This document shows, piece by piece, positions 1-49,223 of a stretch of DNA of 49,223 bases (positions within the stretch are counted from its first letter, which is position 1; the number at the start of each line of letters is the position of its first letter). Location of the stretch: positions 1-49,223 of the forward strand of contig CAISWQ010000049.1 in the NCBI GenBank assembly GCA_903889245.1, written 5' to 3'. This stretch comes from an uncultured Lentisphaerota bacterium (GTDB taxonomy: Bacteria > Verrucomicrobiota > Kiritimatiellia > CAIQIC01). The notes under the pieces are model-generated. The model saw only the letters and a list, made by a program, of their open reading frames with translations. It did not search any database and was not told where the DNA came from. The position numbers were made by a program, and so were the translations under genes.

Positions 1-2
1 AC

Positions 3-1073
3 GAGGGCGTCATCGGCCTTGGCGAGGTCGGCGGCGGCGACCAGCGCGGCGCGCTGCAGAAGCTCAAACCGCGCATCCTCGGACTCGATCCGTTCCAACT
101 TGAGCTGATCAAGTTGAAGGTGCTGCGGAGCATCTACTACCTCTCGAACTCGCGCCTCTATGCGGCCATCGAGATGGCGTGCCTCGATATCCAGGGCAAG
201 GTGCTCGGCCGGCCGATGAGCGATTTACTCGGCGGCCGCGTGCGCGAGGCCGTGCCGATGATCGCCTATTTGTTCTGGCGCTACGACCGGCCGCAGGGCG
301 GCGATGACACCTGCGCCGAGGACATGGCCGACCTGTGCGAGGAACTGCACGCGACGCTTGGCGTCAAGGCGATGAAGCTCAAGGCAGGCGTGATGCCGCC
401 CGACGAGGAGGCGCGCGTGGTGGAGCTATGCCGCGCGCGGCTGGGGCCGTCCTTCGGCCTGCGCATTGATCCGAACGGGACGTGGTCGGTGGCGACGGCG
501 ACGCGCATCGGGCGGCGGCTGGAAGCGATGAACATGGAATACTTCGAGGACCCGGCGTGGGGCCTCGAGGGCAACGCGGCGGTGCGCAAGGCGATCCGTG
601 TGCCGATCGCGACGAACATGTACCCGAACAAGTTCGACGATCTCGGCCCGGCGATCCGGATGGGCGCGGTGGATATCGTGCTGACCGACCTGCACTACTG
701 GGAAGGCCCGCGCGGCGTGAAGGACCTGACGGCGGTCTGCCGCACGTTCAACCTCGGCGTGGCGATGCACAGCGGCGCGGAGTTCGGCATCGAACTGGCG
801 GCGATGCTGCACACCGCCGCGACGATCCCGGAGATGCACTTCGCCGGCGACGCGCACTACCACTTCCTCACCGACGACATCATCCAGGGCGGGCCGCTGA
901 AGTATCAGGACGGGTGCATCAAGGTGCCGACCGGTCCCGGCCTGGGTGTGACGCTCGACGAGGAGAAGATGAAAAAGTACGAGCGCCTCTTCGAGGAGAA
1001 GGGCGACTACTACGCGCGGTTCCACCAGGACCCGCGCCGGCCCGACTGGTTCCCGATTGTCGGAGGGACGTGA
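3..1073 (+). CDS. Glucarate dehydratase-like enolase-superfamily protein, 5' partial
   Basis: The frame is open from the window edge to TGA at 1071, so the true start lies upstream; 356 residues are visible. The first visible residues (GVIGLGEVGGG) are typical of the capping domain of the mandelate racemase/muconate lactonizing family. The barrel shows the KxK lysine motif (KLK, visible residues 125-127), metal ligands D156 and E182, and an ATN motif (N205) in place of a third acid. It ends with a D229/H256 pair in TDLHYW and MHSG contexts. The Asn ligand and the Asp-His pair are what glucarate dehydratases have, so acid-sugar dehydration in the cytoplasm is the best guess. Exact substrate (glucarate or another aldarate/aldonate) is unresolved. 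It fits the uronate theme of the window. Confidence 0.85.
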   Translation, partial: EGVIGLGEVGGGDQRGALQKLKPRILGLDPFQLELIKLKVLRSIYYLSNSRLYAAIEMACLDIQGKVLGRPMSDLLGGRVREAVPMIAYLFWRYDRPQGGDDTCAEDMADLCEELHATLGVKAMKLKAGVMPPDEEARVVELCRARLGPSFGLRIDPNGTWSVATATRIGRRLEAMNMEYFEDPAWGLEGNAAVRKAIRVPIATNMYPNKFDDLGPAIRMGAVDIVLTDLHYWEGPRGVKDLTAVCRTFNLGVAMHSGAEFGIELAAMLHTAATIPEMHFAGDAHYHFLTDDIIQGGPLKYQDGCIKVPTGPGLGVTLDEEKMKKYERLFEEKGDYYARFHQDPRRPDWFPIVGGT

Positions 1074-1132
1074 AGATGAGCCGTCATCGCAACGCTCATG
1101 GATTGTGGCGTGGGTGGTTTGGCGCCGAGTGG

Positions 1133-1312
1133 CACGGGCCTCTGGCCCGTGTTGCGCGGGGCTGGGGTGGGGCGCAGTCACGCCGGGTTCCCTTCCGGTG
1201 GGCGGGAGCTACAGCTCCCGCGCCAGAAGGACGTACCGTGACTTTCGCGGGAGCTGTAGCTCCCGCCCACAAGACAGGCAGAGTCACACCAGCCACGGGC
1301 GGGACGCCCGTG
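1133..1312. repeat. Intergenic repeat block with nested hairpins, first copy of the GGGAGCTACAGCTCCC element
   Basis: Between the dehydratase and the esterase there is no gene. A 73-bp inverted repeat lies at 1198-1270: left arm 1198-1221 and right arm 1247-1270 are exact reverse complements, and each arm is itself a near-palindrome (GGGAGCTACAGCTCCC and GGGAGCTGTAGCTCCC). It is flanked by two smaller hairpins, CACGGGCC/GGCCCGTG at 1133-1151 and CACGGGC/GCCCGTG at 1294-1312. A second copy of the main element with a different 25-nt loop lies at 5098-5170. Confidence 0.85.
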
Positions 1313-1321
1313 CCACGCCGC

Positions 1322-2200
1322 ATGGCGAACTGGCTCGCTGGTGTCATGAGTCTTCTTGCGGTTGTGTGTGGCTGCGCGACGCCGCCGGTGGTGGAGCGCG
1401 GCGCGGTGCTGACGAACGTGCTCTATCGGTCCGGCACGCTCTCCGCCTACGAACGCGAGCGGTGCGTGCTTGATCTCTATCTGCCGGACAAGCGGTCGGG
1501 CTTTGCGACGCTGGTGTGGTTCCACGGCGGCGGGTTGACGCAGGGCAGCAAGGACAAGGTGGATCGCGAGGTGGATACGCCGGCCATCGCGCGCAGCCTG
1601 GCGCGCGGCGGCGTGGCGGTGGTGATGCCGAATTATCGCTTGAGCCCGAAGGCCGCGTTCCCCGCCTACGTCGAGGACGCGGCGGCGGCGGTCGCGTGGA
1701 CCTGCGCGCACATCGCCGGACACGGCGGCGATCCGCACAAAATTTTCGTCGGCGGCCATTCGGCCGGCGGCTACCTGACGCTGATGGTGGGCATGGACGG
1801 GCGCTATCTGCAACAATCCGGCGTGCCGCTCTCCGCCCTTGCGGGGCTGATCCCGGTGAGCGGGCAGGTGATGACGCACTACACGGTGCGCGCCGAGCGC
1901 GGGCTCGGCAAATTCAGCGTCACCGCCGACGAGGCGGCGCCGGTGTTCTTCGCGCGCAAGGCGCCGCCGCCGATGCTCGTGCTCTGGGCCGACCGCGACA
2001 TGGCGGCGCGCGCGGAGGAGAACGCCTATCTCGTCGCGCTGTTGCAGGGCGCGGGCCACAAGGGCGTGACGGGCCGGGTGATTGCCAACCGGACGCACGG
2101 CAGCGTCGCCGGCCAGATGGTCAACGACCGCGATCCGGCGCGGCTGGCCACACTGGAGTTCATCGGGAAAATTTGCGCGGGCCAAGACAACGTGCAATGA
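1322..2200 (+). CDS. Alpha/beta-hydrolase (esterase/lipase-like) lipoprotein
   Basis: 292 residues from ATG 1322, chosen because it begins a lipoprotein-type signal (hydrophobic stretch to C18 in VVCGCATPP). The open frame runs far upstream but only through the neighbouring gene's territory and repeats. The fold is the BD-FAE/hormone-sensitive-lipase type: oxyanion motif HGGG at 68-71, nucleophile S147 in GGHSAGG, acid D224 in WADRD, and H259 in RTHGS, giving a complete Ser-Asp-His triad. It probably removes acyl groups (for example acetyl) from sugars or oligosaccharides at the cell envelope; the substrate cannot be read from sequence. It lies 25 bp before the GH106 gene and is likely co-transcribed with it. 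Confidence 0.85.
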   Translation: MANWLAGVMSLLAVVCGCATPPVVERGAVLTNVLYRSGTLSAYERERCVLDLYLPDKRSGFATLVWFHGGGLTQGSKDKVDREVDTPAIARSLARGGVAVVMPNYRLSPKAAFPAYVEDAAAAVAWTCAHIAGHGGDPHKIFVGGHSAGGYLTLMVGMDGRYLQQSGVPLSALAGLIPVSGQVMTHYTVRAERGLGKFSVTADEAAPVFFARKAPPPMLVLWADRDMAARAEENAYLVALLQGAGHKGVTGRVIANRTHGSVAGQMVNDRDPARLATLEFIGKICAGQDNVQ

Positions 2201-2225
2201 CGCGCTTGCGGAAAGGAAGCGGAAC

Positions 2226-4979
2226 ATGAGCATGGGAAAACGCTGGCAGGTTGGGGCCGTGGCGCGGGTGTGCGCCCTCCTCGTGGCGGGCCTGGGTTGT
2301 CCGGCCGGGGCCGAGCCGCTGGAGGAAGGTTTCCAGACCGTGCCGATGGCCGACCGGCCGTGGGTTTATTGGTGGTGGCTCAACGGCCACGTGGACAAGC
2401 GGACGATTACGCGCGATCTCGAGGCGATGAAGCAGGTCGGCGTCGGCGGGTTGCTGATGTTCGACGCGCGCGGCTATCACGACGATAAGAAGCACGTGCC
2501 GGCGCCGCCGGGCCAGATGGACTTCATGAGCCCGGAGTGGCGGAAGATGCTCAAGTATGGCATCGAGCAGGCCGCCGAGTTGGGACTGGAGGTCAGCGTC
2601 AACTTGAGCAGTTGCGCCGGCGCGCTGAAGGGGCCGTGGGAAGTCGGCGACGATGCGCCGAAGAAACTCATCTGGACGTCCACCGAGGTGAGTGGCCCCA
2701 AGAAGTTCAGTATGGAGTTGAGGAAGCCGGAGGGAAAACGTTTCTGGGACGTGGCGCTCATCGCCGTCCGGCACAACCAGCCGCTGGCGGCCGCCTCCAA
2801 CCAGTGGCAGGACGTGGTGACCAAGCTTGGCGCGCTGCCCACCATCACCAACCTGGTGGATGTGATAGACCTGACCGCCAGGGTGGATAAGCAGGGCCGG
2901 CTCTCCGTTGACGTGCCGAAGGGCCACTGGACGCTGCTGCGCTTTGGCTGCGAGACGCTGGAGGGCCATGAATTTGATGTGGACATCCTCGACCCGCAGG
3001 CGGTCGAGGGGCACTTCGACCGCATGGGCCGGGCGATCCTGGAGGATGCCGGGCCGCTGGCGGGCAAGACGCTGACGCATTTCTACAGCGTGAGCTGGGA
3101 AGGCGCGGTGCCCACGTGGACGCTCGCGCTGGCGAAGGAGTTCGAGAACCGCCGCGGCTATCCGTTGCGCCCGTGGCTGCCGGTGCTGGCGGGCTTTACG
3201 GTGCGGGGGGCCGAGCAGTCGGAGAAATTCCAGCGCGACTTTTATAAAACGCTCGGCGACTGTTTCCGCGACAACTTCTACGGCAAGATGCGGACGCTCT
3301 GCGCGGGCGTGGGGCTGAAGTGGCACTCCGAGTCCGGCGGCCCGTGGAACCGCAAGCTGGCCTGCTTCACCGAGGCCGATCAGCTCGCGTTCCTCGCGCG
3401 CAACGACATGCCGCAGGGCGAGTTCTGGTTCACCGGCGCGCCGATCAAGCGGCGGCAGGACATGAACCGGCCCCAGGCGATGGCCGCGCATATCTATGGC
3501 CGGCGGCTGGCGGCGACCGAGGCGTTCACGCACATGGTGCAGCATTGGTCCGCCTATCCGGCCGTGCTCAAGCCGTTCGCCGACTCCGCGTTCTGCGATG
3601 GCGTCAACCACTTCATCTGGCACACGTTCACCTCTTCGCCGCGGTCGTTTGGCAAGCCCGGCATCGAGTATTTCGCCGGCACGCACATCAACCCGAACGT
3701 CACCTGGTTCCCGCAGGCCGGTCCGTTTTTCACCTATCTCGCCCGCTGCCAGTTCATGTTGCGGCAGGGGCTGCCCGTGAACGATGTCTGCGTTTATGTC
3801 GGCGATAGCCCCTATCAGCACTGGGGCCGCGGCGCCAAGTGGAGCACGCTGGCCACGCTGGAACTGCCCAAGGGTTTCAATTATGACCTGCTCTCCACCG
3901 AGGTGCTGCTCGAGCGGCTCTCGGTGCAGAACGGCAACCTCGTGCTACCCGAGGGCGTGACCTACCGGATGCTCGTGGTGGACCTCGATAACGAGACGAT
4001 TCCGCTTGCCGCGCTGCGCAAGATCGCCGAGCTGCGCGGCAACGGCGCCGCCGTCGTGCTCGGCCAGCGCAAGCCGCAGCGCGGGGTGGGGCTGGCGCCC
4101 ATGCCGGCGCGCGACGAGAGCGTGCGCCGCCAGGCCGATACGCTCTGGGCGAAACCCAGCGACATGGCCGAGGTGATGGGCAACCGGAACATCGTGCCCG
4201 ACTTCGAGGGGCCGTTTGAATATGCCCACCGGCGCGAGGGCAAAACGGACATCTACTTCCTTTCCGGCCAGGGCACGGCGGACTGCACCTTCCGCGTGTG
4301 CGACCGACGGCCGGAGTTGTGGGACCCCGTCACTGGCGCGTTGAGCACAGCCGCGAGCTGGCAGATCATCCCCGGCGAGCGGACGACCGTCAGCCTCACG
4401 TTGCCGGAAAACGGCTCGGTGTTCGTCGTCTTCCGCACCTTTGACCAGGCGCGCCAGTCCGTGCCGCCGCCGCCGCCGACCGCCATGGCGCTGACCGGCC
4501 CGTGGAAGGTGAAGGTGGGCGGGAAGTCGGTGGTGTTCGAGGAACTGATCGCGTGGGATAAAAACACAGACGATGACATCAAGTATTTCTCCGGCACCGG
4601 CCTCTACCGCAAAACCTTCGAGCTGACCGCGGAGCAGGCGGCACAGCGCGTCCGGCTCCAGTTGGGCGCGGTCAAGTGCCTCGCCCAAGTGCGGCTGAAC
4701 GGCAAGGACCTAGGCATCGTCTGGACCGATCCGTGGTGCGTCGAGCTGACCGGCGCGCTCAAGGCGGGAAAGAACGAACTGGAAATCGAAGTCACCAACA
4801 CTTGGGTCAACCGCTTGATCGGCGATGCCGCCCTGCCGGAGAAGAAGCGGACCACCGCGACCAATGTGGCGCTGGAAAAGGGGAAGCGCACGCTCAAGGC
4901 TTACCAGAGTTTTGCCTCCGAGGATCCGCTGATGACCTCCGGCTTGCTGGGGCCGGTGCGGCTGGAGTTTCTCCCGTGA
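2226..4979 (+). CDS. GH106-like alpha-L-rhamnosidase, secreted
   Basis: 917 residues from ATG 2226, preceded by a GGAAG ribosome-binding stretch; a second ATG lies two codons on. A Sec-type signal (about 1-29, ending PAGAEP) is followed by the GH106 N-terminal signature RPWVYWWWLNGHV and DLEAMKQVGVGGLLMFDARG, then a long TIM-barrel and accessory region. The last ~140 residues (GLYRKTFEL ... VRLNGKDLGIVWTDPW ... NTWVNRLIGD) form a GH2-like jelly-roll sugar-binding domain typical of this family. Family members release L-rhamnose from pectic or other rhamnosides. The length is normal for GH106. The catalytic glutamates were not pinned by eye. Confidence 0.85.
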   Translation: MSMGKRWQVGAVARVCALLVAGLGCPAGAEPLEEGFQTVPMADRPWVYWWWLNGHVDKRTITRDLEAMKQVGVGGLLMFDARGYHDDKKHVPAPPGQMDFMSPEWRKMLKYGIEQAAELGLEVSVNLSSCAGALKGPWEVGDDAPKKLIWTSTEVSGPKKFSMELRKPEGKRFWDVALIAVRHNQPLAAASNQWQDVVTKLGALPTITNLVDVIDLTARVDKQGRLSVDVPKGHWTLLRFGCETLEGHEFDVDILDPQAVEGHFDRMGRAILEDAGPLAGKTLTHFYSVSWEGAVPTWTLALAKEFENRRGYPLRPWLPVLAGFTVRGAEQSEKFQRDFYKTLGDCFRDNFYGKMRTLCAGVGLKWHSESGGPWNRKLACFTEADQLAFLARNDMPQGEFWFTGAPIKRRQDMNRPQAMAAHIYGRRLAATEAFTHMVQHWSAYPAVLKPFADSAFCDGVNHFIWHTFTSSPRSFGKPGIEYFAGTHINPNVTWFPQAGPFFTYLARCQFMLRQGLPVNDVCVYVGDSPYQHWGRGAKWSTLATLELPKGFNYDLLSTEVLLERLSVQNGNLVLPEGVTYRMLVVDLDNETIPLAALRKIAELRGNGAAVVLGQRKPQRGVGLAPMPARDESVRRQADTLWAKPSDMAEVMGNRNIVPDFEGPFEYAHRREGKTDIYFLSGQGTADCTFRVCDRRPELWDPVTGALSTAASWQIIPGERTTVSLTLPENGSVFVVFRTFDQARQSVPPPPPTAMALTGPWKVKVGGKSVVFEELIAWDKNTDDDIKYFSGTGLYRKTFELTAEQAAQRVRLQLGAVKCLAQVRLNGKDLGIVWTDPWCVELTGALKAGKNELEIEVTNTWVNRLIGDAALPEKKRTTATNVALEKGKRTLKAYQSFASEDPLMTSGLLGPVRLEFLP

Positions 4980-5316
4980 AGCCGCAGTGCTTCCAGCCAA
5001 GGCGGCGATTTCGTCGGCAAACAAGCTGGCGGGAGTATGGGAGCGCTGGAGTAATGGAATGTTGTCGCCGTCAGGTTTGGTTACAGCGCTGGCTCTGGTG
5101 GGCGGGAGCTACAGCTCCCGCGTTCGCCAGCGCGTGGCTGTTTTTCGCGGGAGCTGTAGCTCCCGCCCACAGGTCAAACGTGTCAACCACTGACCAGCCC
5201 CGCGTGCTTTTTCCCATCACTCCACTACTCCAACACTCCAGCACCCCTTTCCGCCCAAGCGTGTGTGGCTTCAACATCCTCGACTCTGCATCACCGCTCA
5301 CTATGAGGTTGCTCCC
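4980..5316. repeat. 337-bp gene-free gap with second copy of the GGGAGCTACAGCTCCC element
   Basis: No gene seen. The core is the inverted repeat 5098-5170 (arms 5098-5121 and 5147-5170), with arms identical to the copy at 1198-1270 but a wholly different 25-nt loop. Around it are weaker inverted stretches: GCGCTGGAGTAATGGAATG near 5043-5061 against CTCCACTACTCCAACACTCC near 5220-5240. The gap therefore looks like a nested composite of repeats. The last ~20 bp hold the TGAGGT ribosome-binding stretch of the next gene. Confidence 0.8.
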
Positions 5317-6252
5317 ATGCGTCTGAACCGCCGCGAATTTTTGCAGGCGGCCGCGGGACTCGCAGTGGCGGGCGTCGGCGCGGCGCCGGCGGCGCCGCGG
5401 CCGGCGCGGATCATAGACACGCACACGCACTTCTTCGACCCCACCCGCCCGCAAGGCGTGCCGTGGCCGCCGAAGGACAACGCGCTGCTCTACCGCACCA
5501 CACTGCCGCAACACTACCGCGCGCTGCCGCAGCCGCAGCCGGTCGCCGGCACGGTCGTCGTCGAGGCGAGCACGTGGGTGGAGGACAACCAGTGGCTCCT
5601 CGACCTCGCGGCGCGCGAGCCGTTCATCGTCGGGCTGGTTGGCAACCTGCCGCTCGGCACACCAGAGTTTCTCGGCCACTTGAAGCGGTTCAGCGCCAAC
5701 CCGCTCTTCCGCGGTGTCCGCATCCGCGATGGAAACTTCGCGAAGCTGCTGGACGAGCCCGCGTTCCTCGCCGACCTGCGCGCCGTCGCCGAGCGCGGAC
5801 TGGTCTTCGATGTCCACTCGCCGCCGGCGTGGGTGGAACCCTCTGTGCGACTCGCGAAGCTGATTCCCAACCTGCGCCTGATCATCAACCATGTGGCCAA
5901 CGCCGAGGTCAACGGCCGCGAGCCGCCGGAGGCGTGGCGGCAGATGATGGAGAAGCTGGCGGCGCATCCGCAGGTGTTCATGAAGGTCTCCGGCCTCGTC
6001 GAGGGCACCAAGCGCCGCAACGGCGATGCGCCCGCCGAGCCGGACATCTACCGGTCGGTGCTCGACGTCCTCTGGACATTATTCGGCGCCGACCGCCTGC
6101 TCTACGGCAGCAACTGGCCGGTCTGCGGCCACAACGCGCCGCTCGGCCGCGTCCAGCAGATCGCGCTCGACTATTTTACCGGCAAGGGCCAGGCCGCGCT
6201 CGACAAGGTTTTCTGGCAAAACGTCCAGGTCGCCTACGGGTTGAAAAAATGA
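5317..6252 (+). CDS. Amidohydrolase-2 / COG3618 family (sugar lactonase-like), Tat-type signal
   Basis: 311 residues. ATG 5317 gives an RREF twin-arginine-like leader (NRREFLQAAAG), then the metal-binding DTHTHFFDP (H36, H38). The following stretch, in which PWPP is succeeded by LLYRTTLP, is the COG3618 signature shared with L-fuconolactonase and L-rhamnono-lactonase. The C-terminal LLYGSNWPVC carries the conserved barrel motif. Metal-dependent hydrolysis of a sugar lactone is the best family-level guess. A leader on a usually cytoplasmic family points to periplasmic action. It overlaps the GH20 start by 4 bp (ATGA) and follows the rhamnosidase, so a rhamnose-derived substrate is possible but unproven. 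Confidence 0.75.
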   Translation: MRLNRREFLQAAAGLAVAGVGAAPAAPRPARIIDTHTHFFDPTRPQGVPWPPKDNALLYRTTLPQHYRALPQPQPVAGTVVVEASTWVEDNQWLLDLAAREPFIVGLVGNLPLGTPEFLGHLKRFSANPLFRGVRIRDGNFAKLLDEPAFLADLRAVAERGLVFDVHSPPAWVEPSVRLAKLIPNLRLIINHVANAEVNGREPPEAWRQMMEKLAAHPQVFMKVSGLVEGTKRRNGDAPAEPDIYRSVLDVLWTLFGADRLLYGSNWPVCGHNAPLGRVQQIALDYFTGKGQAALDKVFWQNVQVAYGLKK

Positions 6253-7811
6253 AAACATCGCTTCCGTATTCCCGGCGCGAGTTCATGCAGGGCTCCGCCG
6301 CACTGGCCGGCCTGCTGCTCCTCGGCCAGCGGGCCTGGGGCGCGACCGCTGCGCCGCGGACTATGCATCCCTATCCGAACAAGGTCACGTGGGGCGCGGG
6401 TTCTCTGAAGCTCGGCCGCCGCGCGCGGCTGGCGGTTGCGCGGGACTGCGAGGCCGGCGTCGTCGCGCTGCTGAAGGAGACGTGGAGGCAGTTCACCTTC
6501 GGGGCGGTGGAACTGGAGGTGACGCAAGACGCCGCGCTGAAGGCCGGACAATTCGTGCTGGGTACGGCGCGTCCGCCGGAATTGGAAACGCAGGCGACCT
6601 ACGCGTTGCGCGTGGCAGCGGAGGGCGTCGCGGTCACCGCCGTGGATAACGCCAGCCTGCGGTACGCATGGTTCACGCTCCTGCAACTGCTGCAGCCCAG
6701 CGACGCCGCGGGCGCGCTGGAGTTCAGCGTACCGCACGTCGAGATTCAAGACTGGCCCGCGCTGAAATTCCGCGGGCTGCACCTGTGCATCTTCCACGAG
6801 ACCACGCCACTGATGATCGAGAAGGCGCTCCGTCTCGCGGCGTTCCTCAAGTTCAACCACGTCGTGCTTGAATTCTGGGGGATGCTGCGGCTCGACGCAC
6901 TCAAGGAACTTTCGTGGCCGGACGCGTGGAGCAAGCGCGACGCGCGCAAGCTGCTCGATGCCGCGCGGGGTATGGGCCTGGAAATAATCCCGATGTTCAA
7001 CTGCTGGGGTCACGCCACCGCGTGTCGCATCAAGCACGGCCGGCACGTCGTACTCGATCAGAACCCGCAGCTCGCGCCGCTGTTCGAGCCCGATGGCTGG
7101 ACGTGGTGCCTGACCAATCCGCGCACGCAGGCCTTGCTGCGGAAGGTCTGCGACGAGCTGTGCGAGTTCGCCGGGCCGGGTCAATACTTCCACATCGGCT
7201 GTGACGAAGCCTATTCGCACGCCACCTGCGACCGCTGCCGGCCGGGCGACCGCGTAAAACTCTTCACCGACCATGTCAATGTGCTGGCTGAATATCTGGA
7301 GCAGCGCAACCGGCGCGCGATCATGTGGGGCGATCCGCTGCTCGAACGCGGCAAGTGGCCTGCCGGTTTCGAGGCGAACGGCACGCCGGACTTGCCGACG
7401 CACCAAGCGTTCGCCCGCCTCTCACGTAAAATCGTGATCGCCGACTGGCACTACGGCGTCACCCAGGGCGACGTACCGACGCTGAAATTTTTCCGCGAGC
7501 AGGGCTTCGAGACGCTGGCGTGCCCGTGGAATTCGCCCGCGAACATCCGGACGCTGGCGAAGGCCGCGGCCGCGAACCAGGGCGGGTTGCTGATGACCAC
7601 GTGGCATCATCTGGCGCAGAGCATCCCGACGCTGCCCTATGCCGCCGCCTGCGCCTGGTCGCAGGACCAGGCCGCGCTGGGTATGCGGCAGATGGAAGGC
7701 TCGCTCTCGCGCGCCGCGACCGCCGCGCTCCTGCGCAAGTTGGCGCCCGCGGGCGGCCGCTTCGAGCGCGCGGGCTGGAACCCCTTCGAACAACCATGGG
7801 AAACAGATTGA
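6249..7811 (+). CDS. GH20-like beta-N-acetylhexosaminidase, Tat-type signal
   Basis: 520 residues; ATG 6249 overlaps the upstream stop (ATGA), which suggests translational coupling. A leader with RREFMQGSAALAGLLLLG is followed by a GH20b-like alpha/beta domain (about 45-165). The TIM barrel opens at LKFRGLHLCIF and carries NCWGHA (H255), the HIGCDEA motif with catalytic pair D319-E320, and later WHYG. In GH20 the Asp-Glu pair supports substrate-assisted cleavage of terminal GlcNAc/GalNAc. The usual HIGGDE is HIGCDE here. This divergent subgroup may act on other sugars, so family is surer than substrate. Confidence 0.8.
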   Translation: MKTSLPYSRREFMQGSAALAGLLLLGQRAWGATAAPRTMHPYPNKVTWGAGSLKLGRRARLAVARDCEAGVVALLKETWRQFTFGAVELEVTQDAALKAGQFVLGTARPPELETQATYALRVAAEGVAVTAVDNASLRYAWFTLLQLLQPSDAAGALEFSVPHVEIQDWPALKFRGLHLCIFHETTPLMIEKALRLAAFLKFNHVVLEFWGMLRLDALKELSWPDAWSKRDARKLLDAARGMGLEIIPMFNCWGHATACRIKHGRHVVLDQNPQLAPLFEPDGWTWCLTNPRTQALLRKVCDELCEFAGPGQYFHIGCDEAYSHATCDRCRPGDRVKLFTDHVNVLAEYLEQRNRRAIMWGDPLLERGKWPAGFEANGTPDLPTHQAFARLSRKIVIADWHYGVTQGDVPTLKFFREQGFETLACPWNSPANIRTLAKAAAANQGGLLMTTWHHLAQSIPTLPYAAACAWSQDQAALGMRQMEGSLSRAATAALLRKLAPAGGRFERAGWNPFEQPWETD

Positions 7812-7841
7812 ACCGGATGCAAACAGCGCGTCAACGCGGCG

Positions 7842-7984
7842 TTTCCAAGGCTTGGAAAAATTCCGGTGGAATTTTCCAAGGCCCGGAAAAATCCGGCCCG
7901 TTTTTTCCAAGCCTTGGAACATCACGCGCCGAAATTTTCCAATGTCTGGAAAAACCGGCGGGTGTGTTTTCCAATCCTTGGAAA
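7842..7984. repeat. Palindrome array A (5 units)
   Basis: Five units of the TTTTCCAAGGCTTGGAAAA type, with 11-bp cores centred at 7850, 7881, 7912, 7944 and 7976 (steps 31, 31, 32, 32). Cores in order: CCAAGGCTTGG, CCAAGGCCCGG, CCAAGCCTTGG, CCAATGTCTGG, CCAATCCTTGG. The array occupies the gap before the Gfo/Idh gene; its last core is 59 bp from the ATG. The gap also holds the AAAGGA ribosome-binding site just before 8035. Confidence 0.95.
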
Positions 7985-8034
7985 CGCGACGGCAGTTTTG
8001 TGTGACGGTGGAAATTCAGAACTGAAAGGACAGC

Positions 8035-9405
8035 ATGAAAACAGAAGGTAGTCAGGCGGGTGCGGTGCTTTCGCGGCGGTCGTTCCTCCGGCAGTCGGCG
8101 GGAGCGGCGCTGGGCTTCGGCGCGCTGACGGCGCTACAGGCGCAAAACGTCAAGGGCGCCAACGAGAAGGTCAACGTCGCGCTCATCGGCTGCGGCGGGC
8201 GGGCCTCCTATGTCCTGCCCACGATGATCCAGGAAGCCGGCGCGAACTGCGTCTGCCTCTGCGATTTGAACGACGCGCGCCTCGCGAAGATGAAGGAGCT
8301 CGTCGGGGGCTGCCAGTCGAACCCGGTGCGCCTGGAAAAAGATCACTGCAAGGTGATGGAGGCCAAGGATGTTGACGCCGTCATCATCGCCACGCCGGAC
8401 AACTGGCACGCGCCGCTTTCCATCCTCGCCTGCCAGGCCGGCAAGGATGTTTACGTCGAGAAGCCGCACTCGCACTGCATCTGGGAGAGCGCGCAGATGG
8501 TCGCCGCTGCGAAAAAGTACAACCGCATCGTGCAGGTCGGCACGCAGAACCGCTCGAAGCCCTACAACCTGCAGGCGCGCGAAATCCTCCGCAGCGGCAA
8601 GCTCGGCAAGATCGGGCTCGTCAAGGTCTTCAACCTCAAGGATGGCGGCCCGTTCAAGCTCGGCGAGCCCGGCCAGCAGCCAGCGAATTTCGATTGGGAC
8701 CGCTGGCTCGGCCGCGCGGCGTTGCGCCCCTATCACCAGAAATTATTCGGCTACGGCTGGCACCACTTCTGGGATTTCTGCGGCGGCGACCTGACCGATG
8801 ACGGCATCCACCAGCTCGACCTCGCGCTGATGATGATGGGCGACCCCGGCCTGCCCAAAAGCGTCCGCGCGCTCGGCGGCCGCTACGTCCACAAGGGCGA
8901 CGACTCCGAGGTCGCGGATGTCCTCAACATCGCGTGGGACTTCGGCACGTTCGCGATGACGTTCGACATGAGCCAGTATCCCAAGTACATGGTGAAGAAC
9001 TCCGACGCCATCCGCCGCAAGAGCGTCATTCCCGCGTGGATGCAGAACTCCACGCGCATCGAGATCTACGGTCAGGACCTGTTCATGATCCTCGGCCGCC
9101 ACGGTGGCGGCTTCGTCGTCGAGAAGGAAAACAGCGAGATCGTCGAGAAGGTGATGGGCCAGGTCGGCGACTACAGTCACTATCAGGACTTCACCGCCAG
9201 CGTGCGCAGCCGGAAGAGGCCGAACGCCGACATCGCGATCGCGCACGCCAGCAACGTCACCGCGCACATGGCGAACATCGCCTACCGCCTCGGCAACGTC
9301 GCGCTCAACTACGCCGCCGCCACGAACACGTTCGATAATCCCGCGGCGACCGCGCGCATCAAGGACAGCTACCGCAAGGGCTACGAAATCCCGGAGCAGG
9401 TCTAG
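8035..9405 (+). CDS. Gfo/Idh/MocA family oxidoreductase, Tat-exported
   Basis: 456 residues with a clear Tat leader (SRRSFLRQSAGAALGFGAL, RR at 14-15). The Rossmann domain has the dinucleotide loop IGCGGR (52-56), then IIATPDNWHAP (118-127) and the family catalytic motif VEKP (141-144, K143). The C-terminal domain holds the substrate-side GGDLTDDGIHQLD. Tat export implies folding with NAD(P) in the cytoplasm, as for glucose-fructose oxidoreductase and GH109-type glycosidases of the same fold. It could be a nicotinamide-dependent sugar oxidoreductase or glycosidase in the periplasm. First gene of a five-gene run (8035-13532). Confidence 0.85.
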   Translation: MKTEGSQAGAVLSRRSFLRQSAGAALGFGALTALQAQNVKGANEKVNVALIGCGGRASYVLPTMIQEAGANCVCLCDLNDARLAKMKELVGGCQSNPVRLEKDHCKVMEAKDVDAVIIATPDNWHAPLSILACQAGKDVYVEKPHSHCIWESAQMVAAAKKYNRIVQVGTQNRSKPYNLQAREILRSGKLGKIGLVKVFNLKDGGPFKLGEPGQQPANFDWDRWLGRAALRPYHQKLFGYGWHHFWDFCGGDLTDDGIHQLDLALMMMGDPGLPKSVRALGGRYVHKGDDSEVADVLNIAWDFGTFAMTFDMSQYPKYMVKNSDAIRRKSVIPAWMQNSTRIEIYGQDLFMILGRHGGGFVVEKENSEIVEKVMGQVGDYSHYQDFTASVRSRKRPNADIAIAHASNVTAHMANIAYRLGNVALNYAAATNTFDNPAATARIKDSYRKGYEIPEQV

Positions 9406-9417
9406 GCTCTGCGCCCC

Positions 9418-10644
9418 ATGCCAGCGCCGCGTCCATGCTATAAATGGGAACTGGTGATCCTGTTCTGGTTCGCCTATTTCCTGAACCAGGGCGACCGCCA
9501 GATCTTCAACGCGGTGCTGCCGCTGATCAAGGCCGACCTGCACGTGGACGACGTGCAGCTCGGCCTCGTCGCGACCGGCTTCACCTTGATCTACGGCCTG
9601 CTGGTCCCGATCGCCGGCTGCCTCGGCGATTTTCTCTCGCGCAAGTGGATCGTCGTGTTGAGCCTGCTCGTGTTCAGCACGGGCACGCTGCTGACCGGCC
9701 TCGCCGGCGGAATCGTCGGGTTGGTCCTGTTCCGCAGCCTGACCACCGGCGGCGGCGAGGCCTGCTATTACCCGGCGGCGACCGCGCTGCTCGGCCACCA
9801 TCACCCCACGACGCGCGCGCAGGCGCTGGGCATCCACCAGACCGCGCTCTACGTGGGCATCATCGTCAGCAGTTGGCTCGCGGCCTTCATTGGCGAGCGC
9901 TACGGCTGGCGCGCGTCGTTCTACACCTTCGGCGCGCTCGGCCTGCTGCTCGCGGTGGTGCTCGCGTGGCGGATGCAGAACGACCGCGGCGTCGAGGTCG
10001 CCAGCGAGCCAGCGCCCAAGCTGCGCGAGGTGCTCGCGATCGTGCTGCGCACGCCGACGTTCTACTGCTTGAGCCTTGCGTTCGGCTGCATGGTCTTCGT
10101 CAACGCCGGCTGGATGACGTGGATGCCGACCTACCTTGTGGAGCGCTTCCACCGGCCGCTGCAGGAGGCAAACCTGCTGGCGATGCTGTGCCACTACGCG
10201 TTTGCGTTTCTCGGGGTGCTGGGCGGCAGCCGCCTCGCCGACCAGCTCGCGCCGCGCCGCGCCGCGATCCGCATCGAGCTGAAGGCGCTGGGCCTGTTGC
10301 TCGGCGCGCCGTTCATCGCGCTGCTCGGCCTCGCCCCCGGCGCGGTGCTGGTTTACGCCGCGCTCGCCGCCTTCGGCCTGTTCCGCGGCCTCTACGACTC
10401 GAACCTCTTCGCCGCGCTGTTCGATGTCGTCCCGCGCCGCTGCCGCTCCTCGGCGACCGGTCTGATGCTGTTCTTCGGGTTCACCATCGGCGCGCTGGCC
10501 CCGGTGCTGCTCGGCTTCGTGAAGAAGCACGTCAGCTTGAGCCTTGGCCTCTCCGCGCTGGCGGCGTTCTACCTCGCCGGCGCGCTGCTGATCTTCCTCG
10601 CGCGCCAGAAATTCTTCGCCAAGGATTACGCCCGTGTCCAATAA
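9418..10644 (+). CDS. MFS transporter (sugar/organic-acid type)
   Basis: 408 residues, about 12 hydrophobic segments. After the first membrane segment come NQGDRQIFNAVLPLIKADL and the loop 2-3 motif GDFLSRKW, both usual for organic-anion and sugar permeases of the major facilitator superfamily. It starts 12 bp after the Gfo/Idh stop with no clear Shine-Dalgarno sequence, and its 3' end overlaps the next gene by 11 bp. Position beside uxuA and a lactonase suggests import of a sugar acid or of the product of the exported oxidoreductase; the substrate is inferred from context only. Confidence 0.85.
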   Translation: MPAPRPCYKWELVILFWFAYFLNQGDRQIFNAVLPLIKADLHVDDVQLGLVATGFTLIYGLLVPIAGCLGDFLSRKWIVVLSLLVFSTGTLLTGLAGGIVGLVLFRSLTTGGGEACYYPAATALLGHHHPTTRAQALGIHQTALYVGIIVSSWLAAFIGERYGWRASFYTFGALGLLLAVVLAWRMQNDRGVEVASEPAPKLREVLAIVLRTPTFYCLSLAFGCMVFVNAGWMTWMPTYLVERFHRPLQEANLLAMLCHYAFAFLGVLGGSRLADQLAPRRAAIRIELKALGLLLGAPFIALLGLAPGAVLVYAALAAFGLFRGLYDSNLFAALFDVVPRRCRSSATGLMLFFGFTIGALAPVLLGFVKKHVSLSLGLSALAAFYLAGALLIFLARQKFFAKDYARVQ

Positions 10645-11485
10645 CCCGCTCAACATCCTCGCCACCGGCCTGCGGTTTCCCGAAGGCCCGGTCTTCGCGC
10701 CCGATGGCGCGCTCTGGTGCGTCGAGCTCAAGGGTGGGGGACTGGCGCGCTGGCAGAACGGCGCACTGACGCGCGTCGCCACCGGCGGCGCGCCCAACGG
10801 CGCGGCGGTGGATCGCGCCGGCCGCCTCTGGTTCTGCGACTCCGAGCACAACGCCATCCGCCGGCTCGATCCGCGCACGGGCGCCGTCGCGAGTGTGGTG
10901 GAGCGGTTGGACGGCCAGCCGTTCTTCAAGCCCAACGACCTCGCCTTCGACGCCGCCGGTAATCTCGTGTTCTCCTGCCCCGGTGATTCGCGGCAGTCGC
11001 CGACCGGCTACGTCTGCTGCCTTGCGTCCGGCGGCGCGGTCAGCGTGATCGCGCGCGAAAAATATTTCCCGAACGGCGTCGCCTTCGTGAATGGCGGCCG
11101 CGCGCTGTTGCTCGCCGAAACCTATCGCCAGCGTATCTGGATTGGCGACTGGGACCCGGCCCTCCGTGAGTGGCGCAATCCGCGCCTCTGGGCCACCGAA
11201 GTCACGGGCGCGCCCGGCCCCGACGGCATGGCGCTCGGCGCCGATGGGCGGCTCTATGTGGCGGTCTATGGCGCCGGCCAGATCAAAATTTTCGGCGCGG
11301 ATGGGAAACAGGTCGGCGCGCGCGACCTGCCCGGGAAGAATCCGACCAACTGCGCGTTCGACCCCAGCGGCCGGCTCGGCCTGGTCGTCACCGAGGCCGA
11401 GCGCGGCGAACTCTTGAGCCTGCCGGACCTCGGCCCCGGCGTACCGCTGTTCGCACCGGAGTTCTCGAAGGAGGCTCGGCCATGA
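10634..11485 (+). CDS. SMP-30/gluconolactonase-family protein
   Basis: 283 residues from a GTG start (10634) that overlaps the MFS gene by 11 bp, with AAGGA 8 nt upstream. The six-bladed propeller shows the expected metal-site residues: E17 in RFPEGP, N101 in KPNDLAFD, N147 in FPNGVAF and D197 in GPDGMAL. The family hydrolyses aldono-lactones to aldonic acids. No signal peptide, so it is cytoplasmic. It would fit between a sugar dehydrogenase and an acid-sugar dehydratase. Overlaps uxuA by 4 bp. Confidence 0.85.
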   Translation: MSNNPLNILATGLRFPEGPVFAPDGALWCVELKGGGLARWQNGALTRVATGGAPNGAAVDRAGRLWFCDSEHNAIRRLDPRTGAVASVVERLDGQPFFKPNDLAFDAAGNLVFSCPGDSRQSPTGYVCCLASGGAVSVIAREKYFPNGVAFVNGGRALLLAETYRQRIWIGDWDPALREWRNPRLWATEVTGAPGPDGMALGADGRLYVAVYGAGQIKIFGADGKQVGARDLPGKNPTNCAFDPSGRLGLVVTEAERGELLSLPDLGPGVPLFAPEFSKEARP

Positions 11486-12453
11486 TCGTCGCCGAATTCC
11501 TACCCGCCGCGCCCAACCGGCTCTGGCAACTCGCCGGCCAGATGGGCGTGCGCCACGCCATCTGCAAATGCGCGCCGGAACTGACCGGCCTGAAACCGCC
11601 TTGGGACCTCGACGCGTTGCGCACCATCCAGCAGCGCTTCAGCGACGCAGGCTTCAAGCTCTACGGGCTGGAAGGCGACCAGTTCGACATGCGCCGCATC
11701 AAGCTCGGCCTGCCCGGCCGCGATGAAGACCTCGAGCTCTACTGCCGGCTGCTCCGCAACATGGGCGAGCTGGGCATCCCGCTGCTCTGCTACAACTTCA
11801 TGGCCGGCATCGGCTGGCATCGCACGCACGGCGGCGTGAGCACCCGCGGCGGCGCGCTCACTTCGCGCTTCGATATCGCCGATGTGCCCGCTTCGCTGAC
11901 CGAGGCCGGCGAGGTCGGCGAGGAACGGATGTGGGAGAACTACGCGTATTTCATCCGCCGCGTGATGCCGGCGGCGGAGCAGGCCGGTGTGCGCATGGGC
12001 ATGCACCCGGACGATCCACCGCTGCCCGCGCTGCGCGGCATCGCGCGCATCCTCTACCGGCCGGAAAACTTCGAGCGCGCGCTGGCCCTCGCGCCGAGCC
12101 CGAGCAACGGCGTCACCTTCTGCCAGGCCAACTTCAAGCTGATGGGCTGCGACGTGGCCGCGTGGGCGCGGCGGTTCGCAGCGCAGCAGAAAATTTTCTT
12201 CGTCCACTTCCGCGACGTGCGCGGCACCGCGCAGCGCTTCGAGGAGACGTTCCACGACGACGGCCCCACCGATATGCCCGCGCTGCTCCAGCTCTACCAC
12301 GAGCTCGGCTTCGCGGGGCCGGTCCGCGTGGACCACGTCCCGACCATGGCCGGCGAGGCCAACGAGCAGCCCGGCTACGAGGCCCTGGGCCGCCTGTTCG
12401 CCATCGGTTACACCAAGGGCGTGATGCAGGCGCTGAAGATTCCGATTGAATAG
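11482..12453 (+). CDS. uxuA: Mannonate dehydratase
   Basis: 323 residues from ATG 11482 (ATGA overlap with the lactonase). Converts D-mannonate to 2-keto-3-deoxy-D-gluconate (EC 4.2.1.8), the last step of the isomerase route for glucuronate. The UxuA signature is clear: MHPDDPP (H175), TFCQAN (C214), VHFRDVRG (H242) and RVDHVP (D284), matching the His/Cys/His/Asp metal set known for the family. At 323 residues it is a little shorter than E. coli UxuA (394) but like many non-enterobacterial forms. Its pathway partners uxaC and an SDR lie 15 kb away at 26535-28671. A paralogous sugar-phosphate-isomerase-fold enzyme cannot be fully excluded. Confidence 0.88.
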   Translation: MIVAEFLPAAPNRLWQLAGQMGVRHAICKCAPELTGLKPPWDLDALRTIQQRFSDAGFKLYGLEGDQFDMRRIKLGLPGRDEDLELYCRLLRNMGELGIPLLCYNFMAGIGWHRTHGGVSTRGGALTSRFDIADVPASLTEAGEVGEERMWENYAYFIRRVMPAAEQAGVRMGMHPDDPPLPALRGIARILYRPENFERALALAPSPSNGVTFCQANFKLMGCDVAAWARRFAAQQKIFFVHFRDVRGTAQRFEETFHDDGPTDMPALLQLYHELGFAGPVRVDHVPTMAGEANEQPGYEALGRLFAIGYTKGVMQALKIPIE

Positions 12454-12461
12454 GAGCATCC

Positions 12462-13532
12462 ATGAACAAAATCATCCCGCTTTTCATGACCGCTTGTGTG
12501 GCAGTGAGCCTGCCGGTGGCCGCGGATAATTTTTCGGTCGAGCGGCGCATGGCGGCGCACGGGCCGGAGGTCGTGCTGCGTGATGCCGCCGCGCACACCA
12601 CGGCGGTGGTGCTGCCGCAGGCCGGTTTCAACTGCTGGCGGTTCACCCTCGCGCAGCCGGGCGCTGCGCCGGTTGAATTCCTCGCCGGTCCCGCCGATCC
12701 GGCGGCGCTCGCCACCGGCGGTAGTGGCTTCGGCTGGCCGATTCTCTTCCCGTTTCCGAACCGCGTCGCCAAGGGCGAGTTCACCTTTGGCGGCAAGACC
12801 TGTCGCTTCCCGCTGCGGCCGGGGATGGGCCACGCCATCCACGGTTTTGCCAACACGCAACCGTGGCGCGTCACCGCCACCGGCACGCGGGACGGCGCGA
12901 GCGTCACCGGCGTCACCGACACCGACTCGAACCCGGCGCTCAAGCAGCATTGGCCGTGGCCGTGCCGGCTGACGGTCACCTACACGCTGAACGGCCTCAC
13001 GCTGACGATGACGGCCGTCGCGGAGAACCTCGGCAAAGAGCCGATGCCGTTCGGCTTCGGCATCCATCCCTATCATCCGCTGCCGCTGACCGCGGCCGGT
13101 TCGCGCGCCGCGTGCGAGATCAAGGTGCCGTGCCAGGAACAGATGGAACTGACGCCCGACTGCATCCCGACCGGCAAACGGCTGCCGGCGACCACGTGGC
13201 GCGACTTCCGTGCGCTCGGCACTAACACGCTCGACGATGTCTTCACCACGACGACGGTGGAGGCGAACGGCTCCGCCTGCGTGCTGCGCGATCCCGCCGC
13301 GCAGTGGGAGGTGACGATGCGTGCCGACGCGGCCTTCCGGCATTGGGTCGTCTATGCGCCGGGCAAGCGCAGCGTCGTCTGCTTCGAGCCCTATACATGT
13401 GTCACCGACGCTTTCAATCTGTACGCCCGCGGCGTCAGCGATACCGGCTTCGCCACGCTCGCACCCGGCCAGCCCTGGCGCGGTACGGTCACGATGAGCG
13501 TCCGGCAGACGAGTCCGACGCGGGAGAAATAA
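12462..13532 (+). CDS. Aldose 1-epimerase (galactose mutarotase-like), secreted
   Basis: 356 residues; ATG 12462 with AGGAG overlapping the upstream stop. A Sec signal (MNKIIPLFMTACVAVSLPVA) is followed by a beta-sandwich mutarotase with ILFPFPNRV (R101), HAIHGFA (H127), GFGIHPYHPL (H202) and VCFEPYTC (E309): the His acid and Glu base of the family. It would interconvert alpha and beta anomers of sugars released outside the cell. Last gene of the 8035-13532 operon, closely followed by array B. Confidence 0.85.
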   Translation: MNKIIPLFMTACVAVSLPVAADNFSVERRMAAHGPEVVLRDAAAHTTAVVLPQAGFNCWRFTLAQPGAAPVEFLAGPADPAALATGGSGFGWPILFPFPNRVAKGEFTFGGKTCRFPLRPGMGHAIHGFANTQPWRVTATGTRDGASVTGVTDTDSNPALKQHWPWPCRLTVTYTLNGLTLTMTAVAENLGKEPMPFGFGIHPYHPLPLTAAGSRAACEIKVPCQEQMELTPDCIPTGKRLPATTWRDFRALGTNTLDDVFTTTTVEANGSACVLRDPAAQWEVTMRADAAFRHWVVYAPGKRSVVCFEPYTCVTDAFNLYARGVSDTGFATLAPGQPWRGTVTMSVRQTSPTREK

Positions 13533-13558
13533 TAATGGGTTGCCGACTTGACCAATCA

Positions 13559-13690
13559 ATTTTCCAAGGCTTGGAAAAAAACACGCGGAATTTTCCAGGC
13601 CTCGGAAGAATTTCCGTGAGAAATCCACCCCCGGCGGGCCAGTTTTCCAAGGCTTGGAAAAAACGGCGGATGGGTTTCCAATCCTCGGAA
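13559..13690. repeat. Palindrome array B (4 units)
   Basis: Cores centred at 13569 (CCAAGGCTTGG), 13600 (CCAGGCCTCGG), 13652 (CCAAGGCTTGG) and 13683 (CCAATCCTCGG); steps 31, 52, 31. The 52-bp step looks like one lost or decayed unit: the spacer there carries AATTTCCGTGAGA, which reappears inverted in array C. Same unit order as array A, ending in a CCAATCC-type core. Confidence 0.93.
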
Positions 13691-13898
13691 GCGGCTCGGC
13701 AAGCCTCGCCCTCCACGTTCTGGCTGGAGGGCGGCGCGTTGCGCCGCCGTACGGCCAAAATGTGGACAGAAAAACTGGAGCAGGCCGGCGGCAACTTTTT
13801 CTGTCTTCAATCTTTCTGTCCACCTTTTCACGCGGTGGAAAAACAAGCGGTTTTGGGGTCCAGTCATTGGAGCAGGTAGCGCGGAAGGCAGGAGCAAC
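13691..13898. repeat. Further repeats in the 366-bp gap 13533-13898: GC hairpin pair and GTGGACAG element
   Basis: The gap 13533-13898 has no gene. After array B come a hairpin GCCCTCCA/TGGAGGGC (13708-13732) fused to GCGGCGC/GCGCCGC (13731-13747), and an inverted repeat GTGGACAGAAA (13762-13772) / TTTCTGTCCAC (13813-13823). A relative of the first recurs at 20063-20095. Relatives of the second lie at 23699-23819 and 27737-27808. The gap ends with the AGGAG ribosome-binding site of the next gene. Confidence 0.8.
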
Positions 13899-15335
13899 AT
13901 GAAGAGCATGATCATCATCAGGTTGGCGGGGTTGCTGGCGACGCTGGCGCTTGGGTCTGCGCGAGCAGCGGCGCCGGGGCTCAAGGCCGGGGCGGCGGCG
14001 GTGGATGTCTCGCCGCAGGAGTTCCCGCTGAACATGCCCGGCGGGTTCAGCGCGAACATGGCCGAGGGCTGCCACGATCCGCTCCACGCCCGCGCGCTGG
14101 TGCTGGATGATGGTGTGACGGCGCTCGGCATCGTCGTGGTGGATAACCTCGGCGTCACGCGCGAGGTGTGCGACGAGGCGAAGGCGCTCGCCGCCCAGCG
14201 TTGCGCGCTCAAGCCGGAGCACGTGCTCGTGTGCGCGACGCATACGCACAGCGCGCCCGCCTCGAACTCCACCAACGGCCCGGCCCCGGCGGTCGCCTAT
14301 CGCAAGCTGCTGGTCGCGGGTATCGCGGAGGCGCTGGTGCGCGCGCACGCTGCGCTGCGGCCGGCCGCCATCGGCGTCGCCGCGCAGCCGCTGCCGGAGG
14401 AGGTATTCAACCGCCGCTGGTATCTCAAGCCCGGCAAGATGCCGCTCAATCCGTTCGGCAAAATGGACCAGGTGAAGATGAATCCCGGCACCAGCCCCGA
14501 CGTGCTTGATCGCCCTGCCGGCCCGACCGATCCCGATGTCACCATCCTCGACGTGCAGGAAGCTAAGGGTCGCCGGCCACTTGCGCTGCTGGCCAACTAT
14601 TCCCTGCATTACGTTGGCGCCACGCCGCGGGGCAAGGTTTCGGCCGATTACTTCGGCGAGTTCGCGCGCCTGATGCCCTCGCGCGTCGGCGGCGACACGA
14701 ACTTCGTCGCCATGATGTCCAACGGTACCTCCGGCGACATCAACAACATCCCGTTCCTCGTCACGCGCCCGCCGCGCGAGCCGTTCGAGCAGATCCGCAT
14801 CGTCGCCGGCAAGGCGGCGGACGCCGCGTGGCTCGCGCGCCGGAAGATCGAGAAGCACGCGACGAGCGCGAAGCTCGGCATGGTCCAGCGCGAGCTGACG
14901 CTGCGCCTGCGCCGGCCGACCACGGAGCAGCTCGCCGAGGCCAGGGCCGTGCTCGCGGTCAAGGGCCAGGCCGAGCAGGAAAAATTGCCGCGGCTGGCGG
15001 AGCACTACGCGCGCAACGTCGTCGCCGCCGCCGACCGCAAGGAAGACACCTTGAGCGTCCAGTTGCAGGCCCTCCGCATCGGCGACTTCGCGATCTGCGC
15101 GATTCCTTTCGAAGTGTTCGCCGAGATCGGGCTGGACCTGAAGCGGCGCAGCCCGTTCCCGCGCACCATGGTCATCAGCGAGGCCAACGCGCGGCACGGC
15201 TACCTGCCGACGCCCGCGCAGCACAAACTCGGCGGCTACGAAACCTGGCTCGGCACCAACAAGGTGCAGGAGGACGCCTCCGACCTGATCACCGCCCAGT
15301 TGCTGGAGATGCTGAAGGAGCTCGCCAAGCTATGA
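13899..15335 (+). CDS. Neutral/alkaline ceramidase-like protein, secreted
   Basis: 478 residues with a Sec-type signal (about 1-24). It resembles the N-terminal domain of neutral/alkaline non-lysosomal ceramidases: GAAAVDVSPQ, DPLHARAL (H63), CATHTHSAPA (H115, H117), SNGTSGDINN and a late YLPTPAQHKLGGYETW. These fit a zinc-amidase core. Such proteins are common beside glycan-degradation genes in PVC bacteria, where the true substrate is unknown; N-acyl-sugar or amide hydrolysis is possible. Too short for the full two-domain ceramidase. Overlaps the next gene by 4 bp (ATGA), and AGGAG precedes the ATG. Confidence 0.75.
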   Translation: MKSMIIIRLAGLLATLALGSARAAAPGLKAGAAAVDVSPQEFPLNMPGGFSANMAEGCHDPLHARALVLDDGVTALGIVVVDNLGVTREVCDEAKALAAQRCALKPEHVLVCATHTHSAPASNSTNGPAPAVAYRKLLVAGIAEALVRAHAALRPAAIGVAAQPLPEEVFNRRWYLKPGKMPLNPFGKMDQVKMNPGTSPDVLDRPAGPTDPDVTILDVQEAKGRRPLALLANYSLHYVGATPRGKVSADYFGEFARLMPSRVGGDTNFVAMMSNGTSGDINNIPFLVTRPPREPFEQIRIVAGKAADAAWLARRKIEKHATSAKLGMVQRELTLRLRRPTTEQLAEARAVLAVKGQAEQEKLPRLAEHYARNVVAAADRKEDTLSVQLQALRIGDFAICAIPFEVFAEIGLDLKRRSPFPRTMVISEANARHGYLPTPAQHKLGGYETWLGTNKVQEDASDLITAQLLEMLKELAKL

Positions 15336-16972
15336 AAATTTTCATCACCACAGGGCTGCTGGCCCTGTCGCTGTTGTCGGCGCGCGGCGCCGGGAGCGGG
15401 CCGCTGGCGATTCCCACGTTCCACTGCCTCGGCCTCTACTGGTCGCCGCCGGGCGGCGCGGCGGGCAAAGACGTGCTGGTGCGTTATCGCCCGCAAGGCG
15501 CCGCCGGGTGGAAGACCGGTCTGCCGCTGCGCTACAACCCGATTGAGAAAACCGAGGAAGACCTGACCGACTACCGCGGCAGCCTGGTCCACCTCGCGCC
15601 GGCGACGACCTTTGAGATCGAGCTGACGCTGGCCGGTACGCGCACGACCACCAACCTGATGGCGACGACATGGAGCGAGAAGTTTCCCGAGGGCGCCGTG
15701 GTGCGCGTGGCCAGCGGCAACGCGCCGCTGGCGATCACCGAATCCGGCACACCCGGCGCATGGCGGGTTTATGACGGCCGCGGCGCGACGCTCGACGTGC
15801 GCCACCAGCACGACGCCTGTATCACGATCAACGCCTCGAATGTCATCGTGCGCGGCTTCGTGCTGAAGGGTGCAGGCGCGGCGGGCAACACCAAGAAGGG
15901 CATCATCGGCGCGATCCGCATCGAGGGCGGCCGCGACATCGTTATCGAGGACTGCGACATCAGCGACTGGGGCCGGCTCAATCCGAAGACGGGCTTCGGC
16001 TTCGACTACGACGCCGCGCTCTTCTCGAACTGCAAGACGCTGCGGCGGCTGATCGTCCAGCGCTGCAAGCTGCACCACCCGACCTACGACGGCAGCACGT
16101 GGTATGAGCCCAAGTACCCGACGCACACGATGGGGCCGCAGTACATCTCGCTGTTCAACGCTGGCGGCAACCACGTCATCCGCTACAACGAATGCTTCTC
16201 CGATCTCGAGCACATGTGCAACGACGGCATTGGCGGCGGCAGCAACGGCAGCTACCAGGGTGCGCCCGGTCCCGACTCCGACATCTACGGCAACCTCGTC
16301 AGCCATTGCTGGGACGATGGCCTCGAGGTCGAGGGTGGCAGCCGCAACGTGCGTGTGTGGGGCAACTACATCACGCAAAGCATGATGATGATCGGCAACG
16401 CGGCGTGCTCGATCGGGCCGCTCTACATCTGGAACAACGTCGTCGCGCGCAGCCAGTGGCAGCCCGACATGCACGGCGGCTATTTCCTGAAGATGGGCTA
16501 CGCCGGCAGCGAGGACTGGATGACCGGCCACCAGTATATTTTCCACAACACGCTTTTCCGCTCCGATGAATATCTGCCGACCGGCGGTCTTGGCGGCAAC
16601 CGCATCGTCAAGCACACTGTCTCGCGCAACAACATCCTGCACATCCGCGACGGGAAGGGCAAAGGCCATAGCGCCAGCGAAGCGCAGCAGAATAGCGACA
16701 ATAGCTTCGACTACGACCTCTTCAACGGCAAGGTGCCGGAGGGGAGCGAGGCCCATGGCGTGCGCGGCGAGCCGCGCTATGTGGCGGGCGCGGGCTTCGA
16801 TGCCGCGGCGCGGACTGGCAATTTCCAGCTCGATCCCGCCAGCCCCGGCGTGGGCGCCGGCGAGCCGCTGCCCAATTTCAGCAGCGGCTACACGGGCCAG
16901 AAGCCCGACATCGGTGCGCACCAGCGTGGCGCGCCGCCGATGAGATTCGGTGTCGCTGCCCGCGAGCCGTGA
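15332..16972 (+). CDS. Secreted right-handed parallel beta-helix protein
   Basis: 546 residues from ATG 15332 (ATGA overlap). Short Sec signal (FITTGLLALSLLSARGAG), an N-terminal beta-sandwich (about 20-125, LYWSPPGGAAGKDVLVRYRP), then a parallel beta-helix with repeated strand-turn units (ITINASNVIVRGFVLKGAG, GAIRIEGGRDIVIEDCDIS, GNLVSHCWDDGLEVEGGSR). The C-terminal SGYTGQKPDIGAHQ is the 'DiGA' end seen in many pectate-lyase-like proteins. Polysaccharide lyase or hydrolase activity is likely, but no catalytic motif identifies a CAZy family. It sits between a ceramidase-like gene and a CE6-like esterase. Confidence 0.75.
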   Translation: MKIFITTGLLALSLLSARGAGSGPLAIPTFHCLGLYWSPPGGAAGKDVLVRYRPQGAAGWKTGLPLRYNPIEKTEEDLTDYRGSLVHLAPATTFEIELTLAGTRTTTNLMATTWSEKFPEGAVVRVASGNAPLAITESGTPGAWRVYDGRGATLDVRHQHDACITINASNVIVRGFVLKGAGAAGNTKKGIIGAIRIEGGRDIVIEDCDISDWGRLNPKTGFGFDYDAALFSNCKTLRRLIVQRCKLHHPTYDGSTWYEPKYPTHTMGPQYISLFNAGGNHVIRYNECFSDLEHMCNDGIGGGSNGSYQGAPGPDSDIYGNLVSHCWDDGLEVEGGSRNVRVWGNYITQSMMMIGNAACSIGPLYIWNNVVARSQWQPDMHGGYFLKMGYAGSEDWMTGHQYIFHNTLFRSDEYLPTGGLGGNRIVKHTVSRNNILHIRDGKGKGHSASEAQQNSDNSFDYDLFNGKVPEGSEAHGVRGEPRYVAGAGFDAAARTGNFQLDPASPGVGAGEPLPNFSSGYTGQKPDIGAHQRGAPPMRFGVAAREP

Positions 16973-17007
16973 AGCGGGCCTGAAAAGAATTAGACGATGG
17001 AGAAGAT

Positions 17008-17805
17008 ATGAAAAAAATCATTCCTGCCCTGACGATAGCCGGCCTGATGCTGACGGGCGCGTTCGCGACTGAAGGCGGCGCGAAGCTGCCGCCGAAGGAG
17101 AAGTTCCATCTCTACTTGCTGATTGGCCAGTCCAACATGGCCGGACGCGGCAAGCTCACGTACGCCGAGGCGGTTTCGACGGACCGCATCCTGAAATTTT
17201 CCAAGGAGAACGCGTGGACGCCGGCCACGGAGCCGCTGCACTTCGATAAGTCGGTGGCGGGCGCGGGTATCGGCATGAGCTTCGCCCGCGTGATGGCGGA
17301 CGCCGCGCCGGATGTGACGGTGGGCCTGATTCCCTGCGCCGTCGGCGGCACACCGCTGGACCGCTGGGGCAAAGGCGGCGACCTCTATAAGCAGGCGGTG
17401 GTGCGCGCCAAGCTCGCGATGAAGGACGGCACCTTGAAGGGCATCCTCTGGCACCAGGGCGAGTCCGACGCCGGCAGCGAGGAGAAAGCGCGCAGCTATG
17501 GCGAGCGTCTGGCGAAGATGGTCGCCAGTCTGCGCGCCGAACTGGGCGCGGGCGAGGCGCCCTTCGTCGCCGGCAAGCTGGGCGAATTCCTGAAGCGCGC
17601 GGACAAGTCCGGCAAACCGAGTTGCTGGCCGGTGGTCAATGAGCAGATCGGCGCGCTGCCGCAGCGCGTCGCCCGCGCCGCCGCGGTCGAGTCCACAGGC
17701 CTGAAGGACAAAGGCGACGGCGTCCACTTCGATACGCCGGCGCTGCGCGAATTCGGCAAACGTTACGCCGCCGCCATGCAGCAACTGCAAAAGGGGAAGC
17801 CATGA
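17008..17805 (+). CDS. Sialate O-acetylesterase / CE6-like carbohydrate esterase, secreted
   Basis: 265 residues; GGAGA precedes ATG 17008. A Sec signal (about 1-20) leads to the SGNH-type block LLIGQSNMAGRG with nucleophile S42, then IPCAVGGTPLDRW, ILWHQGESDAG (H149, E152) and a C-terminal DGVHFD with D237/H240. This is the SASA/DUF303 fold of CE6 acetylxylan esterases. It probably removes acetyl groups from xylan or other acetylated glycans, which would help the GH10 enzyme coded at 41270. Overlaps the SDR by 4 bp. Confidence 0.82.
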   Translation: MKKIIPALTIAGLMLTGAFATEGGAKLPPKEKFHLYLLIGQSNMAGRGKLTYAEAVSTDRILKFSKENAWTPATEPLHFDKSVAGAGIGMSFARVMADAAPDVTVGLIPCAVGGTPLDRWGKGGDLYKQAVVRAKLAMKDGTLKGILWHQGESDAGSEEKARSYGERLAKMVASLRAELGAGEAPFVAGKLGEFLKRADKSGKPSCWPVVNEQIGALPQRVARAAAVESTGLKDKGDGVHFDTPALREFGKRYAAAMQQLQKGKP

Positions 17806-18572
17806 ACACCGCCAAAGGTTTTGATCTGACCGGCCGTACCGCGTTGGTGACCGGCTCCTCGCGCGGCATCGGGCGCGCGATTGCGCTCGGTCTCGCCGAA
17901 CAGGGCGCGGTCATCGCCCTGCACGGCACGAAGGCGGGTAAGGCGCTCGACGAAGCACTCGCCGCGGCGCAGAAGCTCGCGCCCAAGAGCGTCGCCGTGA
18001 TCGGCGACCTCGCCAGCGGCGCCGCCGCGCAGAAAATTGTCACCGACGCCATCACCGCGCTGGGCCAGCTCGATATCCTCGTGGCCAACGCCTCGGTCCA
18101 GATCCGCAAGCCGTGGGCCGCGGTGACGCAGGCCGAGGCCGAGCACCAGATGCAGGTGAATTTCCACTCCACGCTGCGGATGATCCACGCCGCCGCGCCC
18201 GGCATGCAGCAGCGCCAGTGGGGCCGCATCCTGACCATCGGTAGCGTGCAACAGGTCCGCCCCCACCCGGACATGATCATCTACGCCGCCAGCAAATCGG
18301 CGCAGGAGAACATGGTCCGCAACCTCGCCAAGCAGCTCGGCCCCGACGGTATCACGGTCAACAACCTCGCGCCCGGCGTCATCCTGACCGACCGCAACGC
18401 CGACGCGCTCGCCGACGAGGCGTACGCCGAGCGTGTCCGCCAGGTGATTCCGCTGCGCACGTTCGGCGAGGCGGGCGATTGTGTCGGCGCGGCGCTGCTG
18501 CTCTGCTCCGACGCCGGCCGTTATATCACCGGTGTGGACCTGCTCGTGGATGGCGGCATGGGGCTGCGATGA
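17802..18572 (+). CDS. Short-chain dehydrogenase/reductase
   Basis: 256 residues, cytoplasmic. Classical SDR: TGSSRGIG (17-24), NAS at 96-98, catalytic S148, Y161 and K165 (YAASK), ending in a GVDLLVDGG motif. R21 after the second Ser suggests NADP(H) preference, but this is weak. Translationally coupled on both sides (ATGA at 17802 and 18569). Sugar or sugar-acid oxidation/reduction is likely; the substrate is unknown. Confidence 0.85.
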   Translation: MNTAKGFDLTGRTALVTGSSRGIGRAIALGLAEQGAVIALHGTKAGKALDEALAAAQKLAPKSVAVIGDLASGAAAQKIVTDAITALGQLDILVANASVQIRKPWAAVTQAEAEHQMQVNFHSTLRMIHAAAPGMQQRQWGRILTIGSVQQVRPHPDMIIYAASKSAQENMVRNLAKQLGPDGITVNNLAPGVILTDRNADALADEAYAERVRQVIPLRTFGEAGDCVGAALLLCSDAGRYITGVDLLVDGGMGLR

Positions 18573-19846
18573 AAGCACCGCTGGTCATCAGCTTGCTCGT
18601 CAGTTTGTTCCCGCTGGCCACGGTGCTGGCGGCGGACGAAACTCCGCGCACGACGCAGCAGGCCGTGGAGCAGGCGCACGCGGAAACCTGGAGCAAGCGC
18701 ATTGACCGGCACGGGATCATGCTCGACTACGTCGGCGAATTGCCCACACCCGAAGACTGCGCGCTCGGGCGGCCAAATGCGATTGGCTGGTGGAGCCCGA
18801 TCGAGAACGGGCCGATGTTCACCGGCCTGTATCTGCCGGCGATGTGCGAGCGCGCCCGGCGCAGCGGCAGCGCCGGGGACAAGGCCAACGCGCGCCGGCT
18901 CGCGGAGGGCCTCGTGAAGTGCGCCTCGGTTTCCGATGTGCCCGGCATGATCGTACGGGGTCTGGGCACGGACGACCGCTGCCATTATCCGCTCGGCTCC
19001 GACGACCAGACGCATCCGTGGTTCCTCGGCCTGCACGCCTACTGCATGAGCGGCCTGCCCTCCGAAGCGGAGCGCGCGCTCATCGTGCAGAAGATGCAAG
19101 AGGTCGCCACCGTGCTGGAGTCCACCGGCTGGAAATGTCCCTGCGACGGTGCGTTCAAGAAAGAGTTTCGCGGTGGCTTCCAGGGCCATCTGTTCCGCGA
19201 CGCCGTCCGCTATCTCCACATGCTCCGCATCATGGCCGAGGTGACGGGTGATAACGTCTGGCTCGAACGTTACCGGAGGGCCGCCGCCGAGCGGCCGGCC
19301 AAGAGCGAAAAAACGCGCGCCGCAATCTGCGCCGCCGGCTATGACCTCGACCGCGAGGCGATCAAGGGCCTCACCGAGTACCAGCAATGGATCTACGTCG
19401 GCTCGCAGGCCGCGCTGGCGCGCCTCGCCACGCTGGAAACCGACGCCACCCTCCGCGCGCGCTATCGCGCCGGCCTGGCCGCCAACACGCGGCAGTCCCT
19501 CGCCGCCATCGAGGCCAGCCGTGAGTTCGACAACAACGACACGAAAGTTTTCGGCAACTCCCACTGGCGGGAGGTCTACACGACGTGGTTCCCGCAAACG
19601 ACGCAGGCCGAAGCCAAGCGCCTCTCGGAGACCGGCGACAAGGTGAAGCGCGGCGAGCGGAAGCATTACGAATCCCGCTATATGAGAAATCCGCTCGCGG
19701 CGGCGGCCATCGTCGCGCTTGCCGGCGACGGCACCGGCCGCGACGCCATCGAGCGCGCGCTGCGCCACTACGACTATTCGAAGCTCAAGATGTCGGAATT
19801 TTTCTTTGCCGAATGCGCCTACTACGCGCTGCCAGCTAAACCATGA
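18569..19846 (+). CDS. Uncharacterised secreted protein, paralogue of the protein at 30749
   Basis: 425 residues from ATG 18569 (ATGA overlap), Sec signal to about residue 21. I cannot assign a family. It shares motifs in order with the 463-residue product at 30749: GWWSPIENG followed by GLYL, RGLGTDDRCH (RGLATDGRSH in the partner), DQTHPWFLGL (DQTFPWFYGL), GWKCPCD (GWKMPCD) and a C-terminal FFFAECAYYAL (FFMAECVFEQL). The alpha-helical pattern with aromatic and acidic motifs resembles (alpha/alpha)6-barrel glycosidases or lyases. Neighbouring esterase, beta-helix and SDR genes support a role in glycan processing. Function unknown. Confidence 0.8.
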   Translation: MKAPLVISLLVSLFPLATVLAADETPRTTQQAVEQAHAETWSKRIDRHGIMLDYVGELPTPEDCALGRPNAIGWWSPIENGPMFTGLYLPAMCERARRSGSAGDKANARRLAEGLVKCASVSDVPGMIVRGLGTDDRCHYPLGSDDQTHPWFLGLHAYCMSGLPSEAERALIVQKMQEVATVLESTGWKCPCDGAFKKEFRGGFQGHLFRDAVRYLHMLRIMAEVTGDNVWLERYRRAAAERPAKSEKTRAAICAAGYDLDREAIKGLTEYQQWIYVGSQAALARLATLETDATLRARYRAGLAANTRQSLAAIEASREFDNNDTKVFGNSHWREVYTTWFPQTTQAEAKRLSETGDKVKRGERKHYESRYMRNPLAAAAIVALAGDGTGRDAIERALRHYDYSKLKMSEFFFAECAYYALPAKP

Positions 19847-19868
19847 GCGCCATCATGACAATGCAGTG

Positions 19869-20095
19869 TTCCAAGGATTGGCAGCCCAAGGCTGCCCGTC
19901 TCGCAAAGCTCGGCTGGAAAGTGGAACCGCCGGTTTTCCAGGCCTTGGAAAATCTCACGGAAATTTTTCCGGGCCTTGGAAATTTCGCCGTGGTTTTTTC
20001 CGGGGCCTGGAAAAATTCCAGCCGGTTTTTCCAAGGCTTGGAAAACGACGTAGCGCCGCTGCGCCCTCCCACTGGAGGGCGGCGTGTCACGCCGC
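19869..20095. repeat. Palindrome array C (5 units, inverted orientation) plus GC hairpins
   Basis: Cores centred at 19876 (CCAAGGATTGG), 19943 (CCAGGCCTTGG), 19974 (CCGGGCCTTGG), 20005 (CCGGGGCCTGG) and 20036 (CCAAGGCTTGG); steps 67, 31, 31, 31. Read on the minus strand the order is perfect core first and CCAATCCTTGG last, as in array A, so the array lies the other way round. Hairpins GGCAGC/GCTGCC (19880-19895) and GCCCTCC/GGAGGGC fused to GCGGCG/CGCCGC (20063-20095) share the gap. No gene in 19847-20125. Confidence 0.9.
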
Positions 20096-20125
20096 CGCAA
20101 CAGCAGGAAACCGCAGAGTGGATGA

Positions 20126-22891
20126 ATGGACAACATGACTAGACACGTGCTTTTGCTGTTGGGCGGGTTGCTGCTCGCGGGGCCGGCAGCGGGCGCGGAG
20201 AACCTGCTGCGCAACGGCTCGTTCGAGGGCGGGCTGCTTTACTGGCACGGGATCACCACCAACCAGCAACTGGTCCGCGACGCGCGCGTCGGCGAATTCG
20301 CGCTGCGGCTCCAGAAGGGCGTGATGAGCGCGCCGTTCGTCTGCGAGCGCGGGCAGAAGTACACGGTCAGCTTTTTCGTGAAGGCGGAGCAGCCGTGCAA
20401 GGTGGAGGTGCAGATGCCGGCCAGCGCGCGCGAGGAGTCGCAGCGGGCCAAACGGCTGTGGACGCGCGAGGCCGCGCAGTCGGCGGCGGTGGGCACGGAC
20501 TGGCGGCGCGTGTCGTTCACGTGGCCGGCGAATATTCCGCAAAGCGGCTTCTGGCCGCAGCCGCATTACCTGATCCAGATCGAGCCGCGCGGCGGCGCGA
20601 TCATCGTGGATGGCGTCACCGTGGTCGCGGGCGAGCAGGGCACCGGGGACTATGTGCCGCGCCGCGCGCTGGAGATCGTCGCGGAGTGCCCTGATCTGCC
20701 GGGCTACGAGGGCGCGCAGGCTAATCTGTTTGAGAAGGGTGCGACGGTGCGCGTGACGGCGCACGTCTCGAATCCCGGCGCGGCGGAGCGCGCGGCAACG
20801 GTGCGCTGGCAGTTGTTCGACTATGAGGGAGAGCGGCCCGTGGGCGCACCCGTGGTGAAGCAGGTGACCATGGCGGGCGGCAAGACGATCAGCGCGACCG
20901 TCCCGCTCAAGCTTGCCGCGTCCGGCTGCGTGCTGGCGCGGGTCAGCATTTTCGATGTATCCAGCATACACACCAAGGGACCAACGAGAATTGATGTTTC
21001 GGAAATCCCTCTCACTTCTTTGCCCTATCCGAAGGCCGCGCCCAAGCCGGACTGGCGCGAGCGGTTCGGCGGTTCGTTCGCGGGCGGGCTGGGGATGCTG
21101 GAAAAATTCCAGAAGCTCGGCTTCGGCTGGATCCGCTGGCGGCCGCACATGAACGGCGCGGACCACTGGCCAAAGGAAAACGAACCGCTGCGTTTCTTCG
21201 ACCAGGAGCTTGTTGAGCAGGAGGCGCACGGTTGCTCGACGCACTGCGTCCTCTATCCGCCGCCGAAGTGGATCATGGAGCCAGGCCATCCGCTGCCCAA
21301 GGACATGCGTTGGGCCGCCGACGACCCGCGGTGGGGTGAGCTCACCGTGGAGACGACGTGGGACAAGTTCGTGAAGGCCGTCGTTACGCATTACAAGGGC
21401 CGCTCGCTGATCTATGAAATCGAAAACGAGCCGGAACTCGACAAGTGGGACACGCACAAGGAGCAGTACGCGCAGTTCACGCTCCGCACGGCGCGGCTGA
21501 TCCGGCAGACCGACCCGCGGGCGAAAATCATGCTCAACAATCTCTACAGCATCCCCAGCGCGCTCAACACCCTGATCTTCAAGGCGGGCGGGCTGAAGCA
21601 CATTGACGTGGTGTCGTGGCACGACTATCACGCGGGCTGGCTGACCGACGCGAACGGCATCAAGCGGATGCGGCAGAACCTTGACGAGGCCGGCGGGCAG
21701 CATGTGGAAATCTGGTTCAATGAGGGCTGGGCGTTTTCCAATACCGCGGTGGATGAGCCGCCGGCCTGCACGGGCCTGACCAGCGTGCAGAGCTGTCACG
21801 CGATCATGAACTCCGTCGCGGAGATGAGCGTGGCGGGGCAGCAGAAGACGATCCTGTTCCACACCGGCTACGAGCGGCACGGCATGAGTTTCTGGGACTA
21901 TAGCGGGCCGGGGACGATGCTCTGGGATTGGTATAACTTCCCGCTGCCGCTCGTCGCCGCGTGGAATGTGTTGGCGCACCACATCGGCGTCAGCACGGCG
22001 GTGGGCTTCGTGCGTCCGCCCGGCGCGAACCTCTGCATTTTCGATGACCAGCGCAACGGGCGCGGCGTGGTGATCGCCTACGCCGACCGCGAGGCGAAGG
22101 CCGATGCCGTGCTTGAGCTGCCTGATTGCGGCGCGCCGCTGGTGGCCGAGGACCTCATGGGCAACGCCGCGCCCGCGCCCAAGCAACTCGTGCTTTCCAA
22201 GACCGGGCGGCCGGTGCTCCTCTACTCGGAGGCGAAAACCGCGGGCCGCGTGTTCCTAGAGAAACTCGCGCCGCTCGACCGCAAGCACGCTGGGTTCGTC
22301 GCGCAGGCGGGCGGCGGCGCGGTGACGTGGCGGCTGCCGCCGGTGTGGGAAGGCGCGGCGAAAGGCTCGCCCGAAGGCAGCAGCGTGCTCGCCGATGGGA
22401 AGACCATCTGGAAGCTCGAACAAATCTGGCCGCCGGAGCCGCGCAAACCGGCGAACTATCACCCGATGATTTGGAAGGGCACGGCGTGGACCGTGGCCGA
22501 GGGCGGCTTCGGCGGGCAGCCCGGCGCGAGCCTGAAGGACAACGCGCTGTCGCTCGAAACGCGCGCGGCGCACGGGCCGCCGCCGCAGCGCCGGTATTGC
22601 GCGCTGGTGTTCATCGCGCCGCAGACCGGCCGTTACCAACTCGCCGGCACGGTTGCCATGCGCATCTGGGACGGCAAGCAGAAGACGACGCTGCGCGTGT
22701 TGCGCAAGAACGCGTCCGACGCCCTCGAGGTCGGGAAGCTCGTCATTGCCCATACCGCGACGGAGAAGCTGGACCTGCCCGCGCTCGAACTGAATGCCGG
22801 CGATGAACTCGTCCTGCTGCCGGAGATCGAGGGCATGTTTGCCGGCGGCTCGTGCAAGCTAGTGGATCTTTCGATCACCAAGCTCCCATAA
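20126..22891 (+). CDS. Large secreted CBM + GH-A clan (GH39/GH5-like) glycosidase
   Basis: 921 residues from ATG 20126; an in-frame ATG at 20135 (MTRHVLLLLGG) begins the signal peptide just as well. Residues ~25-168 form a CBM4/9-like jelly roll (ENLLRNGSFEGGLLYWHG), ~180-300 an Ig-like domain and ~305-700 a TIM barrel. The barrel has YEIENEPELDKW (acid/base candidate E435) and a second acid in VEIWFNEGW (E533), spaced as in clan GH-A. A C-terminal beta-rich domain follows. It probably cleaves a beta-linked polysaccharide at the cell surface. The specific family is not certain. First gene of the run to 28671. Confidence 0.75.
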   Translation: MDNMTRHVLLLLGGLLLAGPAAGAENLLRNGSFEGGLLYWHGITTNQQLVRDARVGEFALRLQKGVMSAPFVCERGQKYTVSFFVKAEQPCKVEVQMPASAREESQRAKRLWTREAAQSAAVGTDWRRVSFTWPANIPQSGFWPQPHYLIQIEPRGGAIIVDGVTVVAGEQGTGDYVPRRALEIVAECPDLPGYEGAQANLFEKGATVRVTAHVSNPGAAERAATVRWQLFDYEGERPVGAPVVKQVTMAGGKTISATVPLKLAASGCVLARVSIFDVSSIHTKGPTRIDVSEIPLTSLPYPKAAPKPDWRERFGGSFAGGLGMLEKFQKLGFGWIRWRPHMNGADHWPKENEPLRFFDQELVEQEAHGCSTHCVLYPPPKWIMEPGHPLPKDMRWAADDPRWGELTVETTWDKFVKAVVTHYKGRSLIYEIENEPELDKWDTHKEQYAQFTLRTARLIRQTDPRAKIMLNNLYSIPSALNTLIFKAGGLKHIDVVSWHDYHAGWLTDANGIKRMRQNLDEAGGQHVEIWFNEGWAFSNTAVDEPPACTGLTSVQSCHAIMNSVAEMSVAGQQKTILFHTGYERHGMSFWDYSGPGTMLWDWYNFPLPLVAAWNVLAHHIGVSTAVGFVRPPGANLCIFDDQRNGRGVVIAYADREAKADAVLELPDCGAPLVAEDLMGNAAPAPKQLVLSKTGRPVLLYSEAKTAGRVFLEKLAPLDRKHAGFVAQAGGGAVTWRLPPVWEGAAKGSPEGSSVLADGKTIWKLEQIWPPEPRKPANYHPMIWKGTAWTVAEGGFGGQPGASLKDNALSLETRAAHGPPPQRRYCALVFIAPQTGRYQLAGTVAMRIWDGKQKTTLRVLRKNASDALEVGKLVIAHTATEKLDLPALELNAGDELVLLPEIEGMFAGGSCKLVDLSITKLP

Positions 22892-22937
22892 ACAGAAAAG
22901 AAGCACCTTGTTAATCATCCACAATGAAAGGAAACCC

Positions 22938-23696
22938 ATGAGCACCGAACCCAAGCAACCGAGTCTCCTCCAGCAGGAGGCGAAAATGATGAAGCTGGAG
23001 AAATTGATCCAGCAGCGCGAGGCGATCTCCACCAAGGAATTCCCCGTGCCGGTCAAGGAACTGCTCCAGCGCTACGAGCAACTCTATACCGGCGCGATCA
23101 GCGATGTGCTGCGCGAGTTCTGCCTGCTGGAGCAGTCGCTGCCCGGCCATCTGCGGTCGCTGCGCGATAGCGACGTGGTCGCCGGTATCGCCTTTACCGT
23201 GAAGAGCGCGCCGAACGTCAAGATCACCGGAGAGATGACCTTCCGCACGCAAATGCTCGACGAGATGGGCGCGGACACGTTCGTGGTGTGGGACACCTCG
23301 AATGACGAGCGCGCGACGCTTTGGGGCGGCGTGATGACGGCGACGGCGTACGGCAAGGGCGTGCGCGCGGCGTGCATTGATGGCGGCATCCGCGACACGA
23401 AGCAGATTCTGGAGAAGCCGTTCCCGGTCTATTACAAGTACCGCAGCCCGAACGGCTCGCTCGGCCGCTGCCTGATCACGCACTACCAGGTTCCGATCAA
23501 GATCGGCGACGCGGTCATCCGGCCCGGCGACGTGATCTTCGCGGACTGCGATGGCGTGCTGTGTGTGCCGCGCGACATCGCCTATGACGTGCTCGTCCGC
23601 GCCGAGGAAATCCGCGCCAACGAGAAGAAAATCTTTGGCTGGGTTGCCGAGGGCCAGAGCATCCACCAGATCACCGAGAAAGGCGGCTACTTCTAG
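22938..23696 (+). CDS. RraA-like / HMG-aldolase family protein
   Basis: 252 residues. ATG 22938 is chosen over an upstream TTG at 22908 because AAAGGAA lies just ahead of it. The core motif GGVMTATAYGKGVRAACIDG with IRD after it, and RPGDVIFADCDGVLCVP, are those of the RraA/4-hydroxy-4-methyl-2-oxoglutarate aldolase family (dimethylmenaquinone methyltransferase-like by old naming). Members cleave 2-keto acids to pyruvate or oxaloacetate using a divalent metal. An extra N-terminal ~40-residue helix is present. In this setting a role in keto-sugar-acid breakdown is plausible. Cytoplasmic. Confidence 0.85.
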   Translation: MSTEPKQPSLLQQEAKMMKLEKLIQQREAISTKEFPVPVKELLQRYEQLYTGAISDVLREFCLLEQSLPGHLRSLRDSDVVAGIAFTVKSAPNVKITGEMTFRTQMLDEMGADTFVVWDTSNDERATLWGGVMTATAYGKGVRAACIDGGIRDTKQILEKPFPVYYKYRSPNGSLGRCLITHYQVPIKIGDAVIRPGDVIFADCDGVLCVPRDIAYDVLVRAEEIRANEKKIFGWVAEGQSIHQITEKGGYF

Positions 23697-23698
23697 GC

Positions 23699-23819
23699 GT
23701 GGACAGAAAAATAAAGAGGGCTGGCAGAAAGATGACGGACAGAAAAATAAGGCAAGCAGGCTGGAGCAGACACCATGAGACCTAGTTCCAGTTTTTCTGT
23801 CTCCGGTTTTTCTGTCCAC
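23699..23819. repeat. Nested GTGGACAG inverted repeat spanning the start of the permease gene
   Basis: Left arm GTGGACAGAAAAA (23699-23711) pairs with TTTTTCTGTCCAC (23807-23819). A second left GGACAGAAAAA (23738-23748) faces an inner TTTTTCTGTC (23792-23801). The element starts 3 bp after the RraA-like stop and runs 45 bp into the next reading frame. It contains GGAG at 23763-23766 and the ATG at 23775, so the repeat appears to supply the start site and first ~15 residues of the permease. Confidence 0.85.
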
Positions 23820-25070
23820 CTCACGCCCTTGCGCTGGCTGATTCTGGGGCTGCTGTTCCTGTCCACGGTGATCAACTATGTGGACCGGCAGGCGCTCTCG
23901 GTGTTGCTGCCGACGCTGCGCAAGGAACTGGGCCTCTCCAGCGAGGACTACGGGCTCATCACGACGATCTTCCTGGCGGCCTACACCATCGCGCAGATTC
24001 CGGCGGGGATGTGGATTGACAAGATCGGCACGCGGCTGGGCTTCTGCATCTCCATCGTCGGCTGGTCGCTGGCGGCGATCCTGCACGCCTTCGTGCGCGG
24101 GCCGGTGGGGCTGATGGTCTGCCGCTGCCTGCTCGGCGTGACCGAGGCGGGCAACTGGCCGGCGGGCACCAAGGCCGTGGCGCAGTGGTTCCCGCAGAAA
24201 AGCCGCGCGCTGGGGATGGCGGTGTTCGATAGCGGCTCGGCGGTCGGCGCGGTGCTCGCTCCGCCGCTGGTCGCCTTCCTCGCGTTACATTTCGGTTGGC
24301 GCGCGGCCTTTGTCGCGACCGGCGTGCTGGGCTTCGTCTGGCTCGCGGGCTGGCTCGTCGTCTATTTCGCACCACAGAATCATCCGTGGCTCTCGGAGGA
24401 GGACCGCGCCAGGGTGCTGGAGGAGGTTGGTCCCGCGCCCAAGCCCGCCGGGTTCGCGGCGCCGCTCCGGCGCATCATCGGCCAGCGCGCGCTCTGGGGC
24501 CTGATGCTCACGCGCATGGTCGCGACGCCGGTCTGGTGGTTCTACGTCTTCTGGCTGCCGGACTATTTCAGCAAGGGCCGCGGCTTTTCGCTGGTGGAGA
24601 TCGGGCTCTATGCCTGGATCCCCTACCTGACGGTGGACCTCGGCAAGATGTGCGGCGGCACGCTCTCCGACAGGCTGCTCGCGCGCGGCCGGAGCGCGAC
24701 GTTCGCGCGCAAGAGCGTGATGCTCGCCGGCGCGCTGGCGATGCTGTGCGGCATCATGGTCGCGGGTGCGCCCAACGCCGCCGCGGCCATCGCGTGGACC
24801 TGTGTGGCGACGTTCGGCTTCGGCATGTGGAGCGCGAACATCCTCGCGCTGCACGCGGATATTTTCCCGGCGGAGACGATGGGCACGGCGGTCGGCTTCA
24901 CCCTAATGGCGGCGAGCCTCGGCGGCGCGCTGTTCACCTACACGGTGGGCAAGGTGGTGGATCACGTCGGCTACGCGCCGGTGTTTTGGGCGGTGGGACT
25001 GCTCGCCTTGATGGCCTGCTTCGGGCTGTTCTTCCTCGTCGGGCGAGCGGAGCGCATCCGGGAAACATAG
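23775..25070 (+). CDS. MFS transporter, ACS/ExuT-like hexuronate permease
   Basis: 431 residues, about 12 membrane segments. NYVDRQALSVLLPTLRKELG, AGMWIDKIGTRLG and LLGVTEAGNWPAGTKAVAQW are the anion:cation symporter signatures shared with ExuT and related hexuronate permeases. With uxaC and an SDR downstream, glucuronate/galacturonate import with protons is the likely role. Its N-terminus is odd: MRPSSSFSVSGFSVHL is encoded inside a dispersed repeat; the family-like sequence begins at about residue 19 (LRWLILG, TTG at 23829). The ATG has GGAG 8 nt upstream, so I keep it, with the TTG as alternative. Confidence 0.85.
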   Translation: MRPSSSFSVSGFSVHLTPLRWLILGLLFLSTVINYVDRQALSVLLPTLRKELGLSSEDYGLITTIFLAAYTIAQIPAGMWIDKIGTRLGFCISIVGWSLAAILHAFVRGPVGLMVCRCLLGVTEAGNWPAGTKAVAQWFPQKSRALGMAVFDSGSAVGAVLAPPLVAFLALHFGWRAAFVATGVLGFVWLAGWLVVYFAPQNHPWLSEEDRARVLEEVGPAPKPAGFAAPLRRIIGQRALWGLMLTRMVATPVWWFYVFWLPDYFSKGRGFSLVEIGLYAWIPYLTVDLGKMCGGTLSDRLLARGRSATFARKSVMLAGALAMLCGIMVAGAPNAAAAIAWTCVATFGFGMWSANILALHADIFPAETMGTAVGFTLMAASLGGALFTYTVGKVVDHVGYAPVFWAVGLLALMACFGLFFLVGRAERIRET

Positions 25071-25083
25071 AAAAGGTGACAAC

Positions 25084-26538
25084 ATGAACATGCAACAAGG
25101 TTGGCCCTGGCTGCTGATGTTGGCGGTGTGCGGCTGCGCCACGCTGCGCGGCCCGCGGATCAACAGCGCGCCGGACCGGGCACAGACGCCGCTCCATCCG
25201 GGGCTCAAGCAACTCGGCGTACTCACGCCGCGTAGCGTGAACGAAATCCGCGGGTCCAACTGGACGCTGGGCTGCGAGACGCTCGACCGCGACTTCGCGG
25301 ACTATCAGCAGTACAAGGGATACCTCGTACCTCTTGGTATCAAAACCATCCGCCTGCAAGGCGGCTGGGCCAAGACGGAGAAGGTCAAGGGCACGTACCA
25401 TTTTGCCTGGCTGGACCGGATCGTGGACGATGCGCGCGGGCGCGGCCTGAACATCCTGCTGGAAACCGACTACGGCAATCCGCAGTACGAGGGCGGCGGC
25501 GGCGCGGACCTTGCCGGCGGTTTCCCGACTTCGGAGGCGGCGCTCGCCGCGTGGGACCGGTGGGTCGAGGCGCTGGCCACCCGCTATAAGGGCAAAGTGC
25601 GCGACTGGGCGATGTGGAACGAGCCGGACATCAACAAAAAGCACAAGCCGGAGGACATCGCCGCGTTCAACATCCGCACGGCGGAGATCATCAAGCGCGT
25701 GATCCCGGAGGCGCGCATCGCCGGGCTCTCGCTGGCGAGTTCGAGCCCGAAGCTGCTGGAGAGCTGCCTGAAGGCGCTCGCGGCGCAGGGCAAGGTGGAC
25801 CTCTTCCACTGGTTCATCTACCACGGCTACGAATACAATCCCGACAAATCCTACCCGAAGGTCGAGGAGTTGAAGGCAACGCTGGCGCAGTACTCGACGC
25901 AGGCCAGAATGCGGCAGGGCGAGAACGGCTGCCCCTCGGAGACGGCGGCGAGGTTCGCGCTCTCCAAGCATCCGTGGACGCAGTTCAGCCAGGCCAAGTG
26001 GGACCTGCGGCGGATGCTCGGCGACCTCGGCCACGACGTGGAGTCGGCGGTCTTCACCATCTGCGACTTCAACCACACCGGCCGCGAGATCAACCGCAAG
26101 GGCCTGCTCCACGCGACCGCCGATAAAAAGGTGGACGGCATCAAGCTCGCCTACTATTCGGTGCAAAATTGTGTCAGCGTGTTCGATGACGCCCTCGAGC
26201 GCATCAAGGAACCCGCCCTTACGGTGACCTACGACAAGAGCACTGCGCAGTTCGCCTACCGGAGCAAGGCGGGCCAGAACCTGATCGTGCTCTGGGATAA
26301 CTCCGGCACGCCCGACGATGCCTTCCTCACGCGGCCGGCACAGGTCGTGGTCAAGGGCCTCGCTTTCCATGAGCCGGTCTGGGTGGACCTGGTTTCGGGG
26401 CGCGTGTTCGAGCTTCCAGCCGGCAACATCACGCGCACCGGCGAGGCCATCAGCTTCAGGGATGTGCCGCTCTACGACGCGCCGGTGCTGATCGCGGAGC
26501 GAAGCCTCCTGCCACTCGCGCAGAAGGGCGCGCCATGA
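25084..26538 (+). CDS. Lipoprotein glycosidase, GH-A clan (GH39-like)
   Basis: 484 residues with AAGGTGA before ATG 25084. A lipoprotein-type leader ends at C18 (LAVCGCATLRG). The TIM barrel carries IRLQGGWAKTE, WAMWNEPD (acid/base candidate E180), LFHWFIYHGY and RQGENGCPSE (second acid E280). The C-terminal ~110 residues are beta-rich with VVLWDNSG-like strands (here LIVLWDNSG). The acid spacing and motif context fit GH39/GH5-type retaining enzymes, but the family is not certain. Surface anchoring next to an importer suggests trimming of oligosaccharides before uptake. Overlaps uxaC by 4 bp. Confidence 0.75.
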   Translation: MNMQQGWPWLLMLAVCGCATLRGPRINSAPDRAQTPLHPGLKQLGVLTPRSVNEIRGSNWTLGCETLDRDFADYQQYKGYLVPLGIKTIRLQGGWAKTEKVKGTYHFAWLDRIVDDARGRGLNILLETDYGNPQYEGGGGADLAGGFPTSEAALAAWDRWVEALATRYKGKVRDWAMWNEPDINKKHKPEDIAAFNIRTAEIIKRVIPEARIAGLSLASSSPKLLESCLKALAAQGKVDLFHWFIYHGYEYNPDKSYPKVEELKATLAQYSTQARMRQGENGCPSETAARFALSKHPWTQFSQAKWDLRRMLGDLGHDVESAVFTICDFNHTGREINRKGLLHATADKKVDGIKLAYYSVQNCVSVFDDALERIKEPALTVTYDKSTAQFAYRSKAGQNLIVLWDNSGTPDDAFLTRPAQVVVKGLAFHEPVWVDLVSGRVFELPAGNITRTGEAISFRDVPLYDAPVLIAERSLLPLAQKGAP

Positions 26539-27752
26539 GCTCTTTTATTCACGACGATTTTCTGCTGACGACGCCCGCCGCGCGGCGGCTCTACCACGAG
26601 CACGCGGCGGGCCTGCCGATCCTTGACTATCACAATCACCTGAACGCGCGGGAGCTGGCCGACGACCGCCAGTTCGAAAACATCACGCAGCTCTGGCTGG
26701 CGACCGATCCCTACAAGCATCGCGTCATGCGCCTGGCCGGCGTGCCGGAGCAACTCATCACCGGCGATGCCAGCGACCGCGAAAAGTTTGCCGGGTGGGC
26801 GGCCACCGTGCCGCAGACCCTCGGCAATCCGCTGTTCCACTGGACCGCGCTGGAACTGCAACGCTACTTCGGCATCAGTGAGACGCTCTCAACGGCGACG
26901 GTCGGCCGCATCTGGGACCAGTGCAACGAGCGATTGCGGTCGCCGGAGTTTACGGCGCGCGCACTGCTCGCCCGCGCCAAGGTCGAGTGCCTCTGCACAG
27001 CCGAGCCGCTTGAAGCCGACCTTGCGCCGTACGCCAGGCTCGCGCGGTCGGATTGCAAAACGCGCATGCTGCCCTCGCTGCGCGATGCCGAGGCCCCCGA
27101 CACCGCGCGGCTGGATGAATTTCAGCGGCTCGGCTGCCGGCTGGCCGATCACGCGGTCAACAGTTTTGACTCGGCCGTGCTGTGGGCCTGCGCGCGCGAG
27201 TACGCGCAGCGCGGCTGGAGCCTGCACCTGCACATCGGCGCGCAGCGCGAGACCAGCACGCGCCTGCGCCGGCTCGCCGGACCCGCCGGCGGCTACGCCA
27301 CGATCGGCCACGCCTGCGATATCGCCGGCCTCTGCCGCTTCCTCGATGGCTTGGAACAGGAAGGCTGCCTGCCGCGCACGGTCCTCTACACGCTCCATCC
27401 CGCCGACTATGCCGCGTTCGCGACGCTGACCGGCTCGTTCGCCGAGGATGGCGTGCGCGGAAAAATCCAGTTCGGCCCGGCGTGGTGGTATAACGACCAC
27501 GCGCTCGGCATCCGCCAGCACCTCGACGCGCTCGCGCACTACGGGCTGCTCTCGACGTTCATCGGCATGACCACCGATTCGCGGTGCCTGCTCTCGATGA
27601 GCCGCCACGAGTATTTCCGCCGCGTGTTCTGCGCGTGGCTCGGCGAGAAGGTGGCAGCCGGCGAGCTGCCGGCGGATTTAGGCGCGCTGGTCCGCGCCGT
27701 CTGCTATGAAAACGCGCGCGAGTGGCTGATGCAGAAGCGGACAGAAAAATGA
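26535..27752 (+). CDS. uxaC: Glucuronate isomerase
   Basis: 405 residues; ATG 26535 overlaps the upstream stop (ATGA). Interconverts D-glucuronate/D-fructuronate and galacturonate/tagaturonate (EC 5.3.1.12). Diagnostic motifs: DYHNHL (H33, H35), LHLHIGAQRETSTR, GKIQFGPAWWYND, LLSTFIGMTTDSR and SRHEYFRRVFC. It is about 65 residues shorter than E. coli UxaC (470): the region between the early helices (~160) and the HIGA motif is reduced. The last codons (KRTEK and stop) fall in a dispersed GGACAGAAAAA repeat, so the very C-terminus may be repeat-derived. Confidence 0.92.
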   Translation: MSSFIHDDFLLTTPAARRLYHEHAAGLPILDYHNHLNARELADDRQFENITQLWLATDPYKHRVMRLAGVPEQLITGDASDREKFAGWAATVPQTLGNPLFHWTALELQRYFGISETLSTATVGRIWDQCNERLRSPEFTARALLARAKVECLCTAEPLEADLAPYARLARSDCKTRMLPSLRDAEAPDTARLDEFQRLGCRLADHAVNSFDSAVLWACAREYAQRGWSLHLHIGAQRETSTRLRRLAGPAGGYATIGHACDIAGLCRFLDGLEQEGCLPRTVLYTLHPADYAAFATLTGSFAEDGVRGKIQFGPAWWYNDHALGIRQHLDALAHYGLLSTFIGMTTDSRCLLSMSRHEYFRRVFCAWLGEKVAAGELPADLGALVRAVCYENAREWLMQKRTEK

Positions 27753-27808
27753 GAGACAGAAAAATCACAGAAAGACCGCCAAGAGATCTGCCCGGTTTTT
27801 CTGTCCAC
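27737..27808. repeat. GTGGACAG-type inverted repeat overlapping the uxaC stop
   Basis: Left GGACAGAAAAA (27739-27749), a second AGACAGAAAAA right after (27754-27764), and right arm TTTTTCTGTCC (27796-27806). The TGA of uxaC (27750-27752) lies within it. Third copy of the family after 13762-13823 and 23699-23819. GAGGGAG just beyond it serves the next gene. Confidence 0.85.
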
Positions 27809-27825
27809 CAGAGGGAGAAAAAATC

Positions 27826-28671
27826 ATGAGTGAGAGTTTCTTCAAAGGCAAAGTGGCGGTCGTCACCGGCGCGGGCGGGACGCTGTGCTCGGCGGTGGCG
27901 GTGGAGCTGGCGCGGCGCGGCGCCTTGGTCGCGCTGCTCGGCCGGACGGCGGCGAAGCTGGAGCCGGTCGCCGCGACCATCCGCGCGGCCGGCGGCGTGG
28001 CGCTGCCCGTCAGCGCGGATGTCACCGACGCCGCGGCGCTGACCGCGGTCAGCCGGGCCATCGCCGCGGAACTCGGCCCGTGCGAGCTGCTCATCAACGG
28101 CGCGGGCGGCAACCAGGCCGACGCCGTCACCACGCTCACCGAGTTCGCGCCCGCCGAGCTGGCAGGCGCGCCGGATACGCGCGGCTTCTTCAACCTCGCG
28201 CCCGACCGCTTCCTCGATGTGATCCGCGCGAACACGATGGGCACGGTGCTTCCCTGCCAGATTTTCGGACGCGGTATGGCGCAGCGCGGCGGCGGCGCGA
28301 TCCTGAACTTCGCCTCGATGAACAGCTACCGCCCGCTCTCCCGCGTGCCCGCCTACGGCATGGCCAAGGCCGGCGTGGTCAGCTTCACGCAATGGCTCGC
28401 CACCTACCTCGCGCCCGCCGGCGTGCGCGTCAACGCCGTCGCGCCCGGCTTCTTCCTCAACGACCGCAGCCGGAAAATCCTGCTGACACCCGAGGGCGGC
28501 CTGACCGCGCGCGGCCAGAACGTGCTGAACCACACGCCGCAGAAACGCTTCGGCGAGGCGCAGGATTTACTCGGCGCCGTCTGCTGGCTGCTCGATGGCG
28601 AGGCCTCCGGCTTTGTCACCGGCATCACCCTCCCCGTGGATGGCGGCTTCCTGGCCTCTTCAGGAGTCTGA
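27826..28671 (+). CDS. SDR-family oxidoreductase, likely D-mannonate oxidoreductase / fructuronate reductase
   Basis: 281 residues, cytoplasmic. Classical SDR with TGAGGTLC (14-21), NGAGGN (91-96), S164, Y177, K181 (YGMAK) and VDGGF near the end. The long insert between NGAGGN and the active-site serine, holding RGFFNL and a late FFLNDRSRKIL...LTPEGG loop, is what the SDR-type mannonate oxidoreductases of Gram-positives and others show, in place of the unrelated long-chain UxuB of E. coli. Position directly after uxaC supports fructuronate to mannonate reduction (EC 1.1.1.57). Function assigned from family feel plus context, not proof. Confidence 0.8.
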   Translation: MSESFFKGKVAVVTGAGGTLCSAVAVELARRGALVALLGRTAAKLEPVAATIRAAGGVALPVSADVTDAAALTAVSRAIAAELGPCELLINGAGGNQADAVTTLTEFAPAELAGAPDTRGFFNLAPDRFLDVIRANTMGTVLPCQIFGRGMAQRGGGAILNFASMNSYRPLSRVPAYGMAKAGVVSFTQWLATYLAPAGVRVNAVAPGFFLNDRSRKILLTPEGGLTARGQNVLNHTPQKRFGEAQDLLGAVCWLLDGEASGFVTGITLPVDGGFLASSGV

Positions 28672-28686
28672 ATATGAAACAACCAG

Positions 28687-28890
28687 TTCCAAGGATTGGA
28701 AACGCGGCGCATGGTTTTTTCCAAGCATTGGAAAAAGGCGGGTGGAGCGTGACCTCCGGGCACGCTTTGAACGCGCCCGGAGGTCGCGTTCCACCTGTTT
28801 CGCTGCGCTTTTTCCCAAGGCTTGGAAAAATTCCGACATTTTTTTCCAAGGCTTGGGAAAACGGCGGTCGATTTTTCCAAGGCTTGGAAA
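28687..28890. repeat. Palindrome array D (5 units, inverted orientation) with an inserted hairpin
   Basis: Cores centred at 28694 (CCAAGGATTGG), 28726 (CCAAGCATTGG), 28820, 28851 and 28882 (all CCAAGGCTTGG); steps 32, 94, 31, 31. The long step (three periods) holds a separate inverted repeat: 28741-28761 pairs with 28775-28795, with only two non-Watson-Crick positions, both G-U in RNA. Reversed, the order ends CCAATGCTTGG, CCAATCCTTGG, like array A. The array starts right after the SDR stop and ends 9 bp before the GTG proposed for the next gene. Confidence 0.93.
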
Positions 28891-28895
28891 CGGCG

Positions 28896-30719
28896 GTGAG
28901 CGTCTGGCTGGTGGCCGCGTTTTTTTCCACGGCGGTGTGCGGCGCAACGGTTTTTGTCAGTCCGCAGGGCGATGATGCGGCGGCGGGGACGGCGGCGGCG
29001 CCGGTGCGTACGCTGCCGCGCGCGCAGGAGCTGGCGCGCGGTCTGGTCCGGGACATGCGCGGCGACGTGGTGGTCAGCCTCGCGCCGGGCGCGTACCGGC
29101 TGACGCGGACGCTGGCGTTCACCGAGGCGGACTCCGGCCGCCACGGCGGCCGCGTCATCTGGCGCAGTGCCGCGGGGCCGGGGCAGGCGCGGCTGCTGGG
29201 CAGCCAGGTGCTGACCGGCTGGCAGCCGCATCGCGACGGCCTCTGGAAAATCGCGCTGCCGCCAAAGACGGTCTGCCACACGCTCTATGAAAACGGCCGG
29301 CGCGTACACAAGGCGCGGTTCCCCAACTACGAATGTGAGGCTGATTTTCCGACGGCGCTCGGCCGCTATCTGGTCTCGGTAAGTGGCACATCGAAACGCA
29401 CCGACACAAAGTTGGAGCGGCCCAAGGGTCCGAGCTGGCTTGCGTTCCGGCCGGAGGAGGCACCGCCGGTGACCACGGTGACGAAGATGAAGATCCAGCT
29501 TTATCCCGGCGGCAAATGCGACTGGTCGCGGGAGATTCATCCCATCGCCGCGGTGGAGGTCCAGAGCAACCGGCTGGTGCTGGCCGATACGCCGGTGTTC
29601 GGCATCGGCGCGGGCGCGCGGTACTTTCTGGAGGACGAGCTTGGTTTCCTGGATGCGCCCGGCGAATTTTTTCTGGATGAGCCGGCGCACACGCTCTACT
29701 ACAAACCGGTGGGGCAGGGGCATCCCGACCAACTGGGCATCGCCTATCCGTGCATCAGCCGCATGATCCAGATGCAGGGCCGGTCGCGCACGCAATGCGT
29801 GGAGAACATCGTGCTGGACGGGCTCGCGCTGGAGGAGACGGACGATGCGCCGCCGCGCCCGATCTGGGCCTATGAGGGGCTGCACGATGGCGCGCTGGTC
29901 TGGCTGCATAACGCGGCGCGCGTCGAGGTCCGCAATTGTCACCTCAAGAACGGCGGCCGCAGCGGCGTCATGCTGATCGGCCACAACGTGGGCCATCTCG
30001 TCAGCGGTTGCTGGATCGAGCACATGGGGCTCAACGGGGTCAGCCTGTGCAACAAGTTCTCGACGCCCGACAAGCAGGGGCCCACGCTTGATCGCTGCGA
30101 GAGCAACCGCGTCCACAACACGCGCATCTCCCACGTGGGCGAACTGCACACCTACGCCGAGTGCGTGACGGTGTTCAACGTCAGCCACAACGAGGTGGAC
30201 CACTGCCAGCTCGACAACTCGGTGCGCTACGCGATCACGCTGCGCGGCAACACGGGGGCGCAATATGGCCCGCCGGTCTGGACGCCGCATCCGCCGACGC
30301 GGGGAAATTATTTCCACCACATCCGCGTGGAGCGGTGCGGGCAGGATGGCGGCGACATGGGCGCGCTGCATTGCGCGAACCTGAACAATCCCGGCGGCGG
30401 CAGCACCAACACCTTCGAGCAGATCACCGTGGCCGATACCCGCGCGGTGGCCTCGGTGAAGGACTGGCCGCCGGACGGCATCTTCCTCGACTGGCCGCGG
30501 ATGTCCATGGACCAGACCTTCCGCCACGTGCAGATTGTCCGCGCGCAAGGGACGCCCGTGCGCAGCAACAAGCCGGAGAACCTGGCGTCGGCCCGCCTCG
30601 AAAACGTGAGCTGGCAGCCCGGCTTCCGCGCGGACCTGATGGACTACGCAAACATCGGCCTGACGAAGGAATTTCCCGCCGAGTTCGGCGGGCGCCCGGC
30701 GTCGCGCGGTGCGCCGTGA
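28896..30719 (+). CDS. Secreted right-handed beta-helix protein, GH141-like
   Basis: 607 residues from GTG 28896, chosen because it begins a good signal peptide (SVWLVAAFFSTAVCGA) right before the mature FVSPQGDD. An in-frame ATG at 28674 would add 74 residues translated from the palindrome array (FFQALEK, FFPRLGK, FFSKAWE, FFQGLE), which I think unlikely. The start of the mature protein, APVRTLPRAQELARG and LYENGRRVHKARFPN resemble GH141 and allied beta-helix hydrolases (alpha-L-fucosidase or xylanase activities known). Helix coils follow to the end. First gene of a five-gene operon. Confidence 0.75.
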   Translation: MSVWLVAAFFSTAVCGATVFVSPQGDDAAAGTAAAPVRTLPRAQELARGLVRDMRGDVVVSLAPGAYRLTRTLAFTEADSGRHGGRVIWRSAAGPGQARLLGSQVLTGWQPHRDGLWKIALPPKTVCHTLYENGRRVHKARFPNYECEADFPTALGRYLVSVSGTSKRTDTKLERPKGPSWLAFRPEEAPPVTTVTKMKIQLYPGGKCDWSREIHPIAAVEVQSNRLVLADTPVFGIGAGARYFLEDELGFLDAPGEFFLDEPAHTLYYKPVGQGHPDQLGIAYPCISRMIQMQGRSRTQCVENIVLDGLALEETDDAPPRPIWAYEGLHDGALVWLHNAARVEVRNCHLKNGGRSGVMLIGHNVGHLVSGCWIEHMGLNGVSLCNKFSTPDKQGPTLDRCESNRVHNTRISHVGELHTYAECVTVFNVSHNEVDHCQLDNSVRYAITLRGNTGAQYGPPVWTPHPPTRGNYFHHIRVERCGQDGGDMGALHCANLNNPGGGSTNTFEQITVADTRAVASVKDWPPDGIFLDWPRMSMDQTFRHVQIVRAQGTPVRSNKPENLASARLENVSWQPGFRADLMDYANIGLTKEFPAEFGGRPASRGAP

Positions 30720-30748
30720 CACGAAACGATGCAACCGGCACGTGACTG

Positions 30749-32140
30749 ATGATGAAAAATTATTCCCTCAACCGGCGCAGTTTCATGAAGGTGAGTCTGG
30801 CCGCGGCCGGCGGTGCGTTGAGTGGTCGGCCAGCCCGTGGCGCTGACGCTGTGGCCGCGGCTGTCGAGCAGGCCCATGCCGAGCTCTGGCGGCGTTTCAT
30901 CAACCAGCACGGCCAGTTCCTCGATTACACCGCCCTGGATGGGCAGGTGTTGTTGCCCACGCCGGAGGAGTGTCAGGCGGACCAGCCGAATACGCTCGGC
31001 TGGTGGTCGCCGATCGAGAACGGCGCGTTCTTCGGCGGGCTTTATCTCGATGCGCTCTGCAAGCGCTGGCGGGCCGCGCCGGGCTCTGCGGCGGCGGCGG
31101 AGGCGCGCAAGGTGGCCGGCGGATTGCTCAAGCTGGCGGAGGTCGGCGAGACGCCGGGCTTTGTCGCGCGTGGGCTGGCGACGGATGGACGCAGCCATTG
31201 GGTCGCCAGTTCCAGCGACCAGACGTTCCCGTGGTTCTACGGGCTCTGGCGCTATGCCACGAGCGGTCTGCCGGAGGCCGCCGAGCGGCAGCAGGTGGCG
31301 GCCACGCTCGAACGGGTGGCGCTCGGTCTGGAGGCGAACGGCTGGAAGATGCCGTGCGACCGGAAGGGCTTCGGCCACTTCGGCGACTGGGCCGGCGGCT
31401 TTGCCGGCACGCGCGGGACGCTGGCGGGCGCAGAGCCGCAATTCGATGCTGCCGTGCGGCTGCTGTTTGTCCTGCGCGCACTGCATCAGCTCACGGGCCA
31501 GCCGCGCTGGCTGGCGGCCTACCGCGCGAAGCTGGCCGAGGCCCCGCGCGGTTCGACCAAAACCCGCCTCCAGGTTTGCGCCGGTGGCGTGAGCTATGTC
31601 GCGCCCGGCGAGCCGCCGCGCTACCCCGAAAGCCCGCCCATCTGGACCTCCGCCAGCTCGCAGGGCGGCCTGAAGGCGCTGGCGGAGATGGAGAGCGAGG
31701 CGTCCGTACGCGAGCAGTTCCAGCTTGGCTTGGCGGCGAACGCGGCCAGCGCCGCGCGGTTCGTCGTGAACCACAAACGCTATGACAATGCGAATACGGC
31801 GGCCTTCGACATCAACTGGCGCGAGCTCAAGACCGCCTGGAAACCGCAGGCGGAGATTGGCGAGGCCGTCAAACTGGCCACGCTGCAATACCGGGCTTGG
31901 AACAAGCAGTCGCCGCGGCGGTTGCTGGAGGCCGACCAGATGCGCGACCCGCTGTTCGCCGCGTGGATCGTGACGCTGGCGGATCACGTCCCGATCAGCG
32001 CCGCCAGCCGCGCCGACATCCAGGCGGCGCTGACGCATTTCCGCTATGAGCGCTTGCACACCGCGTTGTTCTTCATGGCCGAGTGCGTGTTTGAACAACT
32101 GCGCGCCACGCAAAAGGTTTTCGGAAGGGAAGCAACATGA
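30749..32140 (+). CDS. Uncharacterised Tat-exported protein, paralogue of the protein at 18569
   Basis: 463 residues from ATG 30749 (or 30752), with a twin-arginine leader NRRSFMKVSLAAAGGAL. Family unknown to me. Conserved with the 18569 product: AVEQAHAELW, LPTPEEC, LGWWSPIENG, RGLATDGRSH, DQTFPWFYGL, ATSGLPEAAER and FFMAECVFEQL. The two differ in export route (Tat here, Sec there) and in the middle third. Repeated helical segments with W/D/E-rich loops suggest an alpha/alpha toroid, a common scaffold for unsaturated uronyl hydrolases and lyases. It overlaps the GH99-like gene by 4 bp, so it probably acts in the same degradation step. Confidence 0.8.
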   Translation: MMKNYSLNRRSFMKVSLAAAGGALSGRPARGADAVAAAVEQAHAELWRRFINQHGQFLDYTALDGQVLLPTPEECQADQPNTLGWWSPIENGAFFGGLYLDALCKRWRAAPGSAAAAEARKVAGGLLKLAEVGETPGFVARGLATDGRSHWVASSSDQTFPWFYGLWRYATSGLPEAAERQQVAATLERVALGLEANGWKMPCDRKGFGHFGDWAGGFAGTRGTLAGAEPQFDAAVRLLFVLRALHQLTGQPRWLAAYRAKLAEAPRGSTKTRLQVCAGGVSYVAPGEPPRYPESPPIWTSASSQGGLKALAEMESEASVREQFQLGLAANAASAARFVVNHKRYDNANTAAFDINWRELKTAWKPQAEIGEAVKLATLQYRAWNKQSPRRLLEADQMRDPLFAAWIVTLADHVPISAASRADIQAALTHFRYERLHTALFFMAECVFEQLRATQKVFGREAT

Positions 32141-33264
32141 GCACACGACAAACGATCAACAACCTGCTGGTGATGGCGGGCGTACTGCTGCTGGCTGGTG
32201 GCGGAGGGACTGCGGCGGCGCAAGAAGCCAGGCCATGCGTGAAGCTCGGCGCATACTACTTCGCCGGCTGGGCGGGCAAGAGCGCGTTCGACGATGGCAT
32301 GCCGGAGAACGCGTGGGCCAAGGGCATGCCGACCCATTACACCAAGAAACTCGCCACCGAGTTCGCGGGCCGCAGGCCGCTCTGGGGCTGGCGTGACGAC
32401 ACGCGCGAGTTGATGGAACGGCAGATTGACCTCGCGGCGGATCACGGCGTCGCCTACTTCTCGTTCTGCTGGTACTGGCACGACAACAAGGGGCCGCTCA
32501 ACCTCACCGCCGTTGACGCGGACCCGAAGCACGTGCCGATGCAGCTCTTCATGCAGGCGCGGAACAACCAGCGGATGGAATTCTGCCTGCTGGTGGCGAA
32601 CCACGGCGGCTATGAAATCACCGGGCTCGCGGCGTGGAAACAGGCGGCCGATTATTGGATCGGACTGTTCAAGCATCCGCGTTATCTGCGCATCGATGGC
32701 AAACCGCTGCTGACGATTTTCTCGCCGCGTGGCGCGAACAAGGAAGGCCTCGCCTATTTGCAGGAAGCCGCGCGCAAGGCGGGCTTCCCCGGCGTCGCGG
32801 TCGCCTGCTGCGGCAGCGGCACGCCGGCCGAGGGCTACGCCCTCAAGACGCACTACAACGTGACGCCACCGGGGACCTGGGGCAGCAAGCAGTCGGTGGG
32901 TTATCCCTACCAGAAATTGGTCGAGGCCAACCTCAAGGCGTGGCAGGGCACGGCCGAGCAGCCGTATATTCCGGTGGTCACGCAGGGCTGGGACCGCCGC
33001 CCGTGGGAAGGACTCGGCGGGCTGGGCCCGAAAGGCTCGACGGTCTCGTGGTATTACGAGAAGGGCACGCCTGAGGCGTTTGGCGGGATGCTGACGAAGA
33101 TGGTCCAGTGGATGGACGCACATCCGGCGCAGGTGACCAAGGACCGGCTGGCGCTCATCTACGCGTGGAACGAAATCGGCGAGGGCGGCTGGCTCGTGCC
33201 GTGCAAGGAGGATCCTGACGGGGCCTACCTGAAGGCGATCCGCCGCGTCGTGTTCGGAAAGTGA
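32137..33264 (+). CDS. GH99-like / WbsX-domain protein, secreted
   Basis: 375 residues; ATG 32137 overlaps the upstream stop and follows GGAAGGGAAG. Sec signal (LLVMAGVLLLAGGGGTAAAQ), then a single TIM-barrel-like domain with the WbsX/GH99-like marks: LGAYYFAGW, WRDDTRELMERQIDLAADHG, YFSFCWYWHDNKG, YLRIDGKPLLTIFSP, and a C-terminal LIYAWNEIGEGGWLVPC carrying an acidic pair. GH99 proper is endo-alpha-mannosidase/mannanase; WbsX proteins are mostly uncharacterised. A glycosidase role in this operon is likely; specificity is open. Confidence 0.8.
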   Translation: MSTRQTINNLLVMAGVLLLAGGGGTAAAQEARPCVKLGAYYFAGWAGKSAFDDGMPENAWAKGMPTHYTKKLATEFAGRRPLWGWRDDTRELMERQIDLAADHGVAYFSFCWYWHDNKGPLNLTAVDADPKHVPMQLFMQARNNQRMEFCLLVANHGGYEITGLAAWKQAADYWIGLFKHPRYLRIDGKPLLTIFSPRGANKEGLAYLQEAARKAGFPGVAVACCGSGTPAEGYALKTHYNVTPPGTWGSKQSVGYPYQKLVEANLKAWQGTAEQPYIPVVTQGWDRRPWEGLGGLGPKGSTVSWYYEKGTPEAFGGMLTKMVQWMDAHPAQVTKDRLALIYAWNEIGEGGWLVPCKEDPDGAYLKAIRRVVFGK

Positions 33265-33271
33265 GCTTGCC

Positions 33272-35521
33272 ATGAAGAAACTCATCATGAGGTTGGTGGC
33301 GGTCACTTGCGCTGCCGCGTACGCCGCGGACGTGGTGACGCTGGAGAACCGCGTACTGCGGTTGGAGATCGGCAACAAGCCGGCAGCTTACATCGCGCGG
33401 TTGACCCACAAGGCGAGTGGCGTGGCGGTGATCGCCGCGCCGGCGCATAAAAACCTTTTCTCCCTCACGCTGGCGAAGGCCGATGGCAACACCGTGACGC
33501 TGGAGAGCAGCCAGGCGGGTGAGTCGGTGGTGCGTCAGGACAGTGACAAGCTCACGCTGGAGTTCGGAAAATTCCCGGGCGCCGAGGTGAAGGCTGTGGC
33601 CACCGTGACCTGCGCCGCGGATGGGACGCAGTCGTTCTGGTCGCTGCGCGTGGAGAACAAGACTGGGCTGCCACTCAAGGTCGTCCGCTTCCCGCAATTC
33701 CTCGCCGTGCCGGCGCTGGGCGAGGCCGGGGACGACGTGCTGGTGCTGCCCGCCTATGCCGGGACGCTGATCGAGAACCCGGCGGCGAACTGGAAGAACG
33801 GGCAGAGCATGACGTTGAAATATCCCGGCGATCTCTCGGCGCAATTTCTCGCCTACCAGGATCGGACAGCGGGCGTCTATCTGGCGGGCTCCGACACGCT
33901 GGCCCACCCGATGTCGCTGACGGTCTTCAAGCAGCCGGATGGTTACCGCTGCTGGCATGAGTTCATCGTCGTTGATCGGGCCGCGATCTGGCAGAGCCCG
34001 TATCCGGTTGTGCTGGGCGTGACGCAGGGCCGTTGGTGCGACACGGCCGATCAGTATAAGCGCTGGGCCGAGCGGCAAAGCTGGTGCGCCAAAAAACTGG
34101 TCGAACGAGCGGACATCCCCGCGTGGTGGAAGGCCGGCCCCGCGGTGCATGTCGCTTGCGTCCGCACCTATGACGGCAGCCGCACCTGCAATGGTTCCTA
34201 TTATCCGAAGCTGCGCGAACACCAGCGCACCTTCCGCGACAAGATCGCAGGCCCGGTGGTCGCAATGCTCGCCGGCTGGGAGAATCACCGGCGCTGGACC
34301 GGCGGCGATTACTTCCCTGTCTTCGATGCGGAGCACGCGCAGCCGGTGATCGCCGGCTTGAAGCAGGACGGCATCCGGCCCTTTTTCTTCCTTTCGGGTC
34401 TCTACTACACCTTCCGCAACGAGGGCCGCGATGGCGGCGAAATCCCTGCCGCGCAAAAGCACAAGGCCAGCTACGTCATTGACCCAAAGACCGGCCAACC
34501 GAAGGAATATGTCCTGAACGAATCCAATCCGCAGGGCGACTGGAAGCGCCACTCCTACGCCTTCTGCGTCGGCGCGCCGGAGACGGAGAAGTTTTTCTGC
34601 GCGGTGCTTGATCAGGCGCACGCGCTCGGCGTGGACGTGCTGCAAATGGACCAGACCACCGGCGGCGCGGGCGACGCCTGCTCCTCGGCGGCGCATGGTC
34701 ACGTGTCCGGGGTGGGGCTCTATCAGAGCCACGCGTTTTGGAAGTTGCTCGACGCGCTGCGTGCGCATGGCAAGCAACGCGTGCCGGACTTCGTCCTGTT
34801 CCACGAGGAGCCGCACGAGCAGTTGATTCCGCACCTCGATGGCTTCCATGTGCGCGAATACTATGAGAAGCGCTGGTATCGCGGCGCGCCGGGTGCGGTG
34901 GGCCTCCCGCTGTTCGACTACCTCTATCACGAGTATGCGCCCGGCTATGGCGGTGACAGCGCCGGCTTGAGCAAGGACAACAACCGCTGGCACGTCCGCT
35001 GTCACGCACTGAACTTCCTCACCGGCCGCACGCCGGGCGCGTCGGTGTGGTCGGCGCAGCAGAGCATGTTCGAGGCGCACGCCGACCAGCTCGCCATGCT
35101 GCGCAATCACAGCCGGCTGCTCCAGACGCGCGCCAAGGATTGCCTGATGCTGGGCCAGATGCTGCATCCGTTTGAGTTGGAGACGCCCCTGCTGACCACC
35201 ACCGTCCCCGCGCAGCGCGGCGGCAAGTGGGTACGCGAGCAAATCCAGACGCCGGCCATCCTCACCAGCTCGTGGCAGGCGCCTGATGGCCGGATCGGCC
35301 ATCTGTTCATCAATTTTGCCGAGACCCGCCAGCCGTTGAAGGTGCGCCTCGATACGCGCAACGCGCCCGCCTTCAAAACCTGCACCGCCGAAATCCATCG
35401 CTCGACCACCAGCGCCGGTTTCCAGCCGCTGTGGTCCGGCGTCACGCTGCCGAAGGAATTTGCGACCGAGCTTGAACCGACGGCAGCGATCTTCATCGAA
35501 CTGCGCGAGGACAAACCATGA
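33272..35521 (+). CDS. DUF6259-type TIM-barrel protein, secreted
   Basis: 749 residues, Sec signal ending near CAAAYAAD. Residues ~19-270 form a beta-sandwich (VVTLENRVLRLEIGNKPA), followed by a TIM barrel with IPAWWKAGPAVHVACVRTY, AGWENHRRW, FFFLSGLYYT, GVDVLQMDQTTGG (D460) and LFHEEPHE (E512, E513), then a C-terminal beta domain. The architecture matches DUF6259-like proteins related to alpha-galactosidase/GH101-type barrels. The Asp and Glu pair are candidate catalytic acids. No activity known to me. Overlaps the GH13 gene by 4 bp, so the two are probably made together. Confidence 0.72.
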   Translation: MKKLIMRLVAVTCAAAYAADVVTLENRVLRLEIGNKPAAYIARLTHKASGVAVIAAPAHKNLFSLTLAKADGNTVTLESSQAGESVVRQDSDKLTLEFGKFPGAEVKAVATVTCAADGTQSFWSLRVENKTGLPLKVVRFPQFLAVPALGEAGDDVLVLPAYAGTLIENPAANWKNGQSMTLKYPGDLSAQFLAYQDRTAGVYLAGSDTLAHPMSLTVFKQPDGYRCWHEFIVVDRAAIWQSPYPVVLGVTQGRWCDTADQYKRWAERQSWCAKKLVERADIPAWWKAGPAVHVACVRTYDGSRTCNGSYYPKLREHQRTFRDKIAGPVVAMLAGWENHRRWTGGDYFPVFDAEHAQPVIAGLKQDGIRPFFFLSGLYYTFRNEGRDGGEIPAAQKHKASYVIDPKTGQPKEYVLNESNPQGDWKRHSYAFCVGAPETEKFFCAVLDQAHALGVDVLQMDQTTGGAGDACSSAAHGHVSGVGLYQSHAFWKLLDALRAHGKQRVPDFVLFHEEPHEQLIPHLDGFHVREYYEKRWYRGAPGAVGLPLFDYLYHEYAPGYGGDSAGLSKDNNRWHVRCHALNFLTGRTPGASVWSAQQSMFEAHADQLAMLRNHSRLLQTRAKDCLMLGQMLHPFELETPLLTTTVPAQRGGKWVREQIQTPAILTSSWQAPDGRIGHLFINFAETRQPLKVRLDTRNAPAFKTCTAEIHRSTTSAGFQPLWSGVTLPKEFATELEPTAAIFIELREDKP

Positions 35522-36918
35522 AAACCAAGCTGCTCAACCTCCTGTGCGTTGTCGCCCTTGGGTCGGCCGCAATTCACGCTGCCGATGCTAAACAGAACCT
35601 TGCTGCGCAAACGGCGCGGCCCTCGCCGGAGTGGATGACGCGCGGCGTGCTGTACCAAATCTGGCTGCGCGGCTTCACGCCGGAGGGCACGCTCAAGGCG
35701 GCGACCGCGCGCCTGCCGCAGGTCGCCGACCTCGGCGCGAACATCATCTACCTCTGTCCCGTGCAGCTCGCCGATGACGACCTGCGCCCGGAGTTCTGGA
35801 GCAAGCGCCAGAAGGAATCGCACACGAACAACCCGCGGAATCCCTACCGCATCAAGGACTACAACCGGATTGATCCTGAATACGGGACCGAGGCCGACCT
35901 GCGCGAGTTCATCGCCACCGCGCACAAGCTCGGGATGCGCGTGCTGCTCGACCTCGTCTATTTCCACTGCGGGCCGACCGCCGTCCTGATGGACAAGCCC
36001 GGCTGGATTCAGCGCGACGCGGCGGGTCAGGCGGTCACCGGCGGCTGGAATTTCCCGCGCCTGAACTTCAAGTGCGCGGCGCTGCGCGAATATCTCTGGG
36101 CGAACATGGAGCACTGGGTGAAGGACTTCGACGCCGACGGCTTCCGCTGCGACGTCTCCGACGCCGTGCCGCTCGATTTCTGGGAGGAGGCGCGCACGCG
36201 GCTCGAAAAAATCCGCCCCGACCTCGTCATCCTGGCCGAGGGCCAGCGCAAGGAAGACCAGCTCAAAGCCTTTGATCTCAACTACAGTTTCACATGGCTT
36301 TCCGCGGTGCAGTCCGTGTTCACCAAGGGCCAGCCGGCCTCGTCGCTGCGCGCGCTCTGGCAGAAGCTGCACGATGAGCGCCCGCGTGGCGCGCGCTTCA
36401 TCCGCTATACCGAAAACCACGACATCGTCAACGACCTGCTGCGCGCCGAGGTCGTCATGGGCGAGCGCGGTGCGGCGGCGCTGACCGCCATCCACTTCAC
36501 GCTTGATGGCGTCCCGCTGCTCTACAACGGGCAGGAAATCGGCGACACCTCGCACCAGAGCATCTACGCCCGCTGGCCGGTCCGTTGGGAGGCCGCGTGC
36601 CTGCCAAAGGCGCAGGCCAAATTTGCGGTCCACCAAAAACTCTGCCAGTTGCGGCGGACCGAGCCCGCGCTCGCCGCCGGCGAGGTGGTGTGGCTCGATA
36701 ACGATCAAACCGAGGCTGTTCTCTCCTTCGCCCGCCGTACAGGCGGCGCGGAGGTTGTGACCATCGCCAGCCTCTCGAACCGCAAGGTCAAGGTGCGGGT
36801 GAAGCTGCCCGCCAGGCTGACGCCGTTGCTATCCTCCGGCGCTACGCTCGCGCCGGTCGGCGAGCCGCGTGAACTTACCCTTGAACCCTGCGGTTATTTC
36901 ATCGGACGGGCCCCCTGA
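35518..36918 (+). CDS. GH13 alpha-amylase-family enzyme, secreted
   Basis: 466 residues; ATGA overlap with the gene before and GAGGA ahead. Sec signal (about 1-22). The catalytic domain starts at RGVLYQIWLRGFTPEGT, with region I VLLDLVYFHCGP (His of the usual DxxxxH kept as H150), region II DGFRCDVSD (nucleophile D212), region III VILAEGQ (acid/base E241) and region IV FIRYTENHD (H301, D302). All GH13 catalytic residues are present. At 466 residues it is short but has the C-terminal beta domain (~390-466). Acts on alpha-glucans or another alpha-glucoside; specificity is not readable. Confidence 0.85.
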   Translation: MKTKLLNLLCVVALGSAAIHAADAKQNLAAQTARPSPEWMTRGVLYQIWLRGFTPEGTLKAATARLPQVADLGANIIYLCPVQLADDDLRPEFWSKRQKESHTNNPRNPYRIKDYNRIDPEYGTEADLREFIATAHKLGMRVLLDLVYFHCGPTAVLMDKPGWIQRDAAGQAVTGGWNFPRLNFKCAALREYLWANMEHWVKDFDADGFRCDVSDAVPLDFWEEARTRLEKIRPDLVILAEGQRKEDQLKAFDLNYSFTWLSAVQSVFTKGQPASSLRALWQKLHDERPRGARFIRYTENHDIVNDLLRAEVVMGERGAAALTAIHFTLDGVPLLYNGQEIGDTSHQSIYARWPVRWEAACLPKAQAKFAVHQKLCQLRRTEPALAAGEVVWLDNDQTEAVLSFARRTGGAEVVTIASLSNRKVKVRVKLPARLTPLLSSGATLAPVGEPRELTLEPCGYFIGRAP

Positions 36919-36927
36919 CCCGCCGTG

Positions 36928-36959
36928 AACATCCCGGACTTTTAAAAGTCCGGGATGTT
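36928..36959. repeat. Perfect 32-bp palindrome
   Basis: 16-nt arm from 36928 (AACATCCCGGACTTTT) followed directly by its exact reverse complement. It lies 9 bp after the GH13 stop, at the end of the five-gene operon. As RNA it would form a strong hairpin, which may stop transcription or protect the 3' end, but there is no T-run after it, so it is not a standard intrinsic terminator. Confidence 0.9.
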
Positions 36960-36974
36960 GCGGCGCGCGGAAAA

Positions 36975-37024
36975 GTTTCCAAGGCTTGGAAAAATAGCGC
37001 GCAACTTTTCCAAGCCCTGGAAAA
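36975..37024. repeat. Palindrome array E (2 units)
   Basis: Cores CCAAGGCTTGG (centre 36984) and CCAAGCCCTGG (centre 37015), step 31. Lies 100 bp (last centre) ahead of the second Gfo/Idh gene. The rest of the gap to 37114 shows only an AAAGGAA ribosome-binding stretch. Confidence 0.93.
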
Positions 37025-37114
37025 CCGGCGCGGGCCGGGAGCGCTGCCGCGCAGGACAATCTTTTTGATGCAGGCACGTTCTGGTAGAGTGCAACGCAAG
37101 CAAAGGAACTGACC

Positions 37115-38488
37115 ATGAAAAACAACCCGACCGGCCGCCGCTTCTCCCGCCGTGACTTTCTCCGCTCGTCCGCCGCGCTCGGCGCGGTGGCGTGGGGGCT
37201 GCCCACCCTTGTGCCGTCGTCGGTATTCGGCCAGAACGCGCCGAGCAAGCGCATCACGCTCGGCATCATCGGCTGCGGCAACCAGAGCACGGTGGACATC
37301 CCCGAATTCCTCAAGAACGATGACTGCCAGATCGTCACCGTCTGCGACGTCAACCGCGCCGGGCGCGGCTACAAGAGCGCCGACCAGTTCCTCGGCCGCG
37401 AGCCGGTACGCGACATGGTGAACAAGTTTTACGCGAAGAAAACCGGACAGGACTCCTACAAGGGTTGCGACATGTGCGCCGACTTCCGCGAGGTCCTCGC
37501 GCGCAAGGATGTGGATGCCGTCGTCATCATCACACCCGACCACTGGCACGCGATCATGACGATCATGGCCGCGGAGGCGGGCAAGGACATCTACTGCCAG
37601 AAGCCGCTCGGCCTGACCGTGCGCGACGGGCAGGAGATGATCAAGGCCGTCCGCAAGCACAACCGCATCCTCCAATGCGGCAGCCAGTGGCGCTCGACGA
37701 AGCACATCCGCGAGGCGTGCGAGCTGGTCCGCAACGGGCGGCTGGGCAAGCTGAAGAAGATCGAGAGTTATGTCGCGGCGAACAATGCCACCGGCCCCGG
37801 CCCTGGCTGGAAGCCAGACCCCGTGCCGGAAGGTTTCGACTACGACCTGTGGCTCGGCCCCGCGCCGCAGGCGCCCTATCACAAGGACCGTTGCTTCTAC
37901 CGCTTCCGTTTCGTCCGCGACTACTCCGGCGGCCAGACGACGAATTTCGGCCATCACGCCAACGGCGTCGTCCGCTGGGGCCTCGGCGATGATCTCTTCC
38001 CGACCGAGTTCGAGGACGCGGGCTCCGAGTGGCCGGAGAAGGGCGACCTGTTCACGACGGCGACGAAGGTCGCGTTCCGCGCGCGGTTCCCGGATGGCGT
38101 CGAGTTGTTCTGCCATACGGACAAGAAGAGCTTCGGCGTCCGCTTCGAGGGCACCGAGGGCTGGCTGGAACTCGGCTCGAAGAAATTCGAGACCGGCCCG
38201 GCGAGCATCAAGGGTTCCGCCATCGGCGCCAGCGATCAGCGGCTCTACGTGAGCCCGAACCATTACCGCAACTTCCTCGATGCGGTGAAGGCGCGGAAGG
38301 ACGGCGTCGAGCCGGTCGAGACCGGTCACCGCACCTCGATGCTCTGCCACCTCGGCAACATCGCGATGCTGCTCAAGCGCAAGCTCAAGTTCGACCCGCA
38401 GACGGAAAAAATCATCGGCGACGACGAGGCCGCCGCGCTGCTCGAGGTCCCGCTGCGCGCGCCGTGGAGCTACACGACCAAGGCCTGA
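37115..38488 (+). CDS. Gfo/Idh/MocA family oxidoreductase, Tat-exported (second copy type)
   Basis: 457 residues with a strong Tat leader (FSRRDFLRSSAALGAVAWG). Rossmann loop IIGCGNQS, later IITPDHWHA, then YCQKPLGLT: the usual E of the EKP motif is Q here, a swap also seen in many PVC members. CGSQWRST and GGQTTNFGHHANGV come from the substrate domain. NAD(P)-dependent redox or redox-assisted glycosidase chemistry in the periplasm is the family expectation. Not a close duplicate of the 8035 gene. Monocistronic: array E before it, and a convergent gene after it. Confidence 0.85.
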   Translation: MKNNPTGRRFSRRDFLRSSAALGAVAWGLPTLVPSSVFGQNAPSKRITLGIIGCGNQSTVDIPEFLKNDDCQIVTVCDVNRAGRGYKSADQFLGREPVRDMVNKFYAKKTGQDSYKGCDMCADFREVLARKDVDAVVIITPDHWHAIMTIMAAEAGKDIYCQKPLGLTVRDGQEMIKAVRKHNRILQCGSQWRSTKHIREACELVRNGRLGKLKKIESYVAANNATGPGPGWKPDPVPEGFDYDLWLGPAPQAPYHKDRCFYRFRFVRDYSGGQTTNFGHHANGVVRWGLGDDLFPTEFEDAGSEWPEKGDLFTTATKVAFRARFPDGVELFCHTDKKSFGVRFEGTEGWLELGSKKFETGPASIKGSAIGASDQRLYVSPNHYRNFLDAVKARKDGVEPVETGHRTSMLCHLGNIAMLLKRKLKFDPQTEKIIGDDEAAALLEVPLRAPWSYTTKA

Positions 38489-38502
38489 ACCGCAGAGGTC
38501 GG

Positions 38503-38572
38503 CAGGTAGGGACGGCGCGGCGCGCCGTTCATCCAACAGAAAAGCGATGGCCACGGCGTGGCCGCCCTACCT
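38503..38572. repeat. Hairpin repeat between convergent genes
   Basis: In the 104-bp gap 38489-38592 an outer inverted pair GGTAGG (about 38508) / CCTACC (to 38572) encloses two GC-rich hairpins, ACGGCGCG/CGCGCCGT and GGCCAC/GTGGCC. It could end transcription from both sides, though no T-run is seen. Confidence 0.6.
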
Positions 38573-38592
38573 TTTGAATTTTCGGAAAAAAA

Positions 38593-39258
38593 TCAGCGGA
38601 CGCCGGTGATGGCGCGGCCGAAGTAGCGCTGGTAGCGGTTCGCAAAGGCGTAGCCATCGCTCTGGGAGGCCAGTTGCGCGTCGGAGACCGCGATTTGCCC
38701 GTCGCAATTCGCCTGCGTGTTCAGGATCAGGCTGGCGTCGTCATAACCCACGGCGAGCGCAAAGTGGTCCACGTACCACTCCGGCGCCTCGTCCGGGTAG
38801 TATTTGGTGCCGCAGATGACCGGATGCCCGCTGTTCACATGCGCCTTGACCCAGCCGATGAAGTGCCCGACATCGCTGTTCGCCGCATCCCAGGCCTCGT
38901 ACGCCACCCCGAGCGTCCGCAAGGCCCGGTCCATGTCGTCCTCGGTGATGTCCGTTGGACTGCCGGCGGCGGCGTTGATCGCCGTTTGCGTTTCCTCGCG
39001 GCCGTAATAGGCCAGGGCCATCTGGATGCACGTCTCGCCGCACCAGCCCACGTCCTCGTGGCCAGGCGCCCACGCCCGGTCGGCGATCCCCAGGTTGACT
39101 GCGCCCGCCTCGGTGCCCCCGCTGCCCTCGCAGCCCGCGAGCAGCAGCGCCGGCCCGGCCAGCAGCGCGACCAGCCACCGCCCCGGGCGCGAGTACCAAT
39201 GGGACCGGTTGCTGGCACCGGTGTTTTCCCTTGCGACACGATTCGGGAGGAAGTGCAT
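38593..39258 (-). CDS. Papain-like (C39-type fold) lipoprotein, possible cysteine peptidase
   Basis: 221 residues; the only minus-strand gene. ATG at 39258-39256. A positively charged leader ends in lipobox LLLAGC (C43). The mature part has DVGWCGETCIQMALAYYG with C73 where C39-like/papain-like peptidases have their nucleophile, YVDHFALAVGYDD with H165, and N180 in LILNTQ, giving a plausible Cys-His-Asn triad. It may be a peptidase, a transglutaminase-like enzyme or an inactive relative. No ribosome-binding site is obvious. It is unrelated in theme to its neighbours and faces away from the sulfatase, with array F in the shared gap. Confidence 0.72.
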   Translation of the reverse strand: MHFLPNRVARENTGASNRSHWYSRPGRWLVALLAGPALLLAGCEGSGGTEAGAVNLGIADRAWAPGHEDVGWCGETCIQMALAYYGREETQTAINAAAGSPTDITEDDMDRALRTLGVAYEAWDAANSDVGHFIGWVKAHVNSGHPVICGTKYYPDEAPEWYVDHFALAVGYDDASLILNTQANCDGQIAVSDAQLASQSDGYAFANRYQRYFGRAITGVR

Positions 39259-39335
39259 GGCCGCGCATTGTCAGGGGAAAGGGCGGCGAGTCAAGGCGGA
39301 TGTTCAGCCCCAAGCAACCACCGGCGTTGGCGCCC

Positions 39336-39494
39336 GTCCAAGGGTTGGAAACCGGAATGGCCGGTTTTTCCGGGCCTTGGAAAAGCTCGCGGAAAAATTT
39401 CCAAGCCTTGGAAAAGACAGCGGACGCCGCGTGCGGTCACGCGGCCTACAACGGAACGGCGCGGTTGGGTTGTAGGCCGGGTCACCGACCCGGC
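39336..39494. repeat. Palindrome array F (3 units, inverted) and two GTAGGCC hairpins in a 340-bp gap
   Basis: 39259-39598 has no gene. Array cores are centred at 39343 (CCAAGGGTTGG), 39375 (CCGGGCCTTGG) and 39406 (CCAAGCCTTGG), steps 32 and 31. Inverted, the order is that of array A. Then come hairpins GCCGCGTG/CACGCGGC (39426-39445) and GCCGGGTC/GACCCGGC (39476-39494), joined by GGCCTACAAC and GTTGTAGGCC. This is the only array between divergent genes. AAAGGAAGG precedes the sulfatase start. Confidence 0.9.
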
Positions 39495-39598
39495 GGGCTG
39501 TGGTTTGTTTTTGGCGCACGCGGCGGGTTCTGCTATCGTGCCGCCGCTTGCGCAACGGGCGTCAAAACACAACGGCTAACAGCAAAGGAAGGCTGGTC

Positions 39599-41251
39599 AT
39601 GAAACTTTCCCGCATGGTGCTAACTCTGGCGCTGCTGGGCTGGCTCGCGCCGGGCGCGGCCGAAGCCGCGAAGCCGAACATCCTGTTCATCCTCTCCGAT
39701 GACCACAGCTACCCGTTCCTCCACTGCTATGGGCGCGAGGAGATGAAGACGCCGAACCTCGACCGCTTCGCCGCCGCAGGCATCATGTTCCGCCGCATGT
39801 TCACCGGCGCGCCGCAGTGCGTGCCCTCGCGCGCCTGCTTCATGACCGGCCGCTCGGCGGTGGCGTGCCGCATGACGCGCTTCTCCGCGCCGCTGCCGCG
39901 CGACGAGATCACCTTCCCGGAAATCCTGCGCCAGGAGGGCGGCTACTTCGTCGGCTGCTGCGGCCGCACCTATCATCTCGATGGCTCCGGGCGCGGGCCG
40001 GAGGCCTCGGCGAAGGTGTTTGATGAACATCATCTGGTCACCTTCAAGGAGCGCTTCGATTACGTGGACTCCTCCGGTCAGGACAAGGTGCCGGACCGGA
40101 TCAAGGACTTCTTCGACCAACGGCCGAAGGACAAGCCGTATTTCCTCTGGGTCGGCTTCAGCGATCCGCATCATCCGTGGAACAGCGGGAAAAATCCGCC
40201 CGATCCCGCGAAGCTGAAGGTGCCGGGCTTCCTGCCCGATCTGCCGGGGGTGCGCGCCGACCTCGCGCGCTACGTGGGCGAGATCGAGCATTGCGACGGC
40301 GACTTCCAGCAGGTGCTCGACCTCGTCAAGGAACGCGCCGGTCTCGAAAACACGCTCGTCATTTTCATGGGCGATAACGGCATGGCGTTCCCCAACGGCA
40401 AGGGCGCGTTGCACGATCCCGGCCTGAACGTGCCGCTGCTGCTGTGGTGGCCGGGCGTCATCAAGCCCGGCGGCGATGCGAGCGCGCTCATCTCCGGCGA
40501 GGACCTCGGCCCGACGTGCCTCGAAGCCGCCGGCCTCAAGCCGCCCGCGCGCATGAGCGGCATCAGTTTCCTGCCCCTGCTCAAGGGGCAGCCGTTCCCG
40601 AACGAGCGCCGGTACATCTTTGCCGAGCGCGGCCCGCACGGCGGCGCAACGTTTACGGAAAATACCCTGGCGAACACGGTGGACTACAGCCGCTGCGTCC
40701 GCAGCGCAAAGTTCAAGCTGATCTATAACGTCACGCCGGGCATGCGCTATGCGCCGGTGGATAGCGCCGGCGATCCAAGCTGGAAGGACATCACGCGCGC
40801 GCACGAGGAGCAGAAGCTCGCACCCGAATTCGAGAAGCTGTGGTTCACCAGCCCGCGCGCCGTCTATGAACTCTATGACCTGGAGAAGGATCCCGGTGAG
40901 TTGCACAATCTCTATGGCCAGAAGGGGCTCGAGGACGTGACGCGCGAGCTGAAGTCCGCGCTACAGGAGAAGATGATCCTCGACTGCGACTACCTGCCGT
41001 TGCCCATCGGCGCGGATGGCAAGAGCAAGGCCAAGAATGAACCCAAGGCCAAGGGTGAGGCAGGCCGCGCCACGCAGTTCAAGAAGCTCGACGCCAATCA
41101 CGACGGCAAGTTGAGCTACGCCGAGTTCAGCAGCGGTCGCAACCCCGACGACGCCAAGGCGTGGTTCGCCGCGCGCGATGTCAACGGCGATGCTGCCCTC
41201 GACGAGGCCGAGTACACCGCCAGCAAAGTTCCGAATCCCCCCAAGAAATAG
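39599..41251 (+). CDS. S1-family sulfatase with C-terminal EF-hand pair, secreted
   Basis: 550 residues from ATG 39599 (AAAGGAAGG ahead). Sec signal to about 24, then PNILFILSDDHS (metal aspartates D34, D35) and the formylglycine motif CVPSR (C74) with TGR downstream, so it needs the anaerobic or FGE-type maturase, not coded here. FMGDNG and GLNVPLLLWWPG complete the sulfatase core, resembling N-sulfoglucosamine or heparan-type subfamilies. After ~480 come two calcium-loop motifs, DANHDGKLSYAEF (from D498) and DVNGDAALDEAEY (from D527). It probably removes sulfate from a polysaccharide. Operon with GH10. Confidence 0.88.
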   Translation: MKLSRMVLTLALLGWLAPGAAEAAKPNILFILSDDHSYPFLHCYGREEMKTPNLDRFAAAGIMFRRMFTGAPQCVPSRACFMTGRSAVACRMTRFSAPLPRDEITFPEILRQEGGYFVGCCGRTYHLDGSGRGPEASAKVFDEHHLVTFKERFDYVDSSGQDKVPDRIKDFFDQRPKDKPYFLWVGFSDPHHPWNSGKNPPDPAKLKVPGFLPDLPGVRADLARYVGEIEHCDGDFQQVLDLVKERAGLENTLVIFMGDNGMAFPNGKGALHDPGLNVPLLLWWPGVIKPGGDASALISGEDLGPTCLEAAGLKPPARMSGISFLPLLKGQPFPNERRYIFAERGPHGGATFTENTLANTVDYSRCVRSAKFKLIYNVTPGMRYAPVDSAGDPSWKDITRAHEEQKLAPEFEKLWFTSPRAVYELYDLEKDPGELHNLYGQKGLEDVTRELKSALQEKMILDCDYLPLPIGADGKSKAKNEPKAKGEAGRATQFKKLDANHDGKLSYAEFSSGRNPDDAKAWFAARDVNGDAALDEAEYTASKVPNPPKK

Positions 41252-41269
41252 AACCAAGAGGAGAAACCG

Positions 41270-42610
41270 ATGAACATGAAGTCTGCCGTGGTGTTGATGT
41301 CCGGGGTATGCCTGACCGTGTCGGCCGCCCCGCCGGAGGTCTATACCAAGCTCTGGCGCGACGAGAAACTGAACGCGCACATCGAGCGCAACATCGAGCA
41401 GTATCGCAAAGGCGACGTGGCGATCACGGTCGTGGACGCCGCGGGCCAGCCGGTCAGCGGCGCGAAAATTTCCGTGCAGCAGACCGGCCACGAATTTCTC
41501 TTCGGCTGCAACGCGTTCGTGCTCGGCCAGCTCCAACCCGCCGAGGCCGGGCAGCGTTACGAGGCCGCGTTCACCAAGCTGTTCAACTTCGCCACCGTCC
41601 CGTTCTACTGGGAGGGCACCGAGCCGGAGCAGAATGAACTGCGCTACATGGAAAAGGGCTCGCGCGACATCTGGCGCCGTCCGCCGCCGGAGCGCTTCCT
41701 GCCGTGGGCCGCCAAAAACAATATCACGCTCAAGGGCCACCCGCTGCTCTGGCACGCCTATAACCCGAAGTGGCTGCCCAAGGACGCCGACGCGCTGCGC
41801 GCCCTCTACCAGAAGCGCTTCAAGGAAATCACCAGCCGGTTCGGCGACAAGCTCGGCGTCGTGGACATCGTCAACGAGTCACTTGTCTGCCCCAAGACCT
41901 ACCCGCTCTACACGCCCGACCACGACTATGTCCGCTGGGCGTTCCAGGAGGCCGTGCCGCAGTTCGCCGCCGGCACGATCACGATGATCAACGAGGTCAC
42001 TTCCTATAACTTCAAGCCCTACGAGAGCAATCCCTACGTCGCGCAGATCAGGAAGCTGCTCGAGCAGGGCGCACAGGTCCGCGGCATCGGCCTGCAATAT
42101 CACTTCTTCCGGCGCAAGGCGCTCGACGCCTACCTCGCCAGCGCGCAGAGCGACCCGCACAAGCTGCTCGACCTCTACGAAAAGTTCAGCGAGTTCAAGC
42201 TGCCGCTCTACATCACCGAGATCACCATCGCCTCCGCCGGCGAGGGCGGGGCGGAGTTGCAAGCCGAGGTTGTGCGCGACCACTACCGCCTCTGGTTCGC
42301 CGCGCCGAACATGGCCGGCATCACGTGGTGGAACCTCGGCGATGGCACCGCCGTCAAGGGCGAGAACGAAGCGATGGGCGGCCTGCTCGACGCCGATTTC
42401 AACCCCAAGCCTGCCTACGCCGCGCTCGACCAGCTCATCAACCGCGACTGGACGACGCAGGCCACGCTCACCACCGATGCGCAGGGCCGCGCCCAGCTCC
42501 GCGGTTTCCACGGCACCTATCGCGTCACCCTCGAGCAAGGCGGCAAGACGAAGCAGCAGACGCTGCCGCTGAAGAAGGCCGGCGGCAACACCTGGACCCT
42601 CACGCTCTGA
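41270..42610 (+). CDS. GH10 endo-1,4-beta-xylanase, secreted
   Basis: 446 residues; AGGAG precedes ATG 41270. Sec signal (about 1-20), then a beta-sandwich (~45-95, DVAITVVDAAGQPVSGAKIS, CBM-like) leading into the barrel. KGHPLLWH, DIVNES (acid/base E203), LQYHFF and PLYITEITI (nucleophile E317) with GITWWNLGDG are the GH10 set. A C-terminal ~50-residue beta tail (from ~395) may be an extra sheet. Cleaves the backbone of xylan; acetyl-esterase genes elsewhere in the window would help it. Starts 18 bp after the sulfatase. Confidence 0.88.
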   Translation: MNMKSAVVLMSGVCLTVSAAPPEVYTKLWRDEKLNAHIERNIEQYRKGDVAITVVDAAGQPVSGAKISVQQTGHEFLFGCNAFVLGQLQPAEAGQRYEAAFTKLFNFATVPFYWEGTEPEQNELRYMEKGSRDIWRRPPPERFLPWAAKNNITLKGHPLLWHAYNPKWLPKDADALRALYQKRFKEITSRFGDKLGVVDIVNESLVCPKTYPLYTPDHDYVRWAFQEAVPQFAAGTITMINEVTSYNFKPYESNPYVAQIRKLLEQGAQVRGIGLQYHFFRRKALDAYLASAQSDPHKLLDLYEKFSEFKLPLYITEITIASAGEGGAELQAEVVRDHYRLWFAAPNMAGITWWNLGDGTAVKGENEAMGGLLDADFNPKPAYAALDQLINRDWTTQATLTTDAQGRAQLRGFHGTYRVTLEQGGKTKQQTLPLKKAGGNTWTLTL

Positions 42611-42652
42611 CGCAAAACAATCGGCTGCCCTCTCGCGTTATGCGGGCGGACG

Positions 42653-42732
42653 TTCCAAGCCTTGGAAAAGTTGGCGTGAAATTTTCCAAGGCTTGGAAAA
42701 AGTGATGGCGCTGATTTCCAAGCTCTGGAAAC
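42653..42732. repeat. Palindrome array G (3 units)
   Basis: Cores centred at 42660 (CCAAGCCTTGG), 42691 (CCAAGGCTTGG) and 42723 (CCAAGCTCTGG); steps 31 and 32. The last core is 35 bp from the ATG of the FAD oxidoreductase. TGGAAACAT after the last core is shared with array I, which suggests the forward orientation. Confidence 0.93.
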
Positions 42733-42757
42733 ATGACACATGGAAAGCAGGTGACAC

Positions 42758-44128
42758 ATGCAACGTAGATCATTTTTTAAACTGGCGGGGACGGCGGCGC
42801 TGGGCGCGCCGTTGGCACACGGCGCGGAGGCGCTGATTGAAAAGCCGGGTGGCGTGACCGAAGCCGCGCGCGAGCTGCCGGTTGCGGGCGAGTTCGATGT
42901 GATCGTCTGCGGCGCGGGGCCGGCGGGTGTGGCGGCGGCGCTGGCCGCCGCGCGGCGCGGCGCCAAGACGCAACTCATCGAGGTCCACGGCTGCCTCGGC
43001 GGTATCTGGACCGCGGGTGCGTTGAGCTGGATTCTCGACTCCGGCAACAAGACCGGCATCATGGCCGAGTTGTGGAAAGAGCTGGGGCAGCGCGGCGCGC
43101 GTAGCGTGACGCCCACGGGCAAGGGCACCAATGCCTACGACGTGGAGGCGATGAAGCTGATGCTGGAAGACCTGTGCGCCGGCGCGGGCGTGACGATCCG
43201 CCTGCATACGCGCGTCTGCGCGGCGCTGAAAAATTCCGCCGGCCGCGTCGAGCACGCCATCACCGAATCCAAGTCCGGCCGCGAGGCGTGGCGCGGGAAA
43301 ATGTTCGTGGATTGCACCGGCGAGGGTGACTTCGCGGCGCAGGCGGGCTGTGGCTTCGACCTCGGCCACCCGGAGACGAAGCTCACGCAGCCGATGTCGC
43401 TGATGGCGCTGGTCGCCGGCCTCGTGCCCGGCGAGATCACCCGGTACTATCACAGCGAGGAGACGGCCTCGAACTGGAACCTGACGAAGGACAACCTGCG
43501 CGCCGAGATGGAGCGCGGCGGGCACTCGCCCTCCTACGCCAAGCCGACGCTGTTCCACATCCGCGGCGACCTCTTCGCGCTGATGACGAACCACGAGTAT
43601 GGCGTGCTCGGCACGAGCGCCGCGGATGTCTCGCGCGCCACGGTTCACGCACGCAAAGAGATCAACGCGTTGCTCGATGGCCTGCGCGGGCTCGGCGGCA
43701 TCTGGAAGAACCTGCGCCTCGTGGCCACCGCCGAGCAGATCGGCGTGCGCGAAGGGCGGCGCATCCACGGACTCTACACCGTCACTGCCGAGGACCTGCG
43801 CGAGGGCCGCCGCCACGCCGACGCCGTCTGCCGCGCGACGTTCGGCATTGATGTCCACGCGACCAATCCGAAGAAGGAAAAAGGTATCGAGAAAGCCGGC
43901 TTCCGGCCGAAGCCCTACGATATTCCGCTGCGCGCGCTGATCGCCAAGGACGTTGGCGGCCTGATGATGGCCGGGCGCAACATCAGCGGCGACTTCCTCG
44001 CGCACTCCAGCTACCGCGTCACCGGCAACTCCGTGGCGCTCGGCGAGGCCGCCGGCCGCGTCGCCGCCCTCGCCGCGAAAGCCAATTGCCTCCCGCAGGA
44101 TGTGAAGCTCGAAGAGGCGCAGGCCTGA
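42758..44128 (+). CDS. FAD-dependent oxidoreductase, exported
   Basis: 456 residues; GCAGGTGA precedes ATG 42758. Leader QRRSFFKLAGTAALGAPLA is Tat-like. The FAD-binding Rossmann motif is CGAGPAGVAAA (GxGxxG 52-57) with E74 in IEVHGC about 20 residues on, then GGIWTAGAL. The late LMMAGRNISGDFLAHSSYRV and GNSVALGEAAGRVAALAA belong to the FAD_oxidored (PF12831-type) family common in PVC genomes. Likely oxidises a sugar or hydroxy-acid in the periplasm. Related to the gene at 47695. A single-gene unit between arrays G and H. Confidence 0.83.
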   Translation: MQRRSFFKLAGTAALGAPLAHGAEALIEKPGGVTEAARELPVAGEFDVIVCGAGPAGVAAALAAARRGAKTQLIEVHGCLGGIWTAGALSWILDSGNKTGIMAELWKELGQRGARSVTPTGKGTNAYDVEAMKLMLEDLCAGAGVTIRLHTRVCAALKNSAGRVEHAITESKSGREAWRGKMFVDCTGEGDFAAQAGCGFDLGHPETKLTQPMSLMALVAGLVPGEITRYYHSEETASNWNLTKDNLRAEMERGGHSPSYAKPTLFHIRGDLFALMTNHEYGVLGTSAADVSRATVHARKEINALLDGLRGLGGIWKNLRLVATAEQIGVREGRRIHGLYTVTAEDLREGRRHADAVCRATFGIDVHATNPKKEKGIEKAGFRPKPYDIPLRALIAKDVGGLMMAGRNISGDFLAHSSYRVTGNSVALGEAAGRVAALAAKANCLPQDVKLEEAQA

Positions 44129-44132
44129 CCGC

Positions 44133-44180
44133 CAAGCCGCCTGACGCGGTTTTTGTTTCGACGCGCACGGAGTGCGCGTC
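44133..44180 (+). terminator. Possible intrinsic terminator followed by a GC hairpin
   Basis: Five bases after the FAD-oxidoreductase stop, AAGCCGC pairs in part with GCGGTTTT over a short loop, followed by TTTTTGTTT (44150-44158). The stem is short, so this is weak. Directly after it lies a perfect 9-bp hairpin GACGCGCAC/GTGCGCGTC (44160-44180), which is more likely a repeat. Confidence 0.4.
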
Positions 44181-44186
44181 CCATCC

Positions 44187-44238
44187 TTTTTCGAGGCTTG
44201 GAAAAGGGACTGGTTATTTTTTCCAATCCTTGGAAAAC
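44187..44238. repeat. Palindrome array H (2 units)
   Basis: Cores TCGAGGCTTGG (centre 44196) and CCAATCCTTGG (centre 44228), step 32. The spacer begins AAAAGGGACTGG, close to AAAAGGAACTGT in array I before the same CCAATCC core. 55 bp from last centre to the GH5-like gene. Confidence 0.92.
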
Positions 44239-44282
44239 TCCCGCCGCTATAGCAACCAAAGTTCGACCAACGGAGAACCGAC

Positions 44283-46148
44283 ATGAAACGACTGCTCGCC
44301 CTCTTGTGCCTCGTCCCGCTGCTGGCCGCGGCGGCGCCGGAAAAGTTCCAGCACTTCATCACGCGCGACGGCGCGCGGCTGATGGAGGGCAACAAGGAGT
44401 TCCGCTTCATCGGCGCGAACATGCCGGGGCTGGTGCTGCCCTACGACTGGACGCTGTTCCTGCCGGAACGGCTGCGCCTGCCGACCCCGTGGGAGCAGGA
44501 GGATGGTTTCCGCACGCTCGACCAGATGAACCTGCGCGTCGTGCGCACGTGGAACCTGCCGATGCGCGGCGCGAAGGCGGACGCCCAACCCTGGCACTAC
44601 GTCACCGGCCCCGGCGAGTTCAACGAGGCGGCATTCCGGTGCGTGGATAGCCTGCTCGCGCTGGCGAACAAGTACGGCGTGCGCGTGATTCTCCCGCTGA
44701 CGGCGGAGTCGGGCGACTACCTCGGCGGCATCGGCACCTACGCCTCGTATCGCGGCAAAAAGCGCGCGGAGTTCTGGACCGATCCGCAGCTCAAGGAGGA
44801 TTACAAGGCGACCGTGCGCCACGTGCTCACACGCGTCAACACCCTCACCGGCGTGCGCTATTGCGATGACAAGGCGATCCTCGCGTGGCAGTTCGGCAAC
44901 GAGATGGACAGCGCGCCCGATGCGTGGCTTGCCGAGATGGCGGCGTTCATGAAGAGCCTCGACAAAAATCACCTCGTCTCCGAGACGCGCCACGTCCCCG
45001 GCCGGGCGAAGATGTTCACCGGCCAGAATATTGATCTTGTGACGCGCCACCTCTACGGCAACTACAAGGGCGTCGGCAGCGGCTGGCCGGCGGCCATCAC
45101 CAAGGAACTGGCGACGCTCAAGGAACCGCGGCCGCTCTACATCGGCGAGTTCGGCCCCTACATTGATGGCAAGGATTTGACGCACGACAACGTCGTCGCC
45201 AAGCTGCGCGACTTCCTCGACTATGTGTGCGCCGAGAAGACGATCTGCGGCGCGCTGATCTGGAGCATGTACTTCCATCACCAGGAGGGCGGCTTCTACT
45301 GGCACCAGATCATGACCTATCCCGCGGTCTGGTCCTATCACTGGCCCGGCTTCCCGAGCGCCGACGCGCAGCGCGAGAGCGAGCTGATGGCCACAATGCG
45401 CGCGGCCGCGTTCAAGATTCAGGGGCTGTCCGTGCCGCCGGTGCCCGTGCCCATCGCGCCGGAGCTGCTGCCGTTCAAGGATGTGCCGCTGTTCTCGTGG
45501 CGCGGCTCCGCCGGTGCGACCGGCTACGACATCGAGCGCGCGCCCGCCGCCGCCGGGCCGTGGCAGGTGCTCGCCGCCAACGTCTGCGATGGCGACGTGG
45601 CCTATCGCCCACTCTTCAGCGACGCGACCGCGCACGCCGGCGAGACGTGGTTCTACCGCGTCACCGCGCGTAGCGCCTCGGGCGCGTCACCGCCCTCGAA
45701 CGTCGTCGGCCCGGTCGCCGTCAAGCGCGTCTGCCTGGTGGATGAGCTCCAGGATTTCTCGCGCTGCCGCGCGAAGTCCGCCGGCCTGAAGCTGAACAAC
45801 GACTACAACGCGCTCTATGCCGAGTTCCTGTTCCGCGCCAAGGGCAGCACCAACGACTGGATCGAGTACGAGGCGCCCGCGCCGATCGAGCGCGTGCGGA
45901 TTGTGGCCTTCCATGCCAAGCAGCCGGTGGACCTGGTCTGCGCCACGTCGGCCGATGGCGCGACGTTCACCCCGCTGGCCGTGGAGCGACAGGCGCGCGT
46001 GCTGCCGAAGATTTCCGGCGGCGCGGCCAGCGGCCAGAACCGGACGCTGCTCGAATACACCCTGACGCCGCCGCCCGGCCAGAAACGCCTGCGCCTCACC
46101 TGGCCCGGCCCCGCCGAACTCGACCGCGTAGAAATTTTCCATCCGTGA
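44283..46148 (+). CDS. GH5-like (mannanase-type) glycosidase with Fn3 and beta-sandwich domains, secreted
   Basis: 621 residues; CGGAGA precedes ATG 44283. Sec signal (1-18). TIM barrel ~20-380: FRFIGANMPGL, AWQFGNEMDS (acid/base E207), TRHLYGN (H256) and LYIGEFG (nucleophile E289), all usual for GH5 endo-beta-mannanases. Residues ~405-485 form a fibronectin-III-like module (GATGYDIERA, TWFYRVTARSASGASPPSN). The last ~130 are a beta-sandwich (NDWIEYEAPAPIERVRI, LRLTWPGPAEL) like a carbohydrate-binding domain. Probably cleaves beta-mannan or a related beta-glycan. Followed 12 bp later by an esterase. Confidence 0.82.
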   Translation: MKRLLALLCLVPLLAAAAPEKFQHFITRDGARLMEGNKEFRFIGANMPGLVLPYDWTLFLPERLRLPTPWEQEDGFRTLDQMNLRVVRTWNLPMRGAKADAQPWHYVTGPGEFNEAAFRCVDSLLALANKYGVRVILPLTAESGDYLGGIGTYASYRGKKRAEFWTDPQLKEDYKATVRHVLTRVNTLTGVRYCDDKAILAWQFGNEMDSAPDAWLAEMAAFMKSLDKNHLVSETRHVPGRAKMFTGQNIDLVTRHLYGNYKGVGSGWPAAITKELATLKEPRPLYIGEFGPYIDGKDLTHDNVVAKLRDFLDYVCAEKTICGALIWSMYFHHQEGGFYWHQIMTYPAVWSYHWPGFPSADAQRESELMATMRAAAFKIQGLSVPPVPVPIAPELLPFKDVPLFSWRGSAGATGYDIERAPAAAGPWQVLAANVCDGDVAYRPLFSDATAHAGETWFYRVTARSASGASPPSNVVGPVAVKRVCLVDELQDFSRCRAKSAGLKLNNDYNALYAEFLFRAKGSTNDWIEYEAPAPIERVRIVAFHAKQPVDLVCATSADGATFTPLAVERQARVLPKISGGAASGQNRTLLEYTLTPPPGQKRLRLTWPGPAELDRVEIFHP

Positions 46149-46160
46149 GCATGAGGCGAA

Positions 46161-47258
46161 ATGAAGAAACAAAATATCATCAGCCTGTTGAGCTTCGTGC
46201 TCATGTTGTCGGGTACGGCCGCGCTGGCGCAGCGCGAGGTTGCGCCGGAGCAGTTGCAGCAGTTGCTCAAGCGGTTCCCGGAGGCCGACGCGAACAAGGA
46301 TGGCGTGCTCTCGATGGAGGAGGCCCGCGCCTACTGGCAAAAGATGAAGGGCAAGCTTGGCGGTAAGGGCAAGGTCGAGGCCACCAAGAATCTGCCCGCG
46401 CCGACGCACGCCAACATTTCCTACGGCCCGCACGAGCGCAACGTGCTCGATCTCTGGCTCGCGAAATCCGCGCAGCCCACGCCGCTCGTGGTCTTCATCC
46501 ACGGTGGCGGCTTCGTGGGTGGCGATAAGTCCAAGGCCAGCCCCGACGCCATCCGCCGCTGTCTCGACGCGGGCGTCTCGTTCATGAGCATCAACTACCG
46601 TTTCCGCGAGAGCGCGCCGATCCAGGACATCCTGCGCGACGCCGCGCGCGCGATCCAGTTCGTCCGGCTCAACGCCGCAAAGTACAACCTCGACCCCAAG
46701 CGCATCGCCTCGCACGGCGGCTCGGCCGGCGCGGGCACCTCGCTCTGGCTCGCGGTCCACGACGACCTCGCCGATCCCAAGAGCAGCGACCCCGTGCTGC
46801 GGCAGTCGTCGCGCATCGCCGCCGTCGGCTGCATGAATGGCCAGGCCACCTACGACATGACCGAATGGGGCAAGCTCATCGGCGAATTCAAGGCCGATTG
46901 GGCGCGCAACGAGGCGGAGGACGTCCAGTTCTACCACTTCAAGAGCCGCGACGATTTCAAGACCGAGGCCGGGAAGAAAATTCTCGCCGATTGCAGCATG
47001 AGCAGCCAGATCACCAAGGATGATCCCCCGATCATCATGACTTGCTCGGTGCCCGATGGCGAGCCGACCAACCGCGGCGAACTGGTCCACCACCCGCGCC
47101 ATGCGCAGGTGATCAAGAAACGCTGCGACGAAACCGGCGTGAAGTGCGAGATTTATCTGCGCGACTCATCGCCCAAGGGCGATGTCATGGCCTTCCTACT
47201 CAAACAACTCGGCGTGGACGTGGAGAAGAAACCGGCCGCCGCGCCTGCGAAGACCTGA
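46161..47258 (+). CDS. Secreted alpha/beta-hydrolase (esterase) with N-terminal EF-hand
   Basis: 365 residues; GAGG precedes ATG 46161. Sec signal (about 1-23), then an EF-hand loop DANKDGVLSMEE (43-54), a linker, and a BD-FAE-like hydrolase: FIHGGGFVGG (HGGG 114-117), ASHGGSAGAG (nucleophile S188, G-G-S rather than G-H-S), and a late HHPRHAQVIKK. The catalytic acid and His were not pinned with certainty. Probably an acetyl- or feruloyl-type esterase on a polysaccharide, with calcium helping structure or attachment. Same operon as the GH5-like gene. Confidence 0.8.
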   Translation: MKKQNIISLLSFVLMLSGTAALAQREVAPEQLQQLLKRFPEADANKDGVLSMEEARAYWQKMKGKLGGKGKVEATKNLPAPTHANISYGPHERNVLDLWLAKSAQPTPLVVFIHGGGFVGGDKSKASPDAIRRCLDAGVSFMSINYRFRESAPIQDILRDAARAIQFVRLNAAKYNLDPKRIASHGGSAGAGTSLWLAVHDDLADPKSSDPVLRQSSRIAAVGCMNGQATYDMTEWGKLIGEFKADWARNEAEDVQFYHFKSRDDFKTEAGKKILADCSMSSQITKDDPPIIMTCSVPDGEPTNRGELVHHPRHAQVIKKRCDETGVKCEIYLRDSSPKGDVMAFLLKQLGVDVEKKPAAAPAKT

Positions 47259-47275
47259 CACCCCGGAACTAATTC

Positions 47276-47366
47276 GCCGGGTCGGAGACCCGGCCTACAA
47301 ACCGCCCGGTGAGGTCACCGGGCCTACACCGAACCGCCCGTTGTAGGCCGCGTGACCTCACGCGGC
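47276..47366. repeat. Three GTAGGCC-type hairpins with differing stems
   Basis: Stems GCCGGGTC/GACCCGGC (47276-47294), GCCCGGTGA/TCACCGGGC (47304-47323) and GCCGCGTGA/TCACGCGGC (47347-47366). The flanks keep GGCCTAC or GTAGGCC while stem bases change in pairs. Relatives at 39426-39494. Part of the 436-bp gene-free gap 47259-47694. Confidence 0.88.
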
Positions 47367-47392
47367 GATCTCCATTACCATCGGAGAAGGAA

Positions 47393-47464
47393 TCACAAAA
47401 TCATGATTACAAAATCATGCAGAGGGGAACGCTCCTCTATGATTTTGTAGTCATGATTTTGTGA
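47393..47464. repeat. Long AT-rich inverted repeat (MITE-like)
   Basis: 26-nt arms 47393-47418 and 47439-47464 pair fully, with one position that is G-U in RNA. Each arm contains CAAAATCATG-type sub-repeats and AATCATGATT. The loop adds AGAGG/CCTCT. Its AT-rich make-up stands out against the GC-rich surroundings. No coding content. Confidence 0.88.
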
Positions 47465-47470
47465 GACTCC

Positions 47471-47670
47471 GTAGCCGCACTCGTGAGAGTGCGGCGCGCT
47501 AAACTCAAGCCCAACTTCAGCTTGCCGGGAGGCTCGCCCTCCCACAGCAGATTAAGCGAGCGGGAGGGCCGAGCGTACTCGCGAGCCGCTTTCCAAGCCT
47601 TGGAAAAGGAACTGTCAATTTTTTCCAATCCTTGGAAAAATACGCCCGTGAACTTTCCAATGCCTGGAAA
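47471..47670. repeat. Duplicated leader block and palindrome array I (3 units)
   Basis: GTA plus hairpin GCCGCACTC/GAGTGCGGC (47474-47495), then 64 bp at 47551-47614 that recur exactly at 49160-49223. Array cores are centred at 47598 (CCAAGCCTTGG), 47630 (CCAATCCTTGG) and 47662 (CCAATGCCTGG), steps 32 and 32. The last core is 33 bp before the FAD-oxidoreductase ATG, with CAGGAGC between them. Confidence 0.92.
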
Positions 47671-47694
47671 CATCCGCCCGCAGCAGGAGCAACC

Positions 47695-49056
47695 ATGAAC
47701 CATGCGACCACTTTTTCCCGCCGGAAATTCTTCGGCAGCGTCGGCGCGGCAGCAGCCGGCGCCGCGGTGCTGCCGCGCGCCGCCGTCGCGGAGGAGGCCG
47801 GGCACGCCCTCACCGCCGATGTGCTGGTGATCGGCGGCGGCACGGCCGGGACGATCGCCGCGCTGCAAGCGGGACGGTTCGGCGCACGGACGATTTTGGT
47901 CGAGGCCGGCAGCCAGCTTGGCGGGACCACGACCACGGCGGGCGTGGATTTCCCCGGCCTGTTTCACGCCTGGGGCAAGCAGGTCATCGCCGGCCTGGGC
48001 TGGGAGCTGGTGCGGCAGGCCGCGGCGCTCAACAGCGACCCGTTGCCGGATTTTTCCGTCCCACCCGGCCGGCAACACTGGAAACATCAGGTCCGCATCT
48101 GCGGCGCGCTCTATGCCACGCTGGCGGAGGAGGCGTGCGTGCTGGCGGGTGTGCAGTTGCGCTATTACGAAGCGCCCGGCGCGATCACGCCTGCGGACAG
48201 CGGCTGGAAAGTCCGACTGGCCGGAAAGGGTACGAACGTGGAGATCACCGCAAAGCAACTGGTGGATTGTACCGGCAACGCGGCGGTGGTCGGGTTGCTG
48301 GGCCTGCCGCGCCAGCGCGAGCGCGAGACGCAGCCGGGCACGCTCATCTTCCGCCTCGGCGGCTATGACGTGCAGAAGCTGGATTTGCCCGCGTTGCAAA
48401 CCAAGCTGGGCGCGGCCATCAAGACGGGCGCGGTCAGGAAGACGGATTGCAATGGCCAGATCGCCGGGTTCCTGCGCAGCGGCGGCGAGAACGCGATGCA
48501 CGTGCCCGGCGCGGATTCCTCCACCGCGGCGCTGCATACACAGACGAACATCGGCGGCCGGGCGGCGCTGCTGCGCATGCTGCGCTTCCTGAAGCCGCTG
48601 CCCGGTTTTGAAAAGCTGCGTATCGAGCGCTTGCAGCCGGAGACCGGCATCCGCGAAACGTACCGCATCGTCGGCGAGGCAACCGTGACCGTGGCTGATT
48701 ATGTGAGCGGCCGCGTCTTCGAGGATGCCATCGCGTATACGTTCTACCCCATTGATCTCCACGTGGAGCACGGCGTGAAGCCGGAGCATTTGAAGGAAGG
48801 CATTGTGCCGACCATTCCTCTGGGCGCGCTCGTGCCGAAAGGCACCAAGAATCTGCTGGTCGCCGGCCGCTGCCTCGGCAGCGACCGCCTCGCGAACTCG
48901 GCGCTGCGTGTACAGGCCTCCTGCATGGCGATGGGCCAGGCCGCCGGCGCGGCGGCCGCGCTCGCCGCACGCGCGGGCTGCACACCGCTGAACGTCCCGC
49001 GGGCCGATTTGCGTCAGACGCTCAAGGCGCACGGCGCGATTGTGCCGGCGGTGTGA
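47695..49056 (+). CDS. FAD-dependent oxidoreductase, Tat-exported
   Basis: 453 residues from ATG 47695 (AGGAGC ahead); upstream in-frame codons only translate the repeat array. Tat leader FSRRKFFGSVGAAAAGAAV. FAD motif VIGGGTAGTIAALQAGR (GGGTAG 47-52) with acidic E67 (LVEAGSQLGG). The C-terminal LLVAGRCLGSDRLANSALRV and GQAAGAAAALAA match the FAD_oxidored family, as in the 42758 product, to which it is a distant relative. Periplasmic oxidation of a sugar or sugar acid is the family-level guess. It is flanked by duplicated leader sequence. Confidence 0.83.
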   Translation: MNHATTFSRRKFFGSVGAAAAGAAVLPRAAVAEEAGHALTADVLVIGGGTAGTIAALQAGRFGARTILVEAGSQLGGTTTTAGVDFPGLFHAWGKQVIAGLGWELVRQAAALNSDPLPDFSVPPGRQHWKHQVRICGALYATLAEEACVLAGVQLRYYEAPGAITPADSGWKVRLAGKGTNVEITAKQLVDCTGNAAVVGLLGLPRQRERETQPGTLIFRLGGYDVQKLDLPALQTKLGAAIKTGAVRKTDCNGQIAGFLRSGGENAMHVPGADSSTAALHTQTNIGGRAALLRMLRFLKPLPGFEKLRIERLQPETGIRETYRIVGEATVTVADYVSGRVFEDAIAYTFYPIDLHVEHGVKPEHLKEGIVPTIPLGALVPKGTKNLLVAGRCLGSDRLANSALRVQASCMAMGQAAGAAAALAARAGCTPLNVPRADLRQTLKAHGAIVPAV

Positions 49057-49086
49057 GGGTCAGCCGCAGGTCTCCGGTTAGGATTG

Positions 49087-49223
49087 GCCGCGTGCTGACG
49101 AACGCGGCTACGCAGCAGATGTAGCCGCACTCGTGAGAGTGCGGCGCGCTGGACACTCGATTAAGCGAGCGGGAGGGCCGAGCGTACTCGCGAGCCGCTT
49201 TCCAAGCCTTGGAAAAGGAACTG
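49087..49223. repeat. Second copy of the leader block with palindrome unit J, cut by the window edge
   Basis: Hairpin GCCGCGT/ACGCGGC (49087-49108). Then 49121-49150 is identical to 47471-47500 and 49160-49223 is identical to 47551-47614. It ends in a CCAAGCCTTGG core (centre 49207) of a new array that runs out of the window. A further + strand gene is expected just downstream. Confidence 0.9.

Follow-up and report, generated by a model that had tools for sequence, protein, structure and literature searches.

The five genes at positions 28896–36918 of the 49,223-nucleotide stretch of DNA analysed here (the window) make up a tightly packed cassette that is probably transcribed as one unit and codes for apparently exported enzymes of glycan trimming. 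So far seen in this species only, it lies inside a large, rearranging degradation locus of the hexuronate/hemicellulose type in a Kiritimatiellota/Lentisphaerae-like bacterium; we give this reading a probability of about 0.6. The original prediction described five tightly joined genes, and this is borne out: the open reading frames were found again as a same-strand run on the plus strand, with gaps of 29, −4, 7 and −4 bp from gene 1 to gene 5. The family names proposed then are roughly right (Table 1), while the description of the set as mostly uncharacterised has to be narrowed, gene 2 being the only one without any family match.

All five proteins had also been said to carry export signals. 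Judged by eye and with a 10-residue hydropathy window, the enzymes do look exported. The start of gene 2 is twin-arginine-like, with TAT scores under the Pfam and NCBIfam cut-offs. That of gene 1 is ambiguous: the GTG codon at 28896 sits 6 bp past a palindromic repeat, but the same frame extends without a stop back to an ATG at 28674, across the repeat array. Translated from the GTG, the protein begins with a hydrophobic stretch that lacks a basic n-region; its orthologs in two congeners have an ATG start and an ordinary-looking signal peptide.

Table 1. Features of the five-gene run and of its surroundings, in window coordinates.
Feature	Position	Strand	Support or remark
Gene 1, beta-helix, GH141-like, 607 aa from GTG 28896	28896..30719	+	PF13229, BT_1002 match
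Gene 2, (alpha/alpha)6-barrel, unnamed family, Tat-like start	30749..32140	+	structure model, VIA
Gene 3, WbsX family, GH99-like, WNEIGEGG motif (E346, E349)	32137..33264	+	PF14307
Gene 4, DUF6259, predicted GH129-like fold	33272..35521	+	PF19773, model
Gene 5, GH13, alpha-amylase-type	35518..36918	+	PF00128, motifs
Three 15-bp palindromes (28687, 28719, 28875)	28687..28889	.	in the interval separating the SDR gene from gene 1, up to the gene 1 start
Two 15-bp palindromes	36977..37022	.	between gene 5 and the Gfo/Idh/MocA gene
Gfo/Idh/MocA oxidoreductase	37115..38488	+	PF19051 and PF01408 above cut-off
GH10 protein	41270..42610	+	PF00331, 96.6 bits (cut-off 22.1)
Second member of the gene 2 family, 43% identical to gene 2	18569..19846	+	

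Gene 1 matches PF13229 (30.0 bits, cut-off 25.9) and BT_1002 (PDB 5mqp, E 1.8e-6). Its residues D487 and D532, invariant in 7/7 aligned rows, align with both catalytic aspartates of BT_1002; these are D523 and D564, 41 apart, according to PMC12786026, and the same spacing in 5mqp was counted by hand in the gene 1 alignment. We call the protein GH141-like rather than a member of GH141 because the GH141_M insertion domain remains below its Pfam cut-off (16.8 bits against 27). The stretch that follows the second aspartate also differs, being DEG(S) in GH141, whereas gene 1 and both of its orthologs have DWP. The characterised GH141 enzymes presented in PMC12786026 are diverse (BT_1002 is an alpha-L-fucosidase, Xyn141E an endo-xylanase and the Wf141 enzymes are endo-fucanases), so that no activity can be assigned to gene 1; going by the family, it would cut a fucoside- or xylan-like bond outside the cytoplasm.

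Gene 3 belongs to the Glyco_tran_WbsX family (PF14307, 75.7 bits, cut-off 25.1). At profile level its family reaches 5ngw, the best match, with E 1.4e-5 and 4acy with E 0.0029, but the GH99 endo-alpha-mannosidases are distant from it: searched as one sequence, gene 3 matches no PDB chain at E 0.1. The residues E346 and E349, which do not vary in 7/7 aligned rows, could correspond to the ExxE catalytic pair of GH99; they align with both glutamates of the 4acy motif FNEWHEG, in the alignment of E 0.0029, whereas the 5ngw alignment shows no pair at this place. The family suggests that gene 3 may make an endo-alpha cut. A literature search for WbsX jointly with "glycoside hydrolase" found no paper.

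Gene 4 matches PF19773 with 113.8 bits (cut-off 28.7), a family with eight matches above the cut-off in its own genome. In sequence it has no PDB match under E 0.7 and no match to GH129, but the model (pLDDT 84.0, pTM 0.86) has a predicted GH129-like fold: Foldseek gives 5opq with E 4.2e-26, and the superposition on NagBb reaches a VIA Z of 24.1 (rmsd 3.9, 565 aligned residues). The top nine VIA rows are all NagBb, ZgGH129 or the F. plautii galactosaminidase (Z 22.9–24.1), above the rows of GH36 and GH13, which lie at about Z 20. GH129 includes ZgGH129, a 3,6-anhydro-D-galactosidase, the likeness to gene 4 being one of modelled fold. D460 and E512 are invariant in 14/14 aligned rows and may be the counterparts of the GH129 catalytic residues. 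By analogy with GH129, gene 4 could take off an alpha-linked end sugar. DUF6259 was not mentioned in any paper returned by our literature search.

Gene 5 is assigned to PF00128 with 102 bits (cut-off 22) and contains DLVYFH (145), GFRCDVSD (208), LAEGQ (239) and TENHD (298), the conserved motif regions of GH13; its family points to the splitting of an alpha-glucan-like link. The closest PDB sequence (4gkl, E 1.9e-42) is that of AmyB, a noncanonical maltogenic amylase. In the regions examined, the conserved company of gene 5 consists of the Gfo/Idh/MocA gene, which comes next in the window, and the GH10 gene, not of starch genes. In both congeners, the gene 5 ortholog, the Gfo/Idh/MocA gene and then the GH10 ortholog are kept together, the first two being separated by 111 bp in one congener (G005) and 104 bp in the other (G004).

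The gene 2 family is the most interesting part of the set. Gene 2 matches no Pfam or NCBIfam family above cut-off and no PDB sequence up to E 10. Its model (pLDDT 82.4, pTM 0.86) is barrel-like, with VIA Z scores of 18.1 for 7tem, 17.6 for cellobiose 2-epimerase, 17.4 for GH76 and 16.9 for terpene cyclases. We did not retain a function based on these structural matches, since terpene cyclases score nearly as high as the others and Foldseek finds no match at E 0.001 or below (the best is 1.3e-3). We detected 217 relatives. They occur in Verrucomicrobiota, in Spirosoma, Larkinella and Dyadobacter, in Cohnella, and in MAGs labelled Acidobacteria, Bryobacterales, Gemmatales and Spirochaetes; the family is often duplicated, and in the present genome and in G005 it is also fused to TIM-barrel glycosidase-like regions. 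The neighbourhoods of the best 80 of the 217 relatives (79 loci, some with flanks shorter than 10 kb) contain SusC/SusD in 12 cases, and in the Bacteroidota examples that were checked, Spirosoma and Larkinella, the gene 2 relative comes after the SusC/SusD pair, in Spirosoma panaciterrae as two genes in tandem.

It is probable, in our view, that gene 2 founds a family of carbohydrate-active enzymes without a curated Pfam or NCBIfam model. The enzyme would have an (alpha/alpha)6 barrel and act on some sugar as a hydrolase, a lyase or an epimerase, the candidates for its catalytic acids being D146, D157 and E394. It is important to note that the search patterns for the relatives include the residues around E90 and D157–Q158, which biases the conservation counts upwards at these positions.

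The surroundings of the cassette resemble glucuronoxylan-type utilisation loci, with which the window has in common a GH10 protein, a PslG-like protein (presumably GH39-type), BD-FAE and SASA esterases, UxaC, mannonate oxidoreductase, UxuA and an MFS permease; for GH115 the parallel lies in the counterpart locus of G005, which has two. Freed uronates would enter through the permease and then follow the UxaC, mannonate oxidoreductase and UxuA route encoded nearby. The GH106, the GH20 and the sulfatase of the window do not agree with simple glucuronoxylan and point to a more complex glycan. The SusC/SusD pair expected in a polysaccharide utilisation locus of the Bacteroidota type is absent: no Pfam match to either was found among the 34 called genes of the window.

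According to the original prediction, the five genes form one dedicated module, directed at a single glycan that has an alpha-linked part and is not yet described. Part of this stands, since the products seem to be exported enzymes acting on glycans and three of them are in, or resemble, alpha-acting families (GH99-like, GH129-like fold and GH13), which, like the tight gaps, speaks for such a module. What does not stand is the dedicated set. A search for conserved co-occurrence of the five families had been proposed, a gene order found nowhere else counting against the set, and this is the result obtained, as far as draft genomes and the matches listed go: the order is absent from every other genome searched. 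Orthologs of the five genes (69–82% identity, among the matches listed) are present in the two congeners but dispersed, either on separate contigs or at distances of 9 and 44 kb, and conservation of the five genes as a module was rejected on this ground. Close orthologs did not stand side by side, even as a pair, among the matches listed in 28 draft genomes of the order, with all five proteins, nor in 288 draft genomes of the phylum, with genes 1, 3, 4 and 5 at E-values of 1e-60 to 1e-100. Outside the genus, G120, G231 and G273 carry two or three of these four genes on different contigs; separate contigs in draft genomes can hide linkage, and in G231 the contig ends 0.8 kb from the gene 1 ortholog. 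The passages of PMC5615132 that were consulted describe no such cassette.

In a comparison of the fetched regions, a choice that biases the control pairs towards linkage, neighbouring pairs of the cassette are kept in 0/4 testable cases in G005 and 0/2 in G004, against 9/13 and 3/8 for other window pairs within 2.6 kb (orthologs of at least 60% identity and at least 50% coverage). In neighbourhood comparisons, where alignments covering less than 25–30% of the query were dropped, two partial recurrences speak for some functional linkage. In a Verrucomicrobiia MAG (SJ186), a gene 4 ortholog (64%) comes after a gene 2 relative (46%), and both congeners have a GH141-like gene, a DUF4832 gene and then the gene 3 ortholog, so that GH141-like and GH99-like genes are two places apart there as in the window, although the congener GH141-like protein shares no more than about 22% identity with gene 1. 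Gene 5, however, has other conserved partners, and altogether we find a dedicated module quite improbable.

Another explanation is that the spacing reflects mere gene-dense, one-directional packing of genes that were assembled by rearrangement and act on different glycans, gene 5 belonging with the Gfo/GH10 group. Tight spacing is indeed ordinary here, since 18/31 same-strand gaps of the window are of 35 bp or less, and two further five-gene runs (8035–13532 and 13899–19846, gaps of 50 bp or less) exist; short distances were not accepted as decisive evidence for this reason. The palindromic repeats, which occur genome-wide and whose two spellings had no match in a literature search, lie on both flanks of the run and could be recombination points, and the neighbours of the orthologs in the congeners differ from those in the window, the retained partners of gene 5 excepted. 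Against our main reading, the slightly lower GC3 of the five genes (mean 0.854, against 0.884, sd 0.023, in the other plus-strand genes) could hint at a separate history. A scan for promoters and terminators gave no guidance, with 2 promoter-like sites (0.9 expected) and 6 terminator-like sites (8.9 expected). Two facts nevertheless argue against packing only, which we consider unlikely. Two of the four junctions of the cassette are 4-bp overlaps, which commonly accompany translational coupling, and the whole locus stays together in G005: among fetched regions, 23/33 window genes have an ortholog of at least 60% identity there, of which 21 are on one contig (C26), in a new order.

The five-gene set thus looks like a local grouping in a larger sugar-degrading region, and not like a conserved new pathway, which is a warning against taking the close packing of genes in a single metagenome-derived genome for a pathway. 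The lead shifts from the set to DUF6259, a putative group of GH129-like alpha-glycosidases, and likewise to the unnamed gene 2 family, found beside glycan importers in named strains of Spirosoma and Larkinella.

The five genes of the cassette (genes 1–5) are all on the + strand and are separated by 29, −4, 7 and −4 bp, which confirms and sharpens the original prediction of a tightly packed set. It had also been proposed that they form one dedicated set acting on an undescribed glycan, and conservation gives this idea no support. The own genome amounts to 5.26 Mb in 125 contigs, the window being one entire 49,223-bp contig (C49). A search with all five proteins across the 28 genomes of the order, the own genome among them, found close orthologs only in two congeners, G005 and G004; none of genes 1–5 has one in the third congener, G003. 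The orthologs are dispersed: in G005, those of genes 1 and 2 are on contigs C200 (73%) and C214 (70%), while those of genes 3, 4 and 5 are on contig C26 at 28.5, 39.0 and 85.0 kb (81, 75 and 82%); in G004, those of genes 1, 3, 4 and 5 are on four contigs (74, 76, 69 and 80%), and gene 2 has only relatives of at most 45%. Within the fetched regions, to which these counts apply, the cassette neighbour pairs are kept in 0/4 (G005) and 0/2 (G004) testable cases, compared with 9/13 and 3/8 for other window pairs within 2.6 kb. What is found in both congeners is the gene 5 ortholog followed by that of the Gfo/Idh/MocA gene (gaps of 111 and 104 bp) and then by GH10, with one additional gene interposed in this run in G004.

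A search of 288 genomes of the phylum, for genes 1, 3, 4 and 5 only and with strict E-values, gave matches in 4, 7, 3 and 24 genomes, respectively (own and G004 counted). Outside the genus, more than one of these genes was found in G120 (genes 3, 4 and 5) and in G231 and G273 (genes 1 and 5), on separate contigs every time. In the regions examined, close orthologs of two cassette genes never lay side by side. Two partial recurrences count against reading this as non-conservation. In L140, a locus of a Verrucomicrobiia MAG, a gene 2 relative (46%) precedes a gene 4 ortholog (64%); a different contig of this MAG (L117, 3.6 kb) has a gene 2 ortholog of 71%. Both congeners also share a trio, GH141-like, DUF4832 (scores below cut-off) and gene 3 ortholog; its GH141-like protein shares only some 22% identity with gene 1. 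We consider, with a probability of roughly 60%, that the best reading is a cassette so far seen only in its own species, inside a rearranging CAZyme locus. The main rival, in which the short gaps reflect mere packing, without joint function of the five genes, is rather unlikely, and a dedicated module is more doubtful still.

Coordinates of the cassette and of associated features
Feature	Sequence	Position
Gene 1, GH141-like	window	28896-30719
Region of the gene 1 start	window	28674-28900
Gene 2, unnamed family	window	30749-32140
Gene 3, GH99-like (WbsX)	window	32137-33264
Gene 4, DUF6259	window	33272-35521
Gene 5, GH13	window	35518-36918
Gfo/Idh/MocA gene	window	37115-38488
GH10 gene	window	41270-42610
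Second gene 2-family copy	window	18569-19846
Proteins without Pfam match	window	15332-16972, 44283-46148
Palindrome examples	window	7843-7983, 28687-28889, 36977-37022, 42653-42730, 47591-47669
GH141-like/DUF4832/gene 3 trio	L103	14577-19619
GH141-like/DUF4832/gene 3 trio	L110	9755-14966
833-aa protein	L106 (G005)	12378-14879
Ortholog of 833-aa protein	L212 (G120)	7082-9622

The cassette has about the GC content of the rest of the window, and the mean GC3 of its genes is a little lower (0.854 vs 0.884 for the other + strand genes). The 15-bp palindrome TTCCAAGGCTTGGAA and its variants occur at 22 places in the window, often arrayed with a spacing of 31–32 bp; 22/22 are intergenic under the called genes (0.08 expected from shuffling), three of them falling inside gene 1 if this gene begins at ATG 28674. 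One spelling has 427 + 456 exact copies in the own genome (reversed control, 0), and the palindrome is rarer in the congener regions. A repeat terminates 6 bp upstream of GTG 28896, the frame of gene 1 is open back to ATG 28674, and the orthologs in the two congeners have an ATG start and an ordinary-looking signal peptide. The start is therefore uncertain, and it seems to have been replaced or obscured by the repeat array in the own species.

Gene 1 is above the beta-helix Pfam cut-off and below that of the GH141_M model. As a single sequence it matches BT_1002 (5mqp, E 1.8e-6) and 9rx2, a "parallel beta-helix repeat protein" (E 1.6e-15); with a profile of seven rows, paralogs among them, the E-value for 5mqp is 8.6e-78. 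D487 and D532 align with the two catalytic aspartates named for BT_1002 in PMC12786026. Characterised GH141 enzymes range, according to the same paper, from a fucosidase to a xylanase and endo-fucanases; since these activities differ, that of gene 1 cannot be assigned. Gene 3 is above the PF14307 cut-off, and its E346 and E349 are aligned with both glutamates of the FNEWHEG stretch of 4acy, an endo-alpha-mannosidase (E 0.0029), but the better-scoring match, 5ngw (E 1.4e-5), shows no such pair at that place in the alignment. Gene 5 is a GH13 protein with the GH13 motif regions. Gene 4 is DUF6259 by sequence; the best Foldseek match of its AlphaFold2 model (pLDDT 84.0, pTM 0.86) is ZgGH129 (E 4.2e-26), and VIA re-alignment gives Z 24.1 (rmsd 3.9, 565 aligned) for NagBb, a GH129 enzyme, and Z of about 20 for GH36 and GH13 rows.

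Also encoded in the window are UxaC (435 bits for PF02614; just short of the NCBIfam equivalog cut-off, 383.4 vs 387), a D-mannonate oxidoreductase (335 vs a cut-off of 281), UxuA, an MFS permease, GH10, GH106, GH20, esterases, a sulfatase and a PslG-like protein (E 2.5e-6). Part of G005:C26, some 58 kb long, corresponds to this locus in a different gene order and adds two GH115 proteins, a GH39 domain, an IclR regulator and one protein with DUF1961 and 3-keto-disaccharide-hydrolase matches. This enzyme content would point to a hemicellulose-like glycan bearing uronic acid, and a polymer of greater complexity would agree with the presence of GH106, GH20 and the sulfatase. The best NCBIfam match of the Gfo/Idh/MocA protein is the BT_2158 glycoside 3-dehydrogenase model (120 bits vs a cut-off of 750), a sub-cut-off hint that the locus may involve 3-keto-glycoside chemistry. 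Two window proteins without Pfam match are well conserved in the congener counterpart loci; the one nearer the 3' end is also present in loci L122, L167 and L188.

Gene 2 has only sub-threshold matches in Pfam and NCBIfam (Tat-signal models and one phage-protein model), and a search of PDB sequences with its family profile gave no match up to E 10. Its model (pLDDT 82.4, pTM 0.86) is a predicted (alpha/alpha)6-type barrel; Foldseek returned nothing at E ≤ 0.001, and structural alignment gives Z 18.1 with YPO2471 (rmsd 3.8, 295 aligned), 17.6 with cellobiose 2-epimerase and 17.4 with GH76 mannanase, but also 16.9 with a terpene cyclase. A scan of genome contigs gave 217 relatives. Among the 79 loci of the best 80 of these, homologs of SusC and SusD occur together in 12, and at least two gene 2-family copies are present in 20; Pfam confirms the two Sus proteins in L131, and SusD in L128, immediately 5' of a gene 2-family pair in each case. 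Fusion proteins occur in L105 and L115 (both G005) and in L114 (own genome): there the domain continues into longer C-terminal regions, whose TIM-barrel glycosidase matches are barely above cut-off in one case (PF02449, 22.1 vs 21) and below it in the others. An 833-aa protein without Pfam match, whose gene closely precedes the G005 ortholog of gene 5, partly resembles the C-terminal part of the L105 fusion (about 30%), and its G120 ortholog (69%) has the same position relative to gene 5. In 92 aligned family sequences, D146 and D157 are present in 92/92, D157 sitting within a search pattern used to collect the relatives, and E394 in 91/91. The main value of this locus may lie in the unnamed gene 2 family and in the model-based fold assignment of DUF6259.
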